Source: Deltaproteobacteria bacterium (GTDB lineage Bacteria > Desulfobacterota > Dissulfuribacteria > Dissulfuribacterales > UBA3076). Taken from it: DNA of 38,292 nt. The position numbers and the translations under genes are program-made. The DNA is taken from the NCBI GenBank assembly GCA_011042225.1, contig DQXT01000051.1, forward strand, positions 1-38,292, read 5' to 3'. Under the pieces are notes generated by a model. The model was given only the letters and a program-made list of their open reading frames with translations. It did no database searches and was not told the origin of the DNA. Every line of letters begins with the position of its first letter. Position 1 is the stretch's first letter. Shown piece by piece: positions 1 through 38,292 of this stretch.

Positions 1-38
1 ACTATATTTAGTACCGATTTAACTCCAACAGAGGAGAG

Positions 39-128
39 ATGGACATGGAAACCAAAATTCAGGACATAATGAAAAAGGCGGTGGTCATTGGTCAGGATGC
101 AGTATTTGTTGATGCCTTGAGAAGGTGA
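39..128 (+). CDS. possible 29-residue leader ORF before the Smr gene
   Basis: A short ORF begins with ATG directly after a purine-rich GAGGAGAG stretch, although that stretch touches the start codon more closely than a normal Shine-Dalgarno. It runs 29 codons and stops in TGA, which overlaps the ATG of the following Smr gene (TGATG), the usual arrangement for translational coupling. The peptide starts MDMETKIQDIMKKAVV and has no domain I recognise. It could be a true small protein, a coupling leader, or the remains of a longer upstream gene. It is too short to judge by coding statistics. Confidence 0.3.
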   Translation: MDMETKIQDIMKKAVVIGQDAVFVDALRR

Positions 129-418
129 TGGATATCAGTGATGAGTTCGCAGTCGAATTCCCCATTGACGGAATCCTTGACTTGCACACCTTTAATCCCC
201 GGGAGATAAAGGACCTGGTGCCGGATTACCTGGCCGAATGCCGGGGCAGAGATATCACAGAGGTACGCATAATCCATGGAAAAGGGACCGGGACCCTTCG
301 CCGCACTGTCCATTCCATCCTGAGCCGCCTGCCCGAGGTGCGCGAATTCGCGCTGCAGGGAAATGACGCGGGCGGCTGGGGCGCAACAAAAGTGACGCTA
401 TGGCCAAAAACAAAATAA
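128..418 (+). CDS. Smr-domain protein (stand-alone MutS2 C-terminal type)
   Basis: This is a small stand-alone Smr domain of about 96 residues. It shows the two family hallmarks: the DLHTF segment near residues 19-23 and the HGKGTGTLR loop near residues 50-58, followed by GGWGATKVTL at the C-terminus. Stand-alone Smr proteins and the MutS2 tail are known as DNA or RNA endonuclease or nicking modules, so a nucleic-acid-processing role is likely but the substrate is unknown. The ATG at 128 overlaps the stop of a 29-codon ORF; a GTG one codon earlier is an alternative start. The length fits short Smr proteins of Desulfobacterota, so this is probably complete and not a fragment of MutS2. Confidence 0.85.
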   Translation: MDISDEFAVEFPIDGILDLHTFNPREIKDLVPDYLAECRGRDITEVRIIHGKGTGTLRRTVHSILSRLPEVREFALQGNDAGGWGATKVTLWPKTK

Positions 419-515
419 GAGTTTGATTTATCATTAATAGGGATAAAATAATCATCACAAAAGGCAGGAAAGATTAAAAACACGAAAGGGAAGTCTGTGG
501 ACCGGCGGCACCGAC

Positions 516-544
516 TTGACTTTTAGGTGTTTGTTTCATATCTT
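516..544 (+). promoter_or_regulatory. candidate sigma-70 promoter for the lipoprotein gene
   Basis: TTGACT (516-521) and TATCTT (539-544) are separated by 17 bases, about 85 bases before the next start codon. The -35 matches 5 of 6 consensus positions and the -10 about 4 of 6. This is pattern matching only. Confidence 0.4.
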
Positions 545-629
545 CGTACCGTCTTATTTTAGTGATTGATTTTGCATATCTTTCCCGGGCAAGTGAGTAC
601 AAAAATATCAAAAAACAGGTGTAGATAAA

Positions 630-1442
630 ATGATCAGACATATCATGGCAATAAAATTTTTTAAGACCCTGGTGATCCTCTTCTCAGTAGCCGGCTTGAT
701 CGCCTGTAACGGCGATTCCGGTAAAAAATCCCAAAACCAGGTCCCTGCAGATACAGGCACGGAAGCCCCGGTGGAAATGGACTTACTCTCGGGCAAGGTG
801 ACGGAATTCATTAATAGCGCTGGATATACCTATATCCTGCTGGATGATGAAGGAGAAAAAATTTGGGTGGCAGTGCCTGAGATGCAGGTCTCCGTGGGAG
901 AGGATGTCGTCCTCCAGCCAGGCATCGAAATGGTCGATTTCACCAGTAGCACCCTTAATCGTACATTTGAAAGGGTCATTCTGTCCGCTGGTCCTGTATC
1001 TGAAAAAGGTGGACCGATGGAAAAAGATTTGGGAATGCCTTCAGGAGATACGCCCATGGGCATGGTTAAGGCCCCTGCCCGCGGCGGAATGGGCGTCAGC
1101 ACACCGATTGATGATGATGTAAAAGTTGAAAAGGCGACCGGACAGGGTGCATATACCGTTGCGGAAATATACGAAAAAAAATCCAGTCTTTGTAATAACA
1201 AAGTAGTCGTGCGAGGCAAAGTCGTAAAAGTCCTTCCCAAAATCCTGGGAAAGAACTGGATTCATCTGCAGGACGGAACCGGGGATGAAAAAAGGGGAGA
1301 TTATGACCTTGTCGTAACATCTCAGGATATGCCTTCGGTTGGAGATGTGGTAACTGTCAGCGGCACACTTTATACCGACAAGGATTTTGGAGCAGGTTAC
1401 AAATACAGTGTAATTATCGAGGAAGCGAACATCAACATTTGA
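630..1442 (+). CDS. lipoprotein with two OB-fold-like segments
   Basis: The N-terminus has a basic start, a hydrophobic stretch and a lipobox-like LIAC near residues 23-26, so the mature protein is probably lipid-anchored. After a polar linker come two segments resembling OB-fold modules: SGKVTEFINSAGYTYILL with IWVAV around residues 54-80, and a second with VVVRGKVVKVLP, NWIHLQDGTG and VVTVSGTL around residues 190-255. The NWIHLQDGTG and DFGAGYKYSVIIE signatures occur in envelope proteins loosely labelled OB-fold or nucleic-acid-binding in Geobacter and Shewanella relatives. The real ligand is unknown, and an envelope or metal-related role is as likely as nucleic acid binding. A Met- and Gly-rich linker lies at about residues 125-160. 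Met 1 and Met 6 are both possible starts. Confidence 0.75.
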   Translation: MIRHIMAIKFFKTLVILFSVAGLIACNGDSGKKSQNQVPADTGTEAPVEMDLLSGKVTEFINSAGYTYILLDDEGEKIWVAVPEMQVSVGEDVVLQPGIEMVDFTSSTLNRTFERVILSAGPVSEKGGPMEKDLGMPSGDTPMGMVKAPARGGMGVSTPIDDDVKVEKATGQGAYTVAEIYEKKSSLCNNKVVVRGKVVKVLPKILGKNWIHLQDGTGDEKRGDYDLVVTSQDMPSVGDVVTVSGTLYTDKDFGAGYKYSVIIEEANINI

Positions 1443-1524
1443 AACAGGTAAGGCAGCAGCAACTTGGTTCAGGGCACAAATAGGATGCAGATTAAAATCC
1501 GCAAGGGTTTTATGAGGTTTTTTA

Positions 1525-1974
1525 ATGCGCAAAGCAAGAGATATTATGACATCACCTGTAATTACAGTTCATTCCGACACATCAGTGGTTGATCTGGCCA
1601 AACTGCTGTCTGAACATCGCATTAACGGCGTGCCCGTAGTGGATGATGACGGAAACATCGGTGGAATTGTAACCGAGGCCGATCTTATTGACCAAAACAA
1701 AAAACTGCACATCCCCAGTGTGTTATTTTTTATGGATTCAGCCATCTTTCTGGAAAATCCGAAAAAACTGGATAAGGAACTCAGGAAGATGGCAGGAACC
1801 ACAGTGGGAGATATCTGTACAAGGGATGTTATTACGGTAGAGGATGAGACCCCTATTGACGAAGTGGCCAGCATCATGGCGGAAAAACGGATAAGCACCA
1901 TCCCGGTGATGCAGGGGAAAAGGCTCGTTGGAATAGTAGGCCGCGGTGACCTTGTCCGGTCGATTGTGACTTAA
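1525..1974 (+). CDS. CBS-domain pair protein
   Basis: The 149-residue protein is a tandem pair of CBS motifs. The first is about residues 7-55 (DIMTSPVITVHSDTS, then GVPVVDDDGNIGGIVTEADL). The second is about residues 95-147 (DICTRDVITVEDETP, then STIPVMQGKRLVGIVGRGDLV). Between them is an insert of about 35 residues with a hydrophobic LFFMDSAIF stretch. CBS pairs bind adenosine nucleotides (AMP, ATP or SAM) and act as energy sensors, usually by regulating a partner. No catalytic domain is attached, so the partner is unknown. Its end converges on the end of smpB 31 bases away. Confidence 0.88.
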   Translation: MRKARDIMTSPVITVHSDTSVVDLAKLLSEHRINGVPVVDDDGNIGGIVTEADLIDQNKKLHIPSVLFFMDSAIFLENPKKLDKELRKMAGTTVGDICTRDVITVEDETPIDEVASIMAEKRISTIPVMQGKRLVGIVGRGDLVRSIVT

Positions 1975-2004
1975 TTTTCGGCTCTTGTTACAAATGACGT
2001 ATAA

Positions 2005-2469
2005 TTATCGTATCTTGTAATCCTTCTGGAATTCCCGTTCCAAGGTCCTCCGCCTCATTGTCTCCCTCTTGTCATACAACTTCTTTCCTTTGCCCAGGGC
2101 GAGTTCAACCTTTGCCTTGCCATCTTTGAAATATATTCTAAGTGGTATCAAGGCATATCCCCGCTCTTGTATCTTTCCCATCAATTTCCGTATTTCCCGG
2201 CGGTTAAGAAGGAGTTTTCTGGCCCTTGTCGGATCCAGTCTAACGCTATCGGCTGCATAAGGGTATGGTGATATGTGCACGTTGTACAGCCATGCCTCTC
2301 CATGTCTGAAGCCCACATATCCATCAGAAAGGCTGGCCCTTGACTCTCTCAGGGATTTGACTTCCGGCCCGAGAAGCACAAGACCTGCCTCAACGGTATT
2401 TTCAATATGATATTCATGCCTGGCCTTACGGTTCTGGCAGACGATCTTTATTCCTTCGGTATTCATTTC
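2005..2469 (-). CDS. smpB: SsrA-binding protein SmpB
   Basis: SmpB binds tmRNA and delivers it to stalled ribosomes for trans-translation. Family landmarks are present: QNRKARHEY near the N-terminus, EAGLVLLGPEVKSLR, DPTRARKLLLNRREI, LALGKGKKLYDKRET and a basic C-terminal tail. I start it at the ATG giving MNTEGIKIVCQN (154 residues), which fits the family N-terminus and has an AGG at workable spacing. A TTG seven codons upstream (2490) is also open but has its purine tract too close. It is the last gene of guaA-dnaE-smpB, starting about 31 bases after the dnaE stop. The tmRNA gene itself is not in the window. Confidence 0.95.
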   Translation of the reverse strand, partial: EMNTEGIKIVCQNRKARHEYHIENTVEAGLVLLGPEVKSLRESRASLSDGYVGFRHGEAWLYNVHISPYPYAADSVRLDPTRARKLLLNRREIRKLMGKIQERGYALIPLRIYFKDGKAKVELALGKGKKLYDKRETMRRRTLEREFQKDYKIR

Positions 2470-2500
2470 ATAATACCTATAGTCTTGCAATCCCTTAATT

Positions 2501-5500
2501 CTAATTTCGAATTTCGAGTTTCGAATTATTATTCTCTGGTTCGTATTCTACCTTTAATCCGGCGTAACCCAATAAATCATTCATTCTTTCAGTAAGCTCA
2601 GGACTTATAGTCACATTATATTCTTCAGGCAGACTCAGAACTACCCTGCCCCTGTCTTTAATAGTAACCGCCAGTTTCACAGGATGTGATCCACGATGTT
2701 GGTTGAATAGATCCCGCAAGGGCCTGAGTACCTGGGGGCCTAACGAATCTCCCCGGAGTTCGACTAGAAGTCCTCTCACTCTTTGTTTACAGGCCTCACC
2801 CAGCGACTCCATTGAATTCGCAAGTATCTTATTGATTTTCTTATCATCTTCCTTTTTGAGTGTCCCTACTACCCACACAGGCGAATCGGCGTCAATCAAT
2901 TCCCTTGCCTTTGCGTATATCTCAGGGAAACAGACAATTTCAATAGAGCCGTGTAAGTCCTCAAGGGTCAGGAATGCCATCCTGTCTCCCTTTCTGGTAA
3001 TGATTTCCTTATTGATTCGAATCGTCCCGGCGAGACCGATCTGGCTTCCATCCACCATCCCGGAAATATTGCCTGTATGTACACTCGCCATCTTCAAAAG
3101 TTCATCTCTGTATGGATCCAGTGGGTGTCCGCTGATATAGAACCCCAGATAAGTCTTTTCATTGGCAAGATATTCAAGTTCGGACCATTCGGGTATATCA
3201 GGCATGATCAGCGCGGACTCCCGTGGCCTCTCAGGAACTGCCCGGGCCATAGAGTCAAATAGAGACATCTGGCCTGAAAGCCTTTCCTGTCTTTTGGCCT
3301 GGCCGACATCAAGGGCTATGTCCAATACGGCAATCATTTGTGAACGCCTGGGGCCGAGAGAATCAAGGGCCCCGCACTTTATCAAACTTTCAAGCATCCG
3401 CTTGTTGACTTTTTTGAGATCAACCCTGGAGCAAAAGTCCTCAAAACTGGAATACCGGCCATTTTTTTCTCTTTCCTGAACAATAGCGTTTATTGCACCT
3501 AAACCGACATTTTTTACCGCTGCAAGCCCAAACCGTATACTCTCTGCCTCTATGGTAAAATCCACCTTGCTGTAGTTGACATCCGGGGGGAGTATTTGGA
3601 TGTCTCTTGCCCTGCACTCACCTATGAATTTGACCACCCCGTCTGTATTTCCCAGTTCATTGGACAGCAATGAAGCCATAAAGGGCACAAGATAATGCGC
3701 TTTTAACCAGGCGGTATGATAGGCTATCAGGGCATAAGCCGCCGAGTGACTCTTGTTAAAGCCGTATCCTGCAAATTTCTCCATCAGATCAAAGATAATC
3801 TTGGCCTTAAAATCAGGAATGCCATGCTTTACCGCACCTGATTGAAAACGGTCCCGCTGTGCGGCCATTTCCTTATGATCCTTTTTGCCCATGGCCCTTC
3901 TCAGGATATCCCCTTCACCAAGGCTGTATCCAGCCAGTACCTGGGCTATTTTCATTACCTGTTCCTGGTAAACTATGACCCCGTATGTCTCCCTGAGAAT
4001 GGACTCAAGCTCCGGCAAGATATAGGTTACTTCGATCTCTCCGTTTTTAGCCTTTACGGCCTGGTCCACCATGCCGCTTTCCATGGGCCCAGGGCGATGA
4101 AGGGCTACCAGTGCTATTATGTCAGTGAAGCCTGAAGGCCTCATGCGCTGCAACAGGTCCTTCATTCCAGGGCTTTCGAGCTGAAATACCCCTGTAGTAT
4201 TACCGCTTGACAAAAGTTCATAGGTCTCAGGATCATCCAGGGGAATCTTGGCCAGACTAATATTCGTCCCAAGGTGCTCTCTGATGAGCTTGAGGGCCGT
4301 ATCTATTACCGTAAGGGTCCTCAGTCCCAGAAAGTCAAACTTGATAAGCCCTGTCTTTTCCACATACTTCATGGCAAACTGAGTGACAGTCTCACCATGT
4401 TGTCCTTTGGTAAGGGGTAGATATTCCACCATGGGCCTGTCTGAAATAACAACTCCTGCCGCATGAGTTGAGGCATGACGCGGTAGACCTTCAAGTGCCT
4501 GCGCTATGTTAAGGAGTTCTCCTATTTTCGGATCTTTTTTTTCAAGTTGCTCGAGTTCGGGCTCTATCTTGAGGGCCTTTTCAAGGGTAATATTGAGCTG
4601 ATCAGGCACCAGTTTGGCTATGTGGTCTACTTCCTGATAAGGTATTCCAAGGGCCCTGCCAACGTCTCTGATTACCGCCTTAGCCTTCATCTGGCCGAAC
4701 GTGATTATCTGGGCTACAAAATCCTCACCCCCATACTTTTCCGTAACATAGTGAATGACCTCATCCCTGCGATTCATACAGAAATCTATGTCTATATCAG
4801 GCAGAGATTCTCGCTCAACATTCAAAAACCTCTCAAAAAAGAGGCCATACTTTACCGGATCGATTTCTGTAATCCTCATGGCATAGGCCACCAGAGAGCC
4901 TGCTGCAGACCCTCTGCCGGGTCCAACTGGTATGGACTGAGATTTTGCCCAATTAATAAAATCGGCAACTATGAGAAAATAAGAAGCAAACCCCCTTTCC
5001 TTGATGACCGATATCTCGGTCTCCAATCTTTCCTTGTATTGGGCATATTCTTCTTTATGGATTTCATCTTCCTGAAAACGCTCCTCAAGCCCTTTTCTGG
5101 CAGAGGCCTCAAAAAGTCCGCTATAGGTCTCGCCTTTCTTGATCGGATAAAGCGGAAAGTGCCGCCTTCCAAGTTCCATCTCCACATTGCACTTGTCGGC
5201 TATCTCACATGTCATGGACAAGGCATCAGGATAATCTCTAAACCTCTCGACCATCTCCTCTGGGGACGTAAAATAAAGTTTATCGGTGGAAAATCGCATC
5301 CTGTTGGTGTCATTAACCGTTTTGTTAGTCTGTATACACAGCAGAACATCATGGGCCCTGGCATCTTCAGGATCCAGATAGTGACAATCATTAGTGGCGA
5401 CCACAGGAAGCCCCAGTTCTTTACCAAGTGTCACCAGCCCCTGGTTTACGACTGTCTGCTCGGCTATATCATTTTCCTGTATCTCGAGGTAGAAACGGTT

Positions 5501-6037
5501 GTCAAATATGCCTGCATAGGTCTCTGCAAGGGTCTTTGCGCCCTTTATGTCATCGTTGAGAATGGCAGCCGGGATCTGACCGTGGAGACAGGCAGAGAGC
5601 GCTATTAGACCCTGATTTAAATTTTCCAGAAGCTCAAGATCCAGCCGGGGCTTATAAAAAAAACCTTCAAAGTGAGCAGTGCTAACAAGTTTTAGAAGAT
5701 TCTTGTATCCAGTATTATTTTGTGCCAGCAAGACAAGATGAAATGCGGCTTCTCTTGAGCTGCGGGCACTTCTGTCCTTACGTCCCTTGGGCGCAACATA
5801 GACCTCGCATCCGATAACTGGCTTTATGTTATGCCTGAGCGCCTCTTCATAAAATCTGAGCACTCCATACATATTACCATGATCCGTTATTGCTACTGCC
5901 TTGTAGCCATATTCCCTGGCTTTGGGGAAAAGGTCCTTCAGCCTGATGGCACCGTCAAGCAGGCTGTATTCCGTATGAAGGTGGAGGTGAGTAAAAGGAT
6001 GGGGTGATTTGTTGATTTGTTGATTTGTTGATTGCAT
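2501..6037 (-). CDS. dnaE: DNA polymerase III alpha subunit DnaE
   Basis: This is the replicative polymerase alpha subunit, 1178 residues, normal for DnaE1. The N-terminal PHP domain begins HLHLHTEYSLLDGA at about residue 18. The polymerase carboxylates appear in PDIDIDF (about residues 410-416) and KFDFLGL (about 567). A helix-hairpin-helix region (KNVGLGAINAIV), an OB-fold segment (IGLAGTIRINKEIITRKG) and a C-terminal domain follow. Both ends are odd: the first ten codons (STNQQINKS) are encoded by an 8-bp tandem repeat, and the last codons (KLEIRN) lie in a 7-bp repeat that runs past the stop. No other start codon is available before the PHP motif. It lies 28 bases after guaA and 31 before smpB in one orientation. 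Confidence 0.97.
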   Translation of the reverse strand: MQSTNQQINKSPHPFTHLHLHTEYSLLDGAIRLKDLFPKAREYGYKAVAITDHGNMYGVLRFYEEALRHNIKPVIGCEVYVAPKGRKDRSARSSREAAFHLVLLAQNNTGYKNLLKLVSTAHFEGFFYKPRLDLELLENLNQGLIALSACLHGQIPAAILNDDIKGAKTLAETYAGIFDNRFYLEIQENDIAEQTVVNQGLVTLGKELGLPVVATNDCHYLDPEDARAHDVLLCIQTNKTVNDTNRMRFSTDKLYFTSPEEMVERFRDYPDALSMTCEIADKCNVEMELGRRHFPLYPIKKGETYSGLFEASARKGLEERFQEDEIHKEEYAQYKERLETEISVIKERGFASYFLIVADFINWAKSQSIPVGPGRGSAAGSLVAYAMRITEIDPVKYGLFFERFLNVERESLPDIDIDFCMNRRDEVIHYVTEKYGGEDFVAQIITFGQMKAKAVIRDVGRALGIPYQEVDHIAKLVPDQLNITLEKALKIEPELEQLEKKDPKIGELLNIAQALEGLPRHASTHAAGVVISDRPMVEYLPLTKGQHGETVTQFAMKYVEKTGLIKFDFLGLRTLTVIDTALKLIREHLGTNISLAKIPLDDPETYELLSSGNTTGVFQLESPGMKDLLQRMRPSGFTDIIALVALHRPGPMESGMVDQAVKAKNGEIEVTYILPELESILRETYGVIVYQEQVMKIAQVLAGYSLGEGDILRRAMGKKDHKEMAAQRDRFQSGAVKHGIPDFKAKIIFDLMEKFAGYGFNKSHSAAYALIAYHTAWLKAHYLVPFMASLLSNELGNTDGVVKFIGECRARDIQILPPDVNYSKVDFTIEAESIRFGLAAVKNVGLGAINAIVQEREKNGRYSSFEDFCSRVDLKKVNKRMLESLIKCGALDSLGPRRSQMIAVLDIALDVGQAKRQERLSGQMSLFDSMARAVPERPRESALIMPDIPEWSELEYLANEKTYLGFYISGHPLDPYRDELLKMASVHTGNISGMVDGSQIGLAGTIRINKEIITRKGDRMAFLTLEDLHGSIEIVCFPEIYAKARELIDADSPVWVVGTLKKEDDKKINKILANSMESLGEACKQRVRGLLVELRGDSLGPQVLRPLRDLFNQHRGSHPVKLAVTIKDRGRVVLSLPEEYNVTISPELTERMNDLLGYAGLKVEYEPENNNSKLEIRN
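2503..2523. repeat. 7-bp tandem repeat across the dnaE stop codon
   Basis: On the plus strand three heptamers follow one another: AATTTCG, AATTTCG and AGTTTCG, with an incomplete unit on each side. They encode the last residues of DnaE and reach its stop codon. Similar TTTC-cored heptamers recur at 22095-22115. Confidence 0.7.
6006..6033. repeat. 8-bp tandem repeat inside the dnaE start region
   Basis: Three exact copies of GATTTGTT plus a partial fourth (plus strand) cover codons 2-10 of dnaE. The unit is not a multiple of three, so successive copies are read in different frames and give STNQQINKS. Copy-number change by slippage would shift the reading frame directly after the start codon. 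Confidence 0.85.
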
Positions 6038-6065
6038 AGATCTTATCTGCTCCGCACTGTCTTCC

Positions 6066-7619
6066 TTATTCCCATTCGATGGTAGCAGGCGGCTTCGAAC
6101 TTATATCATAGCATACACGATTTACCCCGCGCACTTCGTTGATAATCCTGTTTGATATCTTGGCAAGCAGATCCGACGGCAGCCTCGTCCAGTCTGCAGT
6201 CATGGCGTCAAGGCTGTCCACAACCCTTATGGCCACAACATTGTCATAGGTACGCTCGTCTCCCATAACACCTACCGTCCTGATCGGAAGCAGCACTGCA
6301 AATGCCTGCCATACCTTACGATACCAGCCACTGGATTTCATGATCTCGAGTACAATGGCATCCGCCTCTCTCAGCACATGCAGACGTTCGGCAGTTACCT
6401 CTCCCAGGATTCTTATGGCCAATCCAGGGCCGGGAAAAGGGTGGCGAAAAACCAGATCTTCAGGCATACCGAGTTTCAAAGCAACCTTTCGGACTTCGTC
6501 TTTAAAAAGCTCTCTAAGCGGTTCTATAAGCTCAAGGTGCATGATATCCGGCAGCCCCCCCACATTATGGTGGCTCTTTATTGTGGAAGATGGGCCTTTA
6601 AAAGAAACGCTCTCTATAACGTCCGGATATAAGGTCCCCTGGGCAAGAAAGTGCACATCCCCGATTCGCCTTGCCTCCTCCTCAAAGACCCGGATGAATT
6701 CTTCTCCTATTATCTTCCGTTTTTTCTCAGGGTCTTCTATGCCTCCAAGCTTAATCAGAAAACGATTGCTTGCATCTACATAATGGACCTTTAGGTCCAA
6801 CTGTTTCAAAAAGGCCAAAACCGTCTCTGCCTCATTTTTTCTCAGAAGCCCATTATTAACAAATATGCTTGTTAACTGATGACCCACCGCCCGGTTTATC
6901 ATAAGGGCCGTTACCGTGGAATCCACTCCGCCTGAAAGGGCACATATCAACCTGCCGCTTCCCACCTTCGCCCTTATTTCCCTGGTGGCACCTTCCAAAA
7001 AGGAGTACATATCCCAGGTAGGCCGGCAGCCGCAGACCCTGAACAGGAAGTTTGCAAGCACATCCTTTCCAATCTCGGTATGGATCACCTCCGGATGAAA
7101 CTGCACTCCGAAAAGAGGCAATCTCCGGTGCCGCATGGCTGCCACCGGGCATGTTTCACTGTGGGCTATACCAATAAAGTCCTTGGGCAAGGCCTCTATC
7201 CTGTCACCATGACTCATCCATACCTGATTTGTTACAGGATCCGTGGCAAGGCCGTAAAAAATGTCATCAGGATCGTCAATTGAGAGCCGGGCAGGACCGT
7301 ATTCCCTGTGGTCACTGCGTTCCACCTTACCTTTGAGAAGGTGTGTGGTAAGTTGCATACCATAGCAAATGCCCAGAATCGGTATGCCGAGCTCAAACAA
7401 TTCAGGAGAGACGGCCGGGGCCTGTTTATCATAAACACTAGCAGGTCCCCCGGACAGAATAATTCCATTTGGGCCTATCTCCCTTACCTTTTCCAATGGA
7501 ATATTGTAAGGATATATTTCACAGTAGACCTTGGCCTCCCGGACTCGCCTTGCTATAAGCTGAGTGGTCTGGGAACCGAAATCAAGTACCAGTACTTTTT
7601 GTTCAATTATATCTATCAT
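6066..7619 (-). CDS. guaA: GMP synthase (glutamine-hydrolysing) GuaA
   Basis: GuaA converts XMP to GMP using ATP and glutamine. The 517 residues match the family. The N-terminal class I amidotransferase domain shows the nucleophile in GICYGMQ (about residue 85) and its partners in FHPEV (about residue 175). The ATP pyrophosphatase P-loop SGGVDST is at about residue 231. The C-terminal dimerisation domain ends PPATIEWE, as in characterised GuaA proteins. It is the first gene of guaA-dnaE-smpB, with dnaE beginning 28 bases downstream. No purine-type riboswitch is evident in the 298 bases before it. Confidence 0.97.
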
Positions 7620-7917
7620 GGCTTCTTAAGCCTCCAGGCTTGACCATAACATCGACCTGACCCTTCGCCAAGCGGTGAAATGCCGAAATGAGAATGGCAT
7701 TTTTCCTAAATGAATAGTAAAGGACATTACATTTGGGAAATGGATTAACCGGATGGCCAATGATTAGCCGGTTTAACCACTAAAATTCGTTTCAGGATTT
7801 TTTTTAAGGTCGTCCGTATGTTGTTGTTCGAGATTTTACAAGCCACCTTTTTATAATATAAACAATATATATCACATTTTACAGCTATTTGATGCCTTAT
7901 AAAAATGAGAGAGAAAA
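7620..7917. other. divergent spacer between guaA and the symporter gene
   Basis: These 298 bases must hold the promoters of both divergent genes. A hairpin AATGCC/GGCATT (7679-7684 with 7696-7701) is followed by a short T-run on the plus strand. An imperfect dyad (AACCGG/CCGGTT) lies at about 7746-7778. TATAAT occurs near 7852 without a convincing -35 box. No gene is visible. Confidence 0.4.
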
Positions 7918-9264
7918 GTGACACCATCCGAGTTTATGTCAAGCCTTAACAGTTTTGTCTGGGGTCCTGTAATGCTTGTCTTTCTGGTAGGTACAGGGAT
8001 CTATCTCACTCTGCGTCTGCGCTTTATACAAATATTTCACCTCCTGAGGGCCCTTAAGCTTGTCTTTTCAAGACCTGAGAAAAATGATGCAGCAGGGGAC
8101 ATCAGCCCTTTTCAGGCATTGACTACGGCCCTTTCAGCCACCATCGGAACTGGCAATATCGCCGGAGTCGCCACGGCCATCTATCTTGGAGGCCCTGGTG
8201 CCGTTTTTTGGATGTGGGGATGCGCCTTTTTCGGTATGGCAACCAAGTATGCCGAGGCCGTGCTGGCAGTGAAATACAGGCGCATACTCCCTGACGGAAC
8301 CATGCAAGGCGGTCCCATGCGCTATATAGCGGAAGGCTTAGGACGAAAATGGTTGGGATGGCTCTTTGCTCTGATGGGCAGCATCTCCGCTTTTGGTATC
8401 GGTAGCATGGTACAGTCCAATTCAGTGGCAGTGGCCCTTGGTGAGACCTGGGGAATCCCACCCCTGCTCACTGGAATTACACTGGCACTGATGACCGGGA
8501 TAGTAATAATCGGAGGTATCCATCGCATAGGAAAGGTCACGGAGAAGCTTGTCCCATTCATGGGTATTATTTATGTATGCGGGGCACTCTTGATACTCGG
8601 ACTGAACTTTGGCAAGATCCCAGGGGCGCTCAGCTTAATAATAGAACACGCCTTCAACCCCGCCTCTGCCACCGGCGGTTTTACCGGGGCGGCAGTGGCC
8701 GCCGCCATTCGTTTCGGTGTAGCCCGCGGGGTCTTCTCCAACGAGGCCGGCCTCGGAAGCGCAGCCATTGCCCATGCAGCCGCTAAGACTAACAGCCCTG
8801 TCCGCCAAGGCCTGATAGCCATGACGGCCGTATTCTTTGACACCATTATTGTCTGTTCAATGACGGCCCTGGTCATCCTTTCCACGGGAGCATGGACCAG
8901 CGGGGAGACCTCCAGTGCTCTGACATATAAAGCATTTGAAATGGGACTGCCCGGTCCGGGGGGACTCATTGTAACCCTTGGGCTCTCTGTTTTTGCATAT
9001 TCCACCATGATAGGTTGGGCATATTATGGTGAAGAGTGCATTGAATACATAATGGGGTTGAAGGCCAGAACACCCTATCGTTACTGCTTCTGTCTTGTCA
9101 TAGCCATTGGCGCATTTCAGAAGGTAAGCTTTGTGTGGGATTTTTCAGATACCATGAACGGTGCCATGGCTATCCCTAATCTCATCGGCCTACTGGGACT
9201 CTCCGGGGTTGTAGCAAAGATGACCCGTGAGGCCCTGACCGGAACTAAAATCCGAAATGTCTAG
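7918..9264 (+). CDS. sodium:alanine/glycine symporter (AgcS family)
   Basis: This is an integral membrane protein of 448 residues with about ten to eleven hydrophobic segments. It matches the alanine or glycine:cation symporter family through LRFIQIFH near the N-terminus, FQALTTALSATIGTGNIAGVATAI (about residues 64-87), GGPMRYIAEGLG, GVFSNEAGLGSAAIAHAAAKT (about 273-293) and YYGEECIEY near the C-terminus. These are the conserved substrate- and sodium-site segments of AgcS and DagA proteins. It should import alanine, glycine or a similar small amino acid with sodium. The start is GTG with GAGAGA just before it. It stands alone on the plus strand. Confidence 0.93.
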   Translation: MTPSEFMSSLNSFVWGPVMLVFLVGTGIYLTLRLRFIQIFHLLRALKLVFSRPEKNDAAGDISPFQALTTALSATIGTGNIAGVATAIYLGGPGAVFWMWGCAFFGMATKYAEAVLAVKYRRILPDGTMQGGPMRYIAEGLGRKWLGWLFALMGSISAFGIGSMVQSNSVAVALGETWGIPPLLTGITLALMTGIVIIGGIHRIGKVTEKLVPFMGIIYVCGALLILGLNFGKIPGALSLIIEHAFNPASATGGFTGAAVAAAIRFGVARGVFSNEAGLGSAAIAHAAAKTNSPVRQGLIAMTAVFFDTIIVCSMTALVILSTGAWTSGETSSALTYKAFEMGLPGPGGLIVTLGLSVFAYSTMIGWAYYGEECIEYIMGLKARTPYRYCFCLVIAIGAFQKVSFVWDFSDTMNGAMAIPNLIGLLGLSGVVAKMTREALTGTKIRNV

Positions 9265-9322
9265 TATTAAATAATCAAGGATGCAGAGGCCCAAGGTCCT
9301 GAAACAAACAAAAACCATTGTA

Positions 9323-9361
9323 AAGCGGCGGGGTATGCCCCCCGATATATTCGCTCCGCTT
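9323..9361. terminator. hairpin between two converging genes
   Basis: An outer stem AAGCGG/CCGCTT (9323-9328 with 9356-9361) encloses a GGGG/CCCC stem. It lies between the convergent ends of the symporter and fmdB and could stop transcription from both sides. No strong T-run follows on the plus strand, so the call is weak. Confidence 0.4.
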
Positions 9362-9362
9362 A

Positions 9363-9668
9363 CTATATCCCTGTTTTGTGGTGAAGTTTGTCTGATATCC
9401 GCTGGACCTTGTCCGACTTTACCATGGACGCAGCCTGGTCTGCAAAGCGCATAGCACCGGAAATATTGCCGTCTTTAAGATAGCTCTTGACCCTCTTTTC
9501 AATTCGGGCCGTGGCCCGATCTTCCTTAATATGGAAGGCCGGTGCCGCTATGAGTCTTTTGGACTCAAGGCTACCGCATTCAGGACACGGAGACGGCCTC
9601 TCACCCCTTTTAACAATCACTTCAAAGATAGTCCCGCACTTGGCGCATTCATAATCATATATCGGCAT
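9363..9668 (-). CDS. FmdB-family zinc-ribbon protein
   Basis: A small protein of 101 residues begins MPIYDYECAKCGTIFE and carries two CxxC pairs (CAKC, then CPEC about 20 residues later), which form the FmdB zinc ribbon. The tail is basic and helical. The family was first seen as a putative regulator beside formamidase; its biochemical role remains unclear. The usual family start MPIYDYEC is chosen; an ATG two codons upstream (9674) has GGAG four bases before it and may be the real start. A longer reading back to 9776 only repeats rfbB sequence in another frame. The start overlaps the end of rfbB by 14 bases, so the two are probably co-translated. Confidence 0.88.
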   Translation of the reverse strand: MPIYDYECAKCGTIFEVIVKRGERPSPCPECGSLESKRLIAAPAFHIKEDRATARIEKRVKSYLKDGNISGAMRFADQAASMVKSDKVQRISDKLHHKTGI

Positions 9669-10716
9669 ATTCATAATGCTCCCTGATCCAGGACTGATAC
9701 TCTCCACTCCTGATCCGGCTGACCCATTCCTGGTTGTCAATATACCACTTGATGGTCTTATGGATCCCGGTTTCAAGGGACTCCCTGGGGACCCAGCCCA
9801 ATTCCCTTTTCAATTTAGTAAAATCTATGGCATATCTGCGGTCATGACCAGGCCGGTCTTTGACGAATGATATCAATTCCCTTCTCGACTTATTGTTTTT
9901 CAGTTTTTCAAAACCATCCAAAATATCACAAATCATCTCTATAAGGTTGATATTTTCCACCTCGTTGTTGCCACCAATGTTGTACATACTGCCCCTTTCC
10001 CCATTCTGGATTAATTCCCATATGGCAACACAGTGATCCTTTACATAGAGCCAATCTCGGACATACCTGCCGTCTCCGTAAACCGGCAGGACCTTTCCCT
10101 CCATGGCATTGAGAATAATCAGCGGGATCAGTTTCTCGGGAAATTGATAAGGGCCATAATTATTTGAACAGTTAGAAATAATGACGGGCAAACCATATGT
10201 CTTGTAATAGGCCCTCACCAAATGGTCCGAAGCGGCCTTTGAGGCGGAATAAGGACTGTTCGGCCTGTAGGGCGTATCCTCTGTAAAAACCCCGTCCTTT
10301 CCAAGACTTCCAAATACCTCGTCGGTGCTGATATGATAAAAAAGCTGCAGCTGATCCTGTTTAGACTTAGCCGACTCCAATAAATTGAACGTACCTACGA
10401 TATTGGTCTGAATAAATGAATCAGGCCTGACAATGGACCTGTCTACATGGGATTCAGCAGCAAAATGGCAGATGGTGTCTATCTCATAGTCATCAAATAT
10501 TCTTTTAATAACATGACGGTCACATATATCGGCTTTAACAAAAATATAGCGCTCCGGGAAATCTCTTTCAATATCAAACAGGTTCTCAGGATTTCCCGCA
10601 TAAGTTAATTTATCTACATTTATCACCCGCCCGGAAAAATCCGACTCTTTCAACAGATATCTGATAAAATTTGTTCCGATAAAACCGCAACCGCCTGTCA
10701 CCAAAATATTTTTCAT
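9655..10716 (-). CDS. rfbB: dTDP-glucose 4,6-dehydratase RfbB
   Basis: RfbB oxidises, dehydrates and reduces dTDP-glucose to dTDP-4-keto-6-deoxyglucose, the first committed step towards dTDP-rhamnose. This 353-residue extended SDR has the NAD-binding GGCGFIGTNFIR at residues 8-19, the substrate and catalytic STDEVFGSLG (about 130-139) and the YSASKAASDHLV YxxxK motif (about 157-168). The length is typical. Its start overlaps the rfbD stop by four bases (ATGA). The thymidylyltransferase (rfbA) and epimerase (rfbC) genes are not beside it, so they must be elsewhere if the pathway is complete. Confidence 0.96.
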   Translation of the reverse strand: MKNILVTGGCGFIGTNFIRYLLKESDFSGRVINVDKLTYAGNPENLFDIERDFPERYIFVKADICDRHVIKRIFDDYEIDTICHFAAESHVDRSIVRPDSFIQTNIVGTFNLLESAKSKQDQLQLFYHISTDEVFGSLGKDGVFTEDTPYRPNSPYSASKAASDHLVRAYYKTYGLPVIISNCSNNYGPYQFPEKLIPLIILNAMEGKVLPVYGDGRYVRDWLYVKDHCVAIWELIQNGERGSMYNIGGNNEVENINLIEMICDILDGFEKLKNNKSRRELISFVKDRPGHDRRYAIDFTKLKRELGWVPRESLETGIHKTIKWYIDNQEWVSRIRSGEYQSWIREHYEYADI

Positions 10717-11600
10717 GGTATTGTCTTGATTGCCTCATTCAGCAGTTGTTCCTGAAAATTAGAGACGAATTGGTTAACATCATGGAACCAATTTATCATT
10801 AAATTATTGCCTGTCTTTTTGAGCCGCCGGTTTTCCAGGATTGAATTTCTCGGTCTTAGTGCCGGAGTGGGATATTCCTCACTTGTGCAAGGAGTTAATG
10901 AATTTTGAACTCCCATTTCAAGAAGAAAATGACCGGCCAGTTCATACCACGTACAATATCCTTCACCGGCCGCATGATAAATTCCGCGGCCCTTCTTTTC
11001 TATAAGTGCGGAGATCTGGAGTGCCAGCCGGTAGGACCAAGTAGGCGAACCAAACTGGTCATTCACGACCTTCAGCTTTTTATCAGGATTTTTAAGGGCC
11101 GTTCTCAGTATAGTCTTGAGAAAATTCCGGCCATGAATGCCGTACAACCAAGCTGTCCGAAGTATTATGTGTTGATCTGTGGTCTGCATTACAGCCAATT
11201 CACCTTCGAGCTTCGTCTTCCCATAATAGGAGAGAGGTCCCGGTTCATCTTCTTCCACATAGCCCTCGGGTGGCTTTTTCCGGCCGTCAAAGACATAATC
11301 AGATGAGATATGGATCAATTGACCGCCGTATTTCGCGGCCCATGACGCCAGGTTTCTCGGCCCTTCAGCATTGACCTTCCAGGCCAGTTCCCTTTCTGTC
11401 TCACAGGCATCCACGTTGGTATATGCCGCACAGTTGAGTATGACATCAGGGACGTAGTTTCCTATTACCTTATCCACATCTGAGGAATTTGTAATATCCA
11501 GTTCATTTAGAGTCAGGGCAAAAACTTCATGCGGTCCTTGAAGAACTTGTGCGCAATCAGTGCCCAACTGTCCATCACCGCCACATATAAGGATCTTCAT
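10713..11600 (-). CDS. rfbD: dTDP-4-dehydrorhamnose reductase RfbD
   Basis: RfbD carries out the last step to dTDP-L-rhamnose, reducing dTDP-4-keto-L-rhamnose with NAD(P)H. The 295-residue protein begins with MKILICGGDGQLGTDC (dinucleotide-binding glycine motif). It contains NCAAYTNVDACE, ISSDYVFDG and the catalytic YYGKTKLEGE (about residues 129-138). It overlaps rfbB by four bases and starts 87 bases after the DUF368 gene, so the three may share a transcript. The product feeds LPS or other surface glycans. Confidence 0.95.
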   Translation of the reverse strand: MKILICGGDGQLGTDCAQVLQGPHEVFALTLNELDITNSSDVDKVIGNYVPDVILNCAAYTNVDACETERELAWKVNAEGPRNLASWAAKYGGQLIHISSDYVFDGRKKPPEGYVEEDEPGPLSYYGKTKLEGELAVMQTTDQHIILRTAWLYGIHGRNFLKTILRTALKNPDKKLKVVNDQFGSPTWSYRLALQISALIEKKGRGIYHAAGEGYCTWYELAGHFLLEMGVQNSLTPCTSEEYPTPALRPRNSILENRRLKKTGNNLMINWFHDVNQFVSNFQEQLLNEAIKTIP

Positions 11601-11687
11601 AACTTATCAACCTAATACTTCAGAATACCCCAAACCATAAAAAACCATTTAAAAGGTCTTTAATAGTTCCGGATTTTTGTTGAAATT

Positions 11688-12632
11688 TCATATCCCGGCA
11701 TGCCTTTTTCTTGCTGCTAAAAAATTTATTAAAAAGACTATTAGAGAGCCTAAAACAGCCAGACAAAGAGCCTGCATTACCTCTGTACTCCATTGATTCG
11801 GCAAAATATTAACATGGTCTGTAGCAATAACATTTCCTTGCATGTCCGTGATGCTCCGCAGTGATTTTTTCCAAGGCCAGACCTTTCTTAAGGCACCCAA
11901 CATAAAGCCGGTTAATACGGCTATAGTAAAATTATAGTATTTATTCAAAAACCAATTAAGAAAACGAACAAAGGAAATTAATCCTACTGATGCGCCGGCA
12001 GCAACTATAAAGAGTGTTAAAAAATCACGATTATTAACGGCTTCAAGCAAATAATGGTATTTACCCAGCAAGACAAGGATAAATGCCCCTGATATTCCAG
12101 GCAGGATCATTGCACATACGGCAACGGCCCCACTCATAAATAAAAACCACCTGGTGTCGGGTGTTGATAAAGGCACCAAACCAACCAGGTAATAAGTAAA
12201 GGCCGCTCCCAATCCTATACAGGCAAAGATGGATGGACTATATTCTTTAAGATGCCGGCTTACAGTAAATAAAGAAGCAACTATAAGACCAAAGAAAAAG
12301 GACCATATCAGTATCGGTCTGTTTTGAAGAAGCCAGCTCAGGACCCTGGCAAGACTGAATATGGCCATTAAAATACCTGAGCCGACAGCCACAAGAAATC
12401 GCCATGAGACATAATTAAAGGCATCACCCAATTTTAAAGAAAAAAGCAATTTAAAAAAGACCAGATCAAAAGACCTGATAGATTCTATCAATTCTTTATA
12501 AATCCCCAGGATAAAGGCCATAGTACCGCCCGAAACCCCCGGAACCACGTCTGAAGCACCCATACAAAAGCCCTTGATTGCTAATACAAGATAAGCCTTG
12601 CATGATATATAAGATCGAGCGGGACCTTTCAT
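11688..12632 (-). CDS. DUF368 membrane protein (putative undecaprenyl-phosphate translocase)
   Basis: A polytopic membrane protein of 314 residues carries the DUF368 signature GFCMGASDVVPGVSGGTMAF near residues 21-40 and a related second copy, AMILPGISGAFILVLLG, around residues 175-191, consistent with an internal duplication. About eight or nine hydrophobic segments are visible. A DUF368 protein of Vibrio cholerae (PopT) has been reported as a candidate undecaprenyl-phosphate transporter that recycles the lipid carrier across the inner membrane. The location directly before dTDP-rhamnose genes, whose products are used in lipid-carrier-linked glycan assembly, fits that role. The exact substrate is inferred. 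Confidence 0.88.
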   Translation of the reverse strand: MKGPARSYISCKAYLVLAIKGFCMGASDVVPGVSGGTMAFILGIYKELIESIRSFDLVFFKLLFSLKLGDAFNYVSWRFLVAVGSGILMAIFSLARVLSWLLQNRPILIWSFFFGLIVASLFTVSRHLKEYSPSIFACIGLGAAFTYYLVGLVPLSTPDTRWFLFMSGAVAVCAMILPGISGAFILVLLGKYHYLLEAVNNRDFLTLFIVAAGASVGLISFVRFLNWFLNKYYNFTIAVLTGFMLGALRKVWPWKKSLRSITDMQGNVIATDHVNILPNQWSTEVMQALCLAVLGSLIVFLINFLAARKRHAGI

Positions 12633-13080
12633 AACCGTTTCACTTTCCGGGCATTTATTATTGCTGATATACGCAAACTGACTGAAACAAAACGCCGTTT
12701 CATTATAGCTAATTAGCGATTTTTAAAGTTTTTTTCAAGAACGGACCGCTCTCATATATATCCAACTTATTGATATTATTGATGATTATAAAATCATTAA
12801 AAATCCGGGATCAGGTTCTTGCCCCCGGATTAACCTAAACAGACTGATTATACAGTAAGCGGTATTATATGCGTAATTATTTCTGTCTTTAGCTGAGCAT
12901 TTCTTATAAGCCCGTCTCGGTTTTGAAATAAATCACATGAGGTTCTATTGAACGTTCAGCAGATATCTAAAACTGCTGGAATTTTCATATGGCTCTTTAC
13001 CTATTATGATAGGGTGTTAAATTATGCCGCTCGGGCTTAATAAAAAATTAGGAATTTTAGATCCCAATTGGAAGGAATCC
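12633..13080. other. divergent spacer before the sigma-54 regulator
   Basis: This AT-rich spacer separates divergent genes. It holds two dyads: CAGCAG/CTGCTG (12957-12962 with 12973-12978, extendable outward with one bulge) and CCTAT-TATG-ATAGG just before 13024. Either could be an autoregulatory site. TTGAAA, 17 bases, then TATTGA (about 12924-12952) is a possible sigma-70 promoter. In-frame codons from 13024 to 13080 are open but probably untranslated. No RNA gene or other ORF is evident. Confidence 0.4.
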
Positions 13081-14445
13081 ATGGAGGCTAATTATAACAT
13101 CCTGGTGATTGACAATGACTCCTTCATTCAGGATGCCTGTCGGCAAACCCTTACTAAACATGGTCATAACGTTGTCCAGGCAAAAAGTGGTCATGAAGGC
13201 CTCGCCCTGCTCAACAACTGGTCATTTGATCTTATTCTCCTCGAGATGAATATGCCCGGTGAAGACGGACTGCTTGTCCTGGCCAAAATCAAGGATTTGG
13301 AGCCTGAGACCATTGTTGTTATGATCTCGGAGAACGGCTCTATTGAAACCGCTGTTCAGGCCGTCAAGCTTGGGGCTTTTGACTTTATGGCCAAGCCCTT
13401 TACTCGAGATGAATTACTTAAACGAATCGGCCAGGTACAGAGAAACCGTCGATTAAACATTGAAAAACTCTATCTGAAGCAAAGTCGCAACCAAAAGATA
13501 GAAAGCGCCCAAATCATCAGTAACAGCCCTGCCATTGAAAAAATCAAAGAGATGATAGCTATGGTAGCCCCCACGGAGACCACCGTGTTGCTTCAGGGTG
13601 AAAGTGGCACAGGCAAGGGACTTGCAGCCCGCAGAATCCACGAAATGAGTCAGCGAAAGGCAGGTCCTTTTGTATCAGTCGATTGCGGCTCCCTGGTGAG
13701 CTCCATATTTGAAAGTGAACTTTTCGGCCATATAAAGGGGTCTTTTACAGGTGCAGACAAAACCCAGTATGGAAAATTTGAGATGGCACAGAAAGGGACC
13801 TTATTCTTTGATGAGATATCCAATATAAGCCTGGAAATCCAAGCAAAACTTTTGAAGGCGGTAGAGGAAAAAACCATATCCAAGGTAGGAGACCATAAGG
13901 TCGTCAATGCCGATGTTCGCCTTATATCAGCCACAAATCAGGATCTTCAAAAGGCCGTCGCCCGTGGACTCTTTCGTAAAGACCTGTTCTTCAGACTAAA
14001 TGTAGTATCTATACATATACCCCCTTTACGGGAGCGTAAAGAGGATATCCCGCTACTGCTGCAACACTTCCTGAACAGATTTGGCAGTAGAGAAGGGAAA
14101 GTGATTGAGGGCCTGTCTCCAAATGCCATGAAGGCACTCACGGAATATCATTGGCCGGGCAACGTCCGAGAATTGGAAAATACGGTAGAGCGGCTTGTGG
14201 TCTTTGCAAGAGATAAGATTATTACCACGCAGGATCTTGCATACTCAAATACCGTATTATCGAGTTTGCCCGTGAAAGACCCGCTTTGTCTTGAGGAAAT
14301 GGAACGTCTACACATTATGAAAGTAGTCGAACTAACAGAGGGAAATAAAACCCGTGCTGCCCGATTGCTTGGTATTGACCGCAAAACACTCAGAATGAAA
14401 ATAAAAAAACATCAGATTCCGGAGAATTCAAATCAGAATTGCTAA
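13081..14445 (+). CDS. NtrC-family sigma-54 activator with an altered receiver
   Basis: This is a three-domain enhancer-binding protein. An N-terminal receiver spans about residues 5-120. The AAA+ domain (about 150-380) has Walker A GESGTGKG, the sigma-54 contact loop in its GSFTGA form, and Walker B LFFDEIS. A Fis-type helix-turn-helix ends the protein (NKTRAARLLGIDRKTLRMKI). The receiver keeps the acidic pocket (IDND), a Ser at the switch Thr/Ser position and the Lys of AKPF. The phosphoacceptor Asp, however, is Glu: LLEMNMPG, codon GAG at 13243-13245, residue 55. The start at 13081 has GGAAGGA before it and places this residue where NtrC has Asp54; an in-frame ATG at 13024 is an alternative. 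No histidine kinase lies nearby. It precedes a sigma-54 promoter for acs, its probable target. Confidence 0.93.
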   Translation: MEANYNILVIDNDSFIQDACRQTLTKHGHNVVQAKSGHEGLALLNNWSFDLILLEMNMPGEDGLLVLAKIKDLEPETIVVMISENGSIETAVQAVKLGAFDFMAKPFTRDELLKRIGQVQRNRRLNIEKLYLKQSRNQKIESAQIISNSPAIEKIKEMIAMVAPTETTVLLQGESGTGKGLAARRIHEMSQRKAGPFVSVDCGSLVSSIFESELFGHIKGSFTGADKTQYGKFEMAQKGTLFFDEISNISLEIQAKLLKAVEEKTISKVGDHKVVNADVRLISATNQDLQKAVARGLFRKDLFFRLNVVSIHIPPLRERKEDIPLLLQHFLNRFGSREGKVIEGLSPNAMKALTEYHWPGNVRELENTVERLVVFARDKIITTQDLAYSNTVLSSLPVKDPLCLEEMERLHIMKVVELTEGNKTRAARLLGIDRKTLRMKIKKHQIPENSNQNC

Positions 14446-14520
14446 AAAACTTTTGCCTTTTTAGAATAATTTCAAGACCTTTATATCTAAAAATAAATGG
14501 GAAAAGGACCTCCCTACAAG

Positions 14521-14537
14521 TGGAGCAAATCGCTCCA
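14521..14537. promoter_or_regulatory. dyad, candidate enhancer site for the sigma-54 activator
   Basis: TGGAGC and GCTCCA are separated by AAATC, a perfect 6-bp dyad. Its centre lies about 150 bases before the -24 element of the acs promoter, a normal distance for an enhancer-binding protein. Only one copy was found, so assignment to the neighbouring regulator is inference. Confidence 0.4.
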
Positions 14538-14539
14538 GT

Positions 14540-14577
14540 CCGGGTAAGATATCCCCGCTCTCTTACCGGTCTTTTTT
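14540..14577 (+). terminator. rho-independent terminator of the regulator gene
   Basis: CCGGGTAAGA (14540-14549) pairs with TCTTACCGG (14561-14569) with one bulged G, and TCTTTTTT follows. It lies about 95 bases after the regulator's stop and separates it from acs. Confidence 0.75.
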
Positions 14578-14675
14578 GATTATCCCGGCCCTTCTCATCC
14601 AAACTACCCAATTTTATATATAAAATTCAGTTAGATAATCGGTGATTGTTTCTCATGTGACAGGAACTGCCGTTA

Positions 14676-14691
14676 TGGTACAGAGATTGCT
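14676..14691 (+). promoter_or_regulatory. sigma-54 (-24/-12) promoter of the acs locus
   Basis: TGGTAC, five bases, then TTGCT match the consensus TGGCAC-N5-TTGCW with one difference. The invariant GG (14677-14678) and GC (14689-14690) are exactly ten bases apart, as sigma-54 requires. The start of transcription would be near 14702, leaving a leader of about 160 bases before acs. An enhancer-binding protein gene lies directly upstream, which supports the call. Confidence 0.78.
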
Positions 14692-14694
14692 CTG

Positions 14695-14715
14695 TTTTAG
14701 ATTTCTAATCTAAAA
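14695..14715. promoter_or_regulatory. perfect 9-bp inverted repeat at the acs start of transcription
   Basis: TTTTAGATT (14695-14703) and AATCTAAAA (14707-14715) are separated by TCT. The repeat straddles the predicted transcription start of the sigma-54 promoter. It could be an operator for a repressor or a 5' mRNA hairpin. The GACTTCTTTTT that follows is a weak T-tract. Confidence 0.55.
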
Positions 14716-14859
14716 GACTTCTTTTTATGCCATTTAAAATAATGGGAAATCGTAATTTCTATATTTTTATGTAGTATCAGCTCTTTAGCCCTGTTTGAAA
14801 TAACGTCTTCAGTATAGTCTCAGTGGGATAGTTCAAGGGAGGATACAATCGCTGGATTT

Positions 14860-16797
14860 ATGAAACCGACAAAGGTCAGTGGGCAATTAGAGAATGAGGC
14901 TATCGAAGCCATGTTGGTCGAAGGAAGGGTGTTTCGGCCCCGACCTCAGTTGGTTGCGGATGCTGTTCTGAGCCCCGATGAGTATGAGGAGGCGGTGAAA
15001 CAGGGCCGATCTGATCTTGAAGGATTCTGGGAAAAAGCCGCAGAAGAATTAGACTGGTTTAAAAAATGGGATACGGTACTTGACCGCTCCGATGCACCTT
15101 TTTTTAAATGGTATGCAGGGGGCAAGACCAATATCGCCTATAATGCGCTTGACCGTCATATAAAGACACATCGCAAGAACAAGGTGGCTATAATCTTTGA
15201 GTCCGAGAGCGGCGGACGTGAGCGTATGACTTATTATGATTTGTACCGAGCTGCCAACAAGTTTGCCAATGTCCTTAAATCTTTGGGAATAAGGAAGGGA
15301 GACCGTGTAATTATATATCTCCCCAATATCCCGGAAATAGCTATTGCCATGCTAGGATGCGCCAAGATTGGAGCAATACACAGTGTTGTCTATGCGGGTT
15401 TCAGTGCCCTCGCCCTTCGAGAACGGATCAACCACACAGAGGCAAGGCTTGTAATAACTGTTAACGGATTTCATAGAAACGGCGAAGTAATAAAACTTAA
15501 GGAGGCTGTAGACGAGGCCATGACGGCGTCGCCTACGGTAGAGACTGTAGTGGTGGTCCGGCGGGCGGGTATAGAGACCGACATGGGTGACGGCCGCTAT
15601 CTCTGGTTCCATGATTTGATGGATGGGGAATCTGCAGAATTTAAGACCGTGGAGATGGATGCCAATGATCCGCTTTATATACTTTATACCTCGGGCACAA
15701 CCGGCAAGCCGAAGGGAGTGGTACATTGCCACGGCGGCTATGGAGTGGGGATCAATCGTACATTGAAATGGGTGTTCGACATAAAGGAAACCGATATCTT
15801 CTGGTGTGCAGCCGATCTCGGATGGGTAACCGGACATAGCTACGTTGTCTACGGCCCACTTATCGTTGGTACCACTACCGTCATGTACGAGGGACATTTG
15901 CTGTTTCCAGGACCGGATCGCATGTGGAGGATCATCGAGAAGTACGGCGTCAATATCCTTTATACAACACCAACTACCATCAGGATTCTCATGAGATTCG
16001 GGGCTCAGTATCCAAAAAAGCATGATCTGTCAACCCTGCGGCTACTGGGTACGGTGGGTGAACCGATCAACCCTGAGGCCTGGGTGTGGTACTATGAAAA
16101 CATAGGACGACAGGAATGCCCCGTCATCGATACTTGGTGGCAAACAGAGACCGGCATGTTTATGGTAGCCCCGACACCATGTAACGAGTTAAAGCCCGGT
16201 TCGGCATTTAAGCCGCTCCCCGGTGTTCATGTAGATGTAGTAGATGCCAACGGCGATTACGTGGATCCCGGCAAGGGGGGTCATGTGGTGGTCAAGGAGC
16301 CGTGGCCTGCTATGCTCACAACACTCTATAAAGACCCTGAGAAATACAAAGAGATCTATTGGTCAAAATTCCCCGGGATGTATCTGGCCGGCGATATTGC
16401 CACTAAGGACACAGACGGCTTTATCTGGTTTCTGGGACGGTCTGATGACGTTCTCAAAATCGCAGGTCATCGAATCGGCACCATAGAGGTGGAAAAGGCT
16501 GTAACCGGTCACAAACATGTTGCTGAGGCAGCTTGCATAGGCGTACCTGATAAGGTACGTGGAGAGGTCGCCAAGATCTTTGTCATCTTAAAAAAAGGCG
16601 TCGAAAAGGACGAAGACAGCTTGGTAAATGAGTTGAAGGCCCACGTGCGAAAGGTCTTGGGACCCGTTGTGCTCATCCGCGAGATCGAATTTAAAGACAA
16701 ACTGCCGAAAACAAGGTGCGGCAAGATCATGCGCCGTGTACTGAAAGCGCGGGAGTTAGGATTAAAGGAGGGAGATCTGTCAACACTCGAGGATTAA
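14860..16797 (+). CDS. acs: acetyl-CoA synthetase (AMP-forming)
   Basis: The enzyme activates acetate to acetyl-CoA through acetyl-AMP. Its 645 residues have the family length. Landmarks in order are FKWYAGGKTNIAYNALDRH, the P-loop-like YTSGTTGKPKGVVH (about residue 275), the acetate-pocket segment DTWWQTETG with both Trp (about 425), GDIATKD, GRSDDVLKIAGHRIG and the C-terminal PKTRCGKIMRR. That last motif holds the catalytic lysine that is reversibly acetylated in Salmonella Acs; the usual Ser two residues before it is Cys here. The Trp pocket favours acetate, possibly propionate. The first strong ribosome site (GGGAGG, 14837-14842) is 17 bases before this ATG, and an in-frame ATC sits at ideal spacing. 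The porin gene follows after 35 bases. Confidence 0.95.
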   Translation: MKPTKVSGQLENEAIEAMLVEGRVFRPRPQLVADAVLSPDEYEEAVKQGRSDLEGFWEKAAEELDWFKKWDTVLDRSDAPFFKWYAGGKTNIAYNALDRHIKTHRKNKVAIIFESESGGRERMTYYDLYRAANKFANVLKSLGIRKGDRVIIYLPNIPEIAIAMLGCAKIGAIHSVVYAGFSALALRERINHTEARLVITVNGFHRNGEVIKLKEAVDEAMTASPTVETVVVVRRAGIETDMGDGRYLWFHDLMDGESAEFKTVEMDANDPLYILYTSGTTGKPKGVVHCHGGYGVGINRTLKWVFDIKETDIFWCAADLGWVTGHSYVVYGPLIVGTTTVMYEGHLLFPGPDRMWRIIEKYGVNILYTTPTTIRILMRFGAQYPKKHDLSTLRLLGTVGEPINPEAWVWYYENIGRQECPVIDTWWQTETGMFMVAPTPCNELKPGSAFKPLPGVHVDVVDANGDYVDPGKGGHVVVKEPWPAMLTTLYKDPEKYKEIYWSKFPGMYLAGDIATKDTDGFIWFLGRSDDVLKIAGHRIGTIEVEKAVTGHKHVAEAACIGVPDKVRGEVAKIFVILKKGVEKDEDSLVNELKAHVRKVLGPVVLIREIEFKDKLPKTRCGKIMRRVLKARELGLKEGDLSTLED

Positions 16798-16832
16798 CCT
16801 CATAAAAATAAAGGATAGAGGAGGATTTTTTA

Positions 16833-18185
16833 ATGAAGTGGTTTTTTTCGCCTTGCCGGGCGACAATATTTGTGTCTAGCTTATTCTTCGTTTGTTTAAG
16901 CGGAGGAGTCGGTACATTGGCTTATGGAGAATCTGTTGAAGACCTGAAGACGCAGATGAAGACAATGCAGGACCAGATGATACAGATGCAAAAAAATATG
17001 CAGGCCCTTCAGAATCGTATCAATCAGCTTGAAACAGCTCCACCGGCACCACAGGTTGTGGCCGCTCCTGAAATTCCAGCCCTGACGGCCGATGAGGTAA
17101 CCGCCCTTAAAAACCTTACGACATTTGGCAATGTATGGTCAAAGTACAACATGAAGCTCTATGGAAAAGTCAAGGTCGACTTTAATTACGATACGGCCGA
17201 ATTTAAAAATTACAATGACTTTATAGGTTGTGTGGCCAAGGAGAGTGATTATGAAAACGACTCTACCGACTTTAATCCCCGTGATACCCGGTTGGGATTC
17301 AAAGCAAGTCACAAGTGGGACGAATGGTCGGCCATGGCCCACATAGAGACTGATTTCTACGGCGACAACTCAGGCAACAACCTTATTCCACGTATGCGTC
17401 TAGGCTATATTAATGTCGGCTATGAAAAGACTCATACAAGCATGCTGGTCGGCCAGGACTGGATACCGGTCTCACAGCTCAATCCATCGACCGTTGACTT
17501 CGGTATTCTGACCGCTGCGGGGAACCTGTGGTGGCGTGTCCCGCAGATTACAGTGAGGCAAGAACTGGGAGATTTCCAGGTATTGGCATCGGTAATGAAA
17601 CACCGACGTACGGATACTGAAAACGAGGACCGTATGCCGTGGCTTCTCACCCGGATACAGTACTCTGATGAAATTCTCGGCAAAGGCGGACTTGTAGCCC
17701 TTGGCGGAGGTTACCGAAATGCAGACTATGGGCAGGATAGTTCTGATAACGCCGACCGCTGGCTGATTTGCGGGGAATTAAAGTACGTCACAGGCCCCTT
17801 TACCTTAAAGGGTGAGATCTGGACCGGTGAGGGCATCGGGCGCAACTTCCTTCGCTATGATCTGGATATGGCGTACGATAATGATAAGGCTGAGTATGGT
17901 GAACCTGCATCAGCCTATGGCGGATGGGCAGATCTTACTTATGCATTCAATGACAAGACCACTATGGCAGTAGGTTATGGCTTTGACAATCCTAATAACG
18001 GCGACATAGGAGACTACACTAATGACCGTCGGTTTACGCGTAACGAACAGTATTTCATCAATACCTGGTATTCACTCTCTGAACCACTTAAGGTAGGTGC
18101 TGAATATATTTTCATCGAGACCGAGCGGCATAGGCAAATACATTCAGGAAACCGCTTTACGGTCTCCATGCAGTATGTCTTCTAA
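16833..18185 (+). CDS. outer-membrane porin with N-terminal coiled coil
   Basis: A Sec signal peptide (basic start, hydrophobic core, cleavage probably near AYG-E at about residue 32) precedes a Gln/Met-rich coiled coil (about residues 34-68: DLKTQMKTMQDQM and following). A long region of alternating polar and aromatic residues ends in SMQYVF, the terminal aromatic expected of an outer-membrane beta-barrel. Motifs such as DTRLGFKASHKWDEWSAMAHIE and LRMGYENVG-like strands resemble porins encoded beside acs genes in other Desulfobacterota. A role in diffusion of acetate or related anions is inferred from location. AGAGGAGG precedes the start, and the 35-base gap suggests co-transcription with acs. 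Confidence 0.87.
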   Translation: MKWFFSPCRATIFVSSLFFVCLSGGVGTLAYGESVEDLKTQMKTMQDQMIQMQKNMQALQNRINQLETAPPAPQVVAAPEIPALTADEVTALKNLTTFGNVWSKYNMKLYGKVKVDFNYDTAEFKNYNDFIGCVAKESDYENDSTDFNPRDTRLGFKASHKWDEWSAMAHIETDFYGDNSGNNLIPRMRLGYINVGYEKTHTSMLVGQDWIPVSQLNPSTVDFGILTAAGNLWWRVPQITVRQELGDFQVLASVMKHRRTDTENEDRMPWLLTRIQYSDEILGKGGLVALGGGYRNADYGQDSSDNADRWLICGELKYVTGPFTLKGEIWTGEGIGRNFLRYDLDMAYDNDKAEYGEPASAYGGWADLTYAFNDKTTMAVGYGFDNPNNGDIGDYTNDRRFTRNEQYFINTWYSLSEPLKVGAEYIFIETERHRQIHSGNRFTVSMQYVF

Positions 18186-18585
18186 GAGGTATAAAAGTGG
18201 TACTGGATATTTCATATAGGCCATCATGTGCTATCATTCGCGCTATATGTCGCCATATATGAAATATCCACAGGTAATAGAAACTTCTTGAAGGAGGTTT
18301 AATAGTATTACAGAAATTACCTATTTGAAAAATCGATGGCGAAAAATAATTACTTATTAATATTCTGGCATCATTCATTTTAAGGTTAATACTTTTTAGT
18401 CGTTTTGATCAAAGCGAAAATTCTTTAAGTATTGGTTTATAACATCTGTGTTGGTTTCACTATTTGCAATGACGACGAAAGATGTCAGCTACCTACATGA
18501 AGAAATGCCAATGTTTTATTAAAATATTTTGCATGCGAAAAACGTTTAGTCGTAAAATTATAAAAGCATTTAAGGAGTTTGATCT
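18186..18585. other. spacer between the porin and the second acs-like gene
   Basis: These 400 bases hold the long hairpin at 18204-18270 and, just after it, a near-perfect ribosome-binding sequence AAGGAGG (18291-18297) with no start codon or useful ORF behind it. The remainder is AT-rich. A GG/GC pair resembling a sigma-54 promoter occurs near 18452 but its spacing is eleven, not ten. No gene is visible, although the orphan ribosome site may mark a lost one. Confidence 0.5.
18204..18270. repeat. long inverted repeat with a 15-bp perfect stem
   Basis: TGGATATTTCATATA (18204-18218) and TATATGAAATATCCA (18256-18270) are exact complements, and the stem continues with GGC/GCC after one unpaired T. 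The loop is about 30 bases. There is no T-run on either side, so it is not a standard terminator. It may protect the upstream acs-porin mRNA or form an RNA regulatory element. Confidence 0.75.
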
Positions 18586-20661
18586 ATGGCAAAAAAAGCA
18601 TCTGTAAAGACATCAGCATCAGAAATCGCTGTCCACTGGAAAGAGGAAGATTATTATAATCCTCCCATAAAATTTATTGCTCAGGCAAACCTGACCGACG
18701 AAGGTGTATATGACCGGTTCAGCCTTGACAACTTCCCTGAATGTTTCAAGGAATATGCTGATTTACTGGACTGGTACAAGTACTGGCATACAACACTTGA
18801 TACAAGTGACGCGCCCTGCTGGAAGTGGTTCGTGGGCGGGAAGATAAACGCTTGTTATAACTGTGTAGACAGGCATCTTGAAAAGAACAAGAATAAGACT
18901 GCAATCCACTGGGTACCTGAACCTGAAAACGAACGAATTGAGCACCTTACGTATCAGGACCTATATGGAAGGATCAACGAGTTTGCCTCTCTGCTTCGTG
19001 ACTTTGCGGGTCTAAAGGCAGGCGACAGGGTGACGCTTCACCTGCCCATGGTGGCGGAACTCCCCATAACCATGCTTGCGTGCGCCAGACTCGGCGTTAT
19101 TCACTCTGAGGTCTTTGGAGGTTTCAGCGGCCACGCATGCGCAGACAGAATCGTTGACTCCGGAAGTAATGTGCTCATAACCATTGACGGTTATTACCGG
19201 GGAGGCAAGCTCCTTGACCATAAAGCAAACGCAGACATAGCTGTAGCCAAGGCGGAAAAGGAAGGCCAGACCGTTGATAAGGTCTTAATATGGCAGCGCT
19301 ATCCCGGGAAAAACTCGAGTCCTACGCCTATGGTAGAAGGTCGTGATTTCATTGTAAATGATCTAATCAAGGAGTATCGAGGCAAAAGGGTGGATCCGGT
19401 ACCCATGCCTGCTGAAGCCCCCCTGTTCCTGATGTATACGAGTGGAACCACTGGAAAACCCAAGGGATGCCAGCACAGCACAGGAGGATACCTTGCTTAT
19501 GTGACTGGGACCTCAAAATATATCCAGGATATCCATCCGGAGGATGTTTACTGGTGTATGGCCGATATCGGCTGGATCACAGGACATTCATATATTGTTT
19601 ACGGCCCATTGGCCCTTTGCGCATCTTCTGTAATTTTTGAAGGTGTGCCCACTTATCCTGACGCGGGACGGGCGTGGAGGATAGCGGAAGAATTGGATGT
19701 AAATATCTTCCATACTGCACCAACCGCAATACGGGCACTCAGAAAAATCGGTCCTGATGAACCTGCTAAGTACAATTATCACTTTAAACACATGACCACT
19801 GTCGGAGAACCTATCGAGCCGGAGGTATGGAAATGGTACTATAATGTAGTCGGGAAGGGTGAGGCAGTAATAGTTGATACTTGGTGGCAGACGGAGAACG
19901 GCGGTTTTCTCTGCAGTACCGTGCCTGCGATTAGGCCCATGAAGCCCGGCAGTGCAGGTCCTGGTGTACCTGGTATTCATCCGATAATCTACGATGATGA
20001 TGGAAACGTAGTACGTGCAGGAGCTGGAAAGGCAGGTAATATCTGTATACAGAATCCCTGGCCGGGCCAGTTCCAGACTATATGGGGAGATCGTGATAGA
20101 TTTGTATCCACGTATTTTGCAAGATACTGCAAAAACAAAAATAGTAAGGACTGGCGTGATTGGCCTTACCTTGCCGGTGATGCGGCGGTGTTGTCCGAAG
20201 ACGGATACTATCGCATCCTCGGAAGAATTGATGACGTAATCAATGTATCCGGACACCGGCTTGGGACCAAGGAACTTGAGTCCGCTTCTCTTGATGTCCC
20301 TGAAGTGGCGGAAGCGGCGGTTGTTCCTGTAGTTGACGAAATAAAGGGAATGGTCCCTGATCTCTATGTATCTCTGAAACCGGGATACGATCCCAGCCCT
20401 GAGTTGGTTGCCAAGATCTCACAGAGTATCTGTGATTCCATCGGCAAAATCGCAAGGCCGAGAAAGGTCTGGATTGTACCGGATATGCCGAAAACACGTT
20501 CCGGTAAAATAATGCGCAGGATACTGTCAGCCATATCCAACGATAGGGATGTAGGTGATACCACTACGTTGGCGAATCCTGATATCGTCACTGAAATCCA
20601 AAAGATGTCGCAGGAGATGATAGATGACCTTAAAAAGAGCAAAAAAGAACTGATGAAGTAA
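18586..20661 (+). CDS. second acetyl-CoA synthetase-like acyl-CoA synthetase
   Basis: A 691-residue AMP-forming acyl-CoA synthetase clearly different from the first. It has WKWFVGGKINACYNCVDRH, the YTSGTTGKPKGCQH adenylate motif (about residue 284), DTWWQTENGG in the acid pocket (about 433), GDAAVLSEDGYY, GRIDDVINVSGHRLG and the C-terminal PKTRSGKIMRRIL with the catalytic lysine and normal Ser. The Trp pocket points to acetate or propionate, but kinetic preference cannot be told. The N-terminus is extended by Lys/Ser/Ala-rich residues, and the C-terminus ends in a Lys-rich helix. AAGGAG precedes the ATG. The OFA carrier follows after 42 bases, so acid import and activation are probably co-expressed. 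Confidence 0.93.
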   Translation: MAKKASVKTSASEIAVHWKEEDYYNPPIKFIAQANLTDEGVYDRFSLDNFPECFKEYADLLDWYKYWHTTLDTSDAPCWKWFVGGKINACYNCVDRHLEKNKNKTAIHWVPEPENERIEHLTYQDLYGRINEFASLLRDFAGLKAGDRVTLHLPMVAELPITMLACARLGVIHSEVFGGFSGHACADRIVDSGSNVLITIDGYYRGGKLLDHKANADIAVAKAEKEGQTVDKVLIWQRYPGKNSSPTPMVEGRDFIVNDLIKEYRGKRVDPVPMPAEAPLFLMYTSGTTGKPKGCQHSTGGYLAYVTGTSKYIQDIHPEDVYWCMADIGWITGHSYIVYGPLALCASSVIFEGVPTYPDAGRAWRIAEELDVNIFHTAPTAIRALRKIGPDEPAKYNYHFKHMTTVGEPIEPEVWKWYYNVVGKGEAVIVDTWWQTENGGFLCSTVPAIRPMKPGSAGPGVPGIHPIIYDDDGNVVRAGAGKAGNICIQNPWPGQFQTIWGDRDRFVSTYFARYCKNKNSKDWRDWPYLAGDAAVLSEDGYYRILGRIDDVINVSGHRLGTKELESASLDVPEVAEAAVVPVVDEIKGMVPDLYVSLKPGYDPSPELVAKISQSICDSIGKIARPRKVWIVPDMPKTRSGKIMRRILSAISNDRDVGDTTTLANPDIVTEIQKMSQEMIDDLKKSKKELMK

Positions 20662-20703
20662 CAACTCATTCTATATTAGAGCATCTTTAGGAGGTAGATA
20701 AAT

Positions 20704-22002
20704 ATGACGGCTCAAATTACAAAAGAACCAGCACAGGCCTGGATAACTACCTTTGCGGGTACTGCCATCAACCTGTGTCTTGGTATATTATATGCCTGGA
20801 GCATATGGAAATCGAGCCTGGTTGATGTGGATAAAGCTGGTCAAGTCATCGAAGAAGGTATAAATGCGGGTTGGACCTATCTTACCAACGCCCAGGCTGC
20901 AACACCGTTTTCTTTATGTGTTATCATCTTTGCCTTGCTGATGATCCCCGGGGGCCGCATACAAGATAAATTCGGCCCCAAGGTGGGTGCAACCGTGGGT
21001 GGACTTTTCCTTGCCGCCGGCTGCATAATTGCCGGATTGATGAAGAGTTATGCCGGGCTGGTTTTGGGTTTCGGCATACTTGGGGGCATTGGCATGGGTA
21101 TTGGTTATGCCGCCCCCACCCCTGCGGCCCTCAAGTGGTTTGGTCCACACAGAAGAGGTCTTGTCGCAGGACTTGTGGTAGGCGGCTACGGAGGAGCGGC
21201 CCTCTATATCAGCCCTCTGGCTCAATATCTGATTGACCATTACGGCATAACAGGAAGCTTTGTCGGTCTGGGAATACTGTTCGCACTGGTGGTAATCATA
21301 GCGGGTCAGCTCCTGCTGACGCCTCCGGAAGGATATGTGCCTCCAGGGCCTAAAGTCGCGGCAACCGCCAAGCAGATAGCGGCTTCGACCAAGCATAATT
21401 GGAATACCTCTGAGATGATCAAGACCTGGCAGTTCTATGCCCTGGTATTCTTGTTCATGCTCACTACACAGTCAGGGCTTTTGATCATTGCAAACGCCAA
21501 CAGCCTGATGATCAAGGCAGGCCAAAACATACCATTTCTTGCGGCAAATGCCTGGATCCTTGTCTCATTTGGAGGTCTTGTCAATGCTGCCGGACGAGTC
21601 GGTACCGGTTCTTATTCTGACAAGATCGGGCGTGTGAATGCGTATACAATAAACTGCGCCATATCTGCCCTCTGTCTGTTTTCATTACCATTTGTAATTT
21701 CTACACAGAATGTACTGCTTCTGTTTGTGGTCGTTGGTATCGCATACTGGCAGTATGGCGGTGGTCTTGCCCTGTTGCCATCCTTTACTGCTGACTTCTA
21801 TGGGCCCAAGAACCTTGGATTTAACTATGGTCTGGTATTTCTGGGCTGGGGGTTAGGCTTTTTCATGGCACGGCTGGGTGGTACGATTGAAGACATAACA
21901 GGCAGTCTGAAGTATGCTTTTTATATCTCAGGAAGCTTGCTGATTCTTGGGGTTCTACTCGCGCGTATCACCACAAGGCCTAAATACCCCGGAGAAGAAT
22001 AG
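20704..22002 (+). CDS. OFA-family MFS transporter (OxlT-like)
   Basis: The 432-residue protein has about twelve hydrophobic segments and the major-facilitator loop RIQDKFGPKVG between helices 2 and 3. ILYAWSIWKSSL, GIGMGIGYAAPTPAALKWF and GRVGTGSYSDKIGRV match the oxalate/formate antiporter (OFA) family. Members carry small carboxylates, including oxalate/formate exchange in OxlT. The cargo here is more likely acetate or another monocarboxylate, because the gene follows an acyl-CoA synthetase by 42 bases. That is inference: no oxalyl- or formyl-CoA enzymes are seen in the window. AGGAGG precedes the ATG. Confidence 0.9.
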   Translation: MTAQITKEPAQAWITTFAGTAINLCLGILYAWSIWKSSLVDVDKAGQVIEEGINAGWTYLTNAQAATPFSLCVIIFALLMIPGGRIQDKFGPKVGATVGGLFLAAGCIIAGLMKSYAGLVLGFGILGGIGMGIGYAAPTPAALKWFGPHRRGLVAGLVVGGYGGAALYISPLAQYLIDHYGITGSFVGLGILFALVVIIAGQLLLTPPEGYVPPGPKVAATAKQIAASTKHNWNTSEMIKTWQFYALVFLFMLTTQSGLLIIANANSLMIKAGQNIPFLAANAWILVSFGGLVNAAGRVGTGSYSDKIGRVNAYTINCAISALCLFSLPFVISTQNVLLLFVVVGIAYWQYGGGLALLPSFTADFYGPKNLGFNYGLVFLGWGLGFFMARLGGTIEDITGSLKYAFYISGSLLILGVLLARITTRPKYPGEE

Positions 22003-22040
22003 CAGAAAATATGATATCTTTACCACAAGTCACTAGAAAT

Positions 22041-22115
22041 GAAATTTGAAATTGGAACAAATAATAACATGTAGATTTATTACCTGATTTCAAATTTCCA
22101 GTTTCCAGTTTCGGC
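22041..22115. repeat. inverted repeat plus TTTC heptamers after the transporter
   Basis: GAAATTTGAAAT (22041-22052) is perfectly complementary to ATTTCAAATTTC (22087-22098). The right arm runs into heptamers TTTCCAG, TTTCCAG and TTTCGGC (22095-22115). The 7-bp period and TTTC core resemble the repeat at the dnaE stop (2503-2523), suggesting one dispersed family. Confidence 0.65.
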
Positions 22116-22153
22116 AAAAAAAGGCGCATGTTATAATATATGCGCTTTTTTTT
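22116..22153 (+). terminator. strong hairpin terminator before the isochorismatase gene
   Basis: GCGCAT (22124-22129) pairs with ATGCGC (22140-22145); A7 precedes the stem and T8 follows it, so it can work in both directions. It ends 15 bases before the next start codon, with that gene's ribosome site AAGGAG immediately after it. Confidence 0.8.
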
Positions 22154-22168
22154 GTAAGGAGATAACCT

Positions 22169-22735
22169 ATGAGTGCTGATTGCCTGGATATTCTAAATCC
22201 CAAACGTTGCTGCCTCATGGTCATTGATCTTCAGGAAAACCTCATGAAGGCCATTCATAAAGCAGACAGGGTGATAGCCAATACCGCTCTTATGATACAC
22301 TGTGCCAAGGTTATGGAGATACCTGTTGTAGCAACGACACAATACAAAAAGGGCCTCGGTCCGTTTGTCCCTGAACTTGCCGAGTTGCTTGAGGATAACA
22401 CCTGTATAGACAAAATCGAGTTCAATTCACTTGCGAATTACAACGTGAAACAGGTCGTATTCAACCTGTCTGCCGCTGTTGATACTCTTATTATGGTAGG
22501 CGTAGAGGCTCATATATGCGTCTATCAGACTGCCGTTTGTGCAATAAAAATGGGATACAGGCCCTGGATAGTGGCTGATGCGATATCATCCAGGAAAGGA
22601 AGAAATGCCAAATCGGCTCTGGGCCGGATGGAAACCATTGGAGCATCTGTAGGACCGGCGGAAATGGCGGTTTACGAGCTGCTGGGGAAGGCGGGCTCTC
22701 CAGTGTTCAGGGCCATGTTGCCGCACCTAAGGTGA
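22169..22735 (+). CDS. isochorismatase-family cysteine hydrolase (YcaC/ISOC-like)
   Basis: A 188-residue single-domain hydrolase of the isochorismatase/nicotinamidase superfamily. The Asp-Lys-Cys triad is visible: Asp in MVIDLQENL (about residue 19), Lys in TTQYKKGLG (about 59) and Cys in GVEAHICVYQTA (about 117). The GxEAHxCV form and the C-terminal ASVGPAEMAVYELLG place it nearer YcaC and ISOC proteins than true nicotinamidases, and the substrate is unknown. Its start lies 15 bases after a strong terminator, so expression needs read-through or a promoter overlapping the hairpin. The PnuC-like gene comes next, which gives weak support to a nicotinamide link. Confidence 0.88.
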   Translation: MSADCLDILNPKRCCLMVIDLQENLMKAIHKADRVIANTALMIHCAKVMEIPVVATTQYKKGLGPFVPELAELLEDNTCIDKIEFNSLANYNVKQVVFNLSAAVDTLIMVGVEAHICVYQTAVCAIKMGYRPWIVADAISSRKGRNAKSALGRMETIGASVGPAEMAVYELLGKAGSPVFRAMLPHLR

Positions 22736-22787
22736 GTTGAACTGTGATTCCGATCAAAACGTCCCTGGTGCATGACTCAAAATTTTC

Positions 22788-23072
22788 ATGGAATTCAGGA
22801 GCACCCTTTGTGCCTCGTTGCCTGGAATTATGAATCATATTTTCCCATGGACACTGACCGCTCTTAGTATAATAGGGGCAATACTGAACATAAGAAAAAA
22901 ACGTTCTGGTTTTGCTGTCTATACAATGGCGAACATAGGGTGGATAATCGTGAATATCTATCACGGTATTTATGCCCAGGCCGCCCTTTTTATAGTCTTC
23001 ACCGGGCTTTCTATCTGGGGATGGATAGAGTGGAGTCGCAAAAAGTGGAGCAGACATGGCGGCATCCTTTGA
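22788..23072 (+). CDS. small three-helix membrane protein, PnuC-like
   Basis: A 94-residue protein (80 if it starts at the ATG at 22830, giving MNHIFPW) with about three hydrophobic segments. The order LTALSIIGAILNIRKKRSGFAVYTMANIGWIIVN... WGWIEWSRKK resembles half of a PnuC-type nicotinamide riboside or mononucleotide transporter, including the W-x-W-W-like end. Full PnuC has seven helices, so this would act as an oligomer, like a SemiSWEET-type half transporter, or have another role. The ribosome-binding site is weak for both starts. It overlaps the archease start by 17 bases. Function is inferred from resemblance only. Confidence 0.65.
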   Translation: MEFRSTLCASLPGIMNHIFPWTLTALSIIGAILNIRKKRSGFAVYTMANIGWIIVNIYHGIYAQAALFIVFTGLSIWGWIEWSRKKWSRHGGIL

Positions 23073-23475
23073 AACTTTTGAACACGGCGCTGATATAGGC
23101 ATTAGGGGTAGAGGCAAGACCTTGTCAGAGGCCTTTGAAAATGGTGCCAAGACAATGTTTTCTCTTTTTGTGGAAGACCTTGACACCATCATACCTCGGA
23201 AATCAGTTACAATTTCGTGTGAGTCCTTTGATATCGAGGGTCTATTTGTTGCATGGCTCAATTCCCTTTTGGCTGAATCCGATATACAAAGGCTGATATT
23301 CAGCGACTTCAAAGTCAGAATACAGGACCTTAGTCTTATGGGAACGGCAATGGGAGAACCGTTTGATTTATCAAGGCATCAACGAGGAGTAGAAGTTAAA
23401 GGAGCAACCTTTACAGAACTCGTAGTCAGGCAAGATGATGAAGGCTGGATTGCCCAGTGTGTTGTAGATGTATAG
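23056..23475 (+). CDS. archease (RtcB activator)
   Basis: Archease speeds up guanylylation and turnover of the RNA ligase RtcB. This 139-residue protein has the family start FETFEHGADIGIRGRG with the metal-binding His/Asp region, FENGAKTMFSLFVED, VAWLNSLLAESD and the C-terminal WIAQCVVDV, whose Asp is the second metal ligand in the family. RtcB is encoded 28 bases downstream, which makes the functional call firm. The start overlaps the end of the small membrane gene, so translation may be coupled. Confidence 0.92.
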   Translation: MAASFETFEHGADIGIRGRGKTLSEAFENGAKTMFSLFVEDLDTIIPRKSVTISCESFDIEGLFVAWLNSLLAESDIQRLIFSDFKVRIQDLSLMGTAMGEPFDLSRHQRGVEVKGATFTELVVRQDDEGWIAQCVVDV

Positions 23476-23503
23476 ATTAACATTATTATTATTTAAATAG
23501 ACC

Positions 23504-24934
23504 ATGGAGATTAAACAGCTAAAACGCCTGGAAGAATATCAGTGGGAAATTCCCATGGATAAGGATATGAGAGTCCCCGGCCTTATCTTTGCCAGTGAAG
23601 ATCTGATTTCCGAAATGGATGAAAAGGTGCGCCAACAGCTCAGCAATGTTGCCTCGCTGCCCGGGATTGTCAAGGCTGCCATTGCCATGCCCGATGCCCA
23701 CTGGGGCTATGGTTTTCCCATAGGAGGAGTAGCGGCATTTGATCCGGACGACGGCGGTATTATATCGGTAGGCGGAGTCGGCTATGATATTTCCTGCGGG
23801 GTCAGGAACCTGCAGACCGGTCTCATGCGAGACGAGATCCTGCCCGTCCTTGAGCCGCTGATAGATCGACTCTTCAAGGTTGTCCCATCTGGTATGGGTT
23901 CTGAAGGTAAGATCAGGCTGTCACCTGACGAACTGGATGAGGTTCTCACAGGAGGTGCGCAGTGGGCCGTAGGACGGGGTTATGGACTACCAGAAGATCT
24001 TGCCCACACGGAAGAACAGGGAAGACTGGAAGGGGCTGATCCGTCTTGTGTCTCGGATGTCGCTAAACTCCGACAGTATCGACAGGTGGGGACCCTTGGT
24101 TCAGGAAACCATTATCTGGAGATACAGTGCGTAGAAAGGATCTTTCATCAGCCCTCCGCCAAGGCCCTGGGTTTAAAACAGGGAGACATAATAGTGGCAA
24201 TCCACTGCGGCTCCAGGGCACTGGGCCATCAGATCGGAACCGATTATCTTCAGGTACTTGGTCAGGCCGGCAAGAAGTATCATATTCCAATCAGAGAACG
24301 GGAGCTTGTGTGCGCTCCAATAAAATCTCCTGAAGGACAAAGATATTATAAGGCCATGGCCTGTGGAGTGAACTGTGCACTGGCGAACCGGCAGGTAATT
24401 ACTCATCTGATCCGTCAGGTCTTTCAAGGAATATGTCCAAGAGCGAATTTGAAAAACCTTTATGATGTCAGCCATAATACATGCAAAATAGAAAATCACA
24501 AAATAAACAGCAGGGTGAAACGCCTTTTTGTCCACCGAAAGGGCGCTACCAGGGCTTTTGGTCCCGGCAGACCTGAATTGCCTGAGGCATTCAAAGATAT
24601 CGGTCAACCCGTTCTGGTAGGTGGAACTATGGGGACCTGTTCCTATATTCTGGTAGGCCGGGAAACAGGAGAAGCCATGGCCTGGGGTTCCGCCTGCCAC
24701 GGCGCAGGCCGTTCAATGAGTCGAAGAGCCGCGCTGAAGCGCTGGAAAGGCCGGAAGATAATCGCCGAACTGGCCCAAAAAGGTATACTCATAAGGGCAG
24801 CGAGCTACAGGGGTGCGGCTGAAGAGGCGCCCGAAGCATATAAGGACGTCACCGGGGTAGTGGATTCCACGCACATGGCAGGACTTGCAAGAAAGGTAGC
24901 GATGTTGAGACCTCTGGCCTGCATCAAGGGTTGA
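23504..24934 (+). CDS. rtcB: RNA-splicing ligase RtcB
   Basis: RtcB joins RNA 3'-phosphate or 2',3'-cyclic phosphate ends to 5'-OH ends, using GTP and Mn2+. The 476-residue protein is full length and shows the metal and guanylate residues: PDAHWGYGFPIGG (about residues 65-77), GVGYDISCGV with the Asp and Cys ligands (about 91-100), GSGNHYLE, AIHCGSRALGHQ, DVSHNT and ACHGAGR, whose His (about 399) receives GMP. Unlike many RtcB genes it carries no intein. It follows archease in one unit. Without a visible tRNA intron, an RNA-repair role after ribonuclease damage is the likely use, as proposed for bacterial RtcB. Confidence 0.96.
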   Translation: MEIKQLKRLEEYQWEIPMDKDMRVPGLIFASEDLISEMDEKVRQQLSNVASLPGIVKAAIAMPDAHWGYGFPIGGVAAFDPDDGGIISVGGVGYDISCGVRNLQTGLMRDEILPVLEPLIDRLFKVVPSGMGSEGKIRLSPDELDEVLTGGAQWAVGRGYGLPEDLAHTEEQGRLEGADPSCVSDVAKLRQYRQVGTLGSGNHYLEIQCVERIFHQPSAKALGLKQGDIIVAIHCGSRALGHQIGTDYLQVLGQAGKKYHIPIRERELVCAPIKSPEGQRYYKAMACGVNCALANRQVITHLIRQVFQGICPRANLKNLYDVSHNTCKIENHKINSRVKRLFVHRKGATRAFGPGRPELPEAFKDIGQPVLVGGTMGTCSYILVGRETGEAMAWGSACHGAGRSMSRRAALKRWKGRKIIAELAQKGILIRAASYRGAAEEAPEAYKDVTGVVDSTHMAGLARKVAMLRPLACIKG

Positions 24935-24950
24935 TTCCCTTTAAAAGTGC

Positions 24951-26210
24951 TCATCGTAACTCGCAATGGCTGGGAAAGTGAAGCAGACCAGAATAATCAG
25001 TTACGGCGGATGTTGCAGTTAATTTGTCTCTGGCAAGAGGCCAATCTTTTCTGCATCCCATAGAATAGAGAAGCTGAAAAACATGCAGTCTATTATGGCG
25101 GAATGACCTCTGAGAACCGTGAAGATAGAGCCTCCACATCCTTACGAACTGTTTCCCCATCATTCTTCTGACTTGCAAGGCATTTGCCTCAAACCGCTCT
25201 ATCCAGTGCCCCAAAGTCAAGTCATAATGCAAACGGAGGTCTTCCAAGTCTGAAAAATCCAAACCCACATCTTGTGCAGCCTCAACAGTCTCACCAAGTG
25301 CAGGTATGTAACCATTTGGGAATATGTATTTTTTCAACCATGGATCCAAAGGCTCAGGCTTCAGGCGTGCAATAGTATGCAACAATAGTATACCTTTTGG
25401 ACGAAGTAATTTCGCCACTTTTTCAAAAAAAATCTGGATATTCTCCTTCCCGACGTGCTCAAACATACCAATGGATACTATACGGTCATAGATTCCATTC
25501 TCCTCATCCGGGATCTCACGGTAGTCCTGAAGCCGAATCTCTGCTTCGTCAGACAACCCCTCTTTTTCTATACGCCTGCATCCGAGTTCATACTGATTCT
25601 CAGCAAGGGTCAGTCCTACAGCTTTTACACCATAAGATCTTGCTGCCTCCGCCACCAGGCTCCCCCAGCCACACCCGATATCGAGCAACCTCTGTCCGGG
25701 TTTGAGCCTGAGTTTTTTAAGCGAGTGATGAATCTTTTGCATCTGTGCCCGCTCCAGAGAATCGTCAGTGCTATTAAAATATGCACAGGAGTAATTAAGT
25801 CCTTTGTCAAGCCATAGTCTATAGAAGAAATTGCCCCTGTCATAATGGGCCTGTATGTCTAGTTTGCTCTGTTTCAGACTCGCCTTTTTCCTCAAATTCA
25901 ACCAACAGAGATGGATCTTTTGCATCGGCGAAAACTTAGAGAAAAGGCCTTCTTTATAAGCCAGACTCACCACCTCACCCAGATCCCCATCCACATCTAT
26001 GTCGCCTCTGGTATAGGCCTCTCCAAAACCCATGGACAGATTGCCCCAAAGGGCATCTAAGGCTTCTGGTGTCTTGAAGTGTATGACAAATGCCGGGGCC
26101 TCTCTCCCAAAAGATATTTCAGAGCCGTCCCAAAAACGCACCCTGCCTGAAACTGAAGATCCATTTACAAAAAGGGATGAAATTAGACTTTTAGCTTGCT
26201 TGACTTCCAT
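24951..26210 (-). CDS. cfa: cyclopropane-fatty-acyl-phospholipid synthase
   Basis: The enzyme transfers a methylene group from SAM to cis double bonds of membrane lipids. The 419-residue protein has an N-terminal SCP-like domain and a SAM methyltransferase domain. It shows NYSCAYF with the active-site Cys (about residue 140), the SAM loop LLDIGCGWGSL (about 177-187) and SIGMFEHVG (about 248-256), then KYIFPNGYIPALGE. These match Cfa and related mycolic-type cyclopropane synthases. It converges on rtcB with a gap of only 16 bases. The 186 bases between it and the upstream kamA-family gene probably hold its own promoter. Confidence 0.94.
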   Translation of the reverse strand: MEVKQAKSLISSLFVNGSSVSGRVRFWDGSEISFGREAPAFVIHFKTPEALDALWGNLSMGFGEAYTRGDIDVDGDLGEVVSLAYKEGLFSKFSPMQKIHLCWLNLRKKASLKQSKLDIQAHYDRGNFFYRLWLDKGLNYSCAYFNSTDDSLERAQMQKIHHSLKKLRLKPGQRLLDIGCGWGSLVAEAARSYGVKAVGLTLAENQYELGCRRIEKEGLSDEAEIRLQDYREIPDEENGIYDRIVSIGMFEHVGKENIQIFFEKVAKLLRPKGILLLHTIARLKPEPLDPWLKKYIFPNGYIPALGETVEAAQDVGLDFSDLEDLRLHYDLTLGHWIERFEANALQVRRMMGKQFVRMWRLYLHGSQRSFRHNRLHVFQLLYSMGCRKDWPLARDKLTATSAVTDYSGLLHFPSHCELR

Positions 26211-26396
26211 GCTGTCTCCCTCCTGTTAACATGGTTAACTGGCTGGAGCCAATTCTGATAAAAATTGCGATCACATAGTAACTGCCCGCTGCCTCTATGT
26301 GTGAATATATTGTTATAGTAATTATGCTTCTTTACGTTATCAAGACTATCGGGATGGATTCTATGGCATTTGTAAAATTATATTAAAAAAATATAT

Positions 26397-27581
26397 TCAA
26401 AGCAAGGCATCTGCCCCTTCAGGACACGGATACCTCACTATATTTCCTTCAAAGGTGCGGAATATTGCCCTTTCTTGGCTGAATTCAAGCAAATATGAAG
26501 GTACCATCATGGCCTTGCCTCCACCGTCAGGAAGGTCCACAACATAGTTCGGTATACACAGACCACCTATTTTGCCCCACAGCTCCTGAATAATTTCAAC
26601 ACCCTTTCTGATATCTGTCCGAAAGTGATCTGCCCCCCGCACTGCATCACAGTGGAATAGGTAGTAGGGTCTTACCATGATCCTCTGAAGTCCAAGACAC
26701 AATTCTTTTATAACTTTAAGGGAATCATTGACCCCTTTTAATAACACAGCCTGATTCGACACCGGTATCCCTGCCTTGAGGAGCCTTTCGCACGCTTTTG
26801 TTGACTCAGGTGTGATCTCTCTTGGGTGATTGAAGTGAGTATTTATCCAGAGGGGACGATGTCTGGCCAGTATTTGACACAGGTCCTCGGTTATGCGCAT
26901 GGGCATAACTACAGGAATTCTGGTGCCAATACGTAACACCTCCACATGAGGAATTTTTCTAAATTCCTTTAAAAACTCATCCAGCAGGCTCAGGGGTGAT
27001 ATAAGGGGATCTCCCCCGGAGACTATGACTTCACGAACACCGGGGCTGGCAGCGACATACTCCACCATACGGCAAAAGGCCTCTCTTGTACTGCCGGCCT
27101 CTGCACTTATCCATGTGCGTTTCCTGTTACAATGACGGCAGTAAACAGCACATCTACCTGTCACCATTGCCAGTACACGATCAGGATACCTGTGAATCAG
27201 ACCGGGAACCGGCATATGTGAACGTTCGGCCAGGGGGTCTTCTTCTGAACCTGGAAGGGAAAATTCAATCTCCCTTGGATCAGGTATACATTGTTTCCTG
27301 ATAGGATCATCGGTATCCGACCAATCGATCAGGGAAAAATAATAAGGCGTAACCGCATATTTGTATCGTCCTATGACGTCTCTGTAAACCTCTTTCTCAG
27401 AACATGTAAGTTGCAACAATCCTGACAGTGCATCAAGGCCCTTAATCCGATTTGAAAACTGCCAGCGCCAATCAGACCAATGCCTCGTTTCACCCCTATT
27501 CATTTGTTTCAAGGCCTTTGACCGGCCGTATGCACGAAAATCAGTCAAAGTATCTTCAGAATTAAATGCGGTATTTTCCAT
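26397..27581 (-). CDS. KamA-family radical SAM lysine 2,3-aminomutase
   Basis: A 394-residue PLP-dependent radical SAM enzyme. The [4Fe-4S]/SAM motif CAVYCRHC is at about residues 143-150. SGGDPL, the KamA signature HFNHPREIT, LLKGVNDS, CDAVRGADHFRT and VDLPDGGGKAMM follow. The Lys of GGGK (about 355) matches the PLP lysine of clostridial KamA, and the two Asp residues in CDAVRG and VVDLP match those that hold the lysine side chain. Length and motifs are closer to KamA than to the shorter EpmB, so free lysine is a likely substrate and beta-lysine the product. The N-terminus (about 30 polar residues) is unlike either. It lies 44 bases after the YcaO gene on the same strand, with efp-epmA 2.7 kb away. 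Confidence 0.88.
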   Translation of the reverse strand: MENTAFNSEDTLTDFRAYGRSKALKQMNRGETRHWSDWRWQFSNRIKGLDALSGLLQLTCSEKEVYRDVIGRYKYAVTPYYFSLIDWSDTDDPIRKQCIPDPREIEFSLPGSEEDPLAERSHMPVPGLIHRYPDRVLAMVTGRCAVYCRHCNRKRTWISAEAGSTREAFCRMVEYVAASPGVREVIVSGGDPLISPLSLLDEFLKEFRKIPHVEVLRIGTRIPVVMPMRITEDLCQILARHRPLWINTHFNHPREITPESTKACERLLKAGIPVSNQAVLLKGVNDSLKVIKELCLGLQRIMVRPYYLFHCDAVRGADHFRTDIRKGVEIIQELWGKIGGLCIPNYVVDLPDGGGKAMMVPSYLLEFSQERAIFRTFEGNIVRYPCPEGADALL

Positions 27582-27625
27582 CTACATTCTGCGTTTTTTA
27601 GATATTGCATATTCCGTTTTTTTTA

Positions 27626-29056
27626 TCATAAGGACTGGATTACTTCCGTAAAATCACCTATGAATTTCTTGGAAAAAACCAATTGGGGTGACAGGTTTAG
27701 AGTCCTCTCAAAATATTCTTTTGATTGCTCGTACATCCTGAGCTTCTTATAACAAATGGCTATGTCACATGAAATATGGGGAGTAGCTTTATACCGGGGA
27801 TCAATTTCTATGGATTTTTTAAAATACCCAATGGCATCCTCATAATTTTGTAAATACATGCAAATCTTTGCCATATAAAAATAGGGATTTAGGCTAGTAC
27901 TGGGACGATTAAGCCTTGTTCCAGGTATTGTTACCGCTACTGCTGGTATTTGAAATTCAGAACAAGTAGTATCAGTTACAATTACCTCTAGATTATTATC
28001 CTGCTTAATAAGATTTACCGCCTTCTCTATTTCTATCTTAAAATCTGAATGCCTGTAAGTAGATATTTTATTTAAAGGAATTATCTCCGTGTTTTCTGTT
28101 AAATATTTAGCATCCTCTAAGGTCTTGAAATATGGGAAACAGTAAGTGGGTCCGCCTGCCCTTTTATCTCTGTTTTCTTTATAAATAATCTCTGCTCTAT
28201 GTTGAGCAAGCTCGATCAGGGCACGAATTAAGGCAAAATCACGATTCAGATGTGCACCTGCCGCATTATATATCCTGAGCGTATCTGTTGGTGGACTTGA
28301 ATCATAAGCAAGAACACTTATGGTTGGAATGTTTAATCCCAAAGAAAAATCCTTAATATAAAGCTCAATACCCGCATCAAAGAACTTTTTTATCAATGAC
28401 TTTGCAATGTGGCAATCAACAGAAGAAATATCAAGAGATGGAGTAGATAACTTTCCTTGTATGACTCTTGAGATATTATGCCTTTCTATTACCTCTCCTA
28501 TTGCCTGAAGTGTTGCCTCTTGTATTGTATTTCCGCTAGCAAATCCTGTGGTGCCATAGATAAGATAAAACCAGTGTAAAGGGAAAATAACAGGCTTATT
28601 ATATGTTAAAGAAAAGGCTTCTATCCAGGGAAGGGATAATTTTCTCAAATCCCTCAATATCTCATCTGTTTGATAAACAGATGGTAAAGGTAAAAGTAAA
28701 CTTAATGGATCTAATGCATTTTCTTTTAATTTGTCGTAGCTGGAAATAATAAAAGGCCTTTTCTTTTTTATAAACCATTCACAACTATAACGTTCGACCG
28801 CCTCCATTAATGCGCTGGCCTTTGCCTGCTCTATAGTTGTACCCTTCCCGCAGCTATCAGCTATCCCCAAATTTGACTCAATCTCACAGATGAAGGCCGG
28901 TATACCTATTTTATCAAATTTATCGATGCGCAAAATGCTACTTAAATTAATCGACTCATTTTGTCTAAGCCTGTTTAATGCATTTTTCACAGTCTCTTTT
29001 GGAATGACGACCTTATCTTGTCCAAATGTGTAATTTTTAAGGCATGAATGCATCAT
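27626..29056 (-). CDS. YcaO-domain protein with C-terminal TPR repeats
   Basis: YcaO enzymes use ATP to phosphorylate backbone amides and make azolines, thioamides or amidines. This 476-residue protein keeps the three ATP-binding blocks: GKGTTIEQAKASALMEAVER (about residues 70-89), ATLQAIGEVIERHN (about 179-192) and RALIELAQHR (about 273-282). The proline-rich tail of RiPP azoline cyclodehydratases is absent. Instead the last 90 residues form about two TPR-like repeats (YFYMAKICMYLQNYEDAIGYF, then CDIAICYKKLRMYEQSKEYF), an arrangement that recalls E. coli YcaO, which is linked to RimO modification of ribosomal protein S12. No precursor peptide, TfuA or E1-like gene is nearby. The gene is visibly more AT-rich than its neighbours, suggesting later acquisition. 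It is followed by the kamA-family gene after 44 bases. Confidence 0.88.
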   Translation of the reverse strand: MMHSCLKNYTFGQDKVVIPKETVKNALNRLRQNESINLSSILRIDKFDKIGIPAFICEIESNLGIADSCGKGTTIEQAKASALMEAVERYSCEWFIKKKRPFIISSYDKLKENALDPLSLLLPLPSVYQTDEILRDLRKLSLPWIEAFSLTYNKPVIFPLHWFYLIYGTTGFASGNTIQEATLQAIGEVIERHNISRVIQGKLSTPSLDISSVDCHIAKSLIKKFFDAGIELYIKDFSLGLNIPTISVLAYDSSPPTDTLRIYNAAGAHLNRDFALIRALIELAQHRAEIIYKENRDKRAGGPTYCFPYFKTLEDAKYLTENTEIIPLNKISTYRHSDFKIEIEKAVNLIKQDNNLEVIVTDTTCSEFQIPAVAVTIPGTRLNRPSTSLNPYFYMAKICMYLQNYEDAIGYFKKSIEIDPRYKATPHISCDIAICYKKLRMYEQSKEYFERTLNLSPQLVFSKKFIGDFTEVIQSL

Positions 29057-29303
29057 ATCGCCCTTTTTTTGAAATTTTTAGAAATTAATTTTATTTCGGC
29101 AGGCAGTTCTAATGATATCATAATCATATAATAATATATAAACAGTAATTCAAGCCGGATTGACGTTTTCCCGTAGCTTGCTTAGAATATCCGCCGATCT
29201 AAAATAGGACAATCTTGGATGAGGTGTAAAATTTTTAAAACGTCAGATTGGAATATGGAGAACAAAACAACAGAGACTTTACATCAGTTTTAGGGTGCCT
29301 ACT

Positions 29304-29591
29304 ATGATGGAAAACCGTCAAAAACGTGTAAACATATTAGTGCAAGGAAGGGTTCAAGGTGTATTTTTTAGAGCGAATACAAAGGCTGAAGCTAAACGCC
29401 TAGGGCTTAAAGGGTGGGTAAAGAATCTTCCAGATGGCAGGGTGGAACTCGTTGCGGAAGGACCTGTTTGGGCGGTGAACGAGTTGATAAACTGGTGCCG
29501 TAAAGGTCCTGCGTATTCAAGGGTAGACAAAGTAGAATTTCATGAAGAGACACCAAGAGGAAGGTATAATGAATTTTCAGTTCGTTATTGA
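29304..29591 (+). CDS. acyP: acylphosphatase
   Basis: Acylphosphatase hydrolyses acyl phosphates. The 95-residue protein has the phosphate loop GRVQGVFFRANT with the catalytic Arg and GWVKNLPDGRVELVAEG with the catalytic Asn, both as in the family. The ATG at 29304 is chosen because AGGG stands eight bases before it; an upstream in-frame GTG at 29295 would overlap that ribosome site. The next gene starts 23 bases inside its 3' end. The cellular role of acylphosphatases in bacteria is poorly defined. Confidence 0.92.
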   Translation: MMENRQKRVNILVQGRVQGVFFRANTKAEAKRLGLKGWVKNLPDGRVELVAEGPVWAVNELINWCRKGPAYSRVDKVEFHEETPRGRYNEFSVRY

Positions 29592-29967
29592 CAAAACCAT
29601 TATAAGCATCTTCTTCATCTTTCTCTTATGTGGATGCAGCACAGTCCATTTGGACCTTTTGGAAGCAGATCCTCCTCTATGTCTCAATGACCCTGCTCCG
29701 GTAAGACTGCTGGTAGTAAAGCACTTCAAGGATAATATAAAGGCCCACTTCGGACTTTTCGGATTCGTAACCTGGAAACAGCCACCTCTGCAAAGGGTTT
29801 TTGAAGAAAAACTAGATGAATATGAGGGTAATGGTATAATAAATATAAATATAAAAAGTAAATTCGGCTTTCTGGATATGCTGCTGGGCCTTCCGCTCTC
29901 TCCTCTATGGTTCACTCGTACCTATATCATTGAAGGGGATGTGGTAATTATACAGTCATCCCGGTAA
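29569..29967 (+). CDS. small putative lipoprotein
   Basis: A 132-residue protein starts MNFQFVIDKTIISIFFIFLLCGCS, a signal sequence with a lipobox-like end whose Cys would be lipidated. AGGAAGG precedes the ATG at good spacing, favouring this start over one nine codons upstream. The mature part has no domain I recognise; it contains HFKDNIKAHFGLFGFVTWKQP and FEEKLDEYEG and ends in beta-rich sequence. It overlaps the acylphosphatase gene by 23 bases in another frame, so coupled translation is likely. No function is proposed. Confidence 0.7.
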   Translation: MNFQFVIDKTIISIFFIFLLCGCSTVHLDLLEADPPLCLNDPAPVRLLVVKHFKDNIKAHFGLFGFVTWKQPPLQRVFEEKLDEYEGNGIININIKSKFGFLDMLLGLPLSPLWFTRTYIIEGDVVIIQSSR

Positions 29968-30309
29968 TCTGATTCCAAACCCTTGTCCTTTGTCCCTATA
30001 GCCATTGGGCTGCGTTGCCCGTCGGCAAAATGCCCGTATCTAAATACGCCCTTGCATTTTTGCTTCTCGTGCCCTGCCCTTTAACAAAATCCATTAGTTT
30101 TACAAAATTCATATAAAAAGGACTATGCTTGAACTTAGAGAAATTATGGACTATTGATAGAAACCACATCATGGTGACGCATAACCGTCCTTGACAGGGA
30201 GCGAATAAATGCCTGCCGGTTCTATCTGCAAATAAAATACAGACAAAATTAATAAACCACAGCCATATGAATATTTTCAGTTAAATCATTTATCAAGGAG
30301 AAGATTGAA
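29968..30309. other. spacer before efp with a repeat-like segment
   Basis: No gene is seen in these 342 bases. The first part holds the inverted-repeat segment at 30010-30083. TTGACA near 30192 has no good -10 box at normal distance. The segment just before efp is AT-rich and includes its ribosome site AAGGAGAAG (about 30295-30303). Confidence 0.4.
30010..30083. repeat. intergenic dyad element, probably a dispersed repeat
   Basis: AAAATGC and CGTAT (30027-30039) are mirrored by ATACG and GCATTTT (30044-30060), forming a long imperfect hairpin with a CTAA loop, inside GC-rich sequence (GGGCTGCGTTGCCCGTCGG). Its style resembles dispersed intergenic repeats of Desulfobacterota. Only one copy lies in this window, so the repeat call is inference. 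Confidence 0.45.
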
Positions 30310-30873
30310 GTGTATGATTCTTCAGACCTCAGAAAAGGACTAAAAATAACTATCGACGGAGAACCATATGTCATTACTGATTTCCGGTTTTCCAAACCGG
30401 GAAAGGGGCAGGCCCTTTATAAATGCAAGCTCAAAAACATGGTAACCGGTTACACTGTGGATCGTACTTATCGATCGGGTGACAAGTTCGAACCAGCCAA
30501 CCTCGATGAAGTGCATATGCAATATCTCTACCGGGACAATCTGGGCTTTCACTTTATGAACACGGATACCTACGATCAAGTAACCTTAACAAATGACCAG
30601 GTAGTGGAGGCAAAAAGCTTCCTGTTGGAAAATATGGAGGTTGACATCCTGTTCTTTCAGGGATCTCCAATTGATATATCTCTGCCGACTTTTGTTGAAC
30701 TCGAGGTGACAGAATCCCCTCCCGGAATTCGAGGAGACACGGCCACCGGTGCCACAAAACCTGTAATCCTTGAAACAGGATACGAGATCCAGGTACCCCT
30801 CTTTATAAAGCAAGGCGAACTTCTGAAGATAGATACCCGCACAGGGGAATATGTGGAGCGAGCAAAAAGATAG
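30310..30873 (+). CDS. efp: elongation factor P
   Basis: EF-P rescues ribosomes stalled at polyproline stretches. The 187-residue protein has the three EF-P beta-barrel domains. The modification loop KPGKGQALYKCKL carries Lys32, equal to the Lys34 that EpmA lysylates in E. coli. The C-terminus VPLFIKQGELLKIDTRTGEYVERAKR is characteristic. The start is GTG, with AAGGAGAAG before it. epmA follows in the same orientation, which fits lysine-type rather than rhamnose-type modification even though dTDP-rhamnose genes exist elsewhere in the window; EarP-modified EF-P has Arg at this position. Confidence 0.97.
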   Translation: MYDSSDLRKGLKITIDGEPYVITDFRFSKPGKGQALYKCKLKNMVTGYTVDRTYRSGDKFEPANLDEVHMQYLYRDNLGFHFMNTDTYDQVTLTNDQVVEAKSFLLENMEVDILFFQGSPIDISLPTFVELEVTESPPGIRGDTATGATKPVILETGYEIQVPLFIKQGELLKIDTRTGEYVERAKR

Positions 30874-30950
30874 AACCTGACCTGAACAACTCCTATTACT
30901 ACAGCAACAATATCCATAAAGCCGGGGAAATCATTTCCAAACACAGGATA

Positions 30951-31856
30951 TTGTCAATCAGGGACAGAATTATAAAATCAATCAGATCCTTTCTGGCGGA
31001 ACAGGGATTTCTTGAGGTCCAAACCCCCTTGCTGATTGAGGCGCCCATACCTGAGGCATCCATTCAGACATTTCCGGTCTCCCAAGGGAGAGGCAGGCCT
31101 GACATGTATCTGATCCCCTCACCTGAAATCAACTTGAAACGCCTTTTAGCAGAAGGGTTTGATCGGATATTCCAGCTAGGCCCTGTATTCCGGCAGGAAG
31201 AACGAGGCTGTCATCACCTTTCTGAATTTACCATGCTGGAGTGGTACAGGACGGGCTCGAATTACCACGATCTTATGTCTGATTGTGAAGCCATAATTAA
31301 AATAACAGCCGGGGCGGCTGGCTGGAAAAATGGTTCAATAACGTACAAAGACCAAAAGATAGATATAAATCCCGATTTTCCCAAGATAACTATAAAAAAG
31401 GCGTTTGAAAAATATGCCGGCTGGATACCGGGCGTTTCAACGGATTTAGAGCGGTTTAATGAAGACATGGTGACAAAAATAGAACCGAACTTGCCTCTGG
31501 ATCGACCGATATTTTTAATGGATTATCCTGCATACTGTGCCTCTCTTGCCAAGCTGAAGCCATCCGACCCCACGGTGGCCGAGAGGGTTGAACTTTATGC
31601 GGGCGGACTCGAGATCGCAAACGGTTTTTCCGAACTTACAGACCCTGTAGAGCAAGAGACAAGATTCAGAAAAGAGGCTGAAAGACTCATGGAACAAGGA
31701 TTTAACGCCTGTCCGTGGCCGGAAAAATTTCTGGAGTCCCTGAGCCGGCTTCCCAAATGCGCAGGCATGGCACTTGGTATAGACCGCCTGGTAATGCTGC
31801 TTACAAATTCGTCTAACATCAATGAGGTAGTGCCCTTTCCCCTGGAAAAGATCTGA
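30951..31856 (+). CDS. epmA: EF-P lysine aminoacylase EpmA (GenX/PoxA)
   Basis: EpmA is a class II lysyl-tRNA-synthetase paralogue that attaches beta-lysine to EF-P instead of tRNA. The 301-residue protein has only the catalytic core: RSFLAEQGFLEVQTP (motif 1), FRQEERGCHHLSEFTMLEWY (motif 2, about residues 82-101) and GMALGIDRLVMLL (motif 3, about 276-288). The tRNA anticodon-binding domain of LysS is missing, as in EpmA. No ATG or GTG is available before motif 1. TTG at 30951 is taken as the start, although the frame is open back into efp and the ribosome site (AGG, three bases away) is weak, so the N-terminus may be longer. It follows efp by 77 bases. Confidence 0.92.
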   Translation: MSIRDRIIKSIRSFLAEQGFLEVQTPLLIEAPIPEASIQTFPVSQGRGRPDMYLIPSPEINLKRLLAEGFDRIFQLGPVFRQEERGCHHLSEFTMLEWYRTGSNYHDLMSDCEAIIKITAGAAGWKNGSITYKDQKIDINPDFPKITIKKAFEKYAGWIPGVSTDLERFNEDMVTKIEPNLPLDRPIFLMDYPAYCASLAKLKPSDPTVAERVELYAGGLEIANGFSELTDPVEQETRFRKEAERLMEQGFNACPWPEKFLESLSRLPKCAGMALGIDRLVMLLTNSSNINEVVPFPLEKI

Positions 31857-31888
31857 TTCCACCAGTTTCTCCTCTTATCCAATCAGTA

Positions 31889-33859
31889 TTATCTATGCGA
31901 TGCAGATGAGGCCATATCACAAAAAACCTCCCTGTTTTTTTCACTCCCTATAATCGCAATCAAGTCATCAGGCATCAAAACAAAGTCAGCATTGGGATTG
32001 GGCATCAACTGTCCATCCCTGACAACACCAACAACTGATGCACCGGTTGTTTTACGTATTTCGCTTTCACCTATCGACCGATGGGCCATTGGACTCTCCA
32101 GGGCCAAACGGACCCATTGTAAATCAAACTGCTGCTCAGCATCTCTGAGTTGGGACAGCACGCGATAATTATCACTGTCATTGAAGAAATCTGCATAAAG
32201 TTCATGTCGGATAGTGTCCGTATGACGTTGAACTTCAGTCAGCGGGACCTTGAGACGGAGAAGGGATTGCCGCGTCATCTCAAGGCTCGCCTCGAATTCT
32301 GGAAACACAATTTCTGAAACCCCGAGATCTTTTAATACATCGAAATAGTCTAAACCTGATGTTCGAGCTACTATTTCGATACGCTTATTTAAACGTTTGG
32401 AGTGGACGATGGTTGACCTGGCCGCTACAAGGCCGGGTATAGTAAGGATTAAAAGGGTCGCCTCTTTAATCCCCGCTGCCTCTAAAACGATTTCATGGCT
32501 GGCATCGCCATATACGACTGCCATGTCAGCCTCTTTGGCCTGTTCAAAACGCCGGTGATCAAGCTCGATGATCACAAATTGTATATTAAGCCGCTTCAAA
32601 ATCTGCGCTATCTGAAAGCCCACTCGCCCACCGCCTACAATAATGACATGTCTTTTTTGTCCAGAATCGGGGATTTTTGAGGATTCAAGCCTCTCATGGC
32701 GGAAACCATGCCGCCTAAGCGAGTATATTTTCGCCGTCTGACCTGAAACCACAGGTGTGAGCACCATAGTCAGAATGGCTGCAGTTAATACTAAGGCGTA
32801 AAGGTCATTTCCGATGGAGCCGGTCGACAGTCCCACTCTTGCCAGAACGAACGAAAACTCCCCGATTTGAAACAGGCCCAGTCCAACAGCCAATGGAATG
32901 ACATTACGATAATTGAAAACGCGTGATACAAAAGCGAAAATAAGCCCCTTGCCGACGCTTACCATTATTACCAGCAAAATTACCTCCCTAATATGGCTGT
33001 ATAAAAATGCCGGATCAAACAGCATTCCAACCGATGTAAAAAACAGGAGGCCGAAAAGATCCCGCAGGGGGATAATATCGCTCAAGGCCTGGTGGCCGTA
33101 GTCAGACTCGCTCAGGACCATTCCTGCCACAAAGGCGCCAAAGGCAAAAGAGAGCCCTACAAGGTGAGTAATAAAACCCACCCCCAGACCTATGGCGGTG
33201 ATTGCCAACAGAAAAAGCTCTCTTGAGCCGAGCCTGGCGATGTGGGACATAAGCCTTGGAAGCAATCTAGTTCCGAGCAGAATCATTCCAGTTACGAATG
33301 CCCCGGCCTTGAGGACCGCCAAACCGAGCACCGGCAGCCCGACCACCGGATTGTTCAACTGGGGGAGGATAATCATCATCGGGATCACGGCCAGATCCTG
33401 GATGATGAGCATACCTATCATCACTTTACTGGAAAGGGTCCCCAGCCAGCCTTGGTTCATCAATGTCTTGAGGAGCACCATGGTACTGGAGAGCGAGACC
33501 AGTGCCCCAAGCCAGAGCGACGACTTCCAATCCCACCCCATTAGGTGGCCTATGACAAAACCGAGCCCGGCTGTAAGGGCCATTTGTATGGGTGTTCCCA
33601 ACAATGCGATCATTTTGACAGGCTTGAGATCCTTAAAAGAAAATTCAAGCCCCAGGGCAAATAGTAGTAACGCGATACCGATCTCGGCCAGCAGTTCGAT
33701 CTCATGAATATTTGAGACCGTAAGCCCTCCAGTATGCGGTCCCAGAATAATCCCGGTGGCTATGTAGCCCAGGATTATTGGTTGACCCATGCGCTGCATC
33801 AACAATCCGCAGAAAAATGCAGCGACAACGAGCAGGATTATGTCAGTCGCTATACCCAT
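31889..33859 (-). CDS. CPA2-family cation/proton antiporter with TrkA domains
   Basis: A 656-residue KefB/KefC-like protein. Residues about 5-380 form the Na/H-exchanger membrane domain with about twelve segments, including [37 protein letters not shown] and [15 protein letters not shown] TrkA-N (RCK) nucleotide-binding domain begins [18 protein letters not shown] at about residue 403 and contains [17 protein letters not shown] TrkA-C domain lies at about 570-650 ([21 protein letters not shown]). It should exchange K+ or Na+ for H+ under nucleotide control; ion choice cannot be told. The glutathione-binding features of true KefC are not evident. It converges on epmA and stands alone on its strand. 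Confidence 0.93.
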
Positions 33860-33879
33860 CTATGCCCCGTTCACCGATA

Positions 33880-34423
33880 GAGACCTCTGAGAAACTTTCT
33901 AGCTAATTTTAAAACATACCTAATACTAATATCTTGCTATATATTACTCAATATTATATAATCTCTCTGAATCCAATTAAGGAGAGCTAACGATGATTAA
34001 GAAGAAAGAGACTCAACTATCATTTGCGCAACTCCAGGTCAATAAGTGCCTAGACGAAACTAACTGGTTGCACAAGATAGATGACCTTATCGATTGGGAG
34101 CCAATAAGACAGAAATTCGCCAACCTTCATCCCTCTAATACCGGAAGACCTGCCTATGACCCTGTCTTTATGTTCAAGATACTCCTCATGCAACAGTGGT
34201 TCAACCTGTCGGACCCCCAGGCTGAAGCCCGGATCAATGACCGGATCTCTTTCAAGATCTTTCTTGGTATGGATATCGCTGATACCGGACCAGATGAGAC
34301 CACCATCTGCAACTTTAGAAACTACAAATAGGCTCATATCGTCTATTTTTGTTATTTGAGCCACTTCAAATTAAGGGCATATGCTAATAATGGGCAAAAA
34401 TAGAAACCTTTTTCAGAGGTCTC
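33880..34423. mobile_element. internally deleted IS5-like element (MITE-like)
   Basis: The left end (33880-33900) and right end (34402-34423) are inverted repeats of 21-22 bases beginning GAGACCTCTGA, with about four differences. Directly outside, CGATA occurs at 33875-33879 and again at 34424-34428, a likely target-site duplication. The 544-bp element is about half the length of a complete relative and holds only the first 112 codons of a transposase and a short in-frame C-terminal piece. It therefore looks like one insertion of an internally deleted, non-autonomous copy. Confidence 0.8.
33993..34403 (+). pseudogene. truncated IS5-family transposase
   Basis: The 112-residue ORF (33993-34331) matches the N-terminal DUF772-type domain of IS5 transposases: LIDWEPIRQKFANLHPSNTGRPAYDPVFMFKILLMQQW, then ARINDRISFKIFLGMD and DETTICNFRN. 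The sequence stops soon after the point where the DDE catalytic domain should begin, so no Asp-Asp-Glu triad is present. Past the TAG, the same frame stays open for 23 codons ending in LRAYANNGQK and a stop at the right inverted repeat, probably the original C-terminus. GGAGAG precedes the ATG. The product cannot catalyse transposition. Confidence 0.85.
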
Positions 34424-34473
34424 CGATAATAAATTGAAAAATCAGTGAAATCTTTTACGTAAGCCGGTTTAAA

Positions 34474-34788
34474 CCCAAAATAGAGCCGAATTAACCCCAT
34501 TAACGCTAATTTTTTCCATTTCCCTGCATAGCAAAACAGTAATCATATAAGCCAGGTGCCCACCCATAACATTGAAACAGACACCCAATTAAACTATCTT
34601 AGCCAAGATAAAATCTCTTTCAAAACCACTTGGGCCTTTGTAACCAAGACGAATGGAGAAAATTACTGTTGTATAGATATTTCAATATTCCTGATAAAGT
34701 CACCTCTCACTTCATGGTAGGCCGTGCTTTTAATCTATTATACCGAAATCCAGATCATTTTAAATTGTTACTGCGAAAGCATCATTAA
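34474..34788 (+). pseudogene. possible frameshifted gene remnant
   Basis: A 58-codon open stretch (34612-34785) ends at TAA and reads like real protein (CNQDEWRKLLLYRYFNIPDK, then a segment ending RNPDHFKLLLRKHH). It has no start codon. The preceding coding-like segment (THNIETDTQLNYLSQDK) is in another frame and joins it at about 34609 only by assuming a frameshift. I do not recognise the family. It lies just beyond the IS remnant in otherwise non-coding AT-rich DNA, which suggests decayed accessory sequence. The left boundary is approximate. Confidence 0.3.
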
Positions 34789-34882
34789 TATTCCTGTCAA
34801 TGAGTATTGATAATGATAGAAATGTTTGTTGGAGACGTTTGTCCAGTAAATTCGTGTTTCACACCTGGAGTTCAACTGCTTC

Positions 34883-34910
34883 TTGACAATAATAATTGTC
34901 GGAATATAAT
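34883..34910 (+). promoter_or_regulatory. consensus sigma-70 promoter of the tRNA gene
   Basis: TTGACA (34883-34888) and TATAAT (34905-34910) both match consensus perfectly, with a 16-base spacer; the tRNA begins 17 bases after the -10 box. A perfect dyad GACAAT-AATA-ATTGTC (34885-34900) overlaps the -35 box and spacer. Confidence 0.82.
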
Positions 34911-34926
34911 TGACCACTTAACCGGT

Positions 34927-35000
34927 GGGCCCATAGCTCAGTTGGTCAGAGCCACCGGCTCATAACCGGTTGGTCCCAGGTTCGAATCCTGGTGGGCCCA
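34927..35000 (+). tRNA. tRNA with CAU anticodon (tRNA-Met; tRNA-Ile2 not excluded)
   Basis: The 74-base sequence folds as a complete cloverleaf: 7-bp acceptor stem (GGGCCCA with TGGGCCC), D arm with AGTTGGT, anticodon stem ACCGG/CCGGT with loop CTCATAA, and T arm CCAGG-TTCGAAT-CCTGG. The anticodon is CAU. I favour elongator tRNA-Met, since an initiator would lack the usual 1-72 pair. A CAU tRNA can also be the lysidine-modified isoleucine tRNA. CCA is not encoded. Confidence 0.93.
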
Positions 35001-35088
35001 TTTATAATAAATAATGAGGACAGCAAAAATTCTGACTAAATACGATATTGAATTAAAAACCAATCTGATCGGACAACCTGCAAAGCAG

Positions 35089-35121
35089 AAGGTGCAATTT
35101 CTTTATTTTGCACCTTTTTTG
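35089..35121 (+). terminator. rho-independent terminator after the tRNA gene
   Basis: AAGGTGCAA (35089-35097) pairs perfectly with TTGCACCTT (35108-35116), followed by a T-run. It lies about 90 bases after the tRNA and 45 bases before the Nif3-family start, so the latter has its own promoter or depends on read-through. Confidence 0.85.
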
Positions 35122-35164
35122 TCTTAATGGCCTTAAGCAGAGACAAAAAGATGGAACAATCACC

Positions 35165-36046
35165 ATGACTCCAACTGTAGGTGAAATATGGAATGTCCTT
35201 TGCAGATGGGCACCTCCTGGGTTAGCAGAATCTTGGGATAATATAGGGCTTCAAGTTGGAGACCCGGAAGCGTCTGTTCAAACACTTATGATAGCCCTCG
35301 ATGCTACGGAAAATGTATTAGACGCAGCCGCCAAACGAAAGGCCCAGATGGTATTAACACACCATCCCTTACTGTTCAGGCCGGTAAGCTCGTTTGACAT
35401 CTCAAAATCAGTTCCCCGCCTTCTGGCGGGTTTTTTGCGTAAAAACATAGCCCTTGCAGCGGCCCACACCAACCTTGACTCGACTGTTGGTGGTGTTAGC
35501 GACTTATTAGCAAATATATTAGGCATTTCCGATGTAAAACCCCTGTATACATCTGATGAAAATAATCCACGGGTTGGATTGGGAAGAATAGGCAACCTGT
35601 CATGCAGTTGCAAATTGTCCGAAATAATGGACAAGGTTTCCAATATGTTAGGAAATCATGGACTTTTGGTAGTAGGCCAACCTGGACAAACAATTACCAG
35701 GGTAGCTATTTGTGGAGGTTCCGGATCAGATCTTTGGCCTCTGGTTATAGATAAAGGCGCCGACCTATTTCTGAGCGCTGAGATCAAACATCACGTTGCC
35801 CGTGAAGCAGAACAGATGGGAAAGGCTATTATAGACGCAGGACACTTCTATACAGAATGGCCTTTAGTGCCAGCAATGGCTGAATATATGAAACGGCAGG
35901 CCTCGGAAGAGGGATGGGACTTAGAAATATATATTTTTGACAACGAAAAATCCCCATTCTGGCTTTGGATAAACAAAAAGGCCAAAGCCGGCGAGTTTAT
36001 GGCTGACACAAGGCCCTTGCTCTCTATAAATAATTCCTTTTCTTAG
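35165..36046 (+). CDS. Nif3/YbgI-family dinuclear metal protein
   Basis: This 293-residue protein belongs to the Nif3-like family, often named GTP cyclohydrolase I type 2 without firm biochemistry. The dinuclear metal ligands are recognisable: LTHHPLLF (His-His), AAHTNLDS (His and Asp) and, near the C-terminus, DAGHFYTEWP (His and Glu). The ATG giving MTPTVGEIW is chosen; an open TTG at 35108 lies inside the preceding terminator and is not credible. About 30 residues follow the usual family end. It is immediately followed by the coiled-coil zinc-ribbon gene, a pairing seen in many bacteria. Confidence 0.9.
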   Translation: MTPTVGEIWNVLCRWAPPGLAESWDNIGLQVGDPEASVQTLMIALDATENVLDAAAKRKAQMVLTHHPLLFRPVSSFDISKSVPRLLAGFLRKNIALAAAHTNLDSTVGGVSDLLANILGISDVKPLYTSDENNPRVGLGRIGNLSCSCKLSEIMDKVSNMLGNHGLLVVGQPGQTITRVAICGGSGSDLWPLVIDKGADLFLSAEIKHHVAREAEQMGKAIIDAGHFYTEWPLVPAMAEYMKRQASEEGWDLEIYIFDNEKSPFWLWINKKAKAGEFMADTRPLLSINNSFS

Positions 36047-36060
36047 ACAAGGAGCGAAAA

Positions 36061-36771
36061 TTGAAACAAGAACTTGCAATTCTAATACGATTACAAGGTA
36101 TTGATCTTGAACTTCGTAAAATAAATGAGGAAAAATCCTCTGCCCCAAAAAATCTCGAAGACCTCCAGGAACAACTTTCATCTAAAGAGGCCGAACTCGA
36201 TGAACTTAATGAACGTGTAACAGAAATTCAAAAAAGGAAAGTGGATATAGAGGATGAATTTGAGTTAGAGAATATACGTCTTGGAAAATCCCAAAAAAAG
36301 CTTTCATCCTTAAAGACCAATAGGGAATATCAGGCATTGCAGAAAGAAATTAACGAAATAAAAAAGACCAATACGGACAGAGAAGATGAAATTCTGGCCA
36401 TAATGGAGGAAATAAGCTCTTTGCAGGAACAGATAGAAGAAAGAAATAAGCAGATCAAACAGTATCGCAAGCAAATAAGGGCAGAGAAAAAACGCGTCCA
36501 AGAAGTAGAGGAAAGGCTGAACGCCAAGATTATCGACCTAACTGAGGAGAGACAGGCTGTATCCAAAGATATAAGCCCGAACCTGTTATCCAAATATAAC
36601 TTTCTTAAAGACAGGAGGGATTGTGTTGCGGTGGCAGCGGTAACTGATGGTGTCTGTTCTGCATGTAACATGAATATTCCCCCTCAACTCTTTAATGAAC
36701 TGCTTAGAGATGAAAAGATATTGACTTGTCCTTCTTGTCAGCGCCTGATATATGCTTTAAAAGTAAGTTGA
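36061..36771 (+). CDS. coiled-coil zinc-ribbon protein (COG1579 type)
   Basis: The 236-residue protein is almost entirely charged coiled coil from about residue 10 to 180. It ends in a C4 zinc ribbon made of CSAC and CPSC about 24 residues apart, within the family segment NMNIPPQLFNELLR. The start is TTG with AGGAG six bases before it. It begins 14 bases after the Nif3-family stop, so they form one unit. Relatives are annotated as nucleic-acid-binding zinc-ribbon proteins and their role is not settled. The RNase P RNA gene begins eight bases after its stop. Confidence 0.9.
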   Translation: MKQELAILIRLQGIDLELRKINEEKSSAPKNLEDLQEQLSSKEAELDELNERVTEIQKRKVDIEDEFELENIRLGKSQKKLSSLKTNREYQALQKEINEIKKTNTDREDEILAIMEEISSLQEQIEERNKQIKQYRKQIRAEKKRVQEVEERLNAKIIDLTEERQAVSKDISPNLLSKYNFLKDRRDCVAVAAVTDGVCSACNMNIPPQLFNELLRDEKILTCPSCQRLIYALKVS

Positions 36772-36778
36772 TGTTCTT

Positions 36779-37152
36779 GCTGGCGGAGACAGCCGGTGAT
36801 CGCCAGGTAATATCTTTTACCTGGAGGAAAGTCCGGGCTCCACAGGGCAGGGTGGTCCGTAACGCGGACCGGGGGTAACCTTAGGGAAAGTGCCACAGAA
36901 AAGATACCGCCAGTTCTTTATCTGGTAAGGGTGAAAAGGTGAGGTAAGAGCTCACCAGCTGCAACGGTGACGTTACAGGCTTGGTAAACCCCACCCGTAG
37001 CAAAATCAAATAGGGGAGCGCTTGAGAGTGGCCCGCTCGAAGCTCCCGGGTAGATTGCGTGAGGTGTCGAGCAATCGACATCCCAGATGAATGGTCACCA
37101 CCTTGTATACTCCAAGGGAACAGAACCCGGCTTATGACTGGTCTCCACCGGC
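36779..37152 (+). ncRNA. rnpB: RNase P RNA, bacterial class A
   Basis: RNase P RNA removes 5' leaders from tRNA precursors. The conserved 5' core GAGGAAAGTCCGGGCTCCA (about 36832-36850), GGTAAGGGTGAAA (about 36925-36937) and the 3' core ACAGAACCCGGCTTA (about 37120-37134) are present in order. The termini pair as helix P1 (GGCGGAGAC with GTCTCCACC). The length of about 374 bases is typical of class A. A T-run directly after P1 may terminate transcription. The ends are set from the P1 pairing. Confidence 0.96.
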
Positions 37153-37224
37153 TATTTTTTTGTGGAAAATTGGTTATATTTATTCACACTGAATATGCGA
37201 TATTTTTATAATTGTATCTAAAAA

Positions 37225-38085
37225 ATGAAAGAGAAAAAGGTATCAAAGACCGTCACACTCGCTGATATCCAAAACAAAAAGGCATCAGGCGAAAAAATTA
37301 CCATGCTTACGGCCTACGATTACAGTATGGCCAGAATATTAGACGAAGCCGGTCTGGACATAGTATTGGTGGGTGATTCTCTGGGCATGGTGGCCTTGGG
37401 TTATGACTCTACAGTACCGGTCAGTATGGAGGAGATGATTCACCACTGCAGCGCGGTCCGGAGAGGAGTTAACAGGGCACTGCTGATTGGAGACATGCCT
37501 TACCTGTCATACCAGATATCCAAAAATGAAGCGGTAAAAAACGCAGGCCGGTTTATCAAAAATGCCGGTTGCCACGGCGTCAAATTGGAAGGCGGCTATG
37601 ACATGGCACCTACCATTGAAAAAATGGTCAAGGCGGGCATTTCCGTTATGGGGCACATAGGCCTCACTCCCCAAACAGCAATAGCACTTGGTGGATATAA
37701 GGTACAGGGTCGAGACCTGAAATCGGCAAAAAAACTAATTGAGGATGCCAAGGCGGTGGCTAATGCAGGGGCCTTTTCACTCGTCTTGGAGTGCATTCCG
37801 TCTATCATTGCAAAGACAATCACAGAGATGGTCTCCATCCCCACAATAGGTATAGGGGCAGGTCCACACTGCGACGGCCAGGTCCTTGTAATCAACGACC
37901 TGCTTGGCTTTTTTGAAAAATTTACACCGAGTTTCGTAAAACGCTACGTAAATCTCAATCCCAAGATAAAGGAAGCCATAGATAATTATATTAATGAAGT
38001 AAAAAATGGCGTATTCCCAGGGCCTGAGCACAGCTTCAGAGGCGGTGAGGAGCTTTTGGAAGACCTTAAATCCGAAAACAAATAA
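37225..38085 (+). CDS. panB: 3-methyl-2-oxobutanoate hydroxymethyltransferase PanB
   Basis: PanB makes ketopantoate from 2-oxoisovalerate and methylene-tetrahydrofolate, the first step of pantothenate synthesis. The 286-residue TIM-barrel protein has MLTAYDYSMARILDEAG, VLVGDSLGMVALGYDST with the metal Asp (about residue 50), VKLEGGY, MGHIGLTPQ, VLECIP with the catalytic Glu, and IPTIGIGAGPHCDGQVLV. The length is near the family mean. No strong ribosome site is visible before the ATG, but alternatives are not better. panC and panD are not next to it in the window. Confidence 0.96.
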   Translation: MKEKKVSKTVTLADIQNKKASGEKITMLTAYDYSMARILDEAGLDIVLVGDSLGMVALGYDSTVPVSMEEMIHHCSAVRRGVNRALLIGDMPYLSYQISKNEAVKNAGRFIKNAGCHGVKLEGGYDMAPTIEKMVKAGISVMGHIGLTPQTAIALGGYKVQGRDLKSAKKLIEDAKAVANAGAFSLVLECIPSIIAKTITEMVSIPTIGIGAGPHCDGQVLVINDLLGFFEKFTPSFVKRYVNLNPKIKEAIDNYINEVKNGVFPGPEHSFRGGEELLEDLKSENK

Positions 38086-38137
38086 ATATACTTTTAGCAC
38101 CAAAAAAAGAATTTCTGTCTGATATATCCTAATCAAT

Positions 38138-38161
38138 AAGGATTATGGGGTAATCCTTTTA
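38138..38161 (+). terminator. terminator after panB
   Basis: AAGGATTA (38138-38145) pairs perfectly with TAATCCTT (38151-38158) around a TGGGG loop, with a short T-run overlapping the stem end. It lies about 50 bases after the panB stop. Confidence 0.65.
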
Positions 38162-38183
38162 CAAAACCCATAGATTCTTTTTA

Positions 38184-38270
38184 AGGACAAGGCGAAGCGA
38201 GGAAGAAAAATCAACCAGCAGGCGTAGCGCCCGAAGACGAAAATCTGGCAGGTAGAGGCTGCGGGATCAA
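38184..38270. repeat. probable dispersed intergenic repeat at the window end
   Basis: This GC-rich non-coding segment (GGACAAGGCGAAGCGAGG, then CAGGCGTAGCGCCCGAAGACG) is unlike the AT-rich sequence around it. It has the style of dispersed intergenic repeats of Desulfobacterota. Only one copy is present here and the right boundary is uncertain. Confidence 0.35.
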
Positions 38271-38292
38271 AATTGTTTTTCCCATCCTCAGA

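Follow-up and report, generated by a model that had tools for sequence, protein, structure and literature searches.

In Vibrio and Pseudomonas, acs and actP are controlled by the kinase-regulator pair CrbS/CrbR, where CrbR is a LuxR-type protein and not a sigma-54 activator. Sigma-54 promoters require an activator of the NtrC-type kind, and in NtrC1 from Aquifex and in DctD, both of which keep the phosphoacceptor Asp, the unphosphorylated receiver represses the ring and phosphorylation relieves this repression. In NtrC, Asn at this position is no phosphomimic. Up to 4% of receivers lack the Asp, with Glu as the commonest replacement (26%); the first acidic residue, the Lys and the fold are kept in such aspartate-less receivers, while the second acidic-pocket residue is often lost and is acidic in just 29% (PMC4395418). 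Engineered Glu at the phosphoacceptor position is active in NmpR, an NtrC-like protein of M. xanthus (D54E active, D54A inactive; PMC6211767), and activation by the same exchange is ascribed to NtrC where PMC4395418 refers to Klose et al. 1993; in other receivers, Asp-to-Glu by itself often fails to activate (PMC4395418).

The window studied here, i.e. the whole stretch of 38,292 nucleotides that was analysed, belongs as a contig to a MAG-like assembly of 2.05 Mb from a genus that includes a SeepSRB2 MAG. Its ORF at 13081-14445 (plus strand, like its domains and residues and like the stem-loop, sigma-54 site, acs1 and porin gene described below) encodes an NtrC-type sigma-54 activator of 454 aa that is kinase-orphaned and linked to acs. 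The protein consists of a receiver (residues 7-116, 13099-13428; PF00072, E 7.6e-28), an AAA+ domain with lid (13513-14241; PF00158, E 4.2e-64, and PF25601) with intact Walker motifs, and a Fis-type DNA-binding helix-turn-helix (14290-14412; PF02954), in which LGIDRKTLR is invariant across the family alignment. This combination of REC, Sigma54_activat AAA+ and Fis HTH is that of NtrC-subfamily sigma-54 enhancer-binding proteins, and the sigma-54-contact loop L1 (13738-13755) is present as GSFTGA, a variant of GAFTGA that several Asp-bearing relatives also carry. The expectation from the original prediction that the AAA+ and DNA-binding domains are functional is thus borne out as far as Pfam finds both intact. 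An additional in-frame ATG lies upstream at 13024; the conserved start is the M-E-A at 13081. None of the NCBIfam equivalogs for AtoC, ZraR and NtrC scored above its curated cut-off, and the best match, AtoC, was rejected as a label (411 bits against 714).

The best solved-structure matches, for the full-length protein as well as for the receiver, are the NtrC1 entries 4l4u and 1ny5; NtrC1/DctD-like proteins provide the closest solved structures. Our structure model is confident for the receiver, which is predicted to adopt an alternating beta/alpha fold (pLDDT about 68-93 by block). The AAA+ part is of low confidence because of a shallow alignment, and we therefore make no structural claim for it.

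The phosphoacceptor position is occupied by Glu55 (GAG, 13243-13245), as originally read and as confirmed by alignment with relatives. The original prediction had also described the acidic pocket, the switch Ser and the Lys as kept. This holds for Ser83 and for Lys105 (13393-13395), the conserved pocket Lys in an invariant alignment column, but not for the pocket, where the motif reads D11-N12-D13 (IDNDS). Asn12 (AAT, 13114-13116), found in the window genome only, aligns with the Mg2+ ligand (CheY Asp13, NtrC Asp11), and each of the 15 other sequences in alignment A2 has Asp in this column. The residue after the switch Ser also differs, being Glu84 (Ser83 and Glu84, 13327-13332; family alignment) instead of the Gly or Ala of kinase-linked relatives; both Glu55 and Glu84 are common to the window and locus L060. 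Hence, compared with a canonical response regulator, the phosphoacceptor Asp is Glu and the acidic Mg2+ pair is broken by Asn12, while a REC fold is present. By the definition of PMC4395418 the receiver is aspartate-less, and the protein is not a canonical response regulator; residue 55 cannot act as a normal phospho-Asp.

In their exchange of Asp for Glu or Asn, ChxR (Glu) and RitR (Asn) resemble the window receiver, which like other aspartate-less receivers keeps the first acidic residue, the Lys and the fold; they differ in output domain, that of the window being a sigma-54 AAA+ activator, and in that Asp, Asn and Glu versions as well as kinase-paired relatives occur here within one close family (PMC4395418 for ChxR and RitR). 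NtrC D54E, NmpR D54E and similar constitutive mutants share the NtrC-type architecture and the position of the Glu, yet they are engineered into kinase-controlled parents, whereas the Glu of the window is natural, fixed in its clade and accompanied by the change of the Mg2+ ligand. With CrbS/CrbR, finally, the locus has in common that acetate activation genes are tied to a two-component lineage, although here the kinase is lost.

Glu55 recurs in the two most similar homologues, at 91% and 86% identity, which come from separate MAGs and use the codon GAA; all close genomes are MAGs. In the congener G002 the site is Asn (AAT), and in all other sampled family members whose receiver could be read it is Asp; G007 and a contig of G062 were left out of this count, since their contig ends cut the gene before residue 55. 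The regulator genes of L034/L074 and L070, from two related genomes, run into contig ends before this residue. Among the retrieved loci, the receivers from the window's own genome that could be aligned at position 55 all carry Asp. In the tree, the three proteins with Glu group together with good support inside a set of Asp proteins. Asp is hence the ancestral state, from which Glu and Asn each arose once. The original prediction had held that Asp in most homologues, along with GAC or GAT on resequencing, would speak against it and had proposed an alignment of close homologues to see whether Glu is fixed: Asp indeed prevails family-wide, but all three members of the closest clade have Glu, which is thus fixed there. 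A sequencing or assembly artefact at codon 55 has a negligible chance and is refuted for Glu55, given three MAGs at 86-91% protein identity and two codons (GAG and GAA), even though the window is a single MAG and Asn12 occurs in its genome only.

All 42 distinct relatives with a histidine kinase gene directly upstream have Asp at the phosphoacceptor position. In the closest of these, the paired kinase is small (~245 aa) and soluble and shows no apparent sensor domain. Measured against the reference pair, kinase and regulator lose identity in step (76/73, 61/61 and 51/51%), which is what partners should do. In the acs-linked branch, where no kinase gene adjoins the regulator, the residue is Asp in L075, L062 and L076, Asn in L033 and Glu in the window, L060 and L061. 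A kinase-paired regulator copy also exists in the L075 genome and in the genome holding L062 and L076, and these Asp copies could therefore still be served. As noted in the original prediction, the window lacks a kinase gene: none was found by Pfam scans of 20 of its ORFs or by tblastn with the family kinase. Across eight genomes of the genus no kinase ortholog was detected (best matches of 39-42%, inside ~570-aa proteins, where at least 60% is expected), nor was a second copy of this regulator found in the genus; at the ortholog level, the cognate histidine kinase of a canonical response regulator is thus absent from window and genus. Because kinase-paired members are all Asp, the kinase-less branch is Asp, Asn or Glu and the genus has no kinase ortholog, the pattern in relatives matches an order in which the kinase was lost first and the phosphosite Asp later. 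The earlier linking of Glu to the missing kinase gains in this respect, as the family places the Glu form after kinase loss.

The predicted target is acs1 (acetyl-CoA synthetase, 14860-16797), which co-occurs with the regulator. It is preceded by the sigma-54 promoter TGGTACAGAGATTGCT (14676-14691), the top-scoring site of the window. Each of the nine regulator-linked loci that were scanned, and L247 as well, has a matching site ahead of acs, and the site of the window stands out as a conserved island within an otherwise diverged intergenic alignment. Since the scan weights are approximate, and since the hit count (24 against 18.7 expected) is not significant, the promoter claim rests on conservation and not on score. 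rpoN is present, so that both sigma-54 and a promoter at the candidate target exist, with binding to the target predicted. No strong sigma-54 site was found in ~500 bp upstream of the acs copy in L248, which has no linked regulator, and none was found for the regulator gene itself. The latter is probably terminated by a stem-loop followed by a T-run (14540-14579), whose 8-bp stem is preserved in L060, and a palindrome TGGAGCAAATCGCTCCA (14521-14537, without strand), weak and confined to the Glu clade, lies ~140 bp upstream of the sigma-54 site as a candidate activator site.

The full ancestral unit is that of L247 (G831), which reads sigma-54 site, acs, sodium/solute symporter, TPR-like, cNMP/CBS-type, kinase, regulator, where the names of the symporter, the small TPR-like and the cNMP/CBS-type genes were read from sequence and not from a family scan. 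From this order, the regulator family is plausibly an acetate-utilisation two-component system. Downstream of acs1, a porin gene (16833-18185; PF13609, weak and just below the curated cut-off) with synteny conserved in relatives is probably co-transcribed. The interval behind it contains a 24-nt inverted repeat with 83% complementarity (18204-18270), a possible terminator, followed by a second acs-like gene (18586-20661) ~40% identical to acs1; its synteny is conserved in three congeners, two of which have an MFS gene behind it. In L192 (G061:C74), the regulator-adjacent acs homologue (3985-4620) is truncated, with only residues 1-212 matched and a symporter gene directly after.

With C00003060-lineage genomes, the window shares 66-78% identity in the regulator and 74-86% in acs, compared with about 50% within its own order (48-52% for acs), and both genes are absent from congeners G001, G003 and G004. 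On these grounds, regulator and acs were probably acquired horizontally by the window's genus, in a direction that the nesting of the tree suggests. C00003060 is treated as an order separate from Desulfobacterales, and gene transfers into Seep-SRB2 have been described (PMC10553843). As a separate observation, L191 (G062:C32, 4.8 kb) is Seep-SRB2-like and has its closest regulator in G007, yet it is binned in a C00003060-lineage MAG, which points to either misbinning or recent transfer. Seep-SRB1g we presumptively place in the C00003060 order, following the text of PMC10553843.

Built on the residue changes, the absent kinase, the Asp/Asn/Glu series, the conserved promoter and purifying selection, we propose, with a probability of roughly 0.6, that an orphaned aspartate-less receiver protein of an acetate two-component system drives acs without phosphorylation, probably constitutively. 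The ancestor would have been a pair of small soluble kinase and regulator in the C00003060 lineage (Seep-SRB1g-type), located in one genome downstream of acs and symporter. A regulator copy without kinase would then have become linked to acs, and horizontal transfer probably brought this block into the Seep-SRB2-type genus of the window. In this kinase-free setting, one clade would have replaced the phosphoacceptor by Glu, and a further genome by Asn. Most likely, the regulator still binds upstream of acs, and its AAA+ ring opens the promoter at 14676-14691. That its receiver would no longer take phosphate is well supported; that it activates acs, and does so without phosphate, we infer. The least certain step is that Glu may hold the receiver in, or bias it to, the active state, so that acs would be constitutive or set by the level of the regulator. 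As in NtrC1/DctD-like proteins an unphosphorylated receiver represses the ring, the outcome of the Glu is not predictable. Phosphorylation mimicry by Glu, as originally suggested, would be an incomplete account, since congener G002 has Asn at the same site: an Asn protein cannot be a Glu mimic, hence mimicry is not general in the genus and Glu is not required by the lineage. The choice offered alongside it, constitutive activity or control by something other than phosphorylation, remains the right pair of options with no normal phospho-Asp and no partner kinase.

Within the Glu clade, the receiver has a dN/dS of 0.15-0.18 and AAA+ one of 0.06-0.08, and the protein is therefore maintained. Such purifying selection on the receiver, together with the new Glu55 and Glu84 shared with L060, would also suit a receiver that senses another input, a metabolite or partner protein, at its altered pocket or output face; an NtrC-type DctD can be activated by a protein partner without phosphate (PMC9040800). 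We found, however, no partner or ligand candidate, and no conserved new gene adjoins the regulator, which leaves this explanation unlikely if worth keeping in mind. Quite improbable is neutral decay, where the phosphosite drifts after kinase loss, the protein is inactive or weakly active and acs is driven otherwise. That the site is Glu in some members of the genus and Asn in a single congener would fit such drift, as would the faster receiver: its variable sites per site are 1.76-fold those of AAA+ in the Glu clade, while seven of the eight control triples from kinase-paired relatives give 0.75-1.04. Yet the eighth control gives 1.63 (p 1.0) and the excess is not clearly significant in the seven other comparisons (Fisher p 0.03 to 0.17), so that relaxed selection on the receiver is suggestive only. 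Strong conservation of AAA+ and HTH and the retained sigma-54 site also speak against decay. That a kinase encoded elsewhere phosphorylates the protein in the ordinary way, be it on Glu55 or on a different residue, is very improbable with both the phosphoacceptor and the Mg2+-ligand Asp gone and the cognate kinase absent, even if the genome has ~25 histidine-kinase matches elsewhere and phospho-Glu is chemically possible (PMC4395418).

Aspartate-less receivers as such are already known, and so are natural Glu receivers, though rarely alongside kinase-bearing relatives; what is unusual here is the visible series from kinase-paired Asp through orphan Asp to Asn or Glu, with a likely target, in one family. 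As this close family still has the kinase-regulator-acs unit in intact form, next to Asp copies that lack the kinase and to derivatives with Asn or Glu, the order of loss and the effect of Glu are testable on extant proteins. The phosphate-free activation of acs that we favour suggests that Seep-SRB2-type bacteria, described as syntrophic partners of methane-oxidising archaea, no longer couple acetate activation to the signal that controlled it ancestrally. Tentatively, and with the odds slightly against it, the scheme may extend further: among sulfate-reducing relatives of ANME partners, the loss of its kinase and a horizontal transfer would have turned an acetate two-component system into a one-component sigma-54 regulator that is either permanently active or senses a metabolite, the extant Asp, Asn and Glu stages forming a natural series of phospho-switch dismantling.

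Elsewhere in the window, genes for archease and RtcB adjoin (23056-24934), and EF-P, lysine-2,3-aminomutase-like and class II tRNA-synthetase-like genes (26397-31856) resemble an EF-P lysylation set.
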